Below, one piece after another: positions 1-64,000 of a DNA stretch of 64,000 nucleotides. Both the position numbers and the translations under genes were made by a program. The notes beneath the pieces are model-generated. The model made no database searches, was not told the origin of the DNA, and saw only the letters and a list, made by a program, of their open reading frames with translations. Origin of the DNA: Mucilaginibacter boryungensis (lineage in GTDB: Bacteria; Bacteroidota; Bacteroidia; Sphingobacteriales; Sphingobacteriaceae). The stretch covers positions 1,178,001 through 1,242,000 of the forward strand of contig NZ_JADFFM010000001.1 of NCBI RefSeq assembly GCF_015221995.1, given 5' to 3'. The first letter of the stretch is position 1, and each line of letters begins with the position of its first letter.

Positions 1-8
1 ACCGTATG

Positions 9-46
9 AAAGAACTGCATTTTTTTTAATTTATTTGCAGTTCTTT
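9..46 (+). terminator. Hairpin terminator at the window edge
   Basis: An 11-bp perfect inverted repeat, AAAGAACTGCA at 9-19 and TGCAGTTCTTT at 36-46, has a T-rich loop and is followed by T-rich sequence. It probably ends a gene lying to the left of the window. The stem is seen directly; terminator function is inferred. Confidence 0.5.
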
Positions 47-149
47 TATAATTTTTTAAAATCTTCACCCCAATTGCCAATTCTTCTTAATTTTTCGACA
101 AAATGTTTCGAAAATAAACCACAGTGGGGAGCCTCAAAATCAATGATTT

Positions 150-180
150 AACCCAACTCTGGCGAGTTGGGTTTTTTATT
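150..180 (+). terminator. Rho-independent terminator
   Basis: AACCCAACTC (150-159) and GAGTTGGGTT (164-173) form a perfect 10-bp stem with a TGGC loop, followed by TTTTATT. This is a textbook intrinsic terminator, but no intact gene precedes it inside the window. Terminators of this form commonly follow tRNA genes in this phylum. Confidence 0.75.
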
Positions 181-340
181 TGCAGAAAATTTGCAGAAAA
201 TTCACAAAAAGCATTTTTTTCCAGAAAGATAATACGGCTTCATTAAGCGTTTTTAAAGAACATTCGAGTGAATCAGGTATATAAAGAGAACTAAATAGCT
301 GCTAATACAGAATCGTGAAGTTTATTTTAATAAGCCAAAT

Positions 341-400
341 GGCTCGTTTGATTGGGTTCATAACGCTAAGGTCGGCAGTTCGATCCTGCCACCAGCTACT
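341..400 (+). pseudogene. 3' half of a tRNA-Met (CAT) gene
   Basis: From 357 the sequence reads like the 3' half of a tRNA. It has an anticodon loop TTCATAA with CAT, then CGCTAAGGTC, a perfect T arm (GGCAG 374-378, loop TTCGATC, CTGCC 386-390) and an acceptor strand ACCAGCT plus discriminator A at 398. The matching 5' acceptor strand and D arm are absent. The 5' side of the anticodon stem (TTGGG) pairs poorly with CGCTA. The gene is therefore a 3' fragment, the part that tRNA-targeting integrases usually leave as an attachment site. Confidence 0.6.
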
Positions 401-629
401 TGAAGATCAACCTATTATGAAATTTCGTAACAGGATTTTTCATTCTTGTTAACGGTTTTCTTAGCTGTTCTTGCTTACTTAAAGATACAAAAAGCGTTTC
501 AGCCATGCAAATAAAGGTGTCATAAATCGTTTGCTATTTCAACCAAAGACGGCCATCAACGTTCAAATTAATCAATGGCGGCGATCGCCGTACATAAGCA
601 ATTAAACAATAAGCTAAGATTTATCTGTT

Positions 630-666
630 CATCAAAGGGGCGCTGGTTCGAGCCCGGCCCTCAGAA
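630..666 (+). pseudogene. Possible second tRNA 3' fragment
   Basis: GCTGG (642-646), loop TTCGAGC and CCGGC (654-658) form a good T arm with one G-T wobble, and a plausible acceptor strand follows. No matching 5' half or convincing anticodon stem is present. A terminator starts about 20 bases later, as is common behind tRNA genes. The type of tRNA cannot be named from this. Confidence 0.4.
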
Positions 667-686
667 GCTTACAAGTCAAAAAGGTT

Positions 687-715
687 GCTCCACTCCCGCG
701 AGTGGGGCTTTTTAT
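687..715 (+). terminator. Rho-independent terminator
   Basis: GCTCCACTC (687-695) pairs with GAGTGGGGC (700-708) with one wobble pair and is followed by TTTTTATT. It lies directly behind the second tRNA-like fragment and is probably the original tRNA terminator. Confidence 0.7.
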
Positions 716-853
716 TCGCATAAGATTCGTATAAAACCTAATTCTCTTAAATATCACCTCTCAAATATTGTAATTCACGGTAATTAAGTAATTTTATATT
801 CCACGAGTGGTATCCAAAGGTTAGGAAATATATCGTTTCTTACCATTAGCAAC

Positions 854-955
854 TTAGTTAATAATGCTTAAGCAATGCCAAGCGACTTTTAACAAGATTT
901 GCGCAGTTACCTGTAAGGCCACAAACAGGAAGTAAAAAGCGAACGCTTTTTTCAT
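854..955 (-). pseudogene. Truncated secreted-protein gene, signal peptide only
   Basis: A 33-codon reading frame starts at an ATG 37 bases behind the GH16 gene and runs in the same direction. Residues 1-19 form a clear signal peptide (MKKAFAFYFLF, ending VTAQ), and the frame then drifts into unrelated residues and stops. This is what remains when a secreted enzyme gene at the end of an operon loses everything after its signal sequence. The break lies about 450 bases from the tRNA-Met fragment, which suggests that a deletion or excision removed the rest. The product is unlikely to be functional. Confidence 0.6.
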
Positions 956-992
956 GTTGATTATAAGTCAGATGATGATGTCAGGATAAACC

Positions 993-1856
993 TTACCTGT
1001 CTGCTATTTTTTGGTAAACACGTACATAATCTATCTCATAAAAGCGTGGAAATGCAGTGGGAGATGGGTCGCCGCCGTTATCACCACCGATGGCCAAATT
1101 CAGCAAAATATAGTGCGGCTGCATAAAGGGGTTAAAATTGCTGCCATCGCGATTTATCAAGTCGTTTAATTCAACACGGTTTAGTAGTTTATCGTCAACA
1201 AATAAGCTGATAGCGGTTTCATCCCAATCCATCCGCCATACATGAAATTTTTTGCTCCATCCCACACCTAACGAATCGAGTGACTTTTTGGTGCTGTACC
1301 ATTTGGCATTATTGGCTTTTGCCGTACCACAGGCAATATTGGCCAGCAAATTGCCCCGATAGTATTCCATGATATCAATCTCGCCGTTGGATGGCCAGGA
1401 TTTACTTACGCCTAATGTCCAAAACGCGGGCCAAATACCCGGATCAACGTCAATACGCGCGCGCATTACAAAACGCCCGTATTGCCAACTATGCTGTCCA
1501 CGCGTATTCATGCTGGACGAGGTATAGTCAATAAACTCACGATTGTTTTTCCAGTTGTTGCTTCCCGCGGTATAAATAGGATTTGGGATATGCTCCTTAT
1601 TCGCCTTAATGGTCAAGATACCGTTTTTGCAACTTGCATTTTGTGGCTGATACCACTGCGCTTCGTGATTGCGTACAAAGCCCTTTTCAAACTTCCAGTT
1701 GGTGGTATCGGGTGCACCGTCTTTGTTAAATTCATCGGCCCAAGCTAATTTATAGCCGCCTGCGGTATCAGTAAATAGCTTTTGCGCCTTTGCTGCCAGC
1801 GGGCATACTGTAAATAAAACAAAGCAGACAAAAAGGGTCTTTATCGTAACGTGCAT
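993..1856 (-). CDS. GH16 family endo-beta-glycanase, secreted
   Basis: This 287-residue secreted enzyme has a signal peptide (about 1-24, ending AAKAQ) and a single GH16 jelly-roll domain. The family signature GEIDIMEYY lies at 158-166, so the catalytic residues are E159 (nucleophile), D161 and E164 (acid/base), all present. GH16 enzymes cut internal beta-1,3, beta-1,4 or mixed linkages in laminarin, lichenin or galactans; the subfamily cannot be set by eye. The gap to the GH35 gene is 7 bases, so the genes are co-transcribed. With GH35, GH43 and GH2 as neighbours, an endo-beta-galactanase role is as likely as beta-glucanase. Family call firm, substrate inferred. Confidence 0.93.
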   Translation of the reverse strand: MHVTIKTLFVCFVLFTVCPLAAKAQKLFTDTAGGYKLAWADEFNKDGAPDTTNWKFEKGFVRNHEAQWYQPQNASCKNGILTIKANKEHIPNPIYTAGSNNWKNNREFIDYTSSSMNTRGQHSWQYGRFVMRARIDVDPGIWPAFWTLGVSKSWPSNGEIDIMEYYRGNLLANIACGTAKANNAKWYSTKKSLDSLGVGWSKKFHVWRMDWDETAISLFVDDKLLNRVELNDLINRDGSNFNPFMQPHYILLNLAIGGDNGGDPSPTAFPRFYEIDYVRVYQKIADR

Positions 1857-1863
1857 AAGTAGT

Positions 1864-3693
1864 TTACCGCAATTGATCTAATATAGGTTTATTTAACGAA
1901 GATAATTGCGTTTGTTCAGGCTTCAATAATTCCAAAACTTCAATCGAGTTGACGCCTTTTCTCAGCCATTCGGCAGGCAGGTATATGGTTTGTTGCGGAC
2001 CGATGCTCCAATATCTGCCCAGGTTATGCCCATTTACCCATACTACGCCTTTACCCCAGGTGCGCATATCCAAATAAGTATCAGCAACGGTAGCTAAATT
2101 AAAACTCCCTTTTTTTACGGCGGGAGTATTCCCTTTGTTTGATGCCGCGTATTTTATCCCGGTAAGGTTGGCAAATGGCAGGCTATATGTTTTCCAGCCT
2201 GTAAGTTCAGTACCGGCAAACAGTACTTTTTCGGTAATGCCTTTTTTATTAGTCAACAAATATTTGCCAAAGTTTACCCGGCCCATGTTTTCAACCAATA
2301 TATCAAGCGTCACTTTTCCGGCAGGTAGCGTAATAGCTAAACTATCCTGCACACTGCGGCGGTCCATGGTACCTACGGTTTTACCATTAACCATCACAAC
2401 GGCGTAATCGCGTAGTTCTTTCACTTTTAAAATACCTGCTTTGCCGCCGGTTAAAGTTGTGCGATACAATACATAACCGTATGCCTGATTTAAATCCTCG
2501 AAGGTAAGCGGTTTCGCGCTTGACCTGGGGACAGGCAGGTTGCTCAATAACACGCCAGTTTGTGTAAGTTTTATCGCGTTAATGTGCATAGCAGGCTTGG
2601 CGGCTGGCACAGGTGGCAGCGTTTTTCCTTTGGGCAGATACTTTTCGATCACGCTTCTAAAAGCCAAAAACTTAGGTGTCGCATTACCTGCTTCATCCAG
2701 CGGCGCATCATAATCGTAGCTACTGGTTTGCGGCTCGTAGGGCGACGTGTCCTTATAATTTGCACCATTCATAAAAGCACGGGTAGTGCCGCCATGAAAC
2801 ATGTACATGTTGATGGAGATGCCAGCCGCCAGTACCGTATCTAAATGCACACTGTACCTTGATGCCGGCACGGTATGGTGCTGTGTTCCCCACCAATCAA
2901 ACCAGGCAGGATACCACTCGGCAACATAATAGGGGCCTTTGCCGCTGTGGTTATCGTTGACGATCTTTCTAACCCTGGCTGGGTTATCAATGCCATTAAC
3001 CGCGGGCAGCATGCCGGGCAAATGTCCTTTTGCCACATCAGCGGCCGGATCGCAAGTGTAAAGTAAGCCATCAAAGCCTGCTTCTTTAAAAAGCTTCTCG
3101 TTAATAGCCAGGTACTCTTTATCGCTGCCGTACGATCCGTATTCGTTCTCTATCTGTACCATCAAAATATTACCACCATGGTTGATTTGCAGCGGCGCCA
3201 GTTGCTTGCCAATCTCTTTGATATAGGTTTCATACTCTTTCAGGTATTGCGGGTCTTTACTGCGTACCACCAGGCCTTTCTGGTTTTGCAGCCAGTAAGG
3301 GTAACCTCCAAACTCCCACTCGGCACAAACATATGGGCTTGGGCGTAAAATCACCCATAGGCCTTCTTGTTGGGCTATCTTTACAAACTCGGCCACATCG
3401 TTATTGCCGCTGAAATCAAACTTGCCTTTTTGCGGCTCATGCAGGTTCCAAAATACATAGGTTCCAATGGTATTTAAGCCCATGGCTTTGGCCATTTTCA
3501 TGCGGGCGCGCCAGGCCTCGCGTGGTACACGCGGGTAGTGCATTTCGCCGCTGATCATCTGGAAAGGTTTACTATCCAACAAAAAATCGGTATCGCCAAA
3601 GGCAAATGTGTGTTTAACCTGCGCTCGGCTTTGCAACTGGACAGTTATTAACGCCGCCAATAACAGCGCTTTAAGGTTTACTTTTAAACTCAT
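1864..3693 (-). CDS. GH35 beta-galactosidase, secreted
   Basis: This 609-residue enzyme has a signal peptide (about 1-24), a GH35 TIM barrel (about 28-345) and C-terminal beta-sandwich domains. The last of these carries WVNGHNLGRYW near residue 550. The acid/base lies in QIENEYG (E184) and the nucleophile in YVAEWYP (E259), both intact. The motif GEMHYPRVP near residue 50 is typical of the family. It releases non-reducing terminal beta-galactose. It sits 6 bases behind the GH2 gene in a tight operon, consistent with stepwise trimming of a galactan after endo-cleavage. A second GH35 gene lies at 40049 in locus 2. Confidence 0.95.
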   Translation of the reverse strand: MSLKVNLKALLLAALITVQLQSRAQVKHTFAFGDTDFLLDSKPFQMISGEMHYPRVPREAWRARMKMAKAMGLNTIGTYVFWNLHEPQKGKFDFSGNNDVAEFVKIAQQEGLWVILRPSPYVCAEWEFGGYPYWLQNQKGLVVRSKDPQYLKEYETYIKEIGKQLAPLQINHGGNILMVQIENEYGSYGSDKEYLAINEKLFKEAGFDGLLYTCDPAADVAKGHLPGMLPAVNGIDNPARVRKIVNDNHSGKGPYYVAEWYPAWFDWWGTQHHTVPASRYSVHLDTVLAAGISINMYMFHGGTTRAFMNGANYKDTSPYEPQTSSYDYDAPLDEAGNATPKFLAFRSVIEKYLPKGKTLPPVPAAKPAMHINAIKLTQTGVLLSNLPVPRSSAKPLTFEDLNQAYGYVLYRTTLTGGKAGILKVKELRDYAVVMVNGKTVGTMDRRSVQDSLAITLPAGKVTLDILVENMGRVNFGKYLLTNKKGITEKVLFAGTELTGWKTYSLPFANLTGIKYAASNKGNTPAVKKGSFNLATVADTYLDMRTWGKGVVWVNGHNLGRYWSIGPQQTIYLPAEWLRKGVNSIEVLELLKPEQTQLSSLNKPILDQLR

Positions 3694-3699
3694 ATCAAA

Positions 3700-5547
3700 T
3701 TAGTGAGAAAATTTATTTTCAATTTCTTTATACCAGGCCTGCATAATGTAAAAGGCTTTCTTTTTAGTCCCCTTATCATCATAAAGACCTTTACGGTTCC
3801 AGCCTTCCTGGTAAACAGGGTTGTTGCGTTTGGGCGACCGGAAATCATTCAGTACCCAGGGGGTGATACCGACAAAACTATCAGGCATGCGTTTTAACAT
3901 AGCCACCTGCTCTTTAAAATACCATTCCTGGTATTCCTCGCTATAACGGGTTAACGAATCGGCATGGAATCCTCCTTTGGCACCGCCGCCAGTTTCGCTG
4001 ATAAATAGCGGCTTGTTGTATGGTGTACTCCAGTTGGTTTTGCGACACTGATCGGGCAGGCCACCATACCAGCCCAAATACTCGTTAAAAGCAACCAGAT
4101 CAACAAAGGCACCCAGCGGGTCGTCCACTATATTCATGTCTTTCATCGAGCCATAGTTCACTTCCAGCGCCGCTGATATCATGCGGGTCTGGTCAAGTTC
4201 TTTAGCGCGAATGATGAGCTTGTGCATAAAATCGGTACGGGTTGGGCTAATGGGGGTCTCGTTGCCTACCGACCATATAATGATGCTGGCACGGTTATGA
4301 TCGCGGGTGATCATTTCCTTTAGTTGTGCCTTGGCTTTATCAAGCACGGCCGGACTGGCAAAATTAATGGTCCAGTACACTGGTATTTCCGACCAAACCA
4401 ATATCCCCAGCGAATCGGCCATACGGGTCATCGCCTCATCATGTGGGTAATGGGCCAGCCGTACCATGTTGCAACCTAATTCATGCGCCTGGTTCAGCAG
4501 TTGTTTGGCGTCATCAGGCCCGACAGCCCGGCGTACGTCCAGCGGTATTTCGCCATGAATACAAATGCCCCGCATAAACACCGGCTTACCATTCAGCAAA
4601 ACCTGTTTTCCAAAAGCTTCAATGGTGCGAAAGCCAATCTTGTCTTCAATCTTATCCACCCCGGCTGATACGCTTACCTGGTAAAGCTTAGGATGTTCAG
4701 GCGACCACAATTGCAGTTTAGGCAAATTGAAGCTAACTTTAGTTATTTGGCCGGTAGCGGCAATTTGTTTTTTGAATTTTAACTCAGGTATGCTGATATT
4801 AATCAACTCGCCGGCCTTGACATTGTTCAGTTTTACCCAGCCTTCAACTTCCGGACTTGCCGATGGCGCTTTGCCCGGTTCAGGTTTTTTTAGCTGTATC
4901 ACATAATCCTGTATAAAGGTTGGCGGCACTTCTACCAGTTTAACATCGCGGGTAATGCCACCATAGTTCCACCAGTCGGTATTTAAGGTAGGCACTTCAT
5001 CGGCACCGCGTTTGTTATCTACCTTCACCACTAAATAGTTGCCTTTCTCTTTCAGTAGCGATGTTGGAATGGCAAAATTGAAAGGCGTAAATCCGCCGAT
5101 ATGCATGCCCAGTTTCTTACCGTTTAAATAAACATCAGCACGATAATTAACCGCACCAAAATAAAGGTAGTATTTGGTGGCACCATCGGCAGGATGGAAA
5201 TCAAAGGTCTTACGGTACCACACCGTTCCCTCGTAATATAAAAACTCTGGTTTTTGATGGTTCCAGTCGCCGGGAACCTGCAAGCTGTATTTGTCTATAT
5301 AGCCATGCTCTTTCTTTTCGGTTTTATTTTTAGGGATATCGGTATTCCAATAAGCATCGGGGTTTTTCTCGTCCAGTTCTTTATAACGGTAATCGTAAAA
5401 ACCAGTTTCATAAGGGTCAACAATATACTGCCACGTGCCATTTAACGATAATGCTTTGCGTGCCCCAATATTAGTGATCAGCCTATCCTGCGCATACATT
5501 TTAACGCTTATGAATAGGCAAAGCAACAAGAATATTCTTTTTTTCAT
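3700..5547 (-). CDS. GH2 family beta-glycosidase, secreted
   Basis: This 615-residue protein has a signal peptide (about 1-19), then the GH2 sugar-binding sandwich (about 30-205), an immunoglobulin-like domain (about 210-310) and a TIM barrel. The acid/base lies in SVGNE (E430) and the nucleophile in FISETGG (E518). Size and motifs fit beta-glucuronidases and beta-galactosidases of GH2; by eye I lean to glucuronidase-like. The start codon overlaps the stop of the upstream GH43 gene by four bases (ATGA), so translation is probably coupled. With the GH88 gene in the operon, a uronic-acid side chain on the substrate is likely. Confidence 0.92.
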   Translation of the reverse strand: MKKRIFLLLCLFISVKMYAQDRLITNIGARKALSLNGTWQYIVDPYETGFYDYRYKELDEKNPDAYWNTDIPKNKTEKKEHGYIDKYSLQVPGDWNHQKPEFLYYEGTVWYRKTFDFHPADGATKYYLYFGAVNYRADVYLNGKKLGMHIGGFTPFNFAIPTSLLKEKGNYLVVKVDNKRGADEVPTLNTDWWNYGGITRDVKLVEVPPTFIQDYVIQLKKPEPGKAPSASPEVEGWVKLNNVKAGELINISIPELKFKKQIAATGQITKVSFNLPKLQLWSPEHPKLYQVSVSAGVDKIEDKIGFRTIEAFGKQVLLNGKPVFMRGICIHGEIPLDVRRAVGPDDAKQLLNQAHELGCNMVRLAHYPHDEAMTRMADSLGILVWSEIPVYWTINFASPAVLDKAKAQLKEMITRDHNRASIIIWSVGNETPISPTRTDFMHKLIIRAKELDQTRMISAALEVNYGSMKDMNIVDDPLGAFVDLVAFNEYLGWYGGLPDQCRKTNWSTPYNKPLFISETGGGAKGGFHADSLTRYSEEYQEWYFKEQVAMLKRMPDSFVGITPWVLNDFRSPKRNNPVYQEGWNRKGLYDDKGTKKKAFYIMQAWYKEIENKFSH

Positions 5548-6671
5548 CCTATTTTTTTAAATACGTCCAGGCCCCAGGTGTCCAGCCAGTTTATTTCAAT
5601 ATCATCGCCCTTAAAAGTAATTGGCAGCCAAAGATAACGACCGTCAATTGCATCTTTAGGTGTCCATTTATCAGCCATAAATATAAACGCATCTTTTTTA
5701 CCTGCAACGGGCAGCACATAAGTACTTTGCCCTCCAAAAGTAATTTCAGAACCTTTACCAACACAGGGGTTGCCATGATAGGTCCATGGCCCCATAATTG
5801 ATTTTGCACTGAACCAGCGCGCTGGGTTAGGCGCCCAGCCGGTTGTGCCCGAACCGATCATATAATAAATACCGTTATGTTTAAATATAGCGGGGGCTTC
5901 GGTTTGGTGGCCTACGTATACACGGGCAAATTTGCCCGTGTGCTCGGTAAACTCATCATTCAGCTCGGCTATGTCAAGGGTAAAGTTTTCCTCGGCCGAA
6001 AAGATATGATAAGCTTTACCATCATCGTCAACAAACACGTTCATATCGCGGGCCATTTGCCCGCCGGGCAGGTCGCGGCAAAAAAAGCCATCGCTTTTGG
6101 TAGCCGGGTGATCGCAATTAACTTTTTCGGTTTCGGACGTACCTTCGGGATAAAAAGGCATAAAACCGGCGTTGGGGCGGTAACTTTTAATAAAGGTATA
6201 TGGTCCGGTAACGTTATCAGCGGTGGCCAAACCTGCCCGGGCGACTTTATAACCCTGTCCACGCAGTTCAAGGTGAAACCACATTACATATTTTTTACTC
6301 TTTTTATTATAAACCACCTTGGGCCTTTCCAGGATACACCCTTTGGCAATGTCGTTGGTCGAATCGGCAGACACTTTTAGCGCGATACCCTCATCCTTCC
6401 AGTTATACAGGTCTTTTGATGAGTAACAGTGTACGCCTACCATGGCCCGGTTGCCCGCGCCGCCGGCAATTTTATGTTCACCGAACCAATAGTAGGTGCT
6501 TTTTGCATACAATAATCCCCCGCCATGGGCATTAATGTGTATACCGTTGTTATCCGGCCATATCTGCCCGGGCGAAAAGCTTTGCGCTTGCACAGCCTTC
6601 TCTGTTTTTTGTGCTGATGCGGTACCTATGGTAAAGCAAATTGCAAGTAAAAGGTATTTGTATGCTTTCAT
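5544..6671 (-). CDS. GH43 family enzyme, exo-beta-1,3-galactanase-like
   Basis: This 375-residue protein has a signal peptide (about 1-20) and a five-bladed propeller. The first blade reads HINAHGGGLLY and YYWFGEHK (about 45-67) and lacks the catalytic-base Asp expected at this place in classical GH43 enzymes. ILERPKV (E115) and QTEAP (E258, candidate general acid) are present, as is TGWAPNPARW. This pattern matches the GH43 branch around subfamilies 24 and 34, which includes the exo-beta-1,3-galactanases that work without a canonical Asp base. The subfamily is my reading by eye. It overlaps the GH2 gene by four bases. A role on beta-1,3-galactan fits the whole operon. Confidence 0.85.
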   Translation of the reverse strand: MKAYKYLLLAICFTIGTASAQKTEKAVQAQSFSPGQIWPDNNGIHINAHGGGLLYAKSTYYWFGEHKIAGGAGNRAMVGVHCYSSKDLYNWKDEGIALKVSADSTNDIAKGCILERPKVVYNKKSKKYVMWFHLELRGQGYKVARAGLATADNVTGPYTFIKSYRPNAGFMPFYPEGTSETEKVNCDHPATKSDGFFCRDLPGGQMARDMNVFVDDDGKAYHIFSAEENFTLDIAELNDEFTEHTGKFARVYVGHQTEAPAIFKHNGIYYMIGSGTTGWAPNPARWFSAKSIMGPWTYHGNPCVGKGSEITFGGQSTYVLPVAGKKDAFIFMADKWTPKDAIDGRYLWLPITFKGDDIEINWLDTWGLDVFKKIG

Positions 6672-6681
6672 TTAATTGTGT

Positions 6682-7014
6682 TTAAGATTTATTGGTGTCC
6701 ATCGCATGGTCGGCTTCGGCTTCGGTATCCGTTCCATTCCATATTTTTACTGATGTCCACGGTAAAGCGGGCGTACCCCAAAACTCATCGGAATAGGGTA
6801 AGCCTAAGGGTAGAAAGATATTCATGGGGGTGTATAAACTACCGGTCGTAATATAAAAATCAGCTAAACCGGGCTGTTCCCCATATAAACCGATATTGAG
6901 CCAACCCTCATCTAACCAAAATTTCCGGTCTTTACTTAGTGGGGGATTTGGTATTTGTGCGGTAGCGCAATTTGCGATGCCAAGTATAGCGGCCAATAGT
7001 ATTATCGTTCTCAT
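6682..7014 (-). pseudogene. DUF2264 gene collapsed to signal peptide plus C-terminus
   Basis: This 110-residue frame has a full signal peptide (about 1-20, ending ATAQ) joined directly to what looks like the last 80 or so residues of a DUF2264 protein. The tail runs from FWLDEGWLNIGLYG (32-45) through YITTGSLY and LPLGLPYSDEFW to PWTSVKIWNG. Full-length members are roughly 400 residues, so the centre seems to have been lost by an in-frame deletion. From memory, DUF2264 includes the GH154 beta-glucuronidases of arabinogalactan degradation, which would suit this operon. Spacing is intact (4 bases from GH88, 10 from GH43). A catalytically active product is unlikely. Confidence 0.75.
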
Positions 7015-7018
7015 GCTA

Positions 7019-8224
7019 TCAATTAAATTTTTTGTAGCGGCTTAGTGCTTCTACGTAATAATAATCGGCGTATGTCAACGGCACATCTATTTCTGTTCCC
7101 TGTGGTAAGCTCCCTACGCCGTGTTGTAAAATAAAACCTCCATTTGTGCCTTTAGCTGCCAAATAGGGTGGTTTGGATAGATTGCGAATAATGGTTTCGG
7201 CAGCATTAAAATAACGCTGCCCGTTAGTTTTATCAGCATACCGGCAAAGTTCAAACAGCGCTGATGCCATAACCGCCGCTGCTGATGCGTCGCGTAAAGC
7301 ATTCGGGATATTAGGCGCATTATAGTCCCAATACGGTATTTTGTCTTTTGGCAGATTTGGATTGTTCAGAATAAAGGCGGCTATGTGCTCGGCTTGTTGT
7401 AAGTATTTTACACCATGGGTTTCACGATACATTACGGTATAGCCATATAAGCCCCAAGCCTGTCCGCGTGCCCAGGCCGATTCATCAGTATAACCTTGCG
7501 CTGTCCGTTTTTGTATTACCGCGCCGGTTGCAGGGTTATAGTTAATGACATGGTACGAACTGTAATTCGCCCTGAAATGATTCTTCAGGGTGGTATTGGC
7601 ATGCGTAACGGCTATCTTATAAAAGCTGGAATCGCTGGTAGCCTTTGTTGCCCAAAACAACAATTCAAGGTTCATCATATTATCAATGATTACCAGGTAT
7701 TCTGGCTTATTCGAATCCCACGATTTAATGCAGCCCACTTTTGGGTCAAAGCGCGTTGCCAGCGACCTGGCGCTGTTGATGAGAATTTGTTTGTAATCAG
7801 GTTTAGGTGCTATTTTTTGCGCGTTGCCAAAGCTGCACTGCATCATAAAGCCAAGGTCGTGTGTGGTTTTATTATACTGTTCTGGGGCAAGTAAATCCAA
7901 TATCCGGTTTGCCTGGGTTAGCAATGTGGCATCTTTAGTTTGCTGATACAAAAAAAGCAAAGTGCCGGGATAAAAGCCGCTGCACCACCAGCCGGAATTA
8001 CTCGTTTCTAAACTGTCTTTCGCTGTATAATATGTTTTTGGGAATTTGCTTGAAGGCAGGCGTTTTGCCAAAACTTTATACTGCGCGCCGGCAGTCTTAA
8101 ATTCCCGGTTAATAATTTGTATAAAATCTTTGTCGGTTTTAAAAGCAGTTTTTTGCTGCGCGTCGACTGTTGTTAACACGCATAGCGATAATAGCGCAGT
8201 AATAATATGTTTGATAGATGGCAT
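7019..8224 (-). CDS. GH88 unsaturated glucuronyl hydrolase, secreted
   Basis: This 401-residue protein has a signal peptide (about 1-22) and an alpha/alpha barrel. Family motifs are present in order: HDLGFM (D123), DNMMNLELLFWA (D181), ESAWARGQAWGLYGY, DASAAAVMASALFEL and the closing DVPLTYADYYYVEAL. The two aspartates match the catalytic pair of the family, and the length is normal. GH88 enzymes hydrate and remove the 4,5-unsaturated uronic acid left by polysaccharide lyases. It is the first gene of the leftward operon. No lyase is visible in the operon, so the lyase may be encoded elsewhere or have been lost at the truncated left end. Confidence 0.93.
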   Translation of the reverse strand: MPSIKHIITALLSLCVLTTVDAQQKTAFKTDKDFIQIINREFKTAGAQYKVLAKRLPSSKFPKTYYTAKDSLETSNSGWWCSGFYPGTLLFLYQQTKDATLLTQANRILDLLAPEQYNKTTHDLGFMMQCSFGNAQKIAPKPDYKQILINSARSLATRFDPKVGCIKSWDSNKPEYLVIIDNMMNLELLFWATKATSDSSFYKIAVTHANTTLKNHFRANYSSYHVINYNPATGAVIQKRTAQGYTDESAWARGQAWGLYGYTVMYRETHGVKYLQQAEHIAAFILNNPNLPKDKIPYWDYNAPNIPNALRDASAAAVMASALFELCRYADKTNGQRYFNAAETIIRNLSKPPYLAAKGTNGGFILQHGVGSLPQGTEIDVPLTYADYYYVEALSRYKKFN

Positions 8225-8323
8225 ATTGTATTTACTTGAATTAGGCTTTGGTTACACTGATTACGCCATGTACCAAACGTTATAATTAATGAGGCTAATT
8301 TCAGTGTTTCATAATGTTTGTGT

Positions 8324-8358
8324 AGGGGACAAAATCACCAAAAAAGGGGGTAATACCA
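8324..8358 (-). promoter_or_regulatory. Direct repeats upstream of the enzyme operon, HTCS-like operator
   Basis: On the minus strand two copies of a GATTTTGTCCCCT-like element lie 21 bases apart (plus strand 8324-8337 and 8345-8358, 10 of 14 bases alike). The element and spacing resemble the repeats in front of the SusC operons at 8771 and 23570. Binding by the HTCS at 18678 is inferred. A clear -7 box at the expected distance is not visible; AACGTTTG (8274-8281, minus strand) is the nearest candidate. Confidence 0.4.
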
Positions 8359-8596
8359 TCATTCCCCATCCTTAATTGTTGCATAATTAAGCCGTCGGTT
8401 TGGGGGCTAACGTTTTTTGTGGCTATAAATTGTCTCCCTGTTTATTCGCGGAAAATAAGACGTAATCGGCTTTATGAAACCTATTAAACGTTAACGCACT
8501 GATGTGATGTATATTTGTATTGCTTATTGCATAAAAATAAAGCGGCTATGTGCTTGCCTACCCATACCGTACGCCGGGCGCATTTGGTCAAAGTAA

Positions 8597-8660
8597 TGAT
8601 TAGGCCCTCTATATTGGCAGATTTGTCCCCTTCTTTTGCCATAACCGCTAATTAGATTTG
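8597..8660 (+). promoter_or_regulatory. Direct-repeat operator and -7 promoter box for the susCD operon
   Basis: GATTAGGCCCTCT (8598-8610) and GATTTGTCCCCTT (8620-8632) agree at 9 of 13 positions and lie 22 bases apart. A Bacteroidota -7 box TAGATTTG follows at 8653-8660, 33 bases from the second copy, against 32 at both locus 2 promoters. I infer the activator site and promoter of the double SusC/SusD operon. Another TAnnTTTG match, TATATTTG at 8510-8517, has no such repeats. The rest of the 546-base divergent gap shows nothing else I can name. Confidence 0.5.
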
Positions 8661-8770
8661 TCTTGTCCACAAGCGAATGCTAAATTTTTTGATGTTGTTG
8701 TCAATAATAAAGCGGTCTTATTCGCCGCGGGCTACCAAGTAAACCACAAGCTTAACCAAATTCTTAACTT

Positions 8771-11700
8771 ATGAACTTAATGCTTAAATCCGCATTATTA
8801 AGCCTATTAGTGTATCAATCACTCGGGGCGTTTGCTGCTCCGCCGGGTAAAAATCCAAACGCTTTAAAACGGCGGTCCCATGTTATTGACGCGGTATATA
8901 CCGGGACACTTCTGGATGATCAGAACAACCCCCTGGATGGCGCCACCGTCAATTTAATTGGAACCCGCGTCGAAACTAAGTCTGACAGATCGGGAAAGTT
9001 TGTGTTGACGGCCAACGAGGGCGACAGTATCACGATTAGCCTGAAAGGTTTTAAAACCTTAAAATATGCAATTGGTACCGACAAGTTATTTACCCTAACC
9101 CTCGAACCAGATAATAGCAGTTCGCTGATCCCAAGATCAGCGGTGGTGCAGGAGGCTTACAATACCGTACCACAAAATCTCGCTATAGCATCAACCGACG
9201 CTGTATATAATAAAGACATCGTCAAATCGCCGGTAACCAGTTTCAGAAACGCTTTATCTGGCAGGTTAGCGGGCTTATACACACTGCAATCATCGGGCCT
9301 TGCCGGTTCCGACGGCGCTTCGCTAACCTTACGCGGCCAGTCGCCTATTATTATTATAGATGGAGTTGTTGCCAATATTACCGCTTTCGATCTGGAAGAG
9401 ATAGAATCGGTGACGGTGCTTAAGGATGCGTTGGCTACAGCTATGTTGGGGGTGCGCGGCTCGCATGGGGCTATATTGGTCACCACCAAAAAAGGCAGTG
9501 CCAAAAAGCAGCAGATTTCGTTCACCGCGCAAACAGCAGTGCAGCAACCAATCAGCTGGCCTAAGCCATTAAATGCTTTTAACTACGCGACGCTGCGTAA
9601 CGAGGCCATGCGCAACGATGGTATCCCGCAAAGTTCAGGGCTGTATTATCCGCAAGCGGCGTTAGATGCCTATAAAAACGGTTCAGACCCGATCAACTTT
9701 CCTAACGTAAATTACAGGGATGCTATCTTAAAAAACAGTTCGCTGTTTAATCGATACACTTTAAGCGCCAGCGGCGGTAACCGGTCGGCCAGGTATTTTG
9801 TGTCGATGGAGCAAATTAACCAATCTGGTTTTTTTAAAACGGTTGATAGCAACAGCTATAATACCAACAATAATTTTAAAAGTTATATTGTCCGCTCAAA
9901 TGTCGACCTGAATATCACCAACAAACTTTCGGGTGGTATTTACCTGTTGGGGCGCATCCAAAACTCAAACGAACCGGGGGTCACCACAGGTACCATCATT
10001 TCTAATTTATTAAATACACCTGCCAATGCCTATCCTTTACTAAATGCTAACAATTCTTTTGCCGGTACACAACTGTACCAAAACAACCTGCTTGCCCAAA
10101 CTATTGGGTCGGGGTATCGCCAACGATATTACAGGGACGTTTTAGTGAACGTATACCTGAAGCAAAGTTTGGACGATTTTGTAAAAGGCTTGTGGATGCA
10201 GGCCAAAGTGGCCTATAACTCTACCCTGGCCGAAGATATTGTCAGGAACAAAAGTTTCGCGGTTTTCCAGCAGACGGCACCTGCAACGTACGCCCAGTTT
10301 GGCACCAACGGAACGCAGGCGAATGGAAATTCAATAGCTTACCAGGGCAGGATGGACTACGAAGAGTTTTCCATCGGTTACGATAAAACCTTTGGCAAAA
10401 ACGGCCTGAACATCCTGATGATGGGCAATCGGGACAACTCGACCGATGCTAACGATGCGCAGGCATTGCCTTATACCATTACCGGTATTTCGGGCCGGGC
10501 TGCTTATAACTACGATGGTAAGTATATGGCCGAAGCGACATTCGGTTTTAATGGATCGAACAGGTATCCGCCGGATGGTAATACCAAACGGGGCTTTTTC
10601 CCGGCAGTTGGTTTGGGATGGAATATCGAAAAGGAAGATTTTATGAAATCGGTATCTGCCATCAACCGCTTAAAGCTATACACATCATATGGCCAAAGTG
10701 GATGGGATAATCCGGGCTACTTTATTTATTACCCGCGTTTTTTTGACGGGCCTTCACCATACTTTGGCACCGGCGCGGGTACGGTTACATCAATCACGGA
10801 AGGAACGCTGCCTAACGGCAACATCACATTTGAGAAAGCGAACAAATTTAACGTTGGCATAAACGGTGCTGTGCTGGATAATAAATTGGCCTTTACTGTT
10901 GAATATTTTAACAATAAATACTACGACCTGGTAATGCAGCGTGGCAACAACAGCACTTTAATTGGTAACGATTATCCAAATGAGAACATTGGCCAAAACA
11001 AATACTTCGGTTTTGAAGGCCAACTGGCCTGGCAGCAAAACCTGAAGAACAAGTTCCAATACTTTATATCGGTTAACGCGTCGTCGGTAGGTAGTAAGGT
11101 GTTATATATCAGCGAGGTTAACCAGCCTTATGCTTATATGTACCGTACCGGGCAGCCGGTTGGTCAGCAATTTGGCTACGTGGCCCAGGGTTTATTCCAA
11201 AGCCAGGCCGAGATCAATAGCAGCCCAACTACCGTGGGTTATAAGCCGCAGCCGGGCGATATCAAATATCAAGACTTAAACAACGATGGTGTCATTAACC
11301 AAAATGATGTAACGGCTATCGGATCATCTAAACCGTTGTTTTTTTACGGCGCATCATTAGGGGCCGGCTGGCACGGGCTTGATATCAGCGTGCTGTTTCA
11401 GGGGGTAAAAAACAGAAATGTTTACCTGAGCGGCGGCAGCTATTGGGCTTTTCAAAATAACGGCACTGGGCCGGCCTACGAACAAAACCTAAACCGCTGG
11501 ACGCCGCAAACCGCTGCTACAGCAACTTATCCGCGCTTAAGCTACGGGGTAAACTCTAACAACGACGCGGCATCATCGTATTGGGTGCGCAGCGGCGATT
11601 ACTTCCGCTTAAAAAATGCCGAGATAGGCTACACGCTGCCCACTACCTGGATTAGCAAACTGGGCTTAACCACTGTAAGGCTGTTTGCCAATGGCTACAA

Positions 11701-11809
11701 TTTGTTCACCAGCAGTTCGTCGCAGTTGGATGGCCTTTCGCCCGAAACATACACTGGCGGTTACCCGGTATTACGTCTTTACAACTTTGGTGTCAACGTT
11801 AAATTTTAG
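8771..11809 (+). CDS. SusC-like TonB-dependent outer-membrane transporter (first pair)
   Basis: This 1012-residue protein has a signal peptide (about 1-22), a carboxypeptidase-D-regulatory-like domain (about 42-112), a plug with LRGQSPIIIIDGV (187-199) and IESVTVLKDALATAM followed by GVRGSHGAILVTTKKG (about 211-242), and then a 22-strand-type barrel ending in phenylalanine. The usual VVVGYGTQKK TonB-box region is poorly preserved (AVVQEAYNTVPQ, about 124-135), unlike in the other three SusC proteins here. It imports oligosaccharides together with the SusD partner 12 bases downstream. It is the first gene of a four-gene operon preceded by a candidate HTCS operator. Confidence 0.95.
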   Translation: MNLMLKSALLSLLVYQSLGAFAAPPGKNPNALKRRSHVIDAVYTGTLLDDQNNPLDGATVNLIGTRVETKSDRSGKFVLTANEGDSITISLKGFKTLKYAIGTDKLFTLTLEPDNSSSLIPRSAVVQEAYNTVPQNLAIASTDAVYNKDIVKSPVTSFRNALSGRLAGLYTLQSSGLAGSDGASLTLRGQSPIIIIDGVVANITAFDLEEIESVTVLKDALATAMLGVRGSHGAILVTTKKGSAKKQQISFTAQTAVQQPISWPKPLNAFNYATLRNEAMRNDGIPQSSGLYYPQAALDAYKNGSDPINFPNVNYRDAILKNSSLFNRYTLSASGGNRSARYFVSMEQINQSGFFKTVDSNSYNTNNNFKSYIVRSNVDLNITNKLSGGIYLLGRIQNSNEPGVTTGTIISNLLNTPANAYPLLNANNSFAGTQLYQNNLLAQTIGSGYRQRYYRDVLVNVYLKQSLDDFVKGLWMQAKVAYNSTLAEDIVRNKSFAVFQQTAPATYAQFGTNGTQANGNSIAYQGRMDYEEFSIGYDKTFGKNGLNILMMGNRDNSTDANDAQALPYTITGISGRAAYNYDGKYMAEATFGFNGSNRYPPDGNTKRGFFPAVGLGWNIEKEDFMKSVSAINRLKLYTSYGQSGWDNPGYFIYYPRFFDGPSPYFGTGAGTVTSITEGTLPNGNITFEKANKFNVGINGAVLDNKLAFTVEYFNNKYYDLVMQRGNNSTLIGNDYPNENIGQNKYFGFEGQLAWQQNLKNKFQYFISVNASSVGSKVLYISEVNQPYAYMYRTGQPVGQQFGYVAQGLFQSQAEINSSPTTVGYKPQPGDIKYQDLNNDGVINQNDVTAIGSSKPLFFYGASLGAGWHGLDISVLFQGVKNRNVYLSGGSYWAFQNNGTGPAYEQNLNRWTPQTAATATYPRLSYGVNSNNDAASSYWVRSGDYFRLKNAEIGYTLPTTWISKLGLTTVRLFANGYNLFTSSSSQLDGLSPETYTGGYPVLRLYNFGVNVKF

Positions 11810-11821
11810 AACCACACAGAT

Positions 11822-13561
11822 ATGAAAAATAGATTTTACTCGATTTTAACAGTTGGATTAGGCTTTATTCTTGTTGTGGGGAGTTCCTGCCGCAAATACG
11901 AAGAGCAGCCAAAAGATTGGTTTACAAAAGATCTGACCTTTGATAATCTTGACCAAAACGGTATTGTCGCAGGTTATGCGTTAAACAATATATATACCTA
12001 TATTCCTGATGGGTTTAACCGCATCAACGGCGATTTTTTAGATGCAGGTACCGATGACGCGGTTCCATCAACCTACAACCGCCCGGCTGAGAACTTTACA
12101 AAAGGAACGGTGACCGCGCAAAACAATCCCGAAGAAAACCCCGGTAACGGCTATTCGCTTACGGTTTGGGGCAATTGTTACTATGGCATTCGTAGGGCCA
12201 ATATATTTTTAGCAAACATTAACCAGGTACCCGTTGCCGCGCAAACCAAACAATACTGGATTACCGAAGCCAGGTTTTTGCGCGCCTATTTTTATTGGGA
12301 ATTGCTTAAACGTTATGGCGGGGTACCGCTTTTGGGCGATACCGTTTATGGCCTTGATGATAATATACAACTGCCGCGAAACACCTTTGCCGAGACGGTT
12401 AACTATATTGTAAGCGAATGCAACGCCATAAAACCCAATATGCGCCCCGATCCGGTGTCCACTTCGGATTGGGGACGGGCATCCAAAGGCGCCGCGGTTG
12501 CTTTAAAATGTCGTGTGCTGCTTTATGCGGCCAGCCCTTTATTTAATGGCGGAGGTGTGGAAACAGACCCGGTTAAAAAGGCATTAACGGGTTATCCCAC
12601 TGCCGATGCTACACGCTGGCAGCAGGTGGCTGATGCCTGTACCGAATTTCAGAGCCTTGGTTATTATGCCTTGGTTGCAACGGGTACCCCTAACGCGTTT
12701 ACATCGGTATTTACTACGAAAATGTCGGCCGAGATCATCTGGGCCAAGCAAAGTTCAAACAATAATAATTTAGAGAACAGCCAGTCGCCGGTTGGTTTTA
12801 TCGCCTCCAATACAAAAAGCCAGGGTCTAACCAGCCCTACACAAAATTTGGTAGATGCTTTCCCCATGACCAACGGCCTGGGGATAAACGATGCCGGTTC
12901 GGGTTACGTAGCAACTACGCCTTATACCGGCCGCGACCCGCGTTTAGCCGCGACCGTTTTTTACAACGGCCTGACCTGGCTTAACCGTGCTACTCAAACT
13001 TACGAGGGTGGTTTAGATAAACCTAATAGCACAGCTGTATCAACGGTGCAAACCCGTACCGGCTATTATCTGCGTAAATTTTTGGGCAACTTTGGTACCA
13101 GCACGGCATTCTCGGCCACCAGCCACAATTTCCCCATTTTTAGATACGCCGAAATTATACTTGATAACGCCGAGGCGTTGAATGAATTGGGCCAAACCGA
13201 AAACGCGGTTGCCCAGGTGATACTGATCAGGAAAAGGGCGGGGATAACAGCCGGTGCCTCCAACCGCTACGGCATCCCGGCAGGCATCAGCCAGGCCAAT
13301 ATGCGCACGTTGATCATGAACGAACGCCGGATAGAGCTGGCTTTTGAAGAACAGCGTTTTTGGGATATCAGGCGCTGGAAAACCGCGCCGCAGGTAATGA
13401 CGCAAAACCTTACAGGGGTAAGCATAGCCAACGGGGCAACGCCAACATTTACACCCACAATTGTAACCACCGGTATCTGGAACGACCGACTGTATCACAT
13501 GCCTATTCCTTATGATGAGGTGACGAAAAACCCAAAACTCATCCAAAACGAAGGCTGGTAA
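11822..13561 (+). CDS. SusD-like surface glycan-binding lipoprotein (first pair)
   Basis: This 579-residue lipoprotein has a lipobox ending at Cys23 (VVGSSCRK). The RagB/SusD helical fold is visible in its standard landmarks: ITEARFLRAYFYWELLKRYGGVPLL, RASKGAAVALKCRVLLYAASPLFNGG, FRYAEIILDNAEALNELGQ in two parts, and near the end NERRIELAFEEQRFWDIRRW. It should cap the SusC at 8771 on the cell surface and bind the incoming oligosaccharide. The ligand cannot be read from sequence. It lies 12 bases after its SusC, and the second SusC starts 41 bases later, so the two pairs form one operon. Confidence 0.95.
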   Translation: MKNRFYSILTVGLGFILVVGSSCRKYEEQPKDWFTKDLTFDNLDQNGIVAGYALNNIYTYIPDGFNRINGDFLDAGTDDAVPSTYNRPAENFTKGTVTAQNNPEENPGNGYSLTVWGNCYYGIRRANIFLANINQVPVAAQTKQYWITEARFLRAYFYWELLKRYGGVPLLGDTVYGLDDNIQLPRNTFAETVNYIVSECNAIKPNMRPDPVSTSDWGRASKGAAVALKCRVLLYAASPLFNGGGVETDPVKKALTGYPTADATRWQQVADACTEFQSLGYYALVATGTPNAFTSVFTTKMSAEIIWAKQSSNNNNLENSQSPVGFIASNTKSQGLTSPTQNLVDAFPMTNGLGINDAGSGYVATTPYTGRDPRLAATVFYNGLTWLNRATQTYEGGLDKPNSTAVSTVQTRTGYYLRKFLGNFGTSTAFSATSHNFPIFRYAEIILDNAEALNELGQTENAVAQVILIRKRAGITAGASNRYGIPAGISQANMRTLIMNERRIELAFEEQRFWDIRRWKTAPQVMTQNLTGVSIANGATPTFTPTIVTTGIWNDRLYHMPIPYDEVTKNPKLIQNEGW

Positions 13562-13602
13562 TATTTAAACGGACAATTAGCAATCTCAATAAAGATTAAA
13601 TA

Positions 13603-16600
13603 ATGAAAAAGATTTTTTACCTAATTCTGGCCATATCCTGTTTAACGAGTGTTAGGCTTATGGCGCAGAACAATCAAGTTACGGGAACGGTTAAGGATAC
13701 TACCGGCGTGATATTGCCGGGCGCTGTAGTTACCGAAAAAGGAACCAGCAACGCAGTTGCGGTAAATACCTCAGGGCGTTATACAATTACCCTGAAGGGA
13801 AACGCAAAAATACTGGTGGTCTCTATGGTGGGTTATAAAAGCCAGGAGATAGGTGTTTTGGGCGGGCAAACAGTTAACATAACGCTAAGGGAACTACGGC
13901 AAAGTTTATCTGATGTGGTAATTGTAGGCTACGGCACACAGAAGAAAATAACCACTACCGGTGCTATAAGTTCCGTTTCGGGTGCCGAGCTGAGGGCAAA
14001 CCCTGCTGCCGCTATACAAAATACCATGGCTGGTAAAGTGCCGGGTTTCTTTTCTCAACAATCATCAGGTCGTCCGGGTGCCGATGGCGCGGCCTTTTAC
14101 ATACGCGGGGTAAGTTCGTACAACAGCGGCACTACATCGCCAACCATTTATGTTGATGATATCGAATACACTTACGATCAGTTTTCGCGACTTGATGCTA
14201 ACGAGATAGAATCGGTAAGTATCCTGAAGGATGCCGCAGCTACTGCCGTATTTGGGGTGCGTGGTGCAAACGGCGTGGTAATAGTAACCACCCGGCGTGG
14301 CAAAATTGGCACACCGCAAATTACGTTTCGCGGTGAAACAAGCTTACAGCAGCCCGATATTATGCCAACCTACCTTGATAGTTATGATGCTGCAACCCTT
14401 TACAACGCTGGCCGCAAAAATGACTCCCAAACCCCGTTTTTTACCGACGCAGACCTGACCGCCTATCGCGATCATACCGATCCGTACGGCCACCCGGATA
14501 TTAACTGGAAAAGTGTGTTGTTTAAAAAGTTCGCTAAGCAATACCGCGGCAACTTTGATGTTAGCGGTGGTACCGAAAGCGTAAAGTACTTTGTATCGGC
14601 AGGATACCTTAACCAAGGTGGTATGGTAAACGATTTTGGCAGCCAGGTAGGTGTTAATAACAACTATTTTAACGAGCGCTATAACTACCGGTCGAACCTG
14701 GATATGAAAGTGACCAAAACTACCGATCTGCGTATCGATCTCTCGGGAAACATCAGTACCATTAATGTTCCGCAGGTGGGCAGCCCTAACGGCTGGAACG
14801 ATGTATTGGCCGATTACGGCAGCATCTGGACACTTGCGCCCTGGGCCTACCCCATTTACAATCCCGACGGATCATTAGGTTACAGCCAGTGGGCACGCAG
14901 CCCGGGTACAGGCGGTACTGTTTATGATGTGAATAATGTTGTAGGCCGCTTAACTTACCTGGGCTATAACCGCACATTTGAAAACAACATGACCCTGCTG
15001 ACCACCCTTAACCAAAAACTGAACTTTATTACCGAAGGCCTCTCATTAAAAGGCACGCTATCCTACGCATCTAACTATAACAATCCCAACATATCCATGT
15101 CGGGTGGCGAGTTTCCATCCTATATTTATGATCCGGTAGCCGGCACCTATCAGCCGCGCAGCGCCAACACTTTCAGGGTGCGCCGGTTGATCAGGGGATC
15201 GGGTAATGGCAGCACGATCAGGATCCTGACTACGCAGGCAGCTCTAAACTACGATCGCACTTTTAAAGATCATCACATAACGGCGTTAGCGTTGTTGCTG
15301 CAGCAATCGGATACCAGGGCAGGCAGTGCAACCTACAATTTTATCCCAAGCAACTTTAGCAGTTATGTAGGGCGGATAGGGTATGATTACCGGCAAAAAT
15401 ACCTGATCGAGTTTGATGGTGCCTACAATGGTTCCGATCGTTTTTCGGCCGGCCACCGTTTTGGTATCTTCCCGGCCGTTTCTGCAGGCTGGAATGTGAG
15501 CGAAGAGGGTTTCTTTAAAAAGCACATCAGCGTAATGGACCGTTTAAAGGTAAGGGGATCTTACGGTATTGTAGGTAACGATAAATTGGGGAGCTTTACT
15601 TATTACTATCAGCAAACTTACAACTCTGCAGGTAACCAGGTATATTTTGGTAACCCGAACGCCAATACATCGAGTGCGATTTATGAAGGTACCCTGGGTA
15701 ATTTGAACGTTAGCTGGGAAAAGGAACGCAAGCTTGACCTTGGCATAGAAATGGGGTTTTTTAATAGTAAGTTAACCGCTACTTTTGATTACTTTGACAA
15801 CAACAGGTACGATATCCTGACTGACCGCAGCGGTAAAACCGACCCCCGGTTTGGTTCGGTATCACTGGCTTTTGGTCAAACACTCCCTCCTGTTAATTTA
15901 GGTAAGGTGAACAACAGGGGTTTTGAAGCTGATGTGACTTACAATGGTAAAGTAGGAAAGGACTTCAGCTACAATATTAAAGGCACCTACTCCATTGCCA
16001 AAAATAAAATTGTATTTGCCGACGAACCTTCATATTTATACGATTATCAATCCTACACCGGCCATGCCATTAATACACAAAGGCTTTACACCTGGATTGG
16101 TTTTTATAAGGACGCCGCTGATATTGCAGCCAGTGCCAAACCAGCCGGCCTTACCGTACGCCCTGGAGATTTGAAATACGCCGACTTGAACGGTGACGGT
16201 ATTATTGACGGATTTGACGCCAAAGTACAGGGAAATCCAAATGTTCCCAATACTACAGGTGGTTTAAACCTGGGCATCCGTTACAAAAACTTTAATATCG
16301 GCGTATTCTTCCAGGGAGCAATGAATTTTACTGTGCGTGGTATTGCCGAGGCTATCCAGCCGTTTGGCTCTAACTTTATGCCGATCCATCAGCAGGCATG
16401 GACGCCGGAACTGGGTGATGCTGCCAAGTTCCCGTTATTATCATTTATCCCGGGCATCAGCGATTCAAGGGCCTATCCCTCAACCTTCTGGGCGATATCA
16501 GGGAACTACATCCGCCTGAAAACCGCGGAGATCGGTTATTCGCTGCCCAATAAATGGGTCTCGAAACTCAAGATGAAATCGATAAAAATTTATTCAAACG

Positions 16601-16749
16601 GGTACAATTTGATCACCTGGACAACGCTCGATAAACTTTATCAGTTGGATCCAGAGATCGGCCAGGGGGCAACCGGTTCCAGTGGGACAGACCGCACCAA
16701 TTATCCGCCGCAAAGAATATTTAATTTTGGTTTAAGCGCTACATTTTAA
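13603..16749 (+). CDS. SusC-like TonB-dependent transporter (second pair)
   Basis: This 1048-residue protein has a signal peptide (about 1-22), a carboxypeptidase-D-regulatory-like domain (about 26-97), a clear TonB-box region SDVVIVGYGTQKK (103-115), a plug with FYIRGVSSY and IESVSILKDAAATAVFGVRGANG (about 165-224), and then the barrel. It differs from the SusC at 8771 throughout, so the tandem pairs are not a recent duplication. Adjacent pairs usually import different products of the same polysaccharide, or different chain lengths, which would fit a branched galactan; that is inference. Confidence 0.95.
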   Translation: MKKIFYLILAISCLTSVRLMAQNNQVTGTVKDTTGVILPGAVVTEKGTSNAVAVNTSGRYTITLKGNAKILVVSMVGYKSQEIGVLGGQTVNITLRELRQSLSDVVIVGYGTQKKITTTGAISSVSGAELRANPAAAIQNTMAGKVPGFFSQQSSGRPGADGAAFYIRGVSSYNSGTTSPTIYVDDIEYTYDQFSRLDANEIESVSILKDAAATAVFGVRGANGVVIVTTRRGKIGTPQITFRGETSLQQPDIMPTYLDSYDAATLYNAGRKNDSQTPFFTDADLTAYRDHTDPYGHPDINWKSVLFKKFAKQYRGNFDVSGGTESVKYFVSAGYLNQGGMVNDFGSQVGVNNNYFNERYNYRSNLDMKVTKTTDLRIDLSGNISTINVPQVGSPNGWNDVLADYGSIWTLAPWAYPIYNPDGSLGYSQWARSPGTGGTVYDVNNVVGRLTYLGYNRTFENNMTLLTTLNQKLNFITEGLSLKGTLSYASNYNNPNISMSGGEFPSYIYDPVAGTYQPRSANTFRVRRLIRGSGNGSTIRILTTQAALNYDRTFKDHHITALALLLQQSDTRAGSATYNFIPSNFSSYVGRIGYDYRQKYLIEFDGAYNGSDRFSAGHRFGIFPAVSAGWNVSEEGFFKKHISVMDRLKVRGSYGIVGNDKLGSFTYYYQQTYNSAGNQVYFGNPNANTSSAIYEGTLGNLNVSWEKERKLDLGIEMGFFNSKLTATFDYFDNNRYDILTDRSGKTDPRFGSVSLAFGQTLPPVNLGKVNNRGFEADVTYNGKVGKDFSYNIKGTYSIAKNKIVFADEPSYLYDYQSYTGHAINTQRLYTWIGFYKDAADIAASAKPAGLTVRPGDLKYADLNGDGIIDGFDAKVQGNPNVPNTTGGLNLGIRYKNFNIGVFFQGAMNFTVRGIAEAIQPFGSNFMPIHQQAWTPELGDAAKFPLLSFIPGISDSRAYPSTFWAISGNYIRLKTAEIGYSLPNKWVSKLKMKSIKIYSNGYNLITWTTLDKLYQLDPEIGQGATGSSGTDRTNYPPQRIFNFGLSATF

Positions 16750-16787
16750 AATATGTATAATAAGTATAGTGTACTTTAAAATTTTAG

Positions 16788-18608
16788 ATGATGAAAAAAT
16801 TATTAATGATATTAGGTGTGTGTGCAGTGTTTGCTGGTTGCACCAAGTCTACCGGGTTTTTGGAAAACAAAACCACCGCACTGGATGAGACACAGGTGTT
16901 TACAGACAGTTTGCGCACCATCCAGTTTGTTAACGGCATTTATGCGGAAGGAACTGCCGGAAGCACCGATTATGCCGGTATCGGGTTCTCCTTCAATAAG
17001 CGCCGGTGGGAAACCCACGGTAACTGGGAAACTTCGGCCGATGATGCCGAGTATTCACTTAGTTCGGCCACCCGGCCTTCGGTAATGCTTTACCAGGGGA
17101 CGTTTTCGGCGGCTAATTACGGGGCAAGTCCTAAAGCTACCGACATTTGGGCCACACCTTATAAAAACATCAGGCGTTGTAATTTGCTGTTTGCCAATAT
17201 CGACCGGGCGCCGCTGTCGGCCGCCACCAAAAACCGCTTGCGCGGCGAGGCCACCTGCCTGCGTGTATGGTACTATATGCAATTGCTGATAGTTTACGGC
17301 GGCGTGCCCAATATTGGCGACCAGGTATATGGTATCGATGATTTTATCAACCTGCCGCGCCAAAACTTTGCCGACTTTGTTACTTATTTGTCAAAAGAAC
17401 TAGACCGCGCCGCCACCCTGTTACCAACGCCGGGTGCCGCTGCTCCGCTTGGTTACCAGGACCTTGATTTTGGCCGTGTTACTAAAGGCACCGCGATGGG
17501 ACTTAAATCGCGCCTGCTGCTGTATGCTGCCAGTCCGCTGTTTAATGGTGGCGCGCTTGCCACAGCAAGCGATGCGCAAAAGACGGTAGTAAGCTATCCT
17601 ACGTACAATGTTAGCCATTGGAAAGATGCCGCCGATGCTGCTGAAGCAGTGATCAACAGCGGTTACTATTCGTTAAATGTTGACAATAGCAAACCGGGGC
17701 TTGGTTTTTACAACGTGTTTTTAACCAGGGCTAATTCCGAATATATCTTTATGGTATCGCGGCCGAATAACAAAGATTTCGAGTCGTACTATTTGCCGGG
17801 AACACGCAGCGGGTCTAATTATTCAAGGCCGACACAAAACATTGTCGACGCGTTCCCGATGCGTAACGGCAAGGCCATTACCGACCCAACGTCAGGCTAC
17901 AATCCGGCCAATCCTTATTTTAACCGTGATCCGCGATTTAACTTCAGCATCATTTTTAACGGATCCAAGTATCAAAGCAACGCTAATATTCAAGATTTTG
18001 TATGGACATTTACCGGTACCGGGTCAAATGGCGACGCTTTTTCGTCAGGCGGTAACACCGGCTATTTTTGCCGTAAGATGTGTGACAGCACCATTACTAA
18101 TAACGTTGGCGCAAGCCCGGCACGTAACTGGCCGTTGATGCGTTATGCCGAAATATTGTTAAACTATGCCGAAGCCATAAACGAGACGGGCAGGCCAGAC
18201 CTTGCTTATTCAAAGTTAAGGGATATCCGCGCGAGGGCTGGTATTTTGCCAGGTGCCGATAACAATTACGGTATGAAAGCCGCGATGACCACAGACGAGA
18301 TGCGCGCCTTTATCCAAAACGAGCGTCGCATTGAACTGGCTTATGAAGACCAGCGCTGGCACGATATCAGGCGATGGAAAATAGCCATGACGCTTTATAA
18401 CGGCGGGCCCAATGGCTACAACAAAGTAATGCACCCTATCCGTGTAGGCAGCGCCGGATCGCTTACCACCGGCGTAGGCTTAACTTTTACCTACCAAATA
18501 GAGAATAACATCCGTCAGCACGTTTTCAGGCCGGAAATGTATCTGCTGCCGATTATGGATGAAGAGATTAGAAAAATGCCGGCTATGGTCCAAAATCCCG
18601 GCTGGTAA
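16788..18608 (+). CDS. SusD-like surface glycan-binding lipoprotein (second pair)
   Basis: This 606-residue lipoprotein has its lipobox ending at Cys18 (VFAGCTK). SusD landmarks are present: LRGEATCLRVWYYMQLLIVYGGVP, GTAMGLKSRLLLYAASPLFNGG, LMRYAEILLNYAEAINETGR in two parts, and NERRIELAYEDQRWHDIRRWK. It partners the SusC ending 38 bases upstream. Compared with the first SusD it shares the fold landmarks but has different loops, in keeping with a different ligand. It ends the operon at a strong bidirectional terminator. Confidence 0.95.
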   Translation: MMKKLLMILGVCAVFAGCTKSTGFLENKTTALDETQVFTDSLRTIQFVNGIYAEGTAGSTDYAGIGFSFNKRRWETHGNWETSADDAEYSLSSATRPSVMLYQGTFSAANYGASPKATDIWATPYKNIRRCNLLFANIDRAPLSAATKNRLRGEATCLRVWYYMQLLIVYGGVPNIGDQVYGIDDFINLPRQNFADFVTYLSKELDRAATLLPTPGAAAPLGYQDLDFGRVTKGTAMGLKSRLLLYAASPLFNGGALATASDAQKTVVSYPTYNVSHWKDAADAAEAVINSGYYSLNVDNSKPGLGFYNVFLTRANSEYIFMVSRPNNKDFESYYLPGTRSGSNYSRPTQNIVDAFPMRNGKAITDPTSGYNPANPYFNRDPRFNFSIIFNGSKYQSNANIQDFVWTFTGTGSNGDAFSSGGNTGYFCRKMCDSTITNNVGASPARNWPLMRYAEILLNYAEAINETGRPDLAYSKLRDIRARAGILPGADNNYGMKAAMTTDEMRAFIQNERRIELAYEDQRWHDIRRWKIAMTLYNGGPNGYNKVMHPIRVGSAGSLTTGVGLTFTYQIENNIRQHVFRPEMYLLPIMDEEIRKMPAMVQNPGW

Positions 18609-18634
18609 GTACATTTTAAGGTTTATAAATCCCC

Positions 18635-18670
18635 AAAAAAAACTGGCCCGCATTATGCGGGCCTTTTTTA
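18635..18670. terminator. Bidirectional terminator between susD and the HTCS gene
   Basis: GGCCCGC-ATTAT-GCGGGCC (18645-18663) forms a GC-rich 7-bp stem flanked by an A run on the left and a T run on the right. It can therefore stop transcripts from both sides. It lies between the converging susD (ends 18608) and HTCS (ends 18678) genes. Confidence 0.9.
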
Positions 18671-18677
18671 CGTGCCG

Positions 18678-21600
18678 TTATCTTTTGACAGCCTCGGGCG
18701 CGTTTTGAAAATTATTGCGGTGCTTTTTAATAAATTCGGAAGGGTTTAGGCCAAACTGCCTGTGGAAATTCTCTCTAAAGTATTTCACATCGCCAAAACC
18801 TACTCTAAATGCGGCTTCGTTAACATTGCAGTTGGTTTCGATTAATAATTCAGCAGATTTGCGAAGCCTGACAAATCGAATAAACCCGTTGATAGATTGC
18901 CCAGTGATACTCTTGATCCGCTTGTAAAGGTTTGAATAACTCATGCCCATTTTATCTGCAATGGTGTTGACATCTAACACTGGGTCTAAAAGCGAGCTTT
19001 CGACTATCTCGATGCATTTATATAGGAATTGCTTGTTCTCCTCTGAAATATTTCGGCTATTATTTTTAAGGGTTACCTCGTTAAAAAAGTAGCGTTGCAA
19101 TTCTTTTTTACTTTTGATGATACCCTTTACGCGGGCGACCAATAGGTCCTTATCAAAAGGTTTACTCAAGAAGTCAATTGCACCTTCTTCAATTCCCTGT
19201 AACTTCATCTCGGGTGCTTGTTCGCCTGTCAGTAAGATTATTGGGATATGACTAAGCTGAGAATCTGCTTTCACAATGCGGCACAATTCTAATCCGGAAA
19301 GATTAGGCATATTTATATCGCTGATAACTACATCGGGCAGTATTTTTTGGATCAACTCTAAACCTTGCTGGCCATTTTTACCTTCGTAAATAGTGTAATC
19401 TCTTTCAAATATACTGCGAATGTACTCTCGGATATCGGCATCATCATCTATAATGACGATAGATTGAGCTGTCGAGATCATCAATTCGATATTATTCGCT
19501 ATCGGTTCCAAAACGGAAGTTTCCGTAGCCTCGGCATCAATCAATTCTTCTACATACTCGTTTTTTACAGCTGAGGCAGCAATGATTGGATAACCGGCAA
19601 GATGGTCTTTACCTTTAGGAAGACGCAATACGAAAGTTGTGCCTTCGCCTGATGTGCTTTGGAAGGTGATTGTCCCTTTATGCAGTTCAATGAAGTTTTT
19701 TACTAGGTAAAGGCCAATACCGAAACCTGTTTTTAACGAACTAGCGTCCTTGACCTGATAAAATTTGTCAAACAGCTTTTCGCCTACATCTGCCGAGATG
19801 CCAATACCCGAATCGGCTATCTCAAAATACACCGAGCTTTCATCGTGATTTACAGTAATGGCGATATTCCCATTTTCGGGGGTAAATTTGACGGCATTTG
19901 AAATCAAGTTAAACAGAGCAATCTCTATCTTCTCGCGGTCAGCAAATATTTCAATCTCAGCATTAGCGAATTCAAAAGTATAGTTTATCTGCTTTATTTT
20001 TGCCTGATGGGTAAAACAGCTGTATATCTCCCGGCAAATATCGGTGAAGTTAAGTAAGCTTACTTTTATATCTGCATTCTCACTTTCGGATTTACGAAAC
20101 ATTAACAACTGGTCAACTAATCCAAGTAATCGGCTGGCATTCCGATAAACAATATTAAGTTCGTCTCCCCACGACTTGTGTTGCTTCAGCAAGTCTTTGA
20201 TAGGATTGATAATTAATGTTAGCGGCGTACGGAACTCATGAGAAACATTGGTAAAAAACGAGAGCTTTCGTTCATTCGCTTGCTTTTCCTGTTCCATTTT
20301 TAGGTTAGTAATAGCTACCTCATACTTCAAACGCGTTTGCCTAAGCCGGTATAACCAAAATGCATAAACCAACGAACCAATCGCCGTGATATAAAACAGG
20401 TAGGCCCACCATGTGCGATACCAGGGAGGCAGTATGGTTATATGTAAAACTAAAGGGTTTTCGTTCCATATACCTTCAGTATTGGTAGCTTTTATCTTCA
20501 ATATGTAGTTGCCTTCATTTAAACGGGTATAATAGGCTGATTTTAATTTGCCTACATAATTCCAATTATGGTCCCACTTTTCTAAGTAATAAGCATATGA
20601 TATTTTCTCGGGGAAAGAGTATTCTAACGCCGTATAATTGATGGATATGGTAGCCTGATCATAAGGGATGGTAATATCTGTAACAGCATGCAGGGGTTTA
20701 TTAGCGCTATAAGTAGTGTTGCCTTCTATTGATGCGTTGTTGACCTTGAAATCGGTTAATTGTAAGCGGGAGGCATGCACATATGAACCTATACTATCAG
20801 GGTAAAACGTATTAAAACCTTTAAGCCCGCCAAACAGCATTTCGCCGGTGTTTAGTTTTACAGCGGCGTTGTAGCTAAACTGGTTACTCTGCAAACCATC
20901 CGAGCCATAATAATTAGAAAACTTATTGTCTTTTTGATTGAACTTCGTGAGCCCGTTATAAGTGCTACACCATAAGTTATCATGCCTATCCACCAAAATA
21001 TTCAGGATAGAATTGCTGGGCAGCCCGTCGGCTTCGGTATAACGTTTAAAAGTGTTATTGGCCGTATTAAATTTAATTAGTCCGCCGCCCTCGGTACCCA
21101 CCCATAAGTGGTGTTGGCTATCTTCAGTAATGGCGCGTATGGCCTGGCCTATTGTAAAAAAACGATGGCGCTGATGTACCGGGTCTATATTAATAAGGTT
21201 GCTATAATCGCCTCCCCAAAGTTTTTTATCATGGTCCTGATAAAGGGTATGGATATTTCTAAGCTTGCTATCGAAAAGGTCAAACTTGTCTGCACCAGCG
21301 TTGTATTTGTAAAGCGCACCACCCCATGTGCTTCCGGCCCAAATATTATGCTGGTCATCCTCAAAAAGCTTCCAAAAATTCCGCTCTTCCTTTCCGGTTG
21401 GTGTTTCAAAACAACTATAATGTTTGAAGCTTTTGGTCGAGTTTTCATAAGCATCTATTCCACCGCTAAAAGTCGCAACCCATATTCTATTTGTACGATC
21501 TTTAAGTATACTAACAACAAAATTGCTACTTAAATGTCCTAAGCCCGGCTGATGGATAAAACCTGTAAATTGGTGAGACTGCCTATTCCAATAACTTAAG

Positions 21601-22760
21601 CCGCCACCATCTGTACCTATCCAAACATTGTGTTTTTCGTCCTCGCAAAAAGCCTGTATAAAGTTATTGATGACGCTGTTTTTGTTAAAAACATCGTGCG
21701 TATAAACATGAAATGGAATGTTCTTGGTGTCAATAATATTAACACCACCACGCAACGTGGTGATCCATTTTCGGCCGTTGTTGTCTTCAAAACCCGCCGT
21801 AACAGCGCCACTGCGCAACGAGTGGTCATTTTCGCCCGGCAAAAGGTAGGTTAATTTGTGCAGACTACTGTTCCAGATATTAATGCCGCCACCATTTGTG
21901 AAAATCCATAACTCGTGCTGGCGAGTAACACTTAGGTTAAAAATATTGGAATTGCTTAACCTAACAGCGCTGTCGAAACGTTCTGTCTTGCTGGTTGCGA
22001 CATTGAAAGTGTATATACCGTTATCGGTGCCTAACCAAACTAAACCCCAGGGGTCAGTAGTTAAGCAATTGGCCGAAAATGTTACGTCAGCTTTCAGGGT
22101 GATCTTGCCGCCCGTTTGATATTTGCAAAGCCCGGTGCCGTTGACAAACAACCAAATTTTGTCGTCATGATCAGCTACAACGCCCTGAACGCGATAGTTA
22201 TATCGACGGTTTAATGCAAGCTGGGTTGCAACAGTATCGGCCCCCTTGAAAAGTAACAACCCGACATTATCGGTGGCAACGTAAGTATTGCCTAATTTGT
22301 CACTCGTTATTTGATCAATGCCCGAACTTATTTTGATCAATTGTCCGGTGCCTTGTTTCTTATAATACAGGTTATGAAACTGTGCATCATTATAACTGAA
22401 ATACATTAGGCCTTTTTGAGTACCTACAAATATGTTGTTTCCATTAGCAAGGATACTTTTAACATGATTGTCAACCAACGAGTTTTTTACACCCCATAAA
22501 TTCCGGAAGATTTTAAATTGGTAACCATCATACCTGTTAAGTCCGTCATACGTACCCATCCACATGAACCCGTATTGGTCCTGAGTGATACAAGTAACCG
22601 CATTATTTGAAAGGCCTTGTTCGATACCAAGATATTTGATTTGTTGAAAAGAAAACGCGCCAGGTATGAAACCCAAAAAGGCAGTCAATAAGAAAAAAAT
22701 GATTTTTGGCAGAAAATAGACTTTCCTCAAAATAGCTTGTTTATTTGGAATGATTGGCAC
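18678..22760 (-). CDS. Hybrid two-component system regulator (HTCS) of locus 1
   Basis: This protein of up to 1360 residues combines sensor kinase and response regulator. In order it has an N-terminal membrane or signal segment (about 17-38), periplasmic propeller repeats of the Reg_prop type (about 45-660, repeats like VWIGTDGGGL), a Y_Y_Y domain (about 700-775), a membrane helix (785-806), a HisKA domain with FFTNVSHEFRTPL (His841), an ATPase domain, a receiver with phosphoacceptor Asp1148 and Lys1200, and an AraC-type DNA-binding domain (about 1255-1345). All key residues are present. The longest frame begins with GTG at 22760, but a -7 box ends only two bases upstream, so TTG at 22730 is more likely. 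It probably senses the locus 1 oligosaccharide and activates the promoters near 8300-8660. Confidence 0.95.
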   Translation of the reverse strand: MPIIPNKQAILRKVYFLPKIIFFLLTAFLGFIPGAFSFQQIKYLGIEQGLSNNAVTCITQDQYGFMWMGTYDGLNRYDGYQFKIFRNLWGVKNSLVDNHVKSILANGNNIFVGTQKGLMYFSYNDAQFHNLYYKKQGTGQLIKISSGIDQITSDKLGNTYVATDNVGLLLFKGADTVATQLALNRRYNYRVQGVVADHDDKIWLFVNGTGLCKYQTGGKITLKADVTFSANCLTTDPWGLVWLGTDNGIYTFNVATSKTERFDSAVRLSNSNIFNLSVTRQHELWIFTNGGGINIWNSSLHKLTYLLPGENDHSLRSGAVTAGFEDNNGRKWITTLRGGVNIIDTKNIPFHVYTHDVFNKNSVINNFIQAFCEDEKHNVWIGTDGGGLSYWNRQSHQFTGFIHQPGLGHLSSNFVVSILKDRTNRIWVATFSGGIDAYENSTKSFKHYSCFETPTGKEERNFWKLFEDDQHNIWAGSTWGGALYKYNAGADKFDLFDSKLRNIHTLYQDHDKKLWGGDYSNLINIDPVHQRHRFFTIGQAIRAITEDSQHHLWVGTEGGGLIKFNTANNTFKRYTEADGLPSNSILNILVDRHDNLWCSTYNGLTKFNQKDNKFSNYYGSDGLQSNQFSYNAAVKLNTGEMLFGGLKGFNTFYPDSIGSYVHASRLQLTDFKVNNASIEGNTTYSANKPLHAVTDITIPYDQATISINYTALEYSFPEKISYAYYLEKWDHNWNYVGKLKSAYYTRLNEGNYILKIKATNTEGIWNENPLVLHITILPPWYRTWWAYLFYITAIGSLVYAFWLYRLRQTRLKYEVAITNLKMEQEKQANERKLSFFTNVSHEFRTPLTLIINPIKDLLKQHKSWGDELNIVYRNASRLLGLVDQLLMFRKSESENADIKVSLLNFTDICREIYSCFTHQAKIKQINYTFEFANAEIEIFADREKIEIALFNLISNAVKFTPENGNIAITVNHDESSVYFEIADSGIGISADVGEKLFDKFYQVKDASSLKTGFGIGLYLVKNFIELHKGTITFQSTSGEGTTFVLRLPKGKDHLAGYPIIAASAVKNEYVEELIDAEATETSVLEPIANNIELMISTAQSIVIIDDDADIREYIRSIFERDYTIYEGKNGQQGLELIQKILPDVVISDINMPNLSGLELCRIVKADSQLSHIPIILLTGEQAPEMKLQGIEEGAIDFLSKPFDKDLLVARVKGIIKSKKELQRYFFNEVTLKNNSRNISEENKQFLYKCIEIVESSLLDPVLDVNTIADKMGMSYSNLYKRIKSITGQSINGFIRFVRLRKSAELLIETNCNVNEAAFRVGFGDVKYFRENFHRQFGLNPSEFIKKHRNNFQNAPEAVKR

Positions 22761-22761
22761 A

Positions 22762-22769
22762 CAAATTTA
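22762..22769 (-). promoter_or_regulatory. -7 promoter box of the HTCS gene
   Basis: The minus strand reads TAAATTTG, an exact TAnnTTTG Bacteroidota -7 box. It lies two bases before the GTG at 22760 and about 30 before the TTG at 22730, which argues for the later start. Confidence 0.4.
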
Positions 22770-22846
22770 GCTGAATTTTAGATGATAATCAATGTTTGCT
22801 CACTCTTAATCACCGCAATAGCCGACGGTTTTTTTGAGGTTTATCA

Positions 22847-23106
22847 TTAATAATTGAAGGCTATTTCTTCACTTGTTGCAGACGAGGCCCTGATAAATAA
22901 TTCTTTTGGTAGTATTTTGGTTTCGAACTCAGTAATGGGGTGTTTATCTATGAGATTAGAAAAGCAAATGGCCTATTACTAATCACTACCGAATGAGGTA
23001 AGATAGGTGCCTCGTTTAATTTTAGCATCTCGTATGGTATTAACCAAATTATCCATGTGCCTAAATTTCTTAGCTCGTAGATGTGGCCGTATCCGAAAAA
23101 CTTCAT
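22847..23106 (-). pseudogene. Degenerate ORF remnant with a LacI/GalR-like C-terminus
   Basis: On the minus strand a 52-codon frame starts at 23106 (MKFFGYGHIYELRNLG...) and stops at 22948. In an overlapping frame, a further stretch to a stop at 22847 reads LIDKHPITEFETKILPKEL and then FIRASS. That ending resembles the last strand of LacI-family effector-binding domains. Two frames are needed to read it, so it looks like a decayed gene end rather than an active gene. Family assignment is tentative. Between 23107 and 23309 I see only non-coding sequence. Confidence 0.35.
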
Positions 23107-23309
23107 GGATTTTGTTTTTGTGGTAAAATCGCAAAACCAAATAGAAACATATAGAACGGAGCTATGAAATTATGAGCGTCCATAATAATCACAATTGCCT
23201 CGGCAAACTTTGCCAAACGCCTATGCGATAGTTTACTCTCTATTTTAATAGTTATAATCTGAACCGTCCAATCTCCCCACAATAAATAATTCCAATGTTG
23301 TTCTCCCCT

Positions 23310-23375
23310 TTAGGATTTTACCCCTAATTACTTAGGATTTTACCCCTCGTTTATAAGGCTTTAACTCCAGTTTTG
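23310..23375 (+). promoter_or_regulatory. HTCS operator (two 16-bp repeats) and promoter of the locus 2 susCD operon
   Basis: Two perfect copies of TTAGGATTTTACCCCT lie at 23310-23325 and 23332-23347, a period of 22 bases or about two helical turns. CAGTTTTG at 23368-23375 is a one-mismatch -7 box exactly 36 bases from the start of copy two. The same repeat, period and distance recur at 38158-38223. I infer the binding site of the HTCS encoded at 33955. Confidence 0.7.
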
Positions 23376-23396
23376 TTTAAACCAAATAAATCAACT

Positions 23397-23539
23397 ATGA
23401 AAACAATTATTTTTTGAGCATTCCCAACAATAAATCCAGCGCCTGCCCCGGTATACTGATCGCTTATCGTTTTGATAAGGCTACAGAAATGGGGCCAATA
23501 CAGATGGTACCCGGTTATGCTAACATGCACACTTACTAA
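23397..23539 (+). other. Untranslated leader with a broken small frame
   Basis: Between the promoter and the SusC start lies a leader of about 190 bases. An ATG at 23397 gives only MKTIIF before a stop. In another frame an open stretch reads CPGILIAYRFDKATEMGP and then runs to a stop at 23537. It has protein-like composition, but I do not recognise it. It may be a gene remnant or chance. Confidence 0.25.
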
Positions 23540-23569
23540 TTAAAAAATTAAAAATTAAGATGAATTAAA

Positions 23570-26500
23570 ATGGAGAAAATTTACTTATGCAAACACTTGA
23601 GTCTAAGCGTAAAAAGAATTATTATTAAAAGCCTGGCAATCATATCGATGTTGGTTTTAATCGTATCTGGCGCTTATGCCCAGTCGAGGAAAGTTTCCGG
23701 TACCGTAAAAGATGATAAAGGAGAATTATTGCCGGGCGTCACAGTTAAAGTCAAAAGTGGTGGTTCAATTACTACCACAAACACTACAGGCACATATACA
23801 ATTACTGTTCCTGATAATAATGCCACACTGGTATTTTCTTATGTGGGTTATGTATCTCAGGAAAAAGCAGTAGGCTCTGCCAATACGCTTGATATCGTGC
23901 TGGCAGATCAAAACACCAATTTAACGGATGTAGTAGTAGTGGGCTACGGTGTACAAAAAAAGGTAAACGTAATAGGTTCGGTAGCAACAATCAGCTCGAA
24001 GGATTTGGAGAACCGTCCTGTGGCTAATGTTTCATCAGCCTTAACCGGGTTAAGCGCGGGCGTAGCGGTAAGGCAAACCTCGGGCATGCCCGGCAGCGAC
24101 GGGGCTACCATCCGTATCAGGGGCACGGGTACCTTGAATAGCAATACCGCACTTGTTATTGTTGACGGAATACAAGGTGTATTGGATGCCATAAACCCCG
24201 ATGATATAGAAAGCATTTCGATATTAAAGGATGCGGCCGCAGCCTCTATTTATGGCTCATTAGCCGCCAACGGTGTAATTCTGGTTACCACCAAAAAAGG
24301 AGCCAAGAATAAAACTACTATTACCTACAACGGTATTGCTTCTAAAACAGATCCCAGCAACCTGCCATCATTTGTTTCAGATTATGTGCGGCATATGCAA
24401 CTGGTAAATGAAGGCTATGCTAACCTGGGGCAAACCCCTGTATATACAGCTACAACTATTGCTACCTGGCAAAAAGCCAACGCCGACCCTAATGGTTTAA
24501 ACAGCATTGGTGTGCCTAATTATATTGCATATCCTAATACCAACTGGGCAAAAGCCATTTTTGAGAAAAATATATTACAGGATCATAACTTATCTGTAAA
24601 CGGTGGAAATGAAACTACACAGTATTTATTATCGGCGGCTTATTTGCATAACCCCGGTACGATGGAAAACACCGGCTCAGACAGGTATAATTTTAGAGTG
24701 AACCTGCAAACAAAAGCAACTAAATTTTTAACGTTGGGCACCCAAACATATGCTTCTGTGCAAACCTATGGACTGGCCAGTACGGGTAACGCATTTAATT
24801 TTTTAAGGCAAACCACACCAGGTGTTTATCCCATCTATAACGGCAAATATGGTTTCCCATCAGCGCCTGAAGAATCATCAACGGCAAATAATATTCTCAG
24901 CTATTTAAACACTACGGGCGGCAGCGATCAGGAATCGCGCATTAATACCACGCTTTTTGCCAATGTAAATTTGTACAAAGGTTTAGTTTTGGAAACCAAG
25001 TTCAATTACCAAACCCGCTTTGAAGAGAACAATTCACATGCCATCCCTTTCGAAAAATGGGATTTCTCAACCAATACATTAAAACAAGGACAAGCGGCAG
25101 CAAGTCAGTTAACCACTTACTATGATTTTAATAAGAATGCCCAGTATACGTTTGATGCGGTGTTGAGATACAATACTACTATAGCCAAAAATCATGATAT
25201 TGGCGCGTTGGTAGGGTTTAATCAATACTATTATAACTATTATTACTTTGACGCCACCAAACTGGGGCTGATAGACCCAACCATTACCACACTTAGCTCG
25301 GCCACTACGCCTACGGCCAGCACTGGCGATAAATACGATTATTCTTTACGGTCTATATTCGGCCGTTTGAATTATGCTTTTAAACAACGCTACTTGGTCG
25401 AAGCGGTATTCAGGTACGATGGCTCCTCAAAGTTTGCAGCGAATAACCGATGGGGCTTTTTCCCGGCCTTTTCAGCTGGTTGGCGCCTTTCAGAAGAGCC
25501 ATTTATGAAAGACGTTAACAATTACGTTAGTAATTTAAAATTACGTGCATCGTGGGGGCAAACAGGTAATAACGGGTCGGTTGGTAATTATGACTATCAG
25601 GCAAATTACAATACAAATGCCTATTCCTTTAATGGTACTGCGGTAACAGGTTTGGCTTCAGGCAAATTTCCTAACCCTAACTTGAAATGGGAAACCACAA
25701 CAACCTCTAATATAGGTTTGGACGGTTCTCTGTTTAACGGTAAACTGGATTTCGAATTAGACGTATACCGTAAATACACCAGTGGGATATTATTTACGCC
25801 AACTATACCGCTTACAGTAGGTACCGCCTCGGCTGCAACACAAAACATTGCTGAAGTATCTAACAAAGGGGTCGAACTAACGCTTGGATACAAAGGCAGG
25901 ACCGGAAAAATAAGCTATAATGTTTCAGGTAACTTTGCCTACAACTTTAACAGGGTTGAAAATTATAAGGGTGTGCTGCAGGAAGGCTATACAACCGATG
26001 CTACCACCGGTGCAAGTGTCTATTCATCTAATTTAGGCCAGGTTTCAAGCGGGGGCACCTCACGCATTATACAAGGTCATGGTATCAATGAATATTATTT
26101 GTACCAGGTTTATAAGGGTGACGGAAATTATTATAATACAGACGGTTCTGTTAATGTAAGCGGCGGTCCTAAAGATGGTATGATCAGAACACCACAGGAT
26201 CTGGCATGGCTGCAAAGTATGGTTGCTGCCGGTTATAAATTTCAACCCGGCAATGCTATTGGCAAAACTAAGATATATTATGGCGATTTAATTTATGCTG
26301 ATACCAACGGTGACGGTATTTATGGCAACAGCTTTGATGCACGGCTTACTGGAAAATCATCGACCCCAAGGTACAACGCCGGCCTGCAATTCAATGTAGC
26401 CTATAAAGGCTTCGATCTGTTTACCATATGGGCGGGCAGCTTTGGTATGTATTATTATTGGAATGATATAGGCTATAACAATTCCATCGTCTCTTTGGGT

Positions 26501-26869
26501 AACGCGGTTAGTACATTGGTAGCTAATGATCATTATTATTATAATGATGCCAACCCGGCCGATCCGGCTAATAATATTACAGCGCATTATCCGCGTCTTA
26601 AAAATACTTCGGATGTGCAAAATGCTGCTGTGGCGAGTGATTTTTATCTGTATAATGCTTCTTATGTCAAACTTAAAAATGTGCAGTTAGGCTATACACT
26701 ACCCAAAAGTATAACTGAAAAATGGTCTATGACGAAGATCAGGATTTACTTAAGTTCAGAGAATTTGTTCACCATAACAAAATATCCGGGTTTAGATCCT
26801 GAAATAGGGCCCAGCGTAGGTTACCCAACCATGCGTCAGTTTGCTGTTGGTTTAAACGCGACATTTTAA
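23570..26869 (+). CDS. SusC-like TonB-dependent transporter of locus 2
   Basis: This 1099-residue protein has a rather long signal region (about 1-37, ending GAYAQ), a carboxypeptidase-D-regulatory-like domain (about 41-112), a TonB-box region TDVVVVGYGVQKK (119-131), a plug with IRIRGTGTLNSN and IESISILKDAAAASIYGSLAANG, and then the barrel ending in GLNATF. It starts an operon whose promoter carries the 16-bp HTCS repeats, and its SusD begins 18 bases downstream. With fucosidase, galactosidases, hexosaminidase and sulfatase nearby, a fucosylated and sulfated oligosaccharide is the likely cargo; that is inferred from context. Confidence 0.95.
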   Translation: MEKIYLCKHLSLSVKRIIIKSLAIISMLVLIVSGAYAQSRKVSGTVKDDKGELLPGVTVKVKSGGSITTTNTTGTYTITVPDNNATLVFSYVGYVSQEKAVGSANTLDIVLADQNTNLTDVVVVGYGVQKKVNVIGSVATISSKDLENRPVANVSSALTGLSAGVAVRQTSGMPGSDGATIRIRGTGTLNSNTALVIVDGIQGVLDAINPDDIESISILKDAAAASIYGSLAANGVILVTTKKGAKNKTTITYNGIASKTDPSNLPSFVSDYVRHMQLVNEGYANLGQTPVYTATTIATWQKANADPNGLNSIGVPNYIAYPNTNWAKAIFEKNILQDHNLSVNGGNETTQYLLSAAYLHNPGTMENTGSDRYNFRVNLQTKATKFLTLGTQTYASVQTYGLASTGNAFNFLRQTTPGVYPIYNGKYGFPSAPEESSTANNILSYLNTTGGSDQESRINTTLFANVNLYKGLVLETKFNYQTRFEENNSHAIPFEKWDFSTNTLKQGQAAASQLTTYYDFNKNAQYTFDAVLRYNTTIAKNHDIGALVGFNQYYYNYYYFDATKLGLIDPTITTLSSATTPTASTGDKYDYSLRSIFGRLNYAFKQRYLVEAVFRYDGSSKFAANNRWGFFPAFSAGWRLSEEPFMKDVNNYVSNLKLRASWGQTGNNGSVGNYDYQANYNTNAYSFNGTAVTGLASGKFPNPNLKWETTTTSNIGLDGSLFNGKLDFELDVYRKYTSGILFTPTIPLTVGTASAATQNIAEVSNKGVELTLGYKGRTGKISYNVSGNFAYNFNRVENYKGVLQEGYTTDATTGASVYSSNLGQVSSGGTSRIIQGHGINEYYLYQVYKGDGNYYNTDGSVNVSGGPKDGMIRTPQDLAWLQSMVAAGYKFQPGNAIGKTKIYYGDLIYADTNGDGIYGNSFDARLTGKSSTPRYNAGLQFNVAYKGFDLFTIWAGSFGMYYYWNDIGYNNSIVSLGNAVSTLVANDHYYYNDANPADPANNITAHYPRLKNTSDVQNAAVASDFYLYNASYVKLKNVQLGYTLPKSITEKWSMTKIRIYLSSENLFTITKYPGLDPEIGPSVGYPTMRQFAVGLNATF

Positions 26870-26887
26870 TCATAAAATAAAATAACG

Positions 26888-28654
26888 ATGAAAAAGATAT
26901 TGACAATAATATTAACCTTAGTGATTGTAACAGGTTGTAGAAAAAACCTGCTTGATACCTCTCCTTATTCTTCTGTAGCCAGTTCTACCATGTGGACTAC
27001 GGACAATTTAACCGACCTTGGAGTGACAGGGGTATATCAGGCATTAAGATTAGGTGAAAACTCGGGTGGCGATTCTGGATTGGAATTATATATGCTGGAC
27101 CGTTTCGGGTTTACCGGACAAACAAGAAGTCAGGAATCTATGTTATCCGGTACGATCACATCGGGCAACGGTATTTATAGCAGTACCTGGCAAAATTTAT
27201 ATGAAGGGATCCAGCGCTCAAACGATGCAATCAAAAACATCCCATTGAAATCGCCTTCCGATGCAGCTAAAAAGGCGCGTTATATAGCCGAATGTAAATT
27301 TTTAAGGGCTTATTTTTACCTGCGTCTTAATCAGCTTTGGAAAGGTGTACCTATTTACCTGGAGCCATTTACACCCGATGAGGCCACTAAGGCCCGGTCA
27401 TCAGAAACTGATGTTTGGAACCAGGTTGTGGCCGATCTTACAGCAGCTATTAATGAACCTAACCTGCCCGCTATTTATGCAGCTGGTAATGCCAATTATG
27501 GCCATGTTACCAAAGGGGCTGCTTATGCTTTGCGCGGTAAGGCTTATATGTATATGCAGAAATGGGATTTAGCCGCTGCCGATTTCGCGCTGGTTAAAGC
27601 TGCAGGCTATGCGCTTTATGGCAACTATACGGCGTTATTTAAAACTGCAAATGAACAATGCAGCGAAATGATATTTTCCATACAGAATGTAGGTGTTGCC
27701 GGTGGCGGCACACCGGGTTACGGTTCCACCACGCAATGGTTCTGCGGCACGCGGTCATCTTTCGGTTCCTGCTGGAATGATTATATGGTATCTCCAAACC
27801 TGGTCGACCTTTATCAAAATCTGGATGGTTCAACCTTTAATTGGGATAGTGTATTGCCAGGATATTCCAGCCTGACACCAGCACAAAGGGAAGTATTCTT
27901 TTTACGAAATAACCTTACCCCTGCAGAAATTGCTGCTGCAACAACCCGTGGCGCGCAAATGAGCCTTTATTTACCCACAGGGAACGAGGCCCGGATATTG
28001 CAGGCGTATGCTAACCGCGATCCGCGTTTGGCGGCCAACGTAATTACGCCGTATGCTACTTACAATGGGGTTTATAATTCGCTTAACGCTGTGCTTACCT
28101 CGCGCTGGCCGTACCGTGCCGAAGGTGCAGTAAACGGCGACTTGCGTACCGATACCCAGAGCCTTTTTTATTATCTATATAGGAAATTTGTTTATGAAGG
28201 TAATGCCGAGTTGATCAATAGATCGTACGGTCCAACCGATTTTCCTCTGATCAGGTATGCTGATGTGTTATTGATGTGGGCTGAAGCGTTGAATGAACAA
28301 GGGTTAACCTCCGAGGCGATTGCTAAAGTAAATGAGGTGAGGGCACGGGCTGGTGTAGCCTTGCTTAACTCAAACGCGGCAACAACAGTTGCTGGCCAGG
28401 CTGATTTGAGGGAACGCATCAGAAATGAGCGTCGTGTGGAATTCCCTAATGAAGGCATTAATTATTTCGATGAGTTACGCTGGAAATCGTGGAAAGATAA
28501 AGTGTTTTATACCGGCAATGGTGTAAAACAGGTTTGGGGTGCAAATGTGTATGCCTATTCTTTCCAGGGCGATTATCTCTATACCTGGCCAATACCGCTG
28601 GTAGAGATACAAAGAAACCCAAATTTGACACAGAACGCCGGCTGGATTAATTAA
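26888..28654 (+). CDS. SusD-like surface glycan-binding lipoprotein of locus 2
   Basis: This 588-residue lipoprotein has a lipobox ending at Cys17 (VIVTGCRK). SusD landmarks include AECKFLRAYFYLRLNQLWKG, KGAAYALRGKAYMYMQKWDLAA, LIRYADVLLMWAEALNEQG and NERRVEFPNEGINYFDELRW. It is the partner of the SusC that ends 18 bases upstream. A strong hairpin follows at 28666-28707 before the GH29 gene, so the pair can be made in excess over the enzymes. Confidence 0.95.
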   Translation: MKKILTIILTLVIVTGCRKNLLDTSPYSSVASSTMWTTDNLTDLGVTGVYQALRLGENSGGDSGLELYMLDRFGFTGQTRSQESMLSGTITSGNGIYSSTWQNLYEGIQRSNDAIKNIPLKSPSDAAKKARYIAECKFLRAYFYLRLNQLWKGVPIYLEPFTPDEATKARSSETDVWNQVVADLTAAINEPNLPAIYAAGNANYGHVTKGAAYALRGKAYMYMQKWDLAAADFALVKAAGYALYGNYTALFKTANEQCSEMIFSIQNVGVAGGGTPGYGSTTQWFCGTRSSFGSCWNDYMVSPNLVDLYQNLDGSTFNWDSVLPGYSSLTPAQREVFFLRNNLTPAEIAAATTRGAQMSLYLPTGNEARILQAYANRDPRLAANVITPYATYNGVYNSLNAVLTSRWPYRAEGAVNGDLRTDTQSLFYYLYRKFVYEGNAELINRSYGPTDFPLIRYADVLLMWAEALNEQGLTSEAIAKVNEVRARAGVALLNSNAATTVAGQADLRERIRNERRVEFPNEGINYFDELRWKSWKDKVFYTGNGVKQVWGANVYAYSFQGDYLYTWPIPLVEIQRNPNLTQNAGWIN

Positions 28655-28665
28655 TTAACGTTATG

Positions 28666-28707
28666 AGTAATAACCATCCTGCTTATTATAAGCAGATGGT
28701 TATTACT
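28666..28707 (+). terminator. Long hairpin behind susD, attenuator or mRNA-stabilising
   Basis: AGTAATAACCATC plus CTGCTT (28666-28684) pairs with AAGCAG plus ATGGTTATTACT (28690-28707) with a single bulged base. The 18 base pairs enclose a 5-base loop, and AT-rich sequence follows. It lies between susD and the fucosidase gene, which reads the same way. Partial termination or protection of the susCD mRNA is likely. Confidence 0.6.
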
Positions 28708-28739
28708 TATTTATTAAACTAATCTGCATTAATTTCAAT

Positions 28740-29837
28740 ATGCAACTCCACAAACTACTTTTCTTTTTATGGATGATCACCGTATCGGTACAGGCGCAAA
28801 ACAAAAGTTTTGTAAGTATAAACCCTACCGACACCGAGGCTGATATTGTTTTTAAGGCAGCACATGTTATACCAACAGCCAGGCAGCTTCGCTGGCAACA
28901 GCTGGAATTAACCGCATTTTTTCATTTTGGGATCAACACCTTTACAGATAAAGAATGGGGCGATGGTAAAGAAGATATTTTGCAATTTAACCCTACAAAA
29001 CTTGATGCCAGACAATGGGTGAAAACGGTTAAGGATGCTGGTTTTAAACAGGTAATCCTCACTGCTAAACATCATGATGGATTTTGTTTATGGCCAAGTG
29101 CTTATACCGGGCATACAATCAAAAACACGCCTTATCAAAATGGCAAAGGTGATATTGTAAAAGAAGTTGCGGAAGCCTGCGCGCAATATCATATTGGGTT
29201 TGGGGTTTACCTATCCCCTTGGGACAGAAATTCATCCTATTATGGCGATTCCATTAAATACAATGCTTATTTCGAGCATCAGCTAACCGAACTATTAAGT
29301 AATTATGGTAAAATAGATGAGGTGTGGTTTGATGGCGCGAATGGCGAGGGACCTAACGGTAAAAAACAGGTTTATAATTTTAATAGTTGGTATAAATTAA
29401 TCCGTAGGTTACAGCCACAAGCTGTTATTGCGATACAGGGCCCCGATGTACGGTGGGTAGGTACCGAAACAGGTAAAGGCAGATTAACTGAATGGAGCGT
29501 ATTGCCGGTAGATGAGCAGGAGCAAAGAAAAATAGCCGATGCATCTCAAAAAGATGTAATGATAAAACCTACTATTTTTAAAGCAGGTGATGACTTAGGC
29601 AGCCGCGAGCGTATAAAAAATGCCAGGGGTTTAGTTTGGTATCCGGCCGAAACGGATGTATCTATCCGCCCAGGCTGGTTTAATCACCCGGCAGAAAAGG
29701 AAAAAGCAAAGACAGCCCGCCAATTAATGGATATATATTATACATCAGTCGGTCGGAATAGCGTACTGCTATTGAATATACCGCCTGATAAAAGCGGACT
29801 AATCAGCAAAGGCGATATTATTAATTTGAAGGAATAG
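28740..29837 (+). CDS. GH29 alpha-L-fucosidase, C-terminal domain lost
   Basis: This 365-residue frame covers a signal peptide (about 1-20) and the complete GH29 TIM barrel. FHFGINTF (61-68), AKHHDGF (109-115) and EVWFDGA with nucleophile D198 are intact. It removes terminal alpha-linked fucose. The frame ends at an amber codon (29835-29837), directly followed in frame by sequence encoding a discoidin-like domain, so the enzyme is shorter than homologs of this type. The catalytic part should still fold. It is the first enzyme gene after susCD, 32 bases after the hairpin. Confidence 0.88.
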   Translation: MQLHKLLFFLWMITVSVQAQNKSFVSINPTDTEADIVFKAAHVIPTARQLRWQQLELTAFFHFGINTFTDKEWGDGKEDILQFNPTKLDARQWVKTVKDAGFKQVILTAKHHDGFCLWPSAYTGHTIKNTPYQNGKGDIVKEVAEACAQYHIGFGVYLSPWDRNSSYYGDSIKYNAYFEHQLTELLSNYGKIDEVWFDGANGEGPNGKKQVYNFNSWYKLIRRLQPQAVIAIQGPDVRWVGTETGKGRLTEWSVLPVDEQEQRKIADASQKDVMIKPTIFKAGDDLGSRERIKNARGLVWYPAETDVSIRPGWFNHPAEKEKAKTARQLMDIYYTSVGRNSVLLLNIPPDKSGLISKGDIINLKE

Positions 29838-30250
29838 GTATTGTTACGCAATGCAATATTTAGCCACAATTTAATAAAAGGCGCTATAGTTAGTTGCAGT
29901 AACGGTATACGCAATCATATTTTGGTTAATGATCCGTCTGGTAAATGGTGGACAACAAAAGCAAACGATACCACGGCCGCAATTGAATTTACCACGCAGC
30001 AGCCTATTGCTTTTAATGTGTTGCAACTACAGGAAAATATCAGTCAGGGACAACGAATAGAAAAATTCCGTTTACAATATCAGGATAAGGGCGCGTGGAA
30101 GGATATACAGAGGGGACTACGGTTGGTTATAAACGACTGCTTACCTTTAAAACCGTAACGGCCAACCGGATCAGACTAATGATTGATGCATCCCGGTTTA
30201 ACCCCGCGCTCACTGCTTTTGGCTTATTTAAAGATGCTGGTATGCTATAA
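29838..30250 (+). pseudogene. Broken F5/8-type (CBM32-like) C-terminal domain of the GH29 gene
   Basis: After the amber codon at 29835 the same frame continues with NLIKGAIVSCSNGI, KWWTTKAND, AAIEFTTQQPIAFNVLQLQE and FRLQYQDKGAWKDI, which matches a discoidin (F5/8 type C) domain. Near 30107-30112 one base has been lost. The frame moves from DIQRG to a frame reading GTTVGYKRLLTFKTVTANR, then IRLMID and FNPALTAFGLF, and stops at 30248-30250. A single ancestral gene from 28740 to 30250 thus carries two lesions. An independent start for this piece is unlikely. Confidence 0.8.
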
Positions 30251-30297
30251 ATAGTCTTAATGGTTCGTTTCAATCCGTGGTTTCACATTTAATTTTT

Positions 30298-32358
30298 ATG
30301 AACAGATCTTTGTTGAAATATATATATATATCACTTTTTATATTGCTACATCCACTGTCTGCAGTTGCAGATGTAACTAAACCATATTTAAATAATGTGC
30401 GAGAGGTTATTAATTTCAATAGCGACTGGAAATTCCATTTGGCTTACGATGTACGTAAAAAGCCAGAAATAATAAACGTTATGCTGCCGCATACATGGAA
30501 TGCTAAAGCTGCACTTGCGGGTAAAATTAATTATGAAAGAGAAACCGGTATTTATGAAAAATGCTTTTTTGTGAATGCAGCCTGGGGTAATAAACGTTTA
30601 TTCCTTTACTTTGATGGGGCTAATACAGTGGCTACAGTATTAGTTAACCAACATTTCATTACCGAGCATAAGGGGGGCTACACCGCTTTTTGTGTAGAGA
30701 TAACCAAATATGTAAAAGCAGGCGAAGTAAATCAGGTAGAAGTTCAGGTAAGTAATGCGTATCGAATGGACGTGTTGCCCTTATCAGGGGATTTTAATGT
30801 ATATGGAGGCATTCACCGGCCGGTATCGTTGCTGGTTACCTCAAAAGATTGTATATCGCCGTTGGATTATGCTTCGCCGGGTGTGTATCTAACGCCTCAA
30901 AATGTTTCAGCGCAATCGGCAACTGTTAATATATTAACCAAATTATCTATAACTGATTCCGCCAGGTTACAAATCAAAACAGAGATCAGGGATGCCAGGC
31001 AGCATATGGTTGCCGAAATTATTAACCCGGTAAGCAATTATGTGCAATGCTGGCAAACCATTAAGCTGAAACAACCACATTTATGGAATGGTAAAGCCGA
31101 TCCGTATTTGTATACAGTGTATGTGAAAATATTGAAAGACGGACAGCTTATAGACGAAGTGGCGCAGCCGCTGGGTTTAAAATACTTTAAGGTAGATGCC
31201 AATAAAGGTTTTATGCTGAACGGCAAATACCTGGATTTGCATGGTGTTGGTTTTCATGAAGATGTGGCTGGTAGAGGCTCGGCAATGCTTGTGGCCGATT
31301 ATCAAAAAGATATGCAATTAATTAATCAGATAGGGGCTACTTCCTTACGTTTAACGCATTATCCGCATGGTAAATATTTTTACAACCTGTGCGACAGGAA
31401 TGGCTTAGTGGTGTGGTCTGAAATTCCCTTTGTTGGCCCGGGAGGGTATACCGGCGCGGGTTATATTAAAAGCGATGCGTTGGAACTACAGGTAAAACAA
31501 GTGTTAACCGAAATGATACGTCAGAATTATAATCATCCATCTGTTTGTTTTTGGGGATTATTTAACGAATTAAAGCTTGACCATGATGACCCTGTCCCGT
31601 TTTTAAAAGAGTTGAATGCGCTGGCTAAAAAAGAAGATAGTACACGTTTAACTACCTGCGCGTCCTTTTTAGATAACGATCAGTTTAACCAGGTATCGGA
31701 TGTAATCGCATGGAATAAATATTATGGTTGGTACGGTGGAGAGTTTAAGCAGATCGGCATCTGGGCTGATAAAATGCATGCCCAATTTCCGCAAAAACCG
31801 TTCGCGGTAAGTGAGTATGGTGCCGGCGGGAGCCCGTTTAAACATACCGAACACGTTGAGAGACCGGTAGCTGACGGTACCTTTCACCCGGAAGAATGGC
31901 AAACACTCTATCATGAACAAAATTGGCGGGAATTAAATAAAAGGCCATTTGTGTGGGGCAAGTATGTGTGGGCCCTGGCCGATTTCGGCTCGTCAATACG
32001 TACAGAGGGCGATGCTGCAGGTATTAATGACAAGGGGCTTGTTACGTATGACCGCAAGATTAAAAAAGATGCTTTTTACTTTTACAAGGCCAACTGGAAC
32101 CCCGAACCAATGCTTTATATCACCGATCGTAGAAACACGATCAGGCATCATCAAAAATGCACCATTAAGGTTTATAGCAACGTTGCAGGCGTAGAGCTAT
32201 GGTTGAATGATGTATTTTTGAAAAAACAGGACCCTGATGAGTATCATACCATTAACTGGGAAAACATCAGGTTGATGAAGGGGAAAAACAAAATTGAAAT
32301 AAAAAGTAAGGTCAGCGGCCGGTTGTTGCGCGATACCTGTTATTGGATATTGAAATAG
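30298..32358 (+). CDS. GH2 family beta-galactosidase-like enzyme, secreted
   Basis: Counted from the ATG at 30298 this enzyme has 686 residues; a GTG at 30277 would add seven, but the ATG gives the cleaner signal peptide (about 1-24). It has the GH2 sandwich (about 35-180), an immunoglobulin-like domain, a TIM barrel and a short C-terminal domain. The acid/base is in FWGLFNELK (E424) and the nucleophile in FAVSEYGAG (E506). The architecture is that of GH2 beta-galactosidases, though other beta-glycosidase activities cannot be excluded. It follows the broken GH29 gene in the same operon, and the beta-helix gene starts 28 bases downstream. Confidence 0.92.
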   Translation: MNRSLLKYIYISLFILLHPLSAVADVTKPYLNNVREVINFNSDWKFHLAYDVRKKPEIINVMLPHTWNAKAALAGKINYERETGIYEKCFFVNAAWGNKRLFLYFDGANTVATVLVNQHFITEHKGGYTAFCVEITKYVKAGEVNQVEVQVSNAYRMDVLPLSGDFNVYGGIHRPVSLLVTSKDCISPLDYASPGVYLTPQNVSAQSATVNILTKLSITDSARLQIKTEIRDARQHMVAEIINPVSNYVQCWQTIKLKQPHLWNGKADPYLYTVYVKILKDGQLIDEVAQPLGLKYFKVDANKGFMLNGKYLDLHGVGFHEDVAGRGSAMLVADYQKDMQLINQIGATSLRLTHYPHGKYFYNLCDRNGLVVWSEIPFVGPGGYTGAGYIKSDALELQVKQVLTEMIRQNYNHPSVCFWGLFNELKLDHDDPVPFLKELNALAKKEDSTRLTTCASFLDNDQFNQVSDVIAWNKYYGWYGGEFKQIGIWADKMHAQFPQKPFAVSEYGAGGSPFKHTEHVERPVADGTFHPEEWQTLYHEQNWRELNKRPFVWGKYVWALADFGSSIRTEGDAAGINDKGLVTYDRKIKKDAFYFYKANWNPEPMLYITDRRNTIRHHQKCTIKVYSNVAGVELWLNDVFLKKQDPDEYHTINWENIRLMKGKNKIEIKSKVSGRLLRDTCYWILK

Positions 32359-32386
32359 GGTTGTTTACCCGGGATTAAATTTAGTT

Positions 32387-33853
32387 ATGAAAAAGATATT
32401 AATGTTGCTTCTGAGCTGTAATACACTGTATGCTTTAGGTAGTACTTACTATATTGATAACAAAAAGGGCGATGACATATTTGATGGTAAAAGCCCGGCA
32501 AAAGCCTGGAAAACATTAACTAAAATAAATAAGCAAACCTTTATGCCCGGCGATAGTGTACTATTTAAAAGGGATGGTATTTGGGAAGGGCAGCTTGCCC
32601 CATCCGGTTCTGGAGCTGAAAAGCAGCCTGTGGTTTTTGGCGCATATGGCACAGGAGCTCTACCGGAAATTAAGGCCGGAGGGTATGTCAGGGATGGTAT
32701 ATTATTGAAAAATGTCCAATATCTTGTAATAGAGCATATGGCTGTTTCAAACCTCGACAGCAGTGTGCCATTTCAAAAGAACGGTCCAACAGGGGTACGG
32801 CTACTGGCTGATAATGCCGGTACGTTGCATAACATTCGTTTGGCCAATTTATACATCCACGATATAAACGGGGATAACAAAAAAGGGACTAATGAAGGTT
32901 GCGGCATTTTTTGGGATTGCCAGGGGCCAATCCCCAGCAATTTTGAGCATCTTACTATTGAAAACTGCAAACTGGTGCGTATAGACCGTAACGGTATTCG
33001 CGGCAATGGTACATTTGGCATCCGCAGCAATTGGTTCCCCAACAAACATTTAGTGATTCGTAATTGCACTATGGATGATATTGGTGGCGATGGCATTGTA
33101 ATTAAGGCTTTTGACAATGCCTTAGTTGAGCATAACCAGCTTTTTCATATTCGTGCCCGGGCTAAAGATAATGCGGTTGCTATATGGCCCCATAGCAGCG
33201 ATAATACCACTATCCAATATAATGAGGTAGCTTATACCCGTAACGGCAACTGGGCAAACGATGGGCAATCGTTCGATATTGATGGTAATTGTCATAATAC
33301 AATTATTCAATATAATTATAGCCACGATAACGAGGGTGGCTTTATGTTGGTGATATCGGACGCTATTAATAAGGATAATATGATGACGAAGGGTAACATT
33401 ATCCGCTATAATCTAAGCGTTAACGATGGCCTTAACCGTAAGCGGTTGTTTAACTTTGCAGGGGTAACCGATAGCACAATTATTAAAGGCAACGTATTTT
33501 ACAATAATGCGGCAAAGCATTATACTATGGAGATAGCTGATATAGAAAATGGCATTGCTACGAATGTGGTTTTTGAGGATAACTACTTTTCCTATACCGG
33601 GGGAACGCCTGCATTATTCACTAAGTCACCAAAGCAGTACGGACAGTTTTTTTTCAATAATAATTATTTCGGCGGCTATGTGTTTGGCTTGGATAATTTA
33701 CCAAACCGTAAAGATAAGATAGGTGCTTATAATCGTGGAGAAACGAAAAAGCCAAAGGGTTCTTTTCCCTGGCTGTATTTACCTGCAAAGTTACGTAGTC
33801 AAACGAACCTATTCCCTGATGATTTATTTAGATCTTATTACGGGAAAAATTGA
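32387..33853 (+). CDS. Secreted right-handed beta-helix protein
   Basis: This 488-residue protein has a signal peptide (about 1-18) and starts its mature part with TYYIDNKKGDD, followed by AWKTLTKINKQTFMPGD. That is the usual entry to parallel beta-helix proteins of Bacteroidota PULs. Repeated short strands such as LVIEHMAVSN, LTIENCKLVRID and HLVIRNCTMDDIGGDGIVIK follow. Beta-helix folds occur in polysaccharide lyases, GH28 and GH110, but I cannot place this one and see no diagnostic catalytic motif. It has a paralogue at 38260 with the same opening. Its place between GH2 and the HTCS gene argues for a role on the locus 2 glycan. Confidence 0.85.
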   Translation: MKKILMLLLSCNTLYALGSTYYIDNKKGDDIFDGKSPAKAWKTLTKINKQTFMPGDSVLFKRDGIWEGQLAPSGSGAEKQPVVFGAYGTGALPEIKAGGYVRDGILLKNVQYLVIEHMAVSNLDSSVPFQKNGPTGVRLLADNAGTLHNIRLANLYIHDINGDNKKGTNEGCGIFWDCQGPIPSNFEHLTIENCKLVRIDRNGIRGNGTFGIRSNWFPNKHLVIRNCTMDDIGGDGIVIKAFDNALVEHNQLFHIRARAKDNAVAIWPHSSDNTTIQYNEVAYTRNGNWANDGQSFDIDGNCHNTIIQYNYSHDNEGGFMLVISDAINKDNMMTKGNIIRYNLSVNDGLNRKRLFNFAGVTDSTIIKGNVFYNNAAKHYTMEIADIENGIATNVVFEDNYFSYTGGTPALFTKSPKQYGQFFFNNNYFGGYVFGLDNLPNRKDKIGAYNRGETKKPKGSFPWLYLPAKLRSQTNLFPDDLFRSYYGKN

Positions 33854-33928
33854 CCTATAAAGTATCTGAGCAGTAATTACTATGCAACTTTAGTCTTAAT
33901 TGGCATCCCTACAATTAGATATCGCGCC

Positions 33929-33938
33929 GTAAAATCCT
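33929..33938 (-). promoter_or_regulatory. Inverted partial HTCS motif before the HTCS gene
   Basis: GTAAAATCCT on the plus strand is the exact reverse complement of the AGGATTTTAC core of the 16-bp repeats at 23310 and 38158. It stands alone, reversed, 16 bases before the HTCS start codon. Autoregulation is possible; a 10-base match may also be chance. Confidence 0.3.
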
Positions 33939-33954
33939 TAGTTTTATACTACTG

Positions 33955-36900
33955 ATGAAGTTAACGGTTAAAATATGTGTGTTGTTTACGCTGATGGCTT
34001 TAGGGACCTATGGCCAGCGTATAGCATTTGAAAATTTGACAGTGGATGATGGCCTGTCCCAAAATTCGGTGCTGGCCATTTCACAGGATAACCGCGGCTT
34101 TATGTGGTATGGTACTCAGCATGGTTTAAATAAATATGATGCCACTAATTTTAAAACTTACAAAAATAATGGGAGCGACAAATCAAGCCTTTCATCAGAT
34201 TATGTAACCTGTCTGTTGCTTGATTCCCATCAGCAACTTTGGATAGGTACCCGTAACGGGCTAAATAGATATAAACCCGAAACCGATAATTTTGAACGCA
34301 TCACTTTTAATAACACGCTTCAAAAAACCGGCAACCTAATTATTAGTTGTATTTATGAGGATAAGGAAAAAAATCTCTGGGTGTGGACTTCAAGGGGGCT
34401 TCATAAGCTTATCAACAGGGCAACTGCAAAGTTTGCCCCTTTGGCTATTTCCGATTCCGTTGCAGGTTTAAACGGAACCAACGTACATGTAATTTATCAG
34501 GATTATACCGGCAGCTACTGGCTAGGCTCATCGGCAGGCCTCACTAAAATGAAAATACAGCGGGGTCAATTAACCTTCCAAAAATATAGACATCAGGCAA
34601 CGCAAATAAATAGTTTAAGTGATAACTATGTAACAGCTATAACTGAAGATTTGAACCATCAGTTATGGGTAGGTACTTTGCATGGGGGTATTAATCTTTA
34701 TAATCGTGCCAATAACAGCTTCACTCGTTTTTTGAGTAACAATGGTAATCGCGGCCCCGTTAATAACAATATCCGCGTGCTGCGACCAGATAACTCAGGT
34801 AAAATATGGGTAGGTACGCAGGGTGGCCTTAACATACTCGATCCTTTAAACAAACAATTTATAGCTTATCAGCACAATCCGGAAGATAAAAGCAGCTTAA
34901 GTCAAAATTCTATATATGACATTTTTATTAATAAAAACAATATCGTGTGGATTGGCACCTATTGGGGGGGCATTAATATGGTATCCAGTCATAATACAGC
35001 TTTTCTGTCCTATCAAACTACCCATTATCATTCTACCATTAACAATAATGTGGTAAGTGCTATTGCAGAAGATATGCAGCATAACTTATGGATTGGTACA
35101 GAAGGTGGCGGACTGAATTATTTTGACCGTAAAAAAGATGTGGTTACTACTTATCAAAACAAAGTAAACAGTCCTTCATCATTAGGTTCTGATCTGATTA
35201 AAGTTATTTACATAGATAAAAGTAAAAATGTATGGGCGGGTACCCATGGTGGCGGTTTAAATCTTTTTAATCCATTAAGTAAACAGTTTACGCGGTTTTT
35301 GTATAAAGAAAATGATCCGGCTACGTTAAGTGCAGAAGTATTGTGTTTGCTGGAAGCCTCACAAGGGAATTTTTGGGTGGGTACTCAATCTGGTTTACGT
35401 GCTTACCGGCGAAATGATATTACACTGCAGGCCATCGGTCACCCGATCTTAAGTAAAATAGGCCACAGATCTATCAAAGGCTTATTAGAAGATAAAGATA
35501 AAAATATTTGGATAGGCACAAGTGAGGGCGTTTTTTTATTAAATGCAGTCACTGGCAAGGTAAGTATGTTCACTGTTGCCGATGGCCTAAAATCAAACGA
35601 TATCAATACCATATATCAGGATAGTAAAAGCCGGATATGGACAGGTTCGTATTACGGTGGGTTGGCAGTGTATAATAGTGAACTGAAAAGATTTACCAGT
35701 TATGGTGAGAAGGAGGGGTTGGCTAATGATAACGTTTTAGGGATATTGGAAGATGCCGGCAATAATCTTTGGGTAAGTACCGGCAATGGGTTATCAAAAT
35801 TTAGTATTGCTACACGGGCATTTAAAAACTATACCAAAAGTGATGGCCTGAGCGGCAATACTTTCAATATCAATTCCTGTTTAAAAACCAGCGATGGTGA
35901 AATGCTTTTTGGAGGTTTTAATGGTTTAACCAGTTTCTTTCCATCGCAAATTGAAGACAATAATGTGCCGCCGCCGGTGGTTATAACTTCGTTAAAACTG
36001 TTTGGCAAGCCAATTGGAATCAATCAGCCTGATAAGTTATTGAGCAAAGATATCAGCCTTACTGACAATATCATTTTTTCACATTCGCAAAATGTTTTTT
36101 CTATAGATTTTGCCGCCCTGAATTATATCAAATCTGAAAAAAATAAATACGCTTATAAACTGGAAGGCTTTGATAAAGATTGGGTGCGTACCAATATACC
36201 CTCGGCAACTTTTACCAATTTAGTACCCGGTAACTACACCTTTTTTGTAAAGGGGGCCAATAATGATGGGGTTTGGGGGCAGGCTGCAGAGCTGCGTATT
36301 AAAGTATTGCCACCTATTTGGGCCACAGGATGGGCTTATGTATTGTATGTGCTTTTTATAGGCGGCATTACATTTCTGTTGGCCCGTTTCTTTATTTTAC
36401 GGTCATTATTAAGGCGGGATAAAGAACTTACCTATTTAAAATTGAATTTTTTTACTAATATCTCTCATGAGATACGTACGCACCTTTCATTAATATTCGG
36501 CCCGCTTGAAAAGTTGATACTTGATGGAAATGCCGAAGGTAATAACACCACTCATTTGCAAATTGTTAAAAAAAATGCCGATAGCTTGCTTCAATTGGTA
36601 AATGAATTGATGGATTTTAGAAAAGCTGAGACCGGTAATCTGAAACTTAACATAGCAGCAGGTAATATTGTGACTTTACTGCGGGAGGTGTATAGTTCAT
36701 TTGATGAGTATGCGGTAACGCGGAATATCAGTACAAGCTTTATCACATCAGGCGATGATATAGAGTTGTACTTTGATATAGCCCAGCTGGAAAAGGTGTT
36801 TTTTAATTTGATCCATAACGCATTTAAATTCACAGGGGATAATGGGCAAATTGCTCTGCTTATTGAAGAAAGGAAATATGAAGTAATAATTACAGTAACC

Positions 36901-38037
36901 GATAACGGAAAAGGGATAGCGCCTGAAAACCTGAAAAGTTTATTTGAGAATTATTTTCAGGAAAATGATCATGGCAAGCAAAATACGGGTTATGGTATAG
37001 GCTTGGCCCTTGCCAAAAGTATTATAGAGTTGCACAAGGGCTTTATCGTTGTAGAAAGCAAGTTATCGCCGGAGGGAAATTATACCTCGTTTGCGGTTAC
37101 GTTATTAAAGGGGGCGGCCCATTTTAAAAATATACAGCCAAATGGCTTGCCCGTGACCGATTTGCAACCAAGCCATAAACCTTTTATAGTTGATTACTCC
37201 AAGAATCCTGATACAGCAATTAGCAAATTAATATCGTCTGCTAACAAGAAGAAGCTTGTTTTACTCGTTGAAGATAACCAGGATATTCGTGAATTTATCG
37301 GCAAGGCATTGCGTGAAAATTATGAAGTGATAGCAGTTGCCGATGGAATGAAAGGTTGGGAAGCAGCTTGTGAACACATACCAGATGTTATTATCAGCGA
37401 TGTGATGATGCCGGATATGGATGGCTTCGAACTATGTGATAAAATAAAAAGCGATGAAAGGACTAATCATATTCCGGTTATTCTTTTAACAGCCAAAGCG
37501 TCAGGCGTCTATCATGTTGAAGGATTGAAAATGGGTGCGGATGTTTATTTGACCAAGCCCTTTAGTGTTGAAGTATTGTTGTTGCAGGTAACAAATATGC
37601 TAAACAACAGCGAAAAACTCAGGTGTTTTATTAATAAACAACTTAAATCTACTCATGATTTAGCCAACGGCTTTTTGGTGGAAAACGTTGGCGAAAAAAC
37701 TAAAAAAATAGCACATTCAATTGATAATGAGTTTTTAAACAAGGCAATCAAAATTATTGAAGATCATCTTGATAATCCTGGGTTTAACGTATCCGAGTTA
37801 GCTAAAGCAGTAGCCATGAGTCAGCCAGTGTTGTATAAAAAACTGAATGCGCTTACCGGATTGTCTGTTAATGATTTTATCAAGTCCATCAAAATGAATA
37901 ATGCTGTTATATTGCTGCAAAGCAAGCGTTATACCATTAATGAAATAGCTTATATGGTAGGTTTCAGCGACAGGAAATATTTTAGCAAGGAATTTAAAAA
38001 ACAGTATGGAAAAACACCAAGTGAGTTTACGGCATAA
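33955..38037 (+). CDS. Hybrid two-component system regulator (HTCS) of locus 2
   Basis: This 1360-residue protein has a signal peptide (about 1-20), periplasmic propeller repeats (about 25-665, with motifs like LWIGTEGGGL), a Y_Y_Y domain (about 705-785), a membrane helix (about 792-815), a HisKA domain with FFTNISHEIRTHL (His838), an ATPase domain, a receiver with Asp1149 and Lys1201, and an AraC-type DNA-binding domain (about 1265-1355). The H box has His where most kinases have Pro. The length equals that of the locus 1 regulator, but the sequences differ throughout. It lies in the middle of locus 2 and probably acts on the repeat elements at 23310 and 38158. Confidence 0.95.
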   Translation: MKLTVKICVLFTLMALGTYGQRIAFENLTVDDGLSQNSVLAISQDNRGFMWYGTQHGLNKYDATNFKTYKNNGSDKSSLSSDYVTCLLLDSHQQLWIGTRNGLNRYKPETDNFERITFNNTLQKTGNLIISCIYEDKEKNLWVWTSRGLHKLINRATAKFAPLAISDSVAGLNGTNVHVIYQDYTGSYWLGSSAGLTKMKIQRGQLTFQKYRHQATQINSLSDNYVTAITEDLNHQLWVGTLHGGINLYNRANNSFTRFLSNNGNRGPVNNNIRVLRPDNSGKIWVGTQGGLNILDPLNKQFIAYQHNPEDKSSLSQNSIYDIFINKNNIVWIGTYWGGINMVSSHNTAFLSYQTTHYHSTINNNVVSAIAEDMQHNLWIGTEGGGLNYFDRKKDVVTTYQNKVNSPSSLGSDLIKVIYIDKSKNVWAGTHGGGLNLFNPLSKQFTRFLYKENDPATLSAEVLCLLEASQGNFWVGTQSGLRAYRRNDITLQAIGHPILSKIGHRSIKGLLEDKDKNIWIGTSEGVFLLNAVTGKVSMFTVADGLKSNDINTIYQDSKSRIWTGSYYGGLAVYNSELKRFTSYGEKEGLANDNVLGILEDAGNNLWVSTGNGLSKFSIATRAFKNYTKSDGLSGNTFNINSCLKTSDGEMLFGGFNGLTSFFPSQIEDNNVPPPVVITSLKLFGKPIGINQPDKLLSKDISLTDNIIFSHSQNVFSIDFAALNYIKSEKNKYAYKLEGFDKDWVRTNIPSATFTNLVPGNYTFFVKGANNDGVWGQAAELRIKVLPPIWATGWAYVLYVLFIGGITFLLARFFILRSLLRRDKELTYLKLNFFTNISHEIRTHLSLIFGPLEKLILDGNAEGNNTTHLQIVKKNADSLLQLVNELMDFRKAETGNLKLNIAAGNIVTLLREVYSSFDEYAVTRNISTSFITSGDDIELYFDIAQLEKVFFNLIHNAFKFTGDNGQIALLIEERKYEVIITVTDNGKGIAPENLKSLFENYFQENDHGKQNTGYGIGLALAKSIIELHKGFIVVESKLSPEGNYTSFAVTLLKGAAHFKNIQPNGLPVTDLQPSHKPFIVDYSKNPDTAISKLISSANKKKLVLLVEDNQDIREFIGKALRENYEVIAVADGMKGWEAACEHIPDVIISDVMMPDMDGFELCDKIKSDERTNHIPVILLTAKASGVYHVEGLKMGADVYLTKPFSVEVLLLQVTNMLNNSEKLRCFINKQLKSTHDLANGFLVENVGEKTKKIAHSIDNEFLNKAIKIIEDHLDNPGFNVSELAKAVAMSQPVLYKKLNALTGLSVNDFIKSIKMNNAVILLQSKRYTINEIAYMVGFSDRKYFSKEFKKQYGKTPSEFTA

Positions 38038-38157
38038 TTGTATTTAACTATAATATACCTCACAACTTCCCGCACAAAAGAACTACTAGTTTCCATCTTT
38101 TGCAACGGATATTGGAAATCAGCTAAATCCCAGCTGATCAATGCTCCCCGTAATTAA

Positions 38158-38223
38158 TTAGGATTTTACCCCGATATGCTTTGGATTTTACCCCCTATGG
38201 CTTACGGGGGTACCTTATTTTTG
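38158..38223 (+). promoter_or_regulatory. HTCS operator (two 16-bp repeats) and promoter of the second locus 2 unit
   Basis: TTAGGATTTTACCCCG (38158-38173) and TTTGGATTTTACCCCC (38180-38195) repeat with a 22-base period. TATTTTTG at 38216-38223 is an exact TAnnTTTG -7 box, 36 bases from the start of copy two, exactly as at 23310-23375. The start codon of the beta-helix lipoprotein lies 36 bases after the box. Confidence 0.75.
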
Positions 38224-38259
38224 GTTTACCATCAATCCAATTAATTAACTTAAGTACGT

Positions 38260-39813
38260 ATGAAAATGAGAAACACATTACTAGCATTGCCTGTATTGAC
38301 GATACTGCTATGCGCCGGATGCAAAAAATCATCAAGCGGCCTGTTAAACGAAAAAGCCGGGGCTGATCCAAACACACTTGGTGTCAGACGAAGTATGACA
38401 ACGGCAATAAGCGGAACTACTTATTATATCGATCCCACAGGGGATGATAATAATAGCGGAACAAGTTCGGCTACCCCATGGAAAACCATTAATAAAGTAA
38501 ATGCCCAAACTTTTTTACCTGGCGACCATATCCTGTTTAAGGCCGGCGGCGTCTGGTCGGGGAACATTGTGTTTTTAGGTTCAGGATCGGCTGGGAGCCC
38601 TATTGTCGTTGATCAGTATAGCACAGGCAATAAACCTGTTATTAATGGAGGGGGATTAGTAAACGGTTCTATTACACTTTTGGTCAATAACCAGTCATAC
38701 TGGGAAATTAATAATTTGGAGATTACAAATACTATTACAACAGGTCTGCATTATGCGGTTACAGGTATTAAAATAGGTAACTCCACCAGCAGTGTGGTCA
38801 GCCATGTATATGTAAAAAATTGTTACGTGCATGATGTTAATTCTACAGGTGTAGGAAATTCTAATTATAATAAAGGTACGGGCGGTATCATTGTATCAGG
38901 TTATTTTAATGATATTTTGGTGGATAGCTGCCATGTAGCCAACTGTCAGATAGAAGGGATCCGCACTACCTCCAGTTCGCCGCTTTCAACAAACGTGACT
39001 TTCTCAAATAATCTGATTGAAAATATCTACGGAGACGGCATAGTAATGAGCAGCGTTCAAAGTGGGGGCTTGATAACTGGCAACATTGTACATAATGCCT
39101 GTATAACCAATGCGGCGAATTTTGCCGGAATTTGGACTTACAATGAAAGTGGTACAGTTATCTCACATAATGAAGTATACGGGCTCACCGGCGGATTAAA
39201 TGACGGGCAAGCTTTTGATGCCGATATCAACACAAGCGGCGATATTTTTGAATATAACTACTCACATGATAATTACCGGGGGTTTATGTTATTTATGCCC
39301 AGTGCAAAAAACATTACCGTGCGTTATAATATTAGTGCCAACGATGCCAAAGGTGGAACAAAGGTGTTTAATTTTACGGCGACTGACGTTAACAACCAGC
39401 TTTATAACAACGTTTTTTATCTTACCAATAATATTACCTATTTCTTTCAAACCAAGTTTATCGGTTCGTTCACCAATAACATCATCAGCAGCACAGGTAC
39501 GGTAACTAATTTTTCACAAAACACAATGTCATCCGATGCGCGCTTTTTAAACAATTGTATTTATCCAAACGCGGTTATTCTCGCAAGCAACTGGAATGGG
39601 TGTTACCATTCCAACAACATATTTTTTGCACCGAAATTTACAAACCCAACGGCGTATGGTATAGGCCGAAATACAGCCACTGCATTTAGCCTGCAAAGCA
39701 CATCACCATGTATCGCTGCGGGATTAATTATTGCTAACAATGGTGGCTATGATTTCTTTAACACAGCTTTGTCAGCAAGCGGGAACCCTGATGTTGGCGC
39801 AATTAAATATTAA
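38260..39813 (+). CDS. Beta-helix surface lipoprotein
   Basis: This 517-residue protein has a lipobox ending at Cys21 (LLCAGCKK), so it should be a lipoprotein, perhaps surface-exposed. After a linker the mature part opens with TYYIDPTGDDNNSG, then PWKTINKVNAQTFLPGD and KAGGVWSGNIVF, closely parallel to the protein encoded at 32387. Short beta-helix turns follow (WEINNLEITN, VYVKNCYVHDVNS, VTFSNNLIENIYGDGIV). Lipid anchoring suggests a surface role, either binding or first cleavage of the glycan; no catalytic residues can be named. It is the first gene behind the second HTCS-type promoter. Confidence 0.85.
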   Translation: MKMRNTLLALPVLTILLCAGCKKSSSGLLNEKAGADPNTLGVRRSMTTAISGTTYYIDPTGDDNNSGTSSATPWKTINKVNAQTFLPGDHILFKAGGVWSGNIVFLGSGSAGSPIVVDQYSTGNKPVINGGGLVNGSITLLVNNQSYWEINNLEITNTITTGLHYAVTGIKIGNSTSSVVSHVYVKNCYVHDVNSTGVGNSNYNKGTGGIIVSGYFNDILVDSCHVANCQIEGIRTTSSSPLSTNVTFSNNLIENIYGDGIVMSSVQSGGLITGNIVHNACITNAANFAGIWTYNESGTVISHNEVYGLTGGLNDGQAFDADINTSGDIFEYNYSHDNYRGFMLFMPSAKNITVRYNISANDAKGGTKVFNFTATDVNNQLYNNVFYLTNNITYFFQTKFIGSFTNNIISSTGTVTNFSQNTMSSDARFLNNCIYPNAVILASNWNGCYHSNNIFFAPKFTNPTAYGIGRNTATAFSLQSTSPCIAAGLIIANNGGYDFFNTALSASGNPDVGAIKY

Positions 39814-39832
39814 AAAACTATCAAGATAGCAC

Positions 39833-39865
39833 ATCAACCCCTGACAACTATGTTTAGGGGTTGAT
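39833..39865 (+). terminator. Hairpin behind the beta-helix lipoprotein gene
   Basis: ATCAACCCCT (39833-39842) and AGGGGTTGAT (39856-39865) form a perfect 10-bp stem with a 13-base loop. The T tract behind it is short, so termination may be partial. Confidence 0.55.
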
Positions 39866-39998
39866 TTACCATTTCATAAATAAAGCCACTTTATGCAGGT
39901 ATCGGTTTACTGATTATACATACTGGATCGCTTTCAATGACAGTACGGAAATATTCCAGGTATAGTACTTAAGCCGGGCTAAGTATTTAAAAGTAAAC

Positions 39999-40006
39999 TA
40001 TATTTG
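39999..40006 (+). promoter_or_regulatory. -7 promoter box of the GH35 gene
   Basis: TATATTTG is an exact TAnnTTTG box 43 bases before the ATG at 40049. It overlaps the TTG that would give the longest frame (40004), which supports the later start. No HTCS-type repeat is visible upstream of it. Confidence 0.5.
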
Positions 40007-40048
40007 AATTACTATAATCCTTATAAACTAACCTATCTTAAACAATCG

Positions 40049-41857
40049 ATGAGTAAAGCCCTGTTGTTATTAATAATAATGCTATTCGGTTGCCTTACAT
40101 CCTTCGGGCAGCAAAAACATATCTTCAGTTTCAGCAAAAACGATTTTTTGCTTGATGGTAAATCGTTACAGATTATTAGCGGCGAGATGCATCCGGCCCG
40201 TATCCCATGTGAATACTGGCGCCAGCGCATCCGTATGGCCAAAGCAATGGGCTGTAATACTATTGCCGCTTATGTATTTTGGAATTACCACGAGGCTGCC
40301 CCCGGTGTATTTAACTTTAAAACGGGCAACCACAACATTGCCGAATTTATCCGTATTTGTAAAGAGGAAGGCATGTGGGTGATGTTAAGGCCAGGGCCTT
40401 ATGTTTGCGCCGAGTGGGATTTTGGTGGCCTGCCTACATGGCTGCTTAAAATACCCGATATTAAAATACGCTGTATGGACCCACGTTATATGGCCGCTGT
40501 AACCAGCTATATTACCCATTTAGCTTCCGAGGTCCGCCCATTGCTTTGCACTAACGGCGGCCCGATACTAATGACCCAGATTGAAAATGAATATGGCAGT
40601 TATGCCAACGATAAAACCTATTTACAAGCTCTCCGAAAACTATGGCTAAAGAACGGCATCCATGTCCCGTTTTACACTGCGGATGGCGCTACACCTTATA
40701 TGCTGGATGCTGGGAGTATTGCGGGTGCGGCGATTGGTTTAGATAGCGGCACCAGCGATGCTGATTTTGAACAAGCCGCAGCACAAAACCCTAATGTGCC
40801 AGCCTTCAGCAGTGAAACTTACCCAGGCTGGCTAACCCATTGGAAAGAGAGATGGGCCCGGCCTGATACCATCGGCTTAAAAAAAGAAGTCACTTATTTG
40901 CTGGAACATCACCGGTCATTTAATCTGTATGTAATTCATGGCGGTACCAACTTTGGATTTACGGCCGGCGCTAATGCTTTTTCGCCTACCCAATACCAGC
41001 CTGATATCACCAGTTATGATTATGACGCGCCTATTAACGAACAGGGACAGGCAACAGCAAAATACTATATGCTGCGCAGGCTTATCAGCAAATATGTAAA
41101 GTATAAAATACCCGAGGTGCCGCAGCCTGTTGAGGCTATAGAAATTCCTTCGATCACCTTAAAACCGCTAACCAGTATATGGCAGCAATTGCCCAGGCCA
41201 TTTCAGTCGGCACAGCCGGTGCCAATGGAGTATTACGGGCAAAACCAAGGCTTAATGCTGTATCGCACCAAACTAATAGGTCACAAAAAAGGCACACTCG
41301 CTATTACCGAACCTCATGATTATGCGTTGGTCTTTTTAAACGGTAAGTTTATTGATACCATCTATCGTGATGGCGGGAAATGGAGTGTTAAGCTGCCTGA
41401 AAGCTCAGTTAAAGACCCGGTGCTTGATATTTTGGTGGAGGGTATGGGGCACATTAACTTTGCCCAATACCTAATTGACCGGAAAGGGATAACCGATCGT
41501 GTTACCCTAAATGGCATGACTTTGATGAACTGGCAGATTTATCCACTGCCTATGACGGAGCCTTTCATCGCGCAACTAAAAACCGCACTACCTGCCGCAG
41601 GTAATCCCAAAGGCATGTTTTTTAAAGGCAACTTTTATTTGGCTAAAACCGGTGATACATATTTTGATATGAGCGGCTACAAGAAAGGTATTGTTTATAT
41701 AAATGGACATAACCTGGGCCGTTATTGGAATACAGGCCCCCAACAGCGCTTATATTGTCCGGCATCATGGCTTGAAAAAGGTAAAAATGAAATTATTGTA
41801 TTTGATTTTCATCAGGCGCAGGCTGCGGCAGTTGATGGTAAAACCCACCTGTATTAA
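40049..41857 (+). CDS. GH35 beta-galactosidase of locus 2, secreted
   Basis: From the ATG at 40049 this enzyme has 602 residues: a signal peptide (about 1-20), a GH35 TIM barrel and C-terminal beta-sandwich domains with YINGHNLGRYWNTGPQQ. The acid/base lies in QIENEYG (E181) and the nucleophile in FSSETYPGW (E256); GEMHPARIP near residue 46 is the family opening. The longer frame from TTG at 40004 starts inside a promoter box and would spoil the signal peptide. It should remove terminal beta-galactose. It is a paralogue of the GH35 at 1864 with the same architecture, not a recent copy. Confidence 0.94.
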   Translation: MSKALLLLIIMLFGCLTSFGQQKHIFSFSKNDFLLDGKSLQIISGEMHPARIPCEYWRQRIRMAKAMGCNTIAAYVFWNYHEAAPGVFNFKTGNHNIAEFIRICKEEGMWVMLRPGPYVCAEWDFGGLPTWLLKIPDIKIRCMDPRYMAAVTSYITHLASEVRPLLCTNGGPILMTQIENEYGSYANDKTYLQALRKLWLKNGIHVPFYTADGATPYMLDAGSIAGAAIGLDSGTSDADFEQAAAQNPNVPAFSSETYPGWLTHWKERWARPDTIGLKKEVTYLLEHHRSFNLYVIHGGTNFGFTAGANAFSPTQYQPDITSYDYDAPINEQGQATAKYYMLRRLISKYVKYKIPEVPQPVEAIEIPSITLKPLTSIWQQLPRPFQSAQPVPMEYYGQNQGLMLYRTKLIGHKKGTLAITEPHDYALVFLNGKFIDTIYRDGGKWSVKLPESSVKDPVLDILVEGMGHINFAQYLIDRKGITDRVTLNGMTLMNWQIYPLPMTEPFIAQLKTALPAAGNPKGMFFKGNFYLAKTGDTYFDMSGYKKGIVYINGHNLGRYWNTGPQQRLYCPASWLEKGKNEIIVFDFHQAQAAAVDGKTHLY

Positions 41858-42024
41858 TGCGTTATGGCATAAAAATTATCAGCGGCCAACCCGATATATT
41901 GAATTTTGAGGAATAATGATAAATTACCATAGTACAAACCAAAGGAGATCCGAATTACGTCCGTGCATTCAGCCGTGTGTATGGGTATATGTTTTAAATT
42001 AATAATGTAATAACAAACAAACTA

Positions 42025-43374
42025 ATGGAAAGAAGAGAATTTATACATGTAGGTGCGCTTGCTGCCGCAAGCTTTACTATTTTACCTTCGGGTAGCCTTT
42101 TCGGGGCTGATAGAGGTAAAGTACGATTGGGTTATATCGGGGTGGGCGCAAGGGGAATGAGCCACATAGCTGAAGGCCTGTTGCGGGATGATGTAGAGAT
42201 TGTAGCTATTTGCGATACACAGGAAAGATCATTGAAAATTTGCCGCGAACGTATTGCTAAAAGCGGTAAACCAGCCGCTAAAGAATATACCGGCGGCACT
42301 GATGCGTATAAAAGCCTACTGGAACGGAAAGACATTGATGCCGTAATCATTGCTACTCCCTGGCAGTTTCATCATCCGCAAGCTATTGATGCCATGAAAG
42401 CGGGTAAATATGTAGGCTGCGAAGTGATTGCCGGCCTAACCGTACAGGAGCATTGGGATTTGGTAAACACATCCGAAAAAACGGGGATACCTTACATGAC
42501 ACTGGAGAATGTATGCTATCGCCGTGATGTAATGGCCGCATTAAATATGGTGCGGCAGGGCGTGTTTGGCGAATTGACACATTTGGAAGGTGGCTATCAA
42601 CATAACCTGCGTAATGTGTTGTTTAATAATGGCAAGCAGTATTACGGCGGTGGTGTAGAGTTTGGCCCAAAAGCGATAAGCGAGGCCCAATGGCGTACGC
42701 AATTCAATATCGACCGCGATGGCGATTTGTACCCTACCCATGGCGTAGGCCCGGTTATGCATTATGCTGATATTAATGCCGGTAACCGCTTTACTAACCT
42801 GGTATCTTTCAGCTCGAAGGCACGTGGCCTTGCAGCTTATGTAGAAGGGCAGTCACCAGGTCACCCTAATGCTAAGATCAACTATAAAAATGGTGATGTT
42901 GTGCAAACCATGCTTAATTGCGCCAATGGCGAAACAGTAATGATAACGCATGATACGCACCTGCCAAGGCCATATTCTTTGGGTTTTCGCGTGCAGGGCA
43001 CGAAAGGCCTTTGGATGGATGTAAACCAAAGTGTTTATATTGAAGGTAAATCAAAAAAAAATGACGTTTGGGACCCGGCGCAGGAGTGGTTTGATAAATA
43101 TGATCATCCCTTGTGGAAGAAATATGAAAAAGAAGCCTCAGGTGCCGGCCACGGCGGAATGGACTGGTTTGTGTTTAACGGCTTTATCCAATCGGTAAAA
43201 GAAAAAAAGCAAACACCGATTGATGTGTATGATTCGGTTACCATGAGTGTTATCGGGCCATTGTCGCTACAGTCTATTAAAGAGGGGAACAAACCGCAGG
43301 AATTCCCTGACTTTACCAAAGGTAAATGGAAAACACGAAAAAATACTTTTGCGTTAGATGACAGCGGCTTCTGA
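42025..43374 (+). CDS. Gfo/Idh/MocA-fold protein, GH109-like
   Basis: This 449-residue protein has a twin-arginine signal (ERREFIHVGALAAASF), an NAD-binding Rossmann start LGYIGVGARGMSH (about 35-47), and then ATPWQFHHPQAIDAMKAGKY and GCEVIAGLTVQEHWDLV followed by LENVCYRRDV. These motifs match the GH109 group, which hydrolyses alpha-N-acetylgalactosamine by an NAD-dependent oxidation-elimination mechanism. Related oxidoreductases of unknown substrate share the fold, so GH109 is likely but not proven. Tat export fits a folded, cofactor-loaded periplasmic enzyme. Context (GH20, GH29, sulfatase) supports action on a HexNAc-containing glycan. Confidence 0.85.
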   Translation: MERREFIHVGALAAASFTILPSGSLFGADRGKVRLGYIGVGARGMSHIAEGLLRDDVEIVAICDTQERSLKICRERIAKSGKPAAKEYTGGTDAYKSLLERKDIDAVIIATPWQFHHPQAIDAMKAGKYVGCEVIAGLTVQEHWDLVNTSEKTGIPYMTLENVCYRRDVMAALNMVRQGVFGELTHLEGGYQHNLRNVLFNNGKQYYGGGVEFGPKAISEAQWRTQFNIDRDGDLYPTHGVGPVMHYADINAGNRFTNLVSFSSKARGLAAYVEGQSPGHPNAKINYKNGDVVQTMLNCANGETVMITHDTHLPRPYSLGFRVQGTKGLWMDVNQSVYIEGKSKKNDVWDPAQEWFDKYDHPLWKKYEKEASGAGHGGMDWFVFNGFIQSVKEKKQTPIDVYDSVTMSVIGPLSLQSIKEGNKPQEFPDFTKGKWKTRKNTFALDDSGF

Positions 43375-43620
43375 TCGTATGGTGCCAAAAATGGTTAAAT
43401 ATAGATTAAGTTAATCACAATCGGCTAACTCATGTGACTAAAAGCCAACTCATGAACACGCTGCTAAATGATCAATCATCCTATAAAATCGTTTATAATT
43501 AGGAATGAAATAAAGTGATTTTACTGCGTGCTAAGCCGCTTGCTTTGGTGACCAATACCTGATGCAACAGCAGATACATTAGTGAAAATTGATAAGAAAT
43601 ATTTATTAAAAAACGACGCT

Positions 43621-45075
43621 GTGAAACTAAAAATAGCCTGGTGCCTTTGGTGCTTGTTTGCCGTAAACTCCGGCATTTTTGCCCAAAACAAAATATCAGG
43701 TCGTCCCAATGTTATAATTATTAATATGGATGATATGGGTTATGGCGATACAGAACCTTACGGCATGACGGGTATTCCAACGCCTAACTTTAACAAGGCG
43801 GCCAAAGAGGGGATGCGCTTTACCCACTTTAATGTTGCCCAGGCTGTATGCAGCCCATCGAGGGCGGCACTGTTAACAGGTTGTTACCCCAATCGTTTGG
43901 GCTTGCATAACGCATTGATGCCATGGTCTGAAATTGCCTTAAATCCGGCCGAAGAAACTATTCCGTCCTTATTGAAGCAATCGGGTTATGTAACCGGCAT
44001 GTTGGGTAAATGGCACTTAGGTTCCAGGCCGCCTTTTCTGCCTGTTCATTTTGGGTTTGATAGTTTTTACGGTATCCCATACTCGCATGATATTTGGCCG
44101 GTGGATTATGATGGTTCGCCAGCTAAGCCTGGCAGTCCGCAAAGTAAATACCCCCCACTGCCTATTTATGATGGCGATAAAATAGTGGGTTATAACCTTA
44201 CGCTTGATGACCAGGCCAAACTAACAGGCACTTTTACTTCCAAAGCAGTTGAGTTTATAAAAGCCAACCAGGCTAAGCCATTCTTTTTATACCTAGCTCA
44301 GCCCATGCCGCACGTACCCCTGGCCACCTCGGCCCGTTTTAAAGGTAAAAGCGAAGTGGGCCTGTTTGGTGATGTAATTATGGAGCTGGATTGGTCGTTA
44401 GGTGAAATTATGCGCACATTGGAGAAGTATCGCCTTACAAACAACACGCTGCTAATTATTACCAGTGATAATGGCCCCTGGCTGCGTTTTGGTGATAATG
44501 CAGGTTCATCGGGTGGTTTACGTGAGGGTAAAGGTACCGCCTGGGACGGTGGCACGCGCGTACCTTGTATTATCCGCTGGCCAGGCAGGGTAGAAGCTGG
44601 AGGTGTTAATAGCCACCTGCTTACTAATATGGACCTGCTACCAACTATTATGCACATTACTAAAAGCCCGATGCCCAAAAACAAGATTGATGGATTAGAC
44701 TTTGCCGATATGTTATTGGGCAAATCAGACATAGACGTACGAAAGGTATTTTATTATTATTATGATGTAAACAGCTTAAAAGCTGTGAGGTACAAAAACT
44801 GGAAGCTAGTATTGCCGCACACTTCACAAACTTATGCGGCCCTCCATGGTAAAGACGGTGCGCCGGGCCCCGCGCCAAGCGTGAATGTAAAAACCGCGCT
44901 TTATGATCTGGCACACGATCCGGGCGAAACCTACGATGTGCAAATTCTGCACCCAGATATAGTTCAAAAGATAATGTCCTTTGTGCAGGAGGCCCGGACC
45001 GATTTAGGCGATGATTTAACGCACAACGAAGGCAAAAACCGGCGGCAACCCGGCAAACCAATATCCGATAAATGA
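43621..45075 (+). CDS. S1 family sulfatase, secreted
   Basis: From the GTG at 43621 this protein has 484 residues and a good signal peptide (about 1-22, ending GIFAQ). A GTG at 43582 would add 13 polar residues before it and is less likely. The metal-binding start NVIIINMDDMGYGD (30-43) and the CSPSRAALLTG motif (77-87) are intact; Cys77 would be converted to formylglycine. GKWHLG follows at about 129. The enzyme removes sulfate esters from its glycan, exact position unknown. Its stop overlaps the GH20 start by four bases (ATGA), tying desulfation to hexosaminidase action. A formylglycine-generating enzyme is not in the window. Confidence 0.93.
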   Translation: MKLKIAWCLWCLFAVNSGIFAQNKISGRPNVIIINMDDMGYGDTEPYGMTGIPTPNFNKAAKEGMRFTHFNVAQAVCSPSRAALLTGCYPNRLGLHNALMPWSEIALNPAEETIPSLLKQSGYVTGMLGKWHLGSRPPFLPVHFGFDSFYGIPYSHDIWPVDYDGSPAKPGSPQSKYPPLPIYDGDKIVGYNLTLDDQAKLTGTFTSKAVEFIKANQAKPFFLYLAQPMPHVPLATSARFKGKSEVGLFGDVIMELDWSLGEIMRTLEKYRLTNNTLLIITSDNGPWLRFGDNAGSSGGLREGKGTAWDGGTRVPCIIRWPGRVEAGGVNSHLLTNMDLLPTIMHITKSPMPKNKIDGLDFADMLLGKSDIDVRKVFYYYYDVNSLKAVRYKNWKLVLPHTSQTYAALHGKDGAPGPAPSVNVKTALYDLAHDPGETYDVQILHPDIVQKIMSFVQEARTDLGDDLTHNEGKNRRQPGKPISDK

Positions 45076-46658
45076 AAAAAATAACTATCTGTCTCACTTT
45101 ATTGCTGGGCGCATTATTAGGCAAGGCTCAGCAAAATTGCCCCATTATCCCTAAACCTGTTACAGCCATAAAGCAAACCGGTGAATTTGTAATTAAGCGT
45201 AACATGGGTATATTAATATCCGCCAAAGTTTTAGATACGGCAGCAACGTATCTGCAAAAGGAACTACAGCACTTGAACAAGTTAAATTTAGCAATAAGCA
45301 GAAAGGCTGCCACCTCAGGTATAAAGTTAATGTTAGATAATACCATCAGGGGAAGTGAGGGCTATCGCTTAAAAATGACTACTACAAGCGTAATGATCAG
45401 CGGTAGTACTACACATGGTGTATTTAATGGTGTAATCTCTTTTTTACAATTGGTAACCCTTAGCAAATCAGCCCTGGCCGTAGACTGCTGGGATATTACC
45501 GATGCGCCTAATTATGCATGGCGGGGAGTAATGCTCGATGAATCGCGGCATTTTATGGGTAAAGAAAAGGTTAAACAACTGCTGGATTGGATGGCCTTTT
45601 ATAAGTTGAACCATTTTCACTGGCATCTTACCGATGAGCCGGCCTGGCGGTTGGAAATTAAGCGTTACCCCAAATTAGCTTTGATTGGCGGAATGGGCAG
45701 CACTACAAATAAAAACGATCCTGCCAAATATTATACACAGCAGGAAGTTTCCGAAATAATCAATTATGCGGCGGAAAGGCACATTGTCGTAATCCCTGAA
45801 ATTGATATGCCAGGCCATGCCACAGCGGCTAATAGGGCCTACCCTGAATATAGCGGCGGCGGTTCGCCGGGACATCCTGATTTTACCTTTAATCCGGGCA
45901 ACATGGCAACTTATACCTACCTGGCAAATATCTTAAAAGAAACTATCGCACTTTTCCCTTCAGGAATGATCCATATGGGTGGCGACGAGGTGAGTATTGG
46001 TAATGAAAAATGGAAAACCGATGCAGGGATTGCTTCTTTAATGCAACAGCAGAAACTGAGTACACTGTCAGAGGTGGAACATTATTTTATGAAACGGATG
46101 GCAGATTCTGTTTATCGGGCGCACGCCAAACTATTAGTTTGGGACGAAATGGCCAACGCAGGTTTACCCGTAGATAGTACTATTATATTTTGGTGGCGTC
46201 ATGATAAGCCCGGACAGTTAAGACTGGCCTTAAGCAAAGGGTACCCAACAGTAGTTTGCCCGCGTTTGCCTTTTTATTATGATTTTGTACAGGACAGCAC
46301 CCATAAAAATGGCCGTAAATGGAATAACAAATTATACAACAGTCTGCAGGATGTATATAGTTTCAGTTTAACTGAAATGAATTTAACACAGTCGGAGCTT
46401 AATAACGTTTTAGGTATCCAGGCCAACCTGTGGACAGAAACAGTAGCTACCGCAAAACGCATGGATTATTTATTATTTCCCCGCATTACCGCATTGGCCG
46501 AGGCCGCTTGGACTGCCCCAGCCAACAAAGCTTGGCCTGATTTTATGAGCCGTCTTAAATTTAATTTAGGGTTATATGATAAGGCGGGTTTGTATTACTA
46601 TGATCCTTTTATACCTGTGGCACACCCCGAGCCCATCAAACAAGCGGGAGGCAGGTAA
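45072..46658 (+). CDS. GH20 beta-N-acetylhexosaminidase, secreted
   Basis: This 528-residue protein has a signal peptide (about 1-20), the GH20 N-terminal alpha/beta domain (about 24-140) and the TIM barrel. RGVMLDESRHFMG (151-163), HWHLTDEPAWRLEI (183-196), PEIDMPGHATAA and the catalytic pair in HMGGDEV (D305, E306) are all present. It removes terminal beta-GlcNAc or beta-GalNAc. Translation is coupled to the sulfatase by an ATGA overlap. It is the last gene of locus 2; the LacI regulator of locus 3 starts about 200 bases later with its own promoter. Confidence 0.95.
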   Translation: MKKITICLTLLLGALLGKAQQNCPIIPKPVTAIKQTGEFVIKRNMGILISAKVLDTAATYLQKELQHLNKLNLAISRKAATSGIKLMLDNTIRGSEGYRLKMTTTSVMISGSTTHGVFNGVISFLQLVTLSKSALAVDCWDITDAPNYAWRGVMLDESRHFMGKEKVKQLLDWMAFYKLNHFHWHLTDEPAWRLEIKRYPKLALIGGMGSTTNKNDPAKYYTQQEVSEIINYAAERHIVVIPEIDMPGHATAANRAYPEYSGGGSPGHPDFTFNPGNMATYTYLANILKETIALFPSGMIHMGGDEVSIGNEKWKTDAGIASLMQQQKLSTLSEVEHYFMKRMADSVYRAHAKLLVWDEMANAGLPVDSTIIFWWRHDKPGQLRLALSKGYPTVVCPRLPFYYDFVQDSTHKNGRKWNNKLYNSLQDVYSFSLTEMNLTQSELNNVLGIQANLWTETVATAKRMDYLLFPRITALAEAAWTAPANKAWPDFMSRLKFNLGLYDKAGLYYYDPFIPVAHPEPIKQAGGR

Positions 46659-46808
46659 CTAAGTTTATCTACCAATATTCATTCGTTGGTCGCTAATTTT
46701 GTTTAATCATTCTAATCCACTTGTCCTTAGCTATGGTTGTAATTGAGTGTGAAAAAACCAATCGGCCTAATTATGGAATTATAAAAAAGCTGTTGTTTAC
46801 TTTTTATT

Positions 46809-46834
46809 TATATTTGACGATGATTGCGTAGTCA
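46809..46834 (+). promoter_or_regulatory. Promoter and auto-operator of the LacI-type gene
   Basis: TATATTTG (46809-46816) is an exact -7 box, and TGATTGCGTAGTCA (46821-46834), a variant of the TGAATACGTATTCA palindrome, begins five bases later. The arrangement is nearly identical to that at 48204-48230. Repressor bound here would cover the transcription start, so autorepression is likely. Confidence 0.6.
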
Positions 46835-46859
46835 AACAAAAAATAACAAGCAGGAAGTT

Positions 46860-47861
46860 TTGAAAAAGAATTATACATCACAAGATGTTGCGGAAGTTGC
46901 GGGTGTTTCGCAATCAACCGTTTCCAGGGTTTTTGCCGGTAACACAAATGTGTCTGATAAAAAACGCAAAAAGATATTGGAAGTGGCAGAGCAACTGGAC
47001 TACAAACCTAATGCACAAGCCAGAAGTCTGATTACGCGGAAAACCATGATGGTGGGAATCATTATGCGTAATATGCGCGACCCTTTTTATTCTGCTGTTC
47101 TCGAAATATTTCACACCCGTTTATCACCATTAGGCTATCAGCTAATTTTTATCAATTCAGAAAATGAAGAGATCCAGGAATCTGAAATAGCTAAGCTATT
47201 GGAATATAATGTTGAAGGGGTAATTGTCACAGATGCGCTGTTATCCCCAGCAGCTGCAAAAAAGCTAAAGCGGTATGATATTGTTTCTATATTATTTAAC
47301 CGTTACACAGAGAACTTGGACAGTAGCGCAGTTTATTGTGATAACTATCTTGCTGCAAAGCAAATTGCTACTTATTTGGTTGAACAGGGGCACAAATCGT
47401 TTGCTTTTATTTCAGGTCCGGCACACACGTCTACCACAATTGACCGGTTGAAGGGATTTAAAGAGGTTTTAAATGAGCGTAACATAACCGACTTGATTAT
47501 AGAATCGGGTACTTATACTTATGAGAGTGGATTTAAAGCTGCACAGGAACTGGTTATGCGCAATAAAAACATTGATTGCATTTTTTGCGGGAGCGATATT
47601 ATTGCATTGGGTGTTATGGATGCTGTAAGACTGGTGGGGCTAAAAATACCGGAAGATATATCTGTAGTAGGTTTTGATAATATCAGGATGTTAGGATGGG
47701 TGCCTTACCCGCTTACTACGTGGGAGCAACCACTGGAAGATATGGTTACTAGTACAGTTGATTTGCTTATAAAAGAAATTAATGATAAAAACGCTAAACC
47801 ACAAGTAATAGTTATGAAGGGGCATTTAGTTATCAGAAACACCGTAAAAACTAAATCATAG
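46860..47861 (+). CDS. LacI-family transcriptional regulator
   Basis: The N-terminal helix-turn-helix reads YTSQDVAEVAGVSQSTVSRVFAG, in two parts around residues 5-27, and is followed by the hinge-type YKPNAQARSL and a periplasmic-binding-protein-like effector domain with GFDNIRMLGWVPYPLTTWEQP. I choose TTG at 46860 (333 residues) because AGGAAG lies just before it. The longer frame starts with TTG at 46824, inside the operator and next to the transcription start. Five operator-like palindromes at its own promoter and upstream of 48509 and 59503 mark it as the local regulator of locus 3. The effector is probably L-fucose, D-arabinose or a pathway intermediate. Confidence 0.9.
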   Translation: MKKNYTSQDVAEVAGVSQSTVSRVFAGNTNVSDKKRKKILEVAEQLDYKPNAQARSLITRKTMMVGIIMRNMRDPFYSAVLEIFHTRLSPLGYQLIFINSENEEIQESEIAKLLEYNVEGVIVTDALLSPAAAKKLKRYDIVSILFNRYTENLDSSAVYCDNYLAAKQIATYLVEQGHKSFAFISGPAHTSTTIDRLKGFKEVLNERNITDLIIESGTYTYESGFKAAQELVMRNKNIDCIFCGSDIIALGVMDAVRLVGLKIPEDISVVGFDNIRMLGWVPYPLTTWEQPLEDMVTSTVDLLIKEINDKNAKPQVIVMKGHLVIRNTVKTKS

Positions 47862-47874
47862 CTATCCTGTCTGT

Positions 47875-47894
47875 GGTTATGATATATCATAACC
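47875..47894. repeat. Perfect 20-bp palindrome behind the LacI-type gene
   Basis: GGTTATGATA and TATCATAACC abut to form a 20-base perfect palindrome 14 bases after the stop codon. No T run follows. It could be a weak terminator or a protein-binding site. It is unlike the LacI-type operators. Confidence 0.45.
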
Positions 47895-48203
47895 AATATA
47901 AATAATACTGCTTTGTTGTTAAGTATCTGATAAGTAGGAGAGTCGGTTATCTTCATCTCTAAAATCACACCACTATATTTAGTGGACTTTGTCAGGCGTT
48001 TTTTGAATTAGTTTTAGTTATACCCCTATAGCATATAGTAACTATATCAAGGTGTTGTTTTAAATATTTATATTATTATTATTAAATAATTCCAATAAAA
48101 TAGCATTTTTTTTAGGAATGTCGCTTTGTGTGTATTTATTTCTTAACAAAAGCGTAAATATTTGATTTTTAACAGTTTTAATTTTTTTTTAACAATTAAT
48201 ATA
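47895..48203. other. AT-rich intergenic stretch without genes
   Basis: This AT-rich sequence between the LacI-type gene and the first operator shows no gene, RNA gene or clear repeat. It ends at the promoter for the third SusC/SusD unit. Confidence 0.5.
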
Positions 48204-48230
48204 TATATTTGAAATATGATTACGTATTCA
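48204..48230 (+). promoter_or_regulatory. Promoter with LacI-type operator upstream of susC
   Basis: TATATTTG (48204-48211) is an exact -7 box, and TGATTACGTATTCA (48217-48230) follows five bases later, closely matching the layout at the regulator's own promoter. The transcript would have a leader of about 280 bases before the SusC start. Confidence 0.65.
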
Positions 48231-48334
48231 TTTCAAACCATGGAACCTCGGCGATATCGTTTATTACTAACCGGGCGATTTTTTAGGAAAATTTTTCCAC
48301 AAGGATATCTTTAAGTTTTTTTAAAAAAGTATTT

Positions 48335-48348
48335 TGAATACGTAGTCA
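48335..48348 (+). promoter_or_regulatory. Second LacI-type operator upstream of susC
   Basis: TGAATACGTAGTCA lies 118 bases downstream of the operator at 48217. A near-consensus box (GTATTTTG) overlaps it. The pair could allow looping or a second promoter. Confidence 0.55.
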
Positions 48349-48396
48349 ATTTAAATTAAAAAAATACTAATTAATAAACTATCATATAAACCAATT

Positions 48397-48429
48397 ATGA
48401 GAAAAAAAACAAGCGCCCAACCGCCTTGA
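48397..48429 (+). other. Ten-codon leader frame before susC
   Basis: An ATG gives MRKKTSAQPP and stops, about 80 bases before the SusC start. It may be a leader peptide or the frameshifted beginning of an older, longer SusC N-terminus. There is no direct support for translation. Confidence 0.2.
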
Positions 48430-48508
48430 AACCGTTATCGCAAAAGTGTTAACTATCAGCGCATTTTGTATTTCAAGATCAATTATTAAACCTATACAAT
48501 CAATGATT

Positions 48509-51500
48509 ATGCAAATTTATACTAACCAAAAGAGCACAAATTATATTCGTTACTTTTTTAAATGGGATACTCAATCCATCTACCGTATCCGAATTTTGTG
48601 TATGCTAATATGTTGTGTTGGCATATTGCGTACCGCAAATGCAACAACCTTTGGCACGCCTAAAATAAAAGACAATACCTCATCAATAAATAAATTACCC
48701 CCATTTGTATTATCGGGTATAGTAGTTGACGAGAAAGATGAACCATTGCCTGGGGCATCCGTAAAGATAAAAGGTACTACCAAAGGTGTTGTGACAGATG
48801 TTTATGGAAAATTCTTAATAGAAGTACCCAGCGAAAATGACTCATTGGTAGTTTCGTTTGTTACTTTCAAAACCAAAACCGTACATATAGGCAATGTTAA
48901 AAATATTAAAGTAAGTTTAGATCCGGATATTAAAGGCAGGACTTTAAATGAAACGGTTGTAACAGCCTTTGGCAGTACACAGAAAAAAACATCATTAACT
49001 GCCGCAATAACTACGGTTAAAGTTAGTGATCTGCAAAAATCACCTGTTCCCTCATTATCAAATGCACTTGGGGGTAAAGTGACTGGTGTTATTACGAGGC
49101 AGGTATCAGGAAGCCCGGGCGCCGATGGTGCAAACATATACATCCGCGGTGTTGCTACATCTTCTTCTACTAACCCGCTTATTTTGATTGATGGGGTTGA
49201 ACGGGATATCAACACCATCAATGTGGAAGAAATTGAAAGTTTTACCGTATTAAAGGATGCGTCTTCTACAGCTGTTTATGGCATCAGGGGGGCGAATGGG
49301 GTAATTCTGATTACGACAAAAAGAGGGGTTGCAGGAACGCCGAAAGTGACTTTAAGAACAGAAACGGCTATAGATCAGTCGCTGCGCTTACCGAACTATA
49401 TTAATGCTTTTGAATATGCCACATTAGTTAACGAAGCAAGATTTAATAGTGGTTTGGCCCCTCAATATACCGCATCCGACCTGCAAAAATATCAAGATCA
49501 TTCAGACCCCTATCTCCATCCGGATGTTGATTGGGTGGACGCTACGTTGAAAAAATCAACCATGCAGTCAGTAAATAACCTGAATATCAGGGGAGGGAAT
49601 GAAACATTTAAATATTATAGCAACGTTGGGTATACTGTTCAACAGGGTATTTTTAAGGAAGATCCTGATGTGTCTTATTCAAGTAATACAAGTTATAAAA
49701 GATACAATTTTCGTAACAATGTTGATGTTAGTTTAAGTAAAACCTTTTCTGTAGCACTAAATGTGGGTGGAAATGTAGCTACAGCCAACTATCCAGGATA
49801 TAATTTGGGTAATTTCCAAAATTTCACTGGCAACCAATACCTTATTTTCGAGTTTTTAAATCTTACACCTAATAATGCTTTCCCTTTAAAAAATCCAAAC
49901 GGCACCAATCCTGGGATATCGGGTACATTAAATGAAAGCCCATATGTTAAAGTAACACAAAAAGGATACCAGAGAGTATTTAGAAGCAATGTTCAAACAT
50001 CATTGGAGCCAAAATGGGATTTATCTAAATTAGTTACCCCAGGTTTAACAGCCAGAGGGCTGTTTGCTTATGATTTTAGATCGTCTACCACCAATACCAG
50101 AAGTAGAACTGCTGGTACCTTCCAATATACAGGTAAAGATGCCAATGGTGTAGACCAATACAAAACAATCAATACTGAAACAGCTTTAGGCTATGATGCG
50201 CCTTCAAGCATTGCAGACCGTAACCTCCAATTGGAATTAACGTTGGATTACAATCGTACGTTTGGTAAACATGCCGTCACCGGTTTAGTTGTGGCCCGCA
50301 GAATAGAAAGGGTGGATATGACCGCGGGATCTTCCATTCAAAACTTACCCTTCAGACAGGAAGGATATGCTACACGTTTAACTTATGGCTATGATAACAG
50401 GTATTTGATTGAAGGCAATCTGGGCTACACGGGTTCTGAAAACTTTGCCCCCGGAAAAAAATTCGGTTTTTTTCCGGCTGGTTCTGTGGGATGGCTCATA
50501 TCAAATGAGAAGTTTTGGAATCCGGCGATCATAAATTCTTTCAAAATCAGAGGATCGTACGGTTTATCGGGTAATGATCAAATCGGCGGTGATCGATTCC
50601 TGTTTCAGACTACCATCAACAAAGCCGCAGGCAATTATAGCTTTGGGGAAAGTCCAACGACACAAGGTGGGGCATTTTCAGAAGCGAGGATCGGAAATGA
50701 AGCCATCACCTGGGAGGTTGCCAGAAAGTTAGACATAGGTACAGATATTAGTATATTAAATGGAAAAATAGACTTAACTATTGACTTATTTAAAGAACAC
50801 CGCACTAACATTTTATTACAGAGGCAGCAAATTCCTCTTGCTTCAGGTTATCCCAGTTCTATCATTCCATACGCAAATTTGGGTATAATTGATAATAAAG
50901 GCTTTGAGGTTAGTCTGGATCTTCGTAACCAAACTAAAAGTGGGTTTTATTACGCGTTTAGCAGTAGGTTTACATTTTCAAGAAATATATGGGTAGAGGA
51001 TGATAAGCCTTATAAAGCACTCGCATACCAAAATTCAAGAGGGAATTCCCTGAATGAAAGCTATGGTTATATAGCGTTGGGCTTATTCCAAAATCAAAAT
51101 GAGATCAATAATAGTCCATCCCAAACTGCTTTGAAGCCTAATACCGCACCCGGGGATGTTAAATATCAAGACTTAAACGGCGACGGAAAAATTACAACTG
51201 ATGATCAAACCTTTATTGGTTACGGCCGGACTCCAGAAATAATGTTTGGTTTTGGCCCTTCATTTGCCTATAAAGGATTTGATTTAAGTGCCTGGTTTAC
51301 TGGTGCTGCACATACCAATATGGATTTGGGCGCTAGTGATGCTTCTACAAAAAGCCGCGCATTCTGGGCATTTTATGATCAGGGATTTAATGTTTTACGT
51401 GGTTATTATGACAATCACTGGGTGCCTGGCGCTGATAATACTAACGCCAAATATCCGGCTGTTACAAGTACCCAACGTCATTCAAATAATTATGTTACCA

Positions 51501-51736
51501 GCACTTTATGGTTAAGGAATGGCGATTATTTACGCCTATCAACTGCGGAAATTGGTTATACATTACCTAAAAGCATTATTCAGAAATTACATATAAATAA
51601 ATTACGCTTATTTGTAAACGGTCAAAATTTGGCTATTTGGGATCATATTAAAATTATTAATCCTGAAGATAATAACACCAATGAGAATTATCCGTTAACA
51701 CGCAACATCAACTTTGGCGCTTTAATAGGCTTTTAA
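48509..51736 (+). CDS. SusC-like TonB-dependent transporter of locus 3
   Basis: The open frame extends back to GTG at 48446 (1096 residues); ATGs at 48503 and 48509 are likelier starts, giving about 1075 residues. The N-terminal hydrophobic segment RILCMLICCVGILRTANA serves as signal peptide. A carboxypeptidase-D-regulatory-like domain follows (FVLSGIVVDEKDEPLPGASV), then a TonB-box-like TVVTAFGSTQKK, a plug with IYIRGVATSSS and IESFTVLKDASSTAVYGIRG, and the barrel ending in GALIGF. It imports oligosaccharide with the SusD 20 bases downstream. Paired LacI-type operators lie upstream. The cargo is inferred to be a fucose- or arabinose-containing glycan from the downstream genes. Confidence 0.93.
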   Translation: MQIYTNQKSTNYIRYFFKWDTQSIYRIRILCMLICCVGILRTANATTFGTPKIKDNTSSINKLPPFVLSGIVVDEKDEPLPGASVKIKGTTKGVVTDVYGKFLIEVPSENDSLVVSFVTFKTKTVHIGNVKNIKVSLDPDIKGRTLNETVVTAFGSTQKKTSLTAAITTVKVSDLQKSPVPSLSNALGGKVTGVITRQVSGSPGADGANIYIRGVATSSSTNPLILIDGVERDINTINVEEIESFTVLKDASSTAVYGIRGANGVILITTKRGVAGTPKVTLRTETAIDQSLRLPNYINAFEYATLVNEARFNSGLAPQYTASDLQKYQDHSDPYLHPDVDWVDATLKKSTMQSVNNLNIRGGNETFKYYSNVGYTVQQGIFKEDPDVSYSSNTSYKRYNFRNNVDVSLSKTFSVALNVGGNVATANYPGYNLGNFQNFTGNQYLIFEFLNLTPNNAFPLKNPNGTNPGISGTLNESPYVKVTQKGYQRVFRSNVQTSLEPKWDLSKLVTPGLTARGLFAYDFRSSTTNTRSRTAGTFQYTGKDANGVDQYKTINTETALGYDAPSSIADRNLQLELTLDYNRTFGKHAVTGLVVARRIERVDMTAGSSIQNLPFRQEGYATRLTYGYDNRYLIEGNLGYTGSENFAPGKKFGFFPAGSVGWLISNEKFWNPAIINSFKIRGSYGLSGNDQIGGDRFLFQTTINKAAGNYSFGESPTTQGGAFSEARIGNEAITWEVARKLDIGTDISILNGKIDLTIDLFKEHRTNILLQRQQIPLASGYPSSIIPYANLGIIDNKGFEVSLDLRNQTKSGFYYAFSSRFTFSRNIWVEDDKPYKALAYQNSRGNSLNESYGYIALGLFQNQNEINNSPSQTALKPNTAPGDVKYQDLNGDGKITTDDQTFIGYGRTPEIMFGFGPSFAYKGFDLSAWFTGAAHTNMDLGASDASTKSRAFWAFYDQGFNVLRGYYDNHWVPGADNTNAKYPAVTSTQRHSNNYVTSTLWLRNGDYLRLSTAEIGYTLPKSIIQKLHINKLRLFVNGQNLAIWDHIKIINPEDNNTNENYPLTRNINFGALIGF

Positions 51737-51756
51737 CATATTTAAATTATAATATC

Positions 51757-53586
51757 ATGAAATCAATAATAAAACCAATTTTTACTTTACTGCTGATATG
51801 CAGTGCGCTAGCATGTAAAAAAGATTATTTGAATAAAGTCCCGGATGATGACCTGACATTGGATCAGGTATTCGCTAATCATGATTATGCCCGGAATTTT
51901 TTAAATAACGTTTATACAGCGCTTCCTCAGGAATATCGTATGGTGGACCCCGTAGTCAACTCGAACCCTTTTGTTGGCGCCTCTGATGACATGGAAGAAA
52001 TGTATCCGCCTGCATTTAGTAATACTATGAATGACGGCTCGTGGAATCCAACTACTAACGTTATGAAATACTGGGAATTGTTATATGTCGGTATTCGTAA
52101 AGCAAATTTGTATATCGAAAATGCAGATAAAGTGCCAACTGATGACATTTACACGGCAGCGGATAGGACAAAAGCTAAGGGCGAAGCGATTTTTTTACGT
52201 GCTTTTTATCATTTTTTACTGATGAGGATATATGGACCTATTCCTATCGAAGATCATTCTGTGGCGCTTGATTTTGACTTTAGGTCCATTCGCCGTGATC
52301 CGATTGATAAATGCGCGGCATTTGTCGTGAGTGAGTGTGATAAAGCAGCTGCTTTATTACCTGACCGTATCACTTCGAGTGTTGATTTTGGCCGTCCGGC
52401 TAAATCAGTTTGTTTAGCCTTAAAAGCCCGTGTATTATTATATATGGCCAGCCCGCTTTGGAATGGTAACCCGGATTATGCAAATCTAAAAAATGATAAC
52501 GGCACCCGCCTGTTCCCCGATTTTGTTGCTTCAAGATGGCAAGATGCGGCAACGGCAGCAAAAGCTTGCATTGATCAGGCTGAATCAGTAGGTCACGGCT
52601 TATATACTTCGGCAACAAATGATCCGATTAAGAATTACTATGAAGCCTCTTATTTACCTAACACTAAAGAGATCTTTTTTGCTTACATTGAAGGAGTAAA
52701 TACCGACCATGATGTATACAGTGAGCCGCGTGGGATGAATGGTGTTGGCTTTACTTTAAATGGCCCAACTCAAGATGTAGTTGATGATTATGAGATGGCA
52801 AACGGCACCCAACCCATATTAGGCTATACAGAACCGGGGCATATACCAATTATCAATCCTGCATCTGGTTATACTGAAACAGGATTTACAGCAGCAGCTG
52901 ATCCCAAAGGTTATTACGCCGCTGGCACCAGTAATATGTACGTGGGGCGCGACCCTCGTTTTTATGCAAGTATTCATTACTCAGGGGAAATATGGAAACC
53001 AACGCTGCGCGCTGGTGGAACAGCGCTTGATTTTTCATTTTCGGGTCCTGATGGATATGCCGGACGAAACGGAGGCAATTATACCAAAACAGGGTATTTA
53101 GTACGGAAGGCAGCGAATCCAGATTTTATTATGTCTCCACGTAAGGCTGTAGTACACTCCTTCCCGTTTTTTAAATTGGACGAACAATATTTAAATTATG
53201 CAGAGGCATTAAATGAAGCACAAGGCCCTGTGGCAGATGTATACAAGTATGTTAACTTGATCAGGACGCGATCTGGTATGCCTAATTTACCAGCAGGGTT
53301 GTCAAAAGATGATATGCGCACGCGTATATGGCATGAACGCCGGATAGAGTTATTTTTTGAAGGGTTCCGTTATTTTGATGCCCACCGCTGGAAAATTGCT
53401 GAACAAACAGAAGGTAGTAATGTCTATGGTTTAAATATATTGGCTGGTGCAAATCGTATGGATCCTAATTTCTATAAACGTACAGTAATAGAAAAGCGCG
53501 TGTTTGAAAAGAAACATTACTTGTGGCCAATTCAGCAAAGTGAAAGAGATAAAAATCCCAACTTGGTTCAAAATTTTGGTTGGTAA
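51757..53586 (+). CDS. SusD-like surface glycan-binding lipoprotein of locus 3
   Basis: This 609-residue lipoprotein has a lipobox ending at Cys20 (CSALACKK). SusD landmarks are GEAIFLRAFYHFLLMRIYG, RPAKSVCLALKARVLLYMAS, PLWNGN and HERRIELFFEGFRYFDAHRW. It is the partner of the SusC that ends 20 bases upstream. A 12-bp perfect hairpin lies directly downstream, before the GH172-like gene, echoing the hairpin behind the SusD of locus 2. Confidence 0.95.
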   Translation: MKSIIKPIFTLLLICSALACKKDYLNKVPDDDLTLDQVFANHDYARNFLNNVYTALPQEYRMVDPVVNSNPFVGASDDMEEMYPPAFSNTMNDGSWNPTTNVMKYWELLYVGIRKANLYIENADKVPTDDIYTAADRTKAKGEAIFLRAFYHFLLMRIYGPIPIEDHSVALDFDFRSIRRDPIDKCAAFVVSECDKAAALLPDRITSSVDFGRPAKSVCLALKARVLLYMASPLWNGNPDYANLKNDNGTRLFPDFVASRWQDAATAAKACIDQAESVGHGLYTSATNDPIKNYYEASYLPNTKEIFFAYIEGVNTDHDVYSEPRGMNGVGFTLNGPTQDVVDDYEMANGTQPILGYTEPGHIPIINPASGYTETGFTAAADPKGYYAAGTSNMYVGRDPRFYASIHYSGEIWKPTLRAGGTALDFSFSGPDGYAGRNGGNYTKTGYLVRKAANPDFIMSPRKAVVHSFPFFKLDEQYLNYAEALNEAQGPVADVYKYVNLIRTRSGMPNLPAGLSKDDMRTRIWHERRIELFFEGFRYFDAHRWKIAEQTEGSNVYGLNILAGANRMDPNFYKRTVIEKRVFEKKHYLWPIQQSERDKNPNLVQNFGW

Positions 53587-53600
53587 ACAAATATCTGTTA

Positions 53601-53634
53601 ATTATAAAACCGGGCTTTGGCTCGGTTTTATAAT
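53601..53634 (+). terminator. Hairpin between susD and the GH172-like gene
   Basis: ATTATAAAACCG (53601-53612) and CGGTTTTATAAT (53623-53634) form a perfect 12-bp stem with a 10-base loop. It ends 12 bases before the start codon at 53647 and covers the TTG that opens the longest downstream frame. It probably attenuates transcription or stabilises the susCD mRNA. Confidence 0.65.
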
Positions 53635-53646
53635 ATTAAAATGCTT

Positions 53647-54855
53647 ATGAAAATTAATGGTCTGATTATAAGGGTAGTGGCAATTGTTTTATGTTTTTTT
53701 TATGCCAATTTAAAAGCCCAATCACTATATGAATTGCCAACTGATGTTAACACCCGCTGGATAAGTTTTGAAAACCCAACGGGTGGAAAGGGCGCTGGCG
53801 CCATGCAAAATAAAGGAGCTAAGGGCAATGCCAGTCAATGGGTTAAAGCAGGCGAATCCAAAGTGTTAATGGATTATAATGGCGCTGGTGTAATTAACCG
53901 TATATGGATGACCATTATAGATCGTAACCCTAAAGCGCTAAGGGCAATACATCTGGATATGTATTGGGAGGGCTCAACAAAACCTGCCGTATCTGTGCCT
54001 TTAGGCGATTTTTTTGGTATAGGCTTAGGTAGGATGGCTGCTTTCCAAAGTGCTTTATTTACCGATCCGGAAGGGAAATCGTTCAATTGTTATATTCCAA
54101 TGCCATTTAGAAAGCATGCTAAAATTGTTTTTGTAAATGAATCGCAACAGAACCAATTGTTGTTTTATGATGTGAATATTTCTAAACTCGCAAAACCGAC
54201 TAATAATATAGCATATTTTCATGCTTATTGGAGTAATAATGATGGCGCAAAGCTAGGCGAAGATTTTGAAATATTACCCCGGGTTAAAGGGAAGGGCCGG
54301 TTTTTGGGTACAAACCTAAGTGTGATAGCCGATAAGGTTTATGGTGATACATGGTTTGGCGAAGGTGAAGTAAAAACATATTTGGATGGAGATACGAATT
54401 ATCCTACACTGGCAGGGTCTGGCACTGAAGATTATATTGGATCGGCCTGGAATTTAGGGGCTTTTAATCAGCTATATCAAGGGGCTCCTATTGTTGATAA
54501 ACAAAAAAAGCAATATGCTTTTTATCGGTACCATATTCCCGATCCTATTTATTTTCATACAGATTGCCGTGTCACCATTCAGCAAATGGGCGGTGCCGGG
54601 CGAGATCTGATCAGGGGGATCATAAAGGCAGGGGGTAAGGCCAAACCAATTAGTGTGATGACTGCCAAAGGGTTGATCAAACTACAGGAATTAAAAGACT
54701 ACCCCGATCTGTTTGACGATAAGTTCCCGGCAGATGAATGGGTCAATTTCTACCGTATTGATGATTATTCAGCCACAGCCTATTTCTATTTAGATAAACC
54801 TGTAAGTAATTTACCTGCACTGGCGCCGCTTGAAAAAAGATTAAAGGGACTTTGA
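53647..54855 (+). CDS. DUF2961 / GH172-like glycoside hydrolase, secreted
   Basis: From the ATG at 53647 this protein has 402 residues and a signal peptide (about 1-25, ending LKAQ); ATG 53641 is also possible. The frame could extend to TTG 53617, but that lies inside a hairpin. Family landmarks are SFENPTGGKGAGA (40-52), YNGAGVINRIWMT (77-89), WFGEGEVKTYLDGD (236-249) and SGTEDYIGSAW (258-268). GH172 uses two glutamates; by motif these should be E239 or E241 and E261. Characterised GH172 enzymes act on alpha-D-fructofuranosides or alpha-D-arabinofuranosides, which share furanose geometry. With FucI and FucP genes in the operon, a D-arabinofuranose-containing substrate is plausible; this is inference. 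Confidence 0.82.
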   Translation: MKINGLIIRVVAIVLCFFYANLKAQSLYELPTDVNTRWISFENPTGGKGAGAMQNKGAKGNASQWVKAGESKVLMDYNGAGVINRIWMTIIDRNPKALRAIHLDMYWEGSTKPAVSVPLGDFFGIGLGRMAAFQSALFTDPEGKSFNCYIPMPFRKHAKIVFVNESQQNQLLFYDVNISKLAKPTNNIAYFHAYWSNNDGAKLGEDFEILPRVKGKGRFLGTNLSVIADKVYGDTWFGEGEVKTYLDGDTNYPTLAGSGTEDYIGSAWNLGAFNQLYQGAPIVDKQKKQYAFYRYHIPDPIYFHTDCRVTIQQMGGAGRDLIRGIIKAGGKAKPISVMTAKGLIKLQELKDYPDLFDDKFPADEWVNFYRIDDYSATAYFYLDKPVSNLPALAPLEKRLKGL

Positions 54856-54883
54856 ACTTAAACCTTATTGCAATTGAAATTAT

Positions 54884-56107
54884 ATGAGAGCAATTCTTTT
54901 AACCATTCAATCACTGTTTATTATCGTAAGTATGATGTCATGCAATTCGCCATCAGGCAATGCAAGCGGGGGCAATAACGCTAAAGGTAGCTTTGGTTTT
55001 GATTGTGAGTTTATTGCAAAGCATGATATCGGCGCTGTCATACTATCCAGCGGAGATATGAAGATTATTGTATCGCCAAAGTACCAGGCCAAAGTTTTTA
55101 CATCAACAGCTTCAGGGGATGCTGGCCGAAGTTTTGGTTGGATTCACTATAAAGCTTTTGACGGACCTAAAGATGCCCATATGAATGCGTATGGTGGAGA
55201 GAACCGTTTGTGGTTAGGTCCCGAAGGTGGTCGTTTTTCACTTTTTTTTAAACCGGGTGCAAAAATGGAATTTACCAATTGGACAACCCCAGCGGCATTT
55301 GATATAGAAAGCTGGGATGTGAGCGAGCATACTACAACTCTGGTGCGGTTACATAAGCAAATGTCGTTAATTAATTATGCCGGCACACAACTTTCGTTAC
55401 GGATAGATCGCAGCATATTATTATTAAGCAGAAAAGAAATAGATAGCTTATTAGGTATATCCACAGATACTTTGGTAAATACAGTAGGGTATCAAACCGA
55501 AAATACATTAACCAATACTGGCACAAACGCATGGGATGAAAAAAGTGGTGTGCCATGTATATGGCTCCTGGATATGTTTCCCCCCTCGGATAAAACAGTA
55601 ATTGTGGTGCCTTACAAGCAGGACAAACCAGAAACAAAACCCGCCACAACAAATTACTTTGGTGAAATACCGCCAGACCGAGTAAAAATGAATGGTAAAA
55701 CGCTGTTCTTTAGAGCTGATGGCAAAAACCGAGGTAAATTGGGCATCCATCCAAAAAGAGCGGTAAACATAGCTGGCAGCTATGATGCCCAAAATAAAAT
55801 ACTCACTATTATTAAATTTAGTATAGACAATAATGCGCAATATTTAAACCAAGAATGGAATACCACTAAGCCGCCTTTTAGCGGAGATGCTGTAAATGCT
55901 TATAACGACGGTCCGCTTGCCGATGGTAGTCAAATGGGGCCATTTTATGAACTGGAGAGTGTATCACCAGCCGCATTTCTTCAGCCGGGAAAAAAACAGG
56001 TACATCAGCATGCCGTATTCCACTTTACTGGTACTGAAGCCGCTTTAAGTAATATCAGCACAAAAACACTGGGCATATCGCTACAAGATATTAAAAAAGC
56101 TTTCTGA
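54884..56107 (+). CDS. Lipoprotein of the DUF6786 type, function unknown
   Basis: This 407-residue lipoprotein has a lipobox ending at Cys20 (VSMMSCNS). Motifs include SFGWIHYKAF, GGENRLWLGPEGG (about 104-116) and ENTLTNTGTNAWDE. They suggest a mutarotase-like beta-sandwich and resemble proteins annotated as DUF6786; I give that name from memory. No catalytic assignment is possible. It sits between the GH172-like gene (28 bases) and fucI (6 bases), so it is surely in the same transcript. A sugar-binding, epimerase or hydrolase role on the released sugar is conceivable. Confidence 0.7.
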   Translation: MRAILLTIQSLFIIVSMMSCNSPSGNASGGNNAKGSFGFDCEFIAKHDIGAVILSSGDMKIIVSPKYQAKVFTSTASGDAGRSFGWIHYKAFDGPKDAHMNAYGGENRLWLGPEGGRFSLFFKPGAKMEFTNWTTPAAFDIESWDVSEHTTTLVRLHKQMSLINYAGTQLSLRIDRSILLLSRKEIDSLLGISTDTLVNTVGYQTENTLTNTGTNAWDEKSGVPCIWLLDMFPPSDKTVIVVPYKQDKPETKPATTNYFGEIPPDRVKMNGKTLFFRADGKNRGKLGIHPKRAVNIAGSYDAQNKILTIIKFSIDNNAQYLNQEWNTTKPPFSGDAVNAYNDGPLADGSQMGPFYELESVSPAAFLQPGKKQVHQHAVFHFTGTEAALSNISTKTLGISLQDIKKAF

Positions 56108-56113
56108 ATTATA

Positions 56114-57889
56114 ATGGCAACTATAACTAATACTTATCCTAAAATTGGCATCAGGCCAATTATTGATGGCCGGCTTGGCGGCGTGCGCGAATCATTGGAA
56201 ATGACTACCATGCAAATGGCCAAAAACGTAAAAAAACTATATGAGCAAACACTGTTTTACCCTGATGGTAGCCCGGTACAATGTATCATAGCCGATACTT
56301 GTATTGGTGGCGTAAGCGAGGCCGCAGCTTGTGCGCACAAGTTTGAGCAAAATAATGTGGGCGTATCCCTATCTGTAACGCCCTGCTGGTGTTATGGCAG
56401 CGAAACTATGGACATGCACCCTACGTGGCCCAAAGCTATATGGGGCTTTAATGGGACTGAGAGGCCCGGAGCGGTTTACCTGGCAGCTACACTGGCTGCA
56501 CATAACCAGTTTGGGTTGCCTGCTTTTGGTATTTATGGACATGATGTGCAGGATATGGGTGATGAGAACATACCTGCCGATGTGAAAGATAGATTACTGG
56601 GCTTTGCCCGCGCAGGCTTAGCCGTTGCTATAATGCGTGGTAAATCATACCTGGCTATCGGCTCTGTTTCTATGGGAATTGCCGGATCTATCGTCATGCC
56701 CGATTTGTTTCGTGAATATTTTGGCATGCGCAATGAATATGTTGATTCTACAGAAATATTACGCCGCATTGAAAAGGGAATTTACGATGTAGCAGAATTT
56801 GATAAAGCCATGGCATGGGTAAAACTAAACTGCAAAGAAGGCGATGATAAAAATCCAACGGAAAAACAGTTCAGTCGCCTGCAAAAAGATGAGCATTGGG
56901 CCTTTGTAGTTAAAATGACGCAAATAATTCGGGACTTAATGCAGGGTAATTCTAAACTTAAGGAACTTGGCTTTGGCGAAGAAGCAAATGGCCACGAAGC
57001 CATTGTTTCAGGTTTTCAGGGCCAACGGCAATGGACGGATTTTTTACCTAACGGCGATTTTCCCGAGGCTATGCTAAATTCTTCTTTTGATTGGAATGGA
57101 ATACGTGCCCCTTTTATGGTAGCAACCGAGAATGATTCGCTAAATGGAATGAGTATGTTGCTGGGTAATTTATTGCGCCATACAGCACAGATATTTGCCG
57201 ATGTGCGGACCTACTGGAGCCCGGATGCCGTTAAACGTGTTACCGGCTGGCAACCGGAAGGTTTGGGCAAGGATGGATTTATTCATTTGATAAATTCAGG
57301 TTCGGCCGCATTAGATGGCACAGGGCGGCAACAAAATGAAAACGGCCCGGCCATGAAGCCATTTTGGGAAATTAATGAAACCGAGGCGCGACTGTGCCTG
57401 GAGGCCACACAATGGTATCCTGCAAATAATGGTTATTTCCGCGGCGGGGGATATTCATCGCAATTTGTTACCAGTGGAGGGATGCCTGTAACTATGTGCA
57501 GGTTAAACTTGGTTAAAGGGCTTGGGCCTGTGTTGCAAATAGCCGAGGGTTATACTATTGACTTGCCTGATCATGTGCACAGCACATTAAATAACCGCAC
57601 AGACCCAACATGGCCAACAACCTGGTTTGTGCCTGTACTAACGGGCGAAGGAAATTTTACTGACGTATACAATGTAATGGCGGCATGGGGGGCAAACCAC
57701 GGATCTTTTAGTTATGGACACTACGGCCATGAATTAATAACGCTGGCTGCTATGTTGCGTATACCTGTAAGTATGCACAATGTACCTGGCGAAAAATTAT
57801 TCAGGCCAGCGGCATGGAAGGCTTTTGGTTCGGATAATGAAGGGGCTGATTACAGGGCATGCGCTACTTATGGGCCTTTATATAAATAA
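56114..57889 (+). CDS. fucI: L-fucose / D-arabinose isomerase
   Basis: This 591-residue protein matches L-fucose isomerase over its whole length, which equals that of the E. coli enzyme. ATENDSLNG (E339), IFADVRTYW (D363) and GANHGS (H529) carry the metal-binding residues corresponding to E337, D361 and H528 in E. coli. It is cytoplasmic, with no signal peptide. It converts L-fucose to L-fuculose; enzymes of this family also isomerise D-arabinose to D-ribulose. The genes for the next steps (kinase, aldolase or ribulokinase) are not in the window. It lies 7 bases behind the DUF6786-like stop and 6 before the permease gene, in one operon. Confidence 0.96.
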
Positions 57890-57895
57890 ACAATT

Positions 57896-59224
57896 ATGAA
57901 AAAAATCTTATTGCTACAGGGCCCGGATGGTAAATCTTACTTAGGACCATTCGCTTTAGTCACCAGTTTATTTCTATTGTGGGGTTTTGCGCATGGCTTG
58001 CTTGATGTGCTTGACAAACATTTTCAAACCACGCTGCATATTTCCAAAGCTCAATCGGGTTTTGTGCAGTTTTCCTTATATATCGGCTACTTGATTATGG
58101 CCGGGCCTGCAGGCTTGTTCATGAAACGATACGGTTATAAAAATGGAATTATTTTAGGACTGACGCTATTTGCAGCGGGTGCATTTTTATTTTATCCGGC
58201 GGCGCATATGGGCGCGTTTATTCCATTCTTATTGGCATTATTTATTATTGCCTGCGGCTTAGCATGCCTTGAAACGGCAGCTAACCCATATACAACCATA
58301 TTAGGTCCGCCGGACGGGGCAGCAAGGCGTATAAATTTTGCACAATCATTTAACGGGTTAGGCTGGATATTGGGGCCGCTTATTGGAGGGCTTTGTATCT
58401 TTGGAGCTACCAAAGTAGCAGGCCCCGAGCAGTTTGATTCACTTACGCGGCCATACCTTTGGATAGGCTGTATAGTAGTTGGTGTAGCTATTGTATTTGC
58501 CTTAACTAAACTACCCGAAGTTAAAGAAGAGAATAGCGAACATATTGACGCCAGGGCGCCGTTAAGCGAATTACTGAAACATCGCGGTTTTGTATTGGCT
58601 GTTATTGCACAATTTTTATATGTGGCCGCGCAAACCGGAGTTAACTCTTTCTTTATTAACTATGTCACCGAAACCTTAACTGGCTTAAAAGAAACCATTG
58701 GTGGTATGATGTCGCATTTAGGGACGTTTGGACATGTTTTTATGCCACAAAATCCCGAACAGGCTGCTTCATTGATCCTGGCTTTGGGCGGAATGGGCGC
58801 TTTTTGGATCGGCAGGTTGGTGGGGGCAACCCTAATGAAGTATATTTCACCTAAGCGCATGCTTGCTATTTATGCCATTGTAAATACCGTGTTAATGGGC
58901 GTTGTGGTGTCCCGGCTTGGATGGTTTAGTGTTATTGCCCTGTTTTCCAGCTATTTTTTTATGTCGGTAATGTTCCCTACCATTTTTGCACTGGGTTTAA
59001 AGGGGCTTGGTCCGCTAACAAAAAGGGCGGCGTCTTTTTTGGTAATGGCCGTTGCCGGTGGTGCTTTTTGCCCGCCGCTTATGGGGCTGATAGCGGATAA
59101 TTTTGGTATGTCCATTGCGTTCCTTATTCCCTTAGGGTGTTTCGCTTTTATTGCATATTATGGTATTACAGTCCGTTACCAGCACAATGCATCAGATCAT
59201 CCTAAATTTAGTGTTGTACATTAA
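57896..59224 (+). CDS. fucP: FucP-type sugar:proton symporter (MFS)
   Basis: This 442-residue protein has about 12 membrane helices and the FucP-type opening TSLFLLWGFAHGLLDVLDKHFQ, in two parts around residues 23-44, then SGFVQFSLYIGYLIMAGPAG, CLETAANPY and FAQSFNGLGWILGPLIGG. E. coli FucP is of similar length (438) and carries L-fucose and also D-arabinose and L-galactose. An insertion around residues 258-300 (IGGMMSHLGTFGHVFMPQNPEQ) is longer than in many MFS members, as often seen in Bacteroidota FucP proteins. It moves the monosaccharide from periplasm to cytoplasm for FucI. A terminator follows 8 bases later. Confidence 0.92.
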   Translation: MKKILLLQGPDGKSYLGPFALVTSLFLLWGFAHGLLDVLDKHFQTTLHISKAQSGFVQFSLYIGYLIMAGPAGLFMKRYGYKNGIILGLTLFAAGAFLFYPAAHMGAFIPFLLALFIIACGLACLETAANPYTTILGPPDGAARRINFAQSFNGLGWILGPLIGGLCIFGATKVAGPEQFDSLTRPYLWIGCIVVGVAIVFALTKLPEVKEENSEHIDARAPLSELLKHRGFVLAVIAQFLYVAAQTGVNSFFINYVTETLTGLKETIGGMMSHLGTFGHVFMPQNPEQAASLILALGGMGAFWIGRLVGATLMKYISPKRMLAIYAIVNTVLMGVVVSRLGWFSVIALFSSYFFMSVMFPTIFALGLKGLGPLTKRAASFLVMAVAGGAFCPPLMGLIADNFGMSIAFLIPLGCFAFIAYYGITVRYQHNASDHPKFSVVH

Positions 59225-59231
59225 CAGCAAT

Positions 59232-59266
59232 ATATCCAAATAAATCTATCAGATTTATTTGGATAT
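59232..59266 (+). terminator. Strong hairpin ending the susCD-fucP operon
   Basis: ATATCCAAATAAATCT (59232-59247) and AGATTTATTTGGATAT (59251-59266) form a perfect 16-bp stem with a 3-base loop, 8 bases after the permease stop, followed by AT-rich sequence. Confidence 0.75.
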
Positions 59267-59280
59267 TAATTTAATATAAA

Positions 59281-59300
59281 TAAATTTGAATACGAATTCA
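59281..59300 (+). promoter_or_regulatory. Promoter box overlapped by a LacI-type operator
   Basis: TAAATTTG (59281-59288) is an exact -7 box overlapping TGAATACGAATTCA (59287-59300). Bound regulator would cover the promoter. It would drive the symporter unit at 59503 with a long leader. Confidence 0.6.
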
Positions 59301-59384
59301 TTTTGACATGAAATTCTATGAACAGGCATTAAATAAATCAAAAGAGACTTTTTAGCAGTGTGAACATATTTTATTTGTAATAAA

Positions 59385-59400
59385 ATGAATACGTATTCAT
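59385..59400 (+). promoter_or_regulatory. Perfect LacI-type operator upstream of the symporter
   Basis: ATGAATACGTATTCAT is a perfect 16-base palindrome, the best copy of the element in the window. A near-consensus -7 box (TTTATTTG, 59370-59377) lies just before it. It is 99 bases from the operator at 59287, echoing the 118-base pair upstream of susC. Confidence 0.7.
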
Positions 59401-59502
59401 ATGAATAAAAAAAATATTTATCGGTAAGAATAATGTAGATAGCAGGCGATTAGTATACTTAATTTCATAATTATTAAATTAAGCGTACATAAAAACTTAT
59501 AC

Positions 59503-61350
59503 ATGAACTGGAATCAATTAGACATTTGGATCGTTGCAATCTACCTGCTGTTAATGTTAGGCATGTCCTTGTGGCATAAGCGTTTTGCATCAGCTAATTT
59601 GGAAAACTTTTTTTTGGGCGGGCGAAAAATTCCCGGATGGTTAAATGGTATCTCCTACACAGCAGCCTTGGTAAGTCCGGATGCAGCTACAGGCTACGGC
59701 GGCTTGGCGGTAGTAACAGGTGCATTTATTTCCTGGTGGTATTTAAGCAGGTTTGGATTGGCTTTATTTATTGGCGGTGTGCTTTTCGCTGTATTCTGGC
59801 GACGATTAAACTTATTCACATCGCTTGAATTTTATGATCTGCGTTTTCAGTCGCGTGCCGCATCGGCCATGCGGATATGGATAGCAGTACGTACCTCGCT
59901 TATTGCAATGCCTGCGTGGACTGGAATAACCCTGCTTGCCGCTTACAAAATAATGGGGCCGGCATTCGGATTAACTAAAACAGAAACGCTTTACCTGGTT
60001 GTGCCTGTTTCGTTCTTATTCGTCTTTTTCTCAGGCTATAAAGGTGTGGTAATATCCAACCTGATACAAATGAGTATCTTTTTTGTAGGTACCATTACAC
60101 TTGCCGGGCTTACCCTGGCACATTTTGGTGGCCCGGTAGCTATGACGGCGACTATAGGCCATGTGTTTAATTCAACGCATCCCGAAATATTACACATGAT
60201 GCCACCGGCCAATCACGATGTATTTCCGCTGATGGCTGCTATGGCCTGGTTATTTGGTCAAAGCATTGGTTATGGCGGCGATGCTGCCCCAATGGGTGGC
60301 GCTATGGAAGGTCAGCGTATACTTTCTACCCGTACCCCAGCCGAAGCCTTGACTATGTACGTGGTAACTGCTGTCAGTATGTTTATATTATTACTATTAG
60401 TTACCCTGCCCAGTATATCAGCAACGGTTATGTGGCCTGAGTTGCGTGCTGCAGGTGCCGACCGTGAATTAGTATATGGCCGGTTAATGAAAGAATTGCT
60501 GCCGCATGGCGCTATGGGACTGCTTGTTGCCGCTATGATGGCTGCTACAATGTCTGTAGTAGGCGATAATTTAAACTTTGGAAGTCAGGTAATGGTGAGT
60601 GATATCTACCGCCGGTGGTTTGTAAAATCGGCCAGCGAAAGACATTACATGATCATAGGTAAAATAGCTATGGGTATTATTGTTTGCCTGGCCATAGCCG
60701 TAGTATATAATGTAAGTATTATTACCAATGTAGCCATATTTATGCTACAGCTTAGCGCAGCCGAACTACCTGCAAATTGGGCGCAATGGTGGTGGTGGCG
60801 TTTTAATGGTGCTGCCCGTATCGCCGCTTCGTTTGGAGGCGCTGTTCTCTTTTGCATAGTGGTTTTAGGGCCTAAGCTGCTGATGTTTTTAAATATACCG
60901 TGGGCGCAGGACCTGATTTTGCCCTGGTGGTGGCAAACCCTGCTGGTTATGGGTTTAACAACTGTACTTTGGGTAACTGTTGCCCTGGTAACCAAACCTG
61001 ATCCGGATCAATTACTTAATGGTTTTTACCAGCGTGTGCGCCCTTTAGGTTTTTGGAAACCTTACCGCACCAGGTATGCGCCCCTGCCTAAAACACCTGT
61101 TAAACCTATCATCAGGGGGGTGGGTATTGCTATTGAAGGCTTTATTGCCGTATCACTACTTATTCAAGGCCTTACACAAATGTGGTTTGGGAAATATTTA
61201 ATAGGCGTTGCCGAGTTAACAGGTTCGGTAATCTTATTTATTGTATTTAAAAAACTGGCCAATTCTTACCTGCTTTATCTCACATCACGTACAGAAAATG
61301 TAATAATACCCGGCGATACCCAACAGGGGTTACCGGCACCTGATAAATAA
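59503..61350 (+). CDS. Sodium:solute symporter (SSS family)
   Basis: This 615-residue inner-membrane protein has about 13-15 hydrophobic helices. Family features are the start IWIVAIYLLLMLGMSLW, FFLGGRKIPGWLNGISY, and GLLVAAMMAATMSVVGDNLNFGSQVMVSDIY, in two parts around residues 335-370. The fold is LeuT-like with sodium coupling. SSS members carry sugars, nucleosides or organic acids; the substrate cannot be read here. It heads the second LacI-controlled unit, separate from fucP, so it likely imports a related or derived compound rather than duplicating FucP. The C-terminus ends in a soluble, proline-rich tail. Confidence 0.92.
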   Translation: MNWNQLDIWIVAIYLLLMLGMSLWHKRFASANLENFFLGGRKIPGWLNGISYTAALVSPDAATGYGGLAVVTGAFISWWYLSRFGLALFIGGVLFAVFWRRLNLFTSLEFYDLRFQSRAASAMRIWIAVRTSLIAMPAWTGITLLAAYKIMGPAFGLTKTETLYLVVPVSFLFVFFSGYKGVVISNLIQMSIFFVGTITLAGLTLAHFGGPVAMTATIGHVFNSTHPEILHMMPPANHDVFPLMAAMAWLFGQSIGYGGDAAPMGGAMEGQRILSTRTPAEALTMYVVTAVSMFILLLLVTLPSISATVMWPELRAAGADRELVYGRLMKELLPHGAMGLLVAAMMAATMSVVGDNLNFGSQVMVSDIYRRWFVKSASERHYMIIGKIAMGIIVCLAIAVVYNVSIITNVAIFMLQLSAAELPANWAQWWWWRFNGAARIAASFGGAVLFCIVVLGPKLLMFLNIPWAQDLILPWWWQTLLVMGLTTVLWVTVALVTKPDPDQLLNGFYQRVRPLGFWKPYRTRYAPLPKTPVKPIIRGVGIAIEGFIAVSLLIQGLTQMWFGKYLIGVAELTGSVILFIVFKKLANSYLLYLTSRTENVIIPGDTQQGLPAPDK

Positions 61351-61388
61351 TAATTAAAAGAATAAATCATCATTCAACACAACAATTT

Positions 61389-62201
61389 ATGAGAGCAAAA
61401 CAACTGTTCAGAACAAAAGAGGAGCATGTACTTTATCTGGGCGACTGGGTATTCCATGTTGGGCCAACGTTTATAGAGACACCTTTTGGAACAGAAACAA
61501 AAGATGCAGACCTGCATTTTTATGGCGAGCGGCTTACCGAAGCATTAGAGCATGAGGTGGATGTTACGCCATTATCTAACTGGGAATTATACAGATTGGA
61601 GCCGGGAAAATTGGAAAACTATCTGGCGGAATCGAATTGCCTTATTATTAGTGATGTTGAAGCTAAATGTTTTCACTTATATCCAAGCTTTTTTGACCGC
61701 GCCCGACGCGAAAATAAAGTTGTAACCTTTCCCGACAGGCTAACTGCTATTAAGCAATGGATTAATGATGGCGGCGGTATGATGATGTTGGGCGGCTGGC
61801 TGTCTTTCAGCGGTGTTCAGGCAAAATCGGGCTGGGGTCGCAGCACACTACAGGAAGTTTTGCCGGTAGAATGTTTGCTGGTTGAAGATCTGGTAGAATC
61901 ATCTGCGGGTTTTACTGCCGAGGTTGTAATGCCCGATCATCCTGTTGTAAAAGGTTTGCCATGGGATAAGTTTCCACCCATATTTGGGTATAACGAAACC
62001 ACCGAAAAAGTTAACGGCGATGTGCTGGTACGTGTTAAAGAAACCGGCCATCCGCTGGTTGTGGCAGGCGAATATGGCAAAGGCCGGGTATTTACATATA
62101 TGTCTGATCCGGCTCCGCATTGGGGGATAAATTTTGAATTGTGGGAAGGTTATGATGCTTTTTGGTTGCAAGCATTAAACTGGGTTAAAAAGAGGAAATA
62201 A
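61389..62201 (+). CDS. GATase1-like cytoplasmic protein, function unknown
   Basis: This 270-residue protein lacks a signal peptide. It shows a class I glutamine-amidotransferase-like flavodoxin fold: YLGDWVFHVGP, CLIISDVEAKCF, IKQWINDGGGMMMLGGW and PLVVAGEYGKGRVF, with VLPVECLLVED near residue 157. It resembles the PF07090 putative amidotransferase family (from memory). At the place of the nucleophile elbow it reads GGWLSFSG and lacks the catalytic cysteine, so amidotransferase activity is unlikely. It lies 38 bases after the symporter and 4 bases before the ceramidase-like gene. A carbohydrate-binding or hydrolase role is possible. Confidence 0.75.
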   Translation: MRAKQLFRTKEEHVLYLGDWVFHVGPTFIETPFGTETKDADLHFYGERLTEALEHEVDVTPLSNWELYRLEPGKLENYLAESNCLIISDVEAKCFHLYPSFFDRARRENKVVTFPDRLTAIKQWINDGGGMMMLGGWLSFSGVQAKSGWGRSTLQEVLPVECLLVEDLVESSAGFTAEVVMPDHPVVKGLPWDKFPPIFGYNETTEKVNGDVLVRVKETGHPLVVAGEYGKGRVFTYMSDPAPHWGINFELWEGYDAFWLQALNWVKKRK

Positions 62202-62205
62202 CAAA

Positions 62206-63432
62206 ATGGATCAACTACAATTACAGGCCGGCGCCGCAGTGGCAGATATTACACCACCACTGGAAGTTGGTTTATTAACATCATCTGTAAAAGGTTTGTA
62301 CGAACCTTTTGAATCTATTCGGTTACCTTTAAAAGCCAGGATACTTGTTTTACAATCGGGCGATGAATTAGTTGCTATTGTTGCGCTTGACCTGTTGGCA
62401 ATAAATGATACATCAGTTGGTGGTTGGACAATTTTTAAACAATCATTGTCGGACACTATTCCTGCCGATAAGATCATCATATGCTGTACACATACGCATA
62501 GCGCGCCTGAATCAAGCGCTATGTCTGGGTTATATTTAACCAAATCTTATAAAATATGGCTGGATGATATGAAGCAGCGGATAAAAACGGCTATTAATGA
62601 AGCAATAGTCAGATTAAAACCCTCAAGTTTATCAATATCCACTGATACCTTAAACGGCTATTCTATGCAGCGCCGGATAAAAACGCCAACCGGTATAATA
62701 ATGTCCGATGCTATCCAGCCCATTGCACCCGAATTATTGGATCTGCCTCCTGTCGATCGTCGGGTAAAGACATTGCATTTCAAGGATGATTCAGGGTGTG
62801 GCATTGCTACTGTTGTGCAGGCGGTGTGCCATCCGGTGCATGAAATGTGTATACCAAAAATTTCTCCCGAATTTCCTGGTGAAATGTGTATAGCGCTTGA
62901 AAAAACAGCACAAAATGGAGTGGCCTTGTTTTTAAATGGAGCAGCGGGCAACACCAATCCGCCAACAGTTTCCTGCGGGGCTGAATATGCCCGCAAACAT
63001 GGTATAGCTTTAGCAGAAACTGCTCAAAAACAGGAGGGTAGGGTTGAAATAGATATTACGGAATTTAAATTTATACATAACGAGTTGCAGTTACCGGCAC
63101 GAAAAGAAGCGGGCATTACTAATATGGATGACGCTATTGGCCGGTTAAGTGTAATATGCATAGGCGTGTTGGCAATTGTTTTTTTACCAGGCGAAGTATT
63201 TATTGAAACAGCATTTGAAATAGAGGAAAACTCACCGTTTGAACATACAGTTATTGCAGGATTTGGCGAAAACAATATTGGCTATTTACCCACTCAGGCC
63301 GCCTTTAATGAGGGAGGATACGAGGTTGGCCCGGGTAAATGGTCATTTCTTAAACCCGGTACCGATCAATTACTGGCTAAGGAAGCCACGAGATTATTGA
63401 AAGAATTATATTATACTACTATAAACAGCTGA
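62206..63432 (+). CDS. Neutral-ceramidase-like metallohydrolase, no signal peptide
   Basis: This 408-residue protein matches the N-terminal catalytic domain of neutral/alkaline ceramidases: AAVADITPPL (10-19), IICCTHTHSAPES (91-103, candidate zinc histidines), VVQAVCHPVHEM (203-214) and FLNGAAGNTNPP (242-253). In true ceramidases the last motif is close to NGDVSPN, with a serine nucleophile. Here the serine is replaced, and there is no signal peptide or ceramidase C-terminal domain. A ceramidase activity is therefore doubtful. Such proteins recur in PUL-type clusters without a known function. Cytoplasmic location, with GATase1-like and symporter neighbours, suggests hydrolysis of an imported small molecule. 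Confidence 0.8.
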   Translation: MDQLQLQAGAAVADITPPLEVGLLTSSVKGLYEPFESIRLPLKARILVLQSGDELVAIVALDLLAINDTSVGGWTIFKQSLSDTIPADKIIICCTHTHSAPESSAMSGLYLTKSYKIWLDDMKQRIKTAINEAIVRLKPSSLSISTDTLNGYSMQRRIKTPTGIIMSDAIQPIAPELLDLPPVDRRVKTLHFKDDSGCGIATVVQAVCHPVHEMCIPKISPEFPGEMCIALEKTAQNGVALFLNGAAGNTNPPTVSCGAEYARKHGIALAETAQKQEGRVEIDITEFKFIHNELQLPARKEAGITNMDDAIGRLSVICIGVLAIVFLPGEVFIETAFEIEENSPFEHTVIAGFGENNIGYLPTQAAFNEGGYEVGPGKWSFLKPGTDQLLAKEATRLLKELYYTTINS

Positions 63433-63433
63433 T

Positions 63434-64000
63434 ATGAAAATACAGACTATAATTAAAAGTATATTGCTGGTAACATTGGTAATTATTGCATTTGTCGTAC
63501 AAGGATCTGCCTTACCCCGGGCTTTGTATTTTTATGGAAGCGAGCAAAATGATCTTTATCAGTTATTAAAGCGCGAGGGTTTTAACCTGAAAAAGTGCGA
63601 AACCCCTATGGCGGCTGTTAAAGCTGCTGTAAAAGGTTCGGGGGTATTTATTTTAGCTAAAAATTATCCGCAAACCGATCCCCAAAATCGTATTACTGCA
63701 CAACTATTAGCGGCAGCTAAGGCAAAAGGACTAAAACTTTATATAGAATATCCTGCCGAATTCCCCGGTTTGGATATTCCTTCTAAACCATTAGAAACAC
63801 AGCTGGAACGAGGCGTTGTAACCACCGGGCTTTTTGGAGAAAGGTTAAAACCAATGAGCCTGCTGGGCATTAATAATTGTTTTGTGCTACCTGTGCAGGC
63901 AACAAATCCTTTAATTGTCCTGGCCAAAGTAGTAGGGGTGGATAAAGCAGAATATGGCTTGGATGATACCCCAACTAATCCAATACTTTTTGAAAAGGAT
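63434..64000 (+). CDS. Secreted protein of unknown family, cut by window end
   Basis: An ATG one base after the ceramidase-like stop opens a frame that runs to the window end without a stop (189 codons seen). It begins with a signal peptide (MKIQTIIKSILLVTLV, ending about VVQGSA), then ALPRALYFYGSEQNDLYQLL and KREGFNLKKCETP. A Rossmann-like alternation of strands and helices (SGVFILAKNY, GLKLYIEYPAEFPGL) follows. I do not recognise the family. It is probably the N-terminal part of a larger periplasmic enzyme, perhaps a glycoside hydrolase. Tight spacing puts it in the symporter operon. Confidence 0.75.
   Translation, partial: MKIQTIIKSILLVTLVIIAFVVQGSALPRALYFYGSEQNDLYQLLKREGFNLKKCETPMAAVKAAVKGSGVFILAKNYPQTDPQNRITAQLLAAAKAKGLKLYIEYPAEFPGLDIPSKPLETQLERGVVTTGLFGERLKPMSLLGINNCFVLPVQATNPLIVLAKVVGVDKAEYGLDDTPTNPILFEKD

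Follow-up and report, generated by a model that had tools for sequence, protein, structure and literature searches.

A predicted direct-repeat operator for a hybrid two-component regulator at two promoters of a susC/susD locus in Mucilaginibacter boryungensis

Hybrid two-component systems (HTCSs) govern much of complex-glycan use in Bacteroidota, and their DNA sites are, with few exceptions, either unmapped or known only as predictions. A comparable arrangement of AraC-type sites is found at araBAD, where the tandem I1 and I2 half-sites of AraC lie about 21 bp apart and the proximal one overlaps the -35 element, giving class II activation. Among the HTCSs, 16 regulators of Bacteroides thetaiotaomicron have predicted direct-repeat sites whose mean distance is 21 bp, an arrangement explained there by dimers that sit on one face of the DNA (Ravcheev et al. 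2013, PMC3878776). In the HTCS_Man motif of the same species, two 16-bp sites are separated by a 5-bp spacer (PMC3878776). On the experimental side, receiver-AraC fragments of BT4124 and BT4663 bind the bt4114 and bt4662 susC promoters, which contain a predicted site, in a phosphorylation-dependent manner (PMC11253607).

The window analysed here is a 64,000-nucleotide stretch of the M. boryungensis genome. Several SusC/SusD pairs and glycosidases are encoded in it, as are two HTCSs, referred to below as H1 and H2. H2 (33955-38037, forward strand) carries a Reg_prop sensor, Y_Y_Y, HisKA, HATPase, receiver and AraC domain (the last at about 37723-38034) in a single protein, with every required domain over its cut-off and with the kinase motif SHEIRTH and the receiver motif SDVMMPD present. 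By sequence, the nearest solved relatives of its AraC domain are an HTCS entry and AraC. As in HTCSs of PULs, H2 is encoded beside susC/susD and glycoside hydrolase genes. These lie on the same strand and begin with susC3, the first predicted target gene, which encodes a SusC/RagA TonB-dependent transporter (23570-26869), followed by a SusD-family lipoprotein (26888-28654), an alpha-L-fucosidase-like protein of GH29 type (28740-29837), a GH2 protein near the NCBIfam beta-glucuronidase LacZ4 but below its cut-off (30277-32358) and a conserved 488-aa protein that adjoins H2 (32387-33853) and has its own operator in two relatives. Downstream of H2, also on the forward strand, lies the second predicted target, a gene for a probably secreted beta-helix protein (38260-39813) whose homologs carry the operator even when unlinked. 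H1 (18678-22760) is encoded on the reverse strand and is 32% identical to H2.

Several features of these genes are recorded for their own sake. The fucosidase-like gene (28740-30158) is interrupted by an in-frame stop at 29835-29837, leaving an F5/8C remainder at 29841-30158, and its orthologs are single open frames of 504-522 aa. The 32387-33853 and 38260-39813 proteins match the N-terminal part only of the NCBIfam lacto-N-biosidase LnbX, far below its cut-off, and the latter also has a beta-helix domain. Taken with the nearby fucosidase, GH20, GH35, GH109, sulfatase and fucose isomerase, the LnbX-like matches hint at a fucosylated GlcNAc/galactose glycan as substrate.

Between the H1 start and susC3, the 16-mer TTAGGATTTTACCCCT occurs as a perfect copy at 23310-23325, conserved before susC3 in 11 relatives, and again in identical form at 23332-23347 (operator 1). 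Between H2 and the beta-helix gene it recurs at 38158-38173 with one change and at 38180-38195 with two (operator 2). Both pairs are oriented as the downstream gene, with copy one distal and copy two proximal to the promoter, and in both the -7 box, CAGTTTTG at 23368-23375 and TATTTTTG at 38216-38223 (all forward strand), begins 36 bases downstream of the first base of copy two. The initial annotation had reported TTAGGATTTTACCCC pairs at 23310/23332 and 38158/38180 with a period of 22 and this box offset at both promoters, and its positions, change counts and distance were all reproduced. The box CAGTTTTG departs from TAnnTTTG at base one, and across the sites the -7 boxes are mostly CAnnTTTG instead of TAnnTTTG, which fits a promoter that would need help.

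A single 16-mer at up to three mismatches is expected 1.06 times per window and is not significant alone, while the pair at 22 bp is. No 16-mer match at up to three mismatches exists in the 64-kb window beyond the four copies, and an unbiased window scan for intergenic 14-mers repeated at 20-23 bp returned these two places alone. The initial annotation had also proposed a genome scan for the pair at 22-bp spacing; searching the 4.88 Mb genome for GGATTTTACCCC-N10-GGATTTTACCCC at up to three mismatches confined it to these promoters, with one degenerate third copy overlapping the first pair at about 23354. This third copy (11 of 15 matches) was taken as chance and is not kept in relatives. A generic scan for sigma-70 promoters and terminators gave counts equal to those of shuffles.

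Since operator 1 lies between the H1 start and susC3 while operator 2 adjoins H2, the neighbourhood alone cannot tell which HTCS binds. A set of 150 Mucilaginibacter genomes was therefore informative. Orthologs of the H2 DNA-binding domain at 61% identity or above are present in 13 of them, including this one, and are set off by a clear gap from the next domains at about 53%. In 12 of the 13, this genome included, the susC3 ortholog is preceded by the pair, with the same -7 box offset in all 12 promoters; in the thirteenth (G068) the contig starts after susC3, and the pair lies before the beta-helix homolog on another contig. All 12 relatives with an H2 ortholog have the pair, whether before the susC ortholog (11), the 38260 homolog (seven, five of them unlinked) or the orf-HTCS2 unit (two, G036 and G076, where it is an additional pair). 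Column conservation across the 12 susC3 promoters is 0.90 and 0.94 for the two copies and 0.89 for the -7 box, whereas upstream sequence scores 0.51 and the linker 0.59. Among the first 17 sites the period is 22 in every case, placing two direct repeats close to 21 bp apart before PUL operons, and the box stands at 36 in 15, so that copy two ends exactly 21 bp before it in those 15. At some beta-helix promoters the box begins at 35 instead; in two of these it ends in TTTA, and in four its first base is G.

A strict pattern, TTACCCC-N15-TTACCCC-N21-YAnnTTTG with at most one mismatch, was searched in the 150 genomes together with a reversed control pattern. It gave 18 matches in 13 genomes and the control none. 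Fourteen of these matches are in 11 H2-ortholog genomes, and the other four are in G090 and G124 beside HTCSs whose domains are about 50-55% identical; at some of these sites the 5' half is altered (for example CGAAAATTACCCC), and the spacing is unaltered. Two genus matches, in G024:C24 and G116, were discarded as lying inside an unrelated reading frame. The motif is kept where the orthologous HTCS is present and missing where it is absent; for the strict pattern and H2, co-occurrence gives a Fisher p of about 4e-13, a value that ignores shared ancestry and treats related genomes as independent. The annotation had named the same pair at many unrelated promoters as the outcome that would speak against it, and this was not found in either the home genome or the 150 genus genomes.

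Because the Fisher test ignores shared ancestry, more weight was given to unlinked targets. Homologs of the beta-helix protein occur in nine genomes, eight of which have H2. In all eight the homolog has the pair, with 24-29 of 30 matches (a score reached by none of 1000 shuffles), and copy two lies 80-113 bases upstream of where the match begins. In five of the eight, the beta-helix gene lies on another contig or megabases from H2, and the pair is still present. In G143, which is without an H2 ortholog, two beta-helix homologs are without the pair and score at background, 14 and 16 of 30. Since the pair tracks H2 at unlinked beta-helix genes, a shared regulator can be set apart from an inherited promoter block. 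The assignment to the 33955 HTCS, made in the initial annotation, is supported: across the 150 genomes the repeat follows the DNA-binding domain of H2 and not that of its neighbour, including at the unlinked target.

Turning to other genera, the operator recurs with unchanged geometry in Pedobacter species whose DNA-binding domain is 56-62% identical, and in Pedobacter rhodius (L177) the two copies are reproduced to the letter. Scanning named genomes yielded 18 further sites in Pedobacter, other Sphingobacteriia and Cytophagales, all intergenic and mostly before susC. When repeats were counted without bias before 503 -7-like boxes at these loci, the peak fell at period 22 (23 promoters versus two in shuffled sequence). 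In four loci with 61-65% domain identity (L165-L168), no site was found within range at up to three mismatches, and a search for repeats of the same geometry at the other HTCSs of the M. boryungensis genome found none. As a separate observation, Bacteroides sp. 51 has a series of intergenic tandem units, several in number and each 22 bp long (CAACCGGATT.ATCC...), at L172:16356-16450, about 6 kb from an HTCS and unlike the operator at 23310.

The repeats, their geometry, their conservation and their co-occurrence with H2 are read directly from the DNA, and together they indicate that the pair is very probably the operator of the HTCS at 33955. From them we infer binding, control by phosphorylation, activation as opposed to repression, the transcript unit and the ligand. 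In the proposed mechanism, glycan binding in the periplasm would make H2 autophosphorylate and pass the phosphate to its receiver domain. A pair of AraC-type domains would then occupy the two half-sites head to tail on one helix face, since 22 bp make about two turns. As in sites of class II activators of the AraC family, the proximal half-site covers the -33/-35 place at a fixed distance. Because it stops 21 bp short of the -7 box, where the -33 element is missing, the proximal protomer would be well placed to touch RNA polymerase in the manner of such activators. H2 is predicted to control the susC-susD-fucosidase-GH2-orf-HTCS unit as well as the beta-helix gene at 38260, and if the susC-to-HTCS unit is one transcript, H2 would be subject to positive autoregulation.

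Every susC3 leader also contains a short ORF that starts 29-31 bases after the -7 box start. In M. boryungensis it encodes MKTIIF* (23397-23417, forward strand), and in the 11 relatives the peptide is MKExxxx*, exactly seven codons long. Because the stop varies among TAA, TAG and TGA while its position is fixed, the pattern suggests that the leader ORF is translated. It is not a general feature: 11 of 94 susC leaders have it, the matches being the susC3-ortholog peptides of Mucilaginibacter, and it is absent from Pedobacter leaders.

The regulator nearest to operator 1 is H1, which is divergent from the first promoter at a distance of 550 bp, and repeats of H1-clade HTCSs share the TTTACCCC core, so that operator 1 might be read as a site of H1 (18678-22760). 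This is highly improbable given that the closest H1 orthologs (domain identity 90% in G049, 80% in G053 and 75% in G035) are in genomes without the TTAGGATTTTACCCC pair, while relatives that have no H1-like HTCS in the neighbourhood still have the pair at their susC3 promoters. The H1 clade instead goes with (A/T)TTTACCCCC repeats that are without AGGA. A candidate H1 operator of this kind, GGTATTACCCCC...GATTTTGTCCCC with a period of about 22 bp, lies at 8322-8360 on the reverse strand and was read by eye against H1-ortholog promoters. This stretch, with its repeated ATTACCCCC / TTTGTCCCC, is upstream of a GH88-like/GH43/GH2/GH35/GH16 operon. A milder version of the idea, compatible with H2 as the main regulator, is that both HTCSs bind and cross-talk through a common ACCCC half; the TTTACCCC core and similar period in both clades speak for it, but the 5' half and helix 3 differ between the H1 and H2 clades and no genome test shows any co-dependence of the two HTCSs, which makes it unlikely.

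Two further explanations dispense with the HTCSs as binders. The genome encodes about 20 other AraC-type proteins, and the site could in principle belong to an AraC protein of the one-component type or to some other regulator inherited along with the cluster. What accompanies the operator across genera despite different neighbours is the HTCS and its domain, and among the frames compared in the shared neighbourhoods there is no other constant regulator gene, leaving this reading with very little probability. The least probable account is that the repeats are kept merely by descent of the promoter block, or form a mobile or structural repeat. The spacer is indeed partly conserved among susC3 promoters (0.80), yet the same half-sites occur at unrelated promoters (susC3, beta-helix and orf32387) with different spacers and flanks, unlinked loci carry them only in genomes with the HTCS, and the 4.88 Mb genome holds no extra copies of the pair. 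The trans test largely refutes it.

With H2 as the preferred regulator, its recognition helices can be compared with those of H1. Domains that go with the TTAGGATTTTACCCC-pair operator have SQ(P/S)(V/I)LYKK in helix 3 and, in nearly all cases, DRKYFSxEFKK in helix 6 (DRKYF with one exception). In H1 the helices read SYSNLYKR and DVKYFREN, differing from the H2 type, and H1-type domains in general have S(Y/H)(S/P)xL(Y/F)K and D(I/M/V/L)KYFRE. The two groups share the ACCCC box and differ in the 5' box, which suggests that the 5' box is read by helix 3 and the 3' box by helix 6; only a few cases have a changed helix 3, making this a lead and not a result. The two helices of MarA likewise read separate boxes. 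A wider, tentative proposal, which we consider possible but somewhat doubtful, is that HTCS operators are bipartite and readable, with helix 6 reading a 3' ACCCC box common to several HTCS clades and helix 3 reading the 5' box (SQP..YKK with TTAGRA, other helix-3 types with other boxes). If such a code is true, the operators and regulons of many uncharacterised HTCSs could be predicted by combining the domain sequence with the constant spacings of 22 bp and 36 bp.

The practical value of the prediction lies in its precision. Half-site, spacing and promoter distance are tied to one regulator by a cross-genome trans test. The predicted operator reaches beyond Bacteroides and lends itself to direct, cheap gel-shift and reporter assays. 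The pattern also permits regulons to be listed in Mucilaginibacter and Pedobacter genomes and is a first step towards deducing the specificity of HTCSs from their recognition helices.

In the open-access literature, no description of a TTAGGATTTTACCCC-pair operator in Mucilaginibacter or Pedobacter was found. Relative to AraC at I1-I2, operators 1 and 2 are alike in having tandem half-sites with the proximal one over the -33/-35 place. Unlike H2, AraC is a cytoplasmic sugar sensor that works without a phosphorelay at a sigma-70 promoter, whereas the H2 sites are of the Bacteroidota -33/-7 type; no evidence of a DNA loop is seen at these operators. BT4124 and BT4663 share the protein architecture of H2, the evidence being experimental there and drawn from sequence alone here (PMC11253607). 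The initial annotation held that few HTCSs have mapped sites, which is right for experiments but not for the architecture as a novelty, since repeats of about 21 bp had been predicted for 16 HTCSs (PMC3878776). Compared by spacing and architecture, the operator resembles those motifs in its tandem two-site direct repeat of about 21 bp, its place before susC/susD operons and the AraC-domain HTCS in the locus, and differs in its period of 22, its occurrence in Sphingobacteriaceae, its fixed -7 distance and a trans target for which a genome lacking the regulator served as comparison (PMC3878776). The architecture is already known from the Bacteroides predictions, and the operator described here is a further case of HTCS direct repeats; what is new is the half-site, a distance to the promoter that is constant and class-II-like, the regulon in trans and the signature in helix 3.

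Follow-up and report, generated by a model that had tools for sequence, protein, structure and literature searches.

Four closely spaced genes at the edge of a 64,000-nucleotide stretch of the Mucilaginibacter boryungensis genome (the window) raise the question of what an SSS-family symporter, a GATase1-like protein (GAT1), a ceramidase-like protein (CERA), and a secreted protein (U720) accomplish together. A sequence-only reading of the window had proposed that these genes form a second branch of the metabolism of the sugar served by the neighboring fucI and fucP, or that they handle a sugar conjugate, for instance an acylated or amidated one – proposals that fit the findings described below. 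The host is described as a soil-type bacterium.

Four genes within a longer locus

ORF calls confirmed the four genes on the + strand, with intergenic gaps of 38, 4, and 1 bases that bear out their reported close spacing. The first gene encodes the transporter it was taken for, with a PF00474 (SSF) match well above the family cut-off. The apparent end of the unit at position 64000, by contrast, is a mere window edge: the tightly packed genes lie inside one long co-directional run that extends past it through GH172, GH43, HisD-like, GH172, SASA esterase, and more genes, with a GH116 gene further along (L005:15328). What had been described as a four-gene unit is part of a much longer GH172-containing locus that includes an HpsN/HisD-like dehydrogenase. 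The relevant features are the following:

46824..47861, +, LacI-family regulator gene (ORF; 65-66% identical to LacI in L072 and L055)
48217..48230, no strand, LacI-type operator 1, ahead of susC (TGATTACGTATTCA, 1 mismatch)
48335..48348, no strand, LacI-type operator 2, ahead of susC (TGAATACGTAGTCA, 1 mismatch)
48446..51736, +, SusC-like outer membrane transporter (ORF; heads syntenic loci; true start maybe further in)
51757..53586, +, SusD-like lipoprotein (ORF; kept in syntenic loci)
53617..54855, +, GH172a, a DUF2961/GH172 enzyme (161 bits to 8ic8_A)
54884..56107, +, DUF6786 protein, fucI-module member (PF20583, 534 bits; adjoins fucI in L133-L138 and L140)
56114..57889, +, fucI, L-fucose/D-arabinose isomerase (three Fucose_iso domains)
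57896..59224, +, FucP-like MFS permease (TIGR00885 fucP, 345.6 bits vs cut-off 280.4)
59287..59300, no strand, LacI-type operator 3, ahead of the symporter (TGAATACGAATTCA, 1 mismatch)
59386..59399, no strand, LacI-type operator 4, ahead of the symporter (TGAATACGTATTCA, perfect palindrome)
59503..61350, +, SSS-family sodium/solute symporter, 615 aa (PF00474, 110.9 bits vs cut-off 22.8)
61389..62201, +, GAT1, GATase1-like cytoplasmic protein, 270 aa (PF07090, 193.1 bits vs cut-off 27)
62206..63432, +, CERA, neutral-ceramidase-fold metal hydrolase, 408 aa (catalytic domain only; predicted fold match)
63434..64000 in the window (whole gene L005:435-2597), +, U720, secreted protein, 720 aa (ends at contig position 1243596, past the window)

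A shared LacI operator

The two LacI-type operators previously noted ahead of the symporter are real. Allowing at most 1 mismatch, TGAATACGTATTCA has four sites in the window (48217, 48335, 59287, and 59386), compared to 0.03 expected from shuffles. The whole 4.88 Mb genome contains five – two ahead of susC, two ahead of the symporter, and one ahead of a second symporter-ceramidase-like locus – compared to 0 for a reversed-pattern control. The suggested co-regulation with the susC...fucI-fucP operon thus holds, as the operator is common to both and elsewhere precedes only the second symporter copy, which belongs to another symporter-CERA-U720 set. The LacI encoded at 46824..47861 is the probable regulator of the locus. 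Two equivalent loci in other genomes (L072 and L055) each have the same operator and an internal LacI 65-66% identical to that of the window, and a further locus (L008) has two operator sites between GH172a and the symporter. At up to 2 mismatches, the operator of the window was not found in 13 of the 15 main syntenic loci. Operator control of the window locus is well supported.

The unit is conserved apart from fucI

Conserved clustering was the test that the sequence-only reading had set for itself, and the unit withstood it. Among 79 loci recovered using U720 as the query protein, 16 have the symporter, GAT1, and ceramidase-like genes beside U720. Fifteen of these, from Sphingobacteriaceae and Chitinophagaceae, have the same recurring arrangement, which includes GH172 and HisD-like genes, and the SusC-like and SusD-like genes are kept in syntenic loci, with the SusC-like gene at the head. 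Identity to the window proteins is 68-81% for the symporter and 72-86% for GAT1 in 14 other units, and HisD-like proteins are 77-84% identical among conserved units.

The association with fucI and fucP did not extend to relatives: neither is a partner in any of the 15 syntenic loci. Six of the 15 genomes encode fucI in a separate D-arabinose-type module, and fucI was undetected in the other nine. Because fucI in the relatives sits in a DUF6786-fucI-fucP locus apart from the unit, the window joins two modules.

GH172 enzymes and fucI point to D-arabinan utilization

Both GH172 enzymes and the D-arabinose isomerase gene fucI occur in the window locus, as they do in D-arabinan utilization loci. 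The closest solved relative of GH172a is the exo-alpha-D-arabinofuranosidase 8ic8. Beyond the window, two products match PF11175 (GH172/DUF2961; cut-off 27) at 284.7 bits (L005:2602) and 134.2 bits (L005:6189), and the former (L005:2602-3780) scores 559-560 bits to 8ah3 (DG02479) and 4kq7. DG02479 is the Dysgonomonas D-arabinofuranosidase DgGH172c, as given in the available text of PMC10115798. The GH172 family also includes alpha-D-fructofuranosidases (7v1v). A search for DUF4185/GH183, the known endo-D-arabinanase, gave no match in this genome, nor in any control genome. The assignment of the window locus to the D-arabinofuranose-glycan utilization type is well supported, and D-arabinose is probably the unusual sugar of the target glycan.

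The HisD-like protein exceeds the TIGR00069 histidinol dehydrogenase cut-off (454.7 vs 243.8 bits), though it is closest to the sulfopropanediol dehydrogenase HpsN (444 bits, vs 309 for histidinol dehydrogenase). The residue set Q250, H253, E318, H319, D352, and H411 is invariant in 15 sequences. Relatives occur near FAA hydrolase, FAD/Fe-S oxidase, and CERA-like genes (L118), near enolase-superfamily, CERA-like, and SSS-like genes with SDR genes recognized by eye (L119), and near genes that by eye are SDR- and FAA-hydrolase-like (L120).

Folds and key residues of the unplaced proteins

U720 has no Pfam or NCBIfam family at E<=0.01, and a PDB sequence search returned 13-bit noise matches only. 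A confident structural model (pLDDT 94.4) nonetheless places by fold a protein that the sequence-only reading could not place at all: residues 246-700 are predicted to form an (alpha/alpha)6 barrel (Z 25-26.5; 26.5 to 1vd5), so that U720 is modeled as a sugar-enzyme barrel preceded by an N-terminal domain, which we class as alpha/beta and no finer. Since rows of several barrel families tie, we chose no single one. Grouping the N-terminal domain with GAT1 in one family was rejected, as the two lack profile similarity.

CERA scores below curated cut-offs (PF04734, 23.7 vs 32.1 bits; NF041649, 17.4 vs 1200 bits). Its model aligns with neutral ceramidase 2zws over 355 residues (Z 30.4, rmsd 3.0), ceramidase rows alone exceed Z 5, and the predicted fold is that of the neutral-ceramidase catalytic domain over nearly the whole chain. 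We take the zinc ligands of the Pseudomonas enzyme to be His97, His204, Glu411, and Tyr448. H96, E330, and Y360 of CERA match three of these positions and are the same in all 17 aligned sequences, while H209 was matched to the fourth by eye only. The active site is thus not visibly altered, contrary to what had been read from the sequence. By eye, CERA has no signal peptide and is cytoplasmic.

For GAT1, the suspected alteration is there but is no peculiarity. All 15 sequences carry the elbow GGW137LSFSG, with tryptophan at what is presumably the site of the class I glutamine amidotransferase nucleophile, and the cysteine is absent from the elbow in all 15. Because two solved PF07090 relatives (2gk3 and 3soz) have tyrosine there, we regard the substitution as a family trait. 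Five other loci (L100-L104) that encode GAT1 relatives have a layout in common, with GH20 matches; a PF01182 (NagB-like) gene and PhyH near the relative were confirmed in L100 only. A literature search on STM1381, PF07090, and DUF1355, at the level of titles and abstract beginnings, returned nothing on the function of the family.

Amino-sugar genes near divergent units

Three divergent units (L019, L053, and L072) adjoin a gene for a MurQ-family etherase. Their symporters are 68-70% identical to that of the window, and L072 has the same operator. Genes near the unit include NagB-like, NagK-like, and GH20 ones in L019 and, in L072, one resembling N-acylglucosamine epimerase. AGE-like genes occur in the vicinity of U720 relatives in 17 of 79 loci (of seven tested, three exceed the AGE cut-off), though counts of AGE, GH20, and NagB neighbors lack a formal null model, and loci related to one another are not independent observations. 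No MurQ, NagB, kinase, or AGE gene was recognized in the 15 main loci themselves, so the amino-sugar link consists of distant versions of the unit and neighboring contexts.

A proposed second branch and its alternatives

The computed results are the gene order, how far it is conserved, the sharing of operators, the folds, and the presence of key residues; enzyme activities, step order, and an amino-sugar substrate are what we infer from them. Our leading interpretation, to which we assign a probability of roughly 0.35, is that the four genes make up the branch for uptake and catabolism within a D-arabinofuranose-glycan PUL under LacI control, with an N-acylated amino sugar the most likely second residue; the substrate class is weakly indicated. 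SusC/SusD would capture a D-arabinofuranose-containing glycan, GH172 enzymes and GH116 would free D-arabinose-type residues, and FucP/FucI would handle these in this organism. Secreted U720 would release a different residue, most likely the N-acylated amino sugar, for import by the SSS symporter. In the cytoplasm, CERA may act as a zinc hydrolase on the amide (or ester) bond of the imported residue, GAT1 may catalyze a non-glutaminase reaction, and a primary alcohol could be converted to an acid by the HpsN/HisD-like dehydrogenase.

One alternative, which we consider rather doubtful, is an oxidative sugar-acid branch. An aldonic acid or lactone formed in the periplasm would be taken up by the symporter, CERA would serve as a metal-dependent lactonase or esterase, the HisD-like protein would oxidize the terminal alcohol, and a pathway of the 2-keto-3-deoxy-acid type would receive the product. 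The affinity of the HisD-like subfamily to sulfopropanediol dehydrogenase favors this scheme, and the sugar-acid genes near its relatives (L118-L120), with CERA-like genes in two of these contexts, fit a lactone/acid pathway too. However, neither the window locus nor the 15 syntenic loci contain a recognized sugar dehydrogenase, dehydratase, or FAA hydrolase. In the available passages of PMC6336799, SDR enzymes serve as the relevant C4-dehydrogenases and there is no mention of histidinol dehydrogenase, grounds on which the HisD-like protein was also set aside as a Route III pentose C4-dehydrogenase. Somewhat less likely still is that these are ordinary accessory genes without a separate pathway, the symporter importing D-arabinose or another plain monosaccharide and GAT1 and CERA having housekeeping-like side roles. 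SSS-type transport of plain sugars is common and the unit lies within a GH172 locus, but FucP is already there, relatives keep the full unit without fucI in the same locus (nine of 15 without any detected fucI), the genome has its second symporter-CERA-U720 set under the same operator, and conservation of GAT1 and the HisD-like protein is high.

The MurQ-family neighbors of the divergent units would fit a further alternative, peptidoglycan or muramic-acid salvage. In that scheme U720 would be an exo-acting muramidase-like enzyme, MurNAc or a muropeptide would enter through the symporter, CERA would act as a lactyl-peptide amidase, and the last steps would fall to MurQ-like enzymes. MurQ-family homologs are present in 18 of 18 genomes searched, and in seven of the 15 main-type genomes one copy shares 65-74% identity with this genome's divergent MurQ. 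Because all 18 have a homolog, MurQ presence is a weak test of salvage. The MurQ proteins beside the three units (260.5, 261, and 248.8 bits) pass the broader NF003915 cut-off of 168 but fall under the TIGR00274 equivalog cut-off of 302; elsewhere, divergent MurQ clusters with a GH84, GH20, or GH89-like gene (the last by eye), by sequence a general N-acetylhexosamine set. The salvage scheme also leaves GH172 without a place, and we judge it improbable. The possibility that MurT is an SSS transporter, which would have tied the symporter to MurNAc, was dropped because the available literature passages do not state it.

Returning to the amino-sugar interpretation, the second branch has the look of a catabolic route not yet described. 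Searches on ceramidase with utilization loci or Chitinophaga, and on D-arabinan loci with SSS symporters, gave no paper describing the unit, in the former case among the matches listed and in both at the level of titles and abstract beginnings. We tentatively propose a pathway for the non-arabinose unit of D-arabinofuranose glycans (e.g., of the actinobacterial wall), in which U720 would be the first member of a new family of glycoside-cleaving enzymes, while uptake and breakdown of an amino sugar in N-acylated or amidated form would fall to the symporter, CERA, the PF07090 protein, and the HpsN-like dehydrogenase. If true, this would give first functions to several orphan families. The set comprises four or five proteins without an assigned role, one of them outside Pfam/NCBIfam; because it is conserved and regulon-defined, a few assays could assign PF07090, the short ceramidase-fold group, and the new barrel enzyme together.

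Comparison with known systems

The closest parallel is PUL42 of Dysgonomonas gadei, a D-arabinan locus with three DUF2961 genes and a fucose isomerase that is the most abundant carbohydrate enzyme, according to the available text of PMC10115798; such glycan loci revealed GH172 and GH183 as cutters of mycobacterial D-arabinan (PMC10115798), and GH116 is present in D. gadei (PMC10509167, likewise in part). The window locus shares several DUF2961/GH172 enzymes (one nearly 8ah3-type), the fucose isomerase, and GH116, whereas its symporter-GAT1-CERA-U720-HisD set goes unmentioned for PUL42 in those passages.

The individual proteins depart from their relatives in different ways. STM1381 (3soz) and 2gk3 belong by sequence to the same PF07090 family as GAT1 (E 4e-38 and 3e-38) but are labeled only as cytoplasmic proteins and differ at the elbow residue. 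The structure 2gk3 goes by the name STM3548. GH88, AGE/cellobiose epimerases, and GH76 share the (alpha/alpha)6 barrel with U720, which is about 10% identical to them, has the extra N-terminal domain, and lies outside their families. Neutral ceramidase (PF04734) has the fold and conserved metal-ligand positions of CERA but is about 640 aa long and 20% identical to it, while CERA is shorter, cytoplasmic by eye, and under the Pfam cut-off. The HisD-like protein matches the sulfopropanediol 3-dehydrogenase HpsN and histidinol dehydrogenase over its full length, with the residue set invariant, and differs from both in its genomic setting, a glycan locus.

Continuation of the gene run

The source genome comprises 4.88 Mb on three contigs; the window spans C1:1178001-1242000, and its edge cuts the last of four closely spaced genes. 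Extending the sequence past position 64000 completed this gene, which encodes a 720-amino-acid secreted protein (U720), and showed that the co-directional run continues with further genes, GH116 among them. Features are as follows (L005 is a locus recovered from the same genome):

Window 30277-46658: upstream glycan-degradation genes, GH2-, sulfatase- and GH20-like (by eye)
Window 46824: LacI gene
Window 53617..54855: GH172a, a DUF2961/GH172 enzyme
Window 56114-59224: fucI/fucP, L-fucose/D-arabinose isomerase and FucP-like permease
Window 59503 onwards, + strand: SSS symporter, GATase1-like protein (GAT1), ceramidase-like protein (CERA) and U720; gaps of 38, 4 and 1 bases
L005:435-2597: full U720 gene
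Downstream of U720, same direction: DUF2961/GH172, then GH43 and a HisD-like gene
Downstream of the HisD-like gene, same direction: a second, longer DUF2961 protein and a SASA esterase
Downstream of the SASA esterase, same direction: GH3-like and GH20-like genes (both by eye), more GH43-like genes and GH116

Polysaccharide utilization loci are a known kind of locus, and this one carries a conserved branch. Among the matches listed, and in the parts of the sources available, we found no description of this branch in literature on PF07090, on ceramidases and utilization loci, or on D-arabinan loci and SSS symporters.

Conservation of the four-gene unit

Of the 144 relatives that a single scan with U720 returned, we kept the best 79 distinct loci. 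The sequence-only reading had treated the four genes as one unit, and they do stay together in relatives: all four occur in 16 of these best 79 loci (L008-L015, L018, L020, L021, L030, L031, L050, L053 and L055), from Mucilaginibacter, Pedobacter, Chitinophaga, Niabella, Flavitalea and Chitinophagaceae or Sphingobacteriales MAGs. The order symporter-GAT1-CERA-U720 is kept in 15 of the 16, with gaps mostly below 60 bases; these main-type loci all include a HisD-like gene (15/15), and in L053 U720 comes first. The Pedobacter sp. V48 locus (L018) runs into the end of its contig, and a frameshift or sequencing error divides its CERA gene into two ORFs (L018:1321-2534). Identity to the window proteins is 68-81% for the symporter, 72-86% for GAT1, 77-84% for the HisD-like protein and 44-62% for CERA.

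Evenly drawn phylum samples yielded the symporter group in 1/296 (at 1e-60) and CERA in 1/395 (at 1e-40), in both cases this genome only, and GAT1 in 9/395 (at 1e-15); an order sample held CERA in 3/151 (at 1e-20). Given so few finds, the unit is rare and taxonomically narrow.

U720 relatives also occur in other settings. In L061:2290-9984 a 2564-amino-acid ORF holding a U720-type region lies immediately upstream of a normal U720. In Cyclobacterium-type genomes (L034, L035, L037, L039, L041-L043, L045, L054) U720 is close to Nramp-like transporter, NAD-epimerase-like and DHDPS-like genes, in fixed order (names by eye).

Operators and the fucI module

Sites matching TGAATACGTATTCA with at most one mismatch lie at window positions 48217, 48335, 59287 and 59386 (shuffles give 0.03). 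Genome-wide, the TGAATACGTATTCA operator occupies five places (reversed control, 0): susC and the symporter are each preceded by two, and the fifth lies 33 bases ahead of a second symporter gene (C1:1950816). This distribution gives good support to the prediction that the susC-...-fucI-fucP operon and the symporter operon are under joint control in this genome. The proposed co-regulation of the unit with fucI/fucP is supported by these shared operators.

The operator recurs in three other genomes and is not general. L072 and L055 (Pedobacter ginsengisoli) carry it before susC, and L072 also before lacI; their LacI homologs are 65% and 66% identical to the window's. In L008, two sites lie in the interval from GH172a to the symporter. 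At up to two mismatches the operator was not found in the other 13 of the 15 main-type loci, in L053 or L019, or in any of the seven separate fucI loci. Elsewhere in this genome, a second set (L006:4437-10784; C1:1944436-1950783) places symporter-CERA-U720 under the window's operator, without GAT1 and with a tandem 247-amino-acid U720 copy missing the middle of the protein.

No main-type locus contains fucI or fucP (0/15). fucI is found elsewhere in 6/15 main-type genomes and in 0/3 genomes whose divergent unit adjoins a MurQ-family gene (L019, L053, L072). It passed the cut-off in 3/99 sampled genomes of the class, including this one; 6/15 against 2/98 gives Fisher p = 5e-5, uncorrected for relatedness. 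In all six, fucI adjoins DUF6786 and a fucP homolog, and in five the stretch holds a DUF2961 gene (the L138 stretch is without one). Two Pedobacter stretches add a GH116 gene and a 571-amino-acid gene, the latter an FGGY kinase in L135. DUF2961-DUF6786-fucI-fucP recurs as a separate locus in L133-L138 and L140, sometimes with an FGGY kinase and GH116.

This separate locus looks like a D-arabinose module. Because fucI-DUF6786-fucP stands alone in relatives, in the window this module appears to have been joined into the unit's locus, with GH172a on one side and the symporter on the other. The chief reason to think that the two branches act on a single parent glycan is this join.

Properties of the encoded proteins

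The U720 model (mean pLDDT 94.4, pTM 0.92) matches GH88, AGE-type epimerases and GH76 over residues 246-700 (Z 25-26.5, identity about 10%). Six acidic residues that do not vary across 72 sequences, E309, D330, D397, D398, E582 and D664, are candidate catalytic residues. There is no Pfam or NCBIfam model for this family, in which L019, L072 and the main type form a well-supported clade with L053 outside.

The AlphaFold2 model of CERA (mean pLDDT 79.8; low at 97-103, 168-170, 210-215, 250-255 and 372-379) aligns with neutral ceramidase over 355 residues (Z 30.4), all other folds staying at or below Z 5, and three ligand positions of that enzyme are conserved. The model suggests that CERA works like a ceramidase-fold metal hydrolase; as it is short and scores below the family cut-offs, we do not file it as a ceramidase. 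GAT1 is a clear PF07090 member (relatives 2gk3 and 3soz) without the glutaminase Cys at the elbow. The HisD-like protein exceeds the TIGR00069 cut-off, yet is closest to sulfopropanediol dehydrogenase; its invariant positions include the usual ones that we take to have metal and catalytic roles. Cytoplasmic locations and signal peptides were called by eye.

Substrate of the second branch

For the second branch, the uptake and breakdown route that the unit would serve, we tentatively favor an N-acylated amino sugar, at a probability of roughly one in three. The argument comes from neighbors: besides the MurQ-family genes, L019 has GH20, NagK-like and NagB-like genes with a NagP-like permease, and an AGE-like gene lies in L072. 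AGE-like genes occur in 17 of the best 79 U720 loci (of 144 relatives); 3/7 tested pass the AGE cut-off. L100-L104 share one gene order of a GAT1 relative with a GH20 match, L100 has NagB-like and PhyH genes by Pfam, L105 PhyH and an amidohydrolase, and L106 GH84 and a Gfo/Idh gene. Against these neighbors stand the HisD-like relatives in L118-L120, which accompany sugar-acid genes, in two cases with CERA-like genes; they point to the main rival, an acid or lactone, which we consider somewhat unlikely and place behind the amino sugar.

Several related gene sets were observed. L105 and L106 have PF07090-SSS pairs beside a PhyH dioxygenase and a putative corrinoid methyltransferase trio (UroD-like, B12-binding and homocysteine methyltransferase; by eye). 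This genome's second HisD-like gene (L118:1177-11190; C1:1714176-1724189) lies with a CERA-like protein, FAA hydrolase, D-serine dehydratase-like protein, FAD/Fe-S oxidase and GH36, with an M19 dipeptidase just upstream. L132:8075-14856 (C2:400074-406855) holds GH84, a divergent MurQ, a FucP-like permease and a secreted protein grouping with L016:18981, itself a weak ceramidase match; L146 and L149 hold related sets that include GH20 and a kinase.

The parent glycan

The target glycan likely contains D-arabinofuranose. GH172a is closest to the exo-alpha-D-arabinofuranosidase 8ic8, although GH172 also includes alpha-D-fructofuranosidases, which counts against this assignment. Also counted against it, no DUF4185/GH183 match was found in this genome, with the control likewise silent. 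The GH172 protein downstream of U720 (L005:2602-3780) reaches 560 bits with 4kq7 and 559 with 8ah3, which bears the label DG02479. According to the available part of PMC10115798, HMPREF9455_02479 is the D-arabinofuranosidase DgGH172c, encoded in PUL42; this D-arabinan locus contains three DUF2961 genes, and among its carbohydrate enzymes a predicted fucose isomerase is the most abundant. The part of PMC10509167 available describes GH172 paired with a GH116 exo-beta-D-arabinofuranosidase, and a GH116 gene likewise lies downstream in the window's locus.
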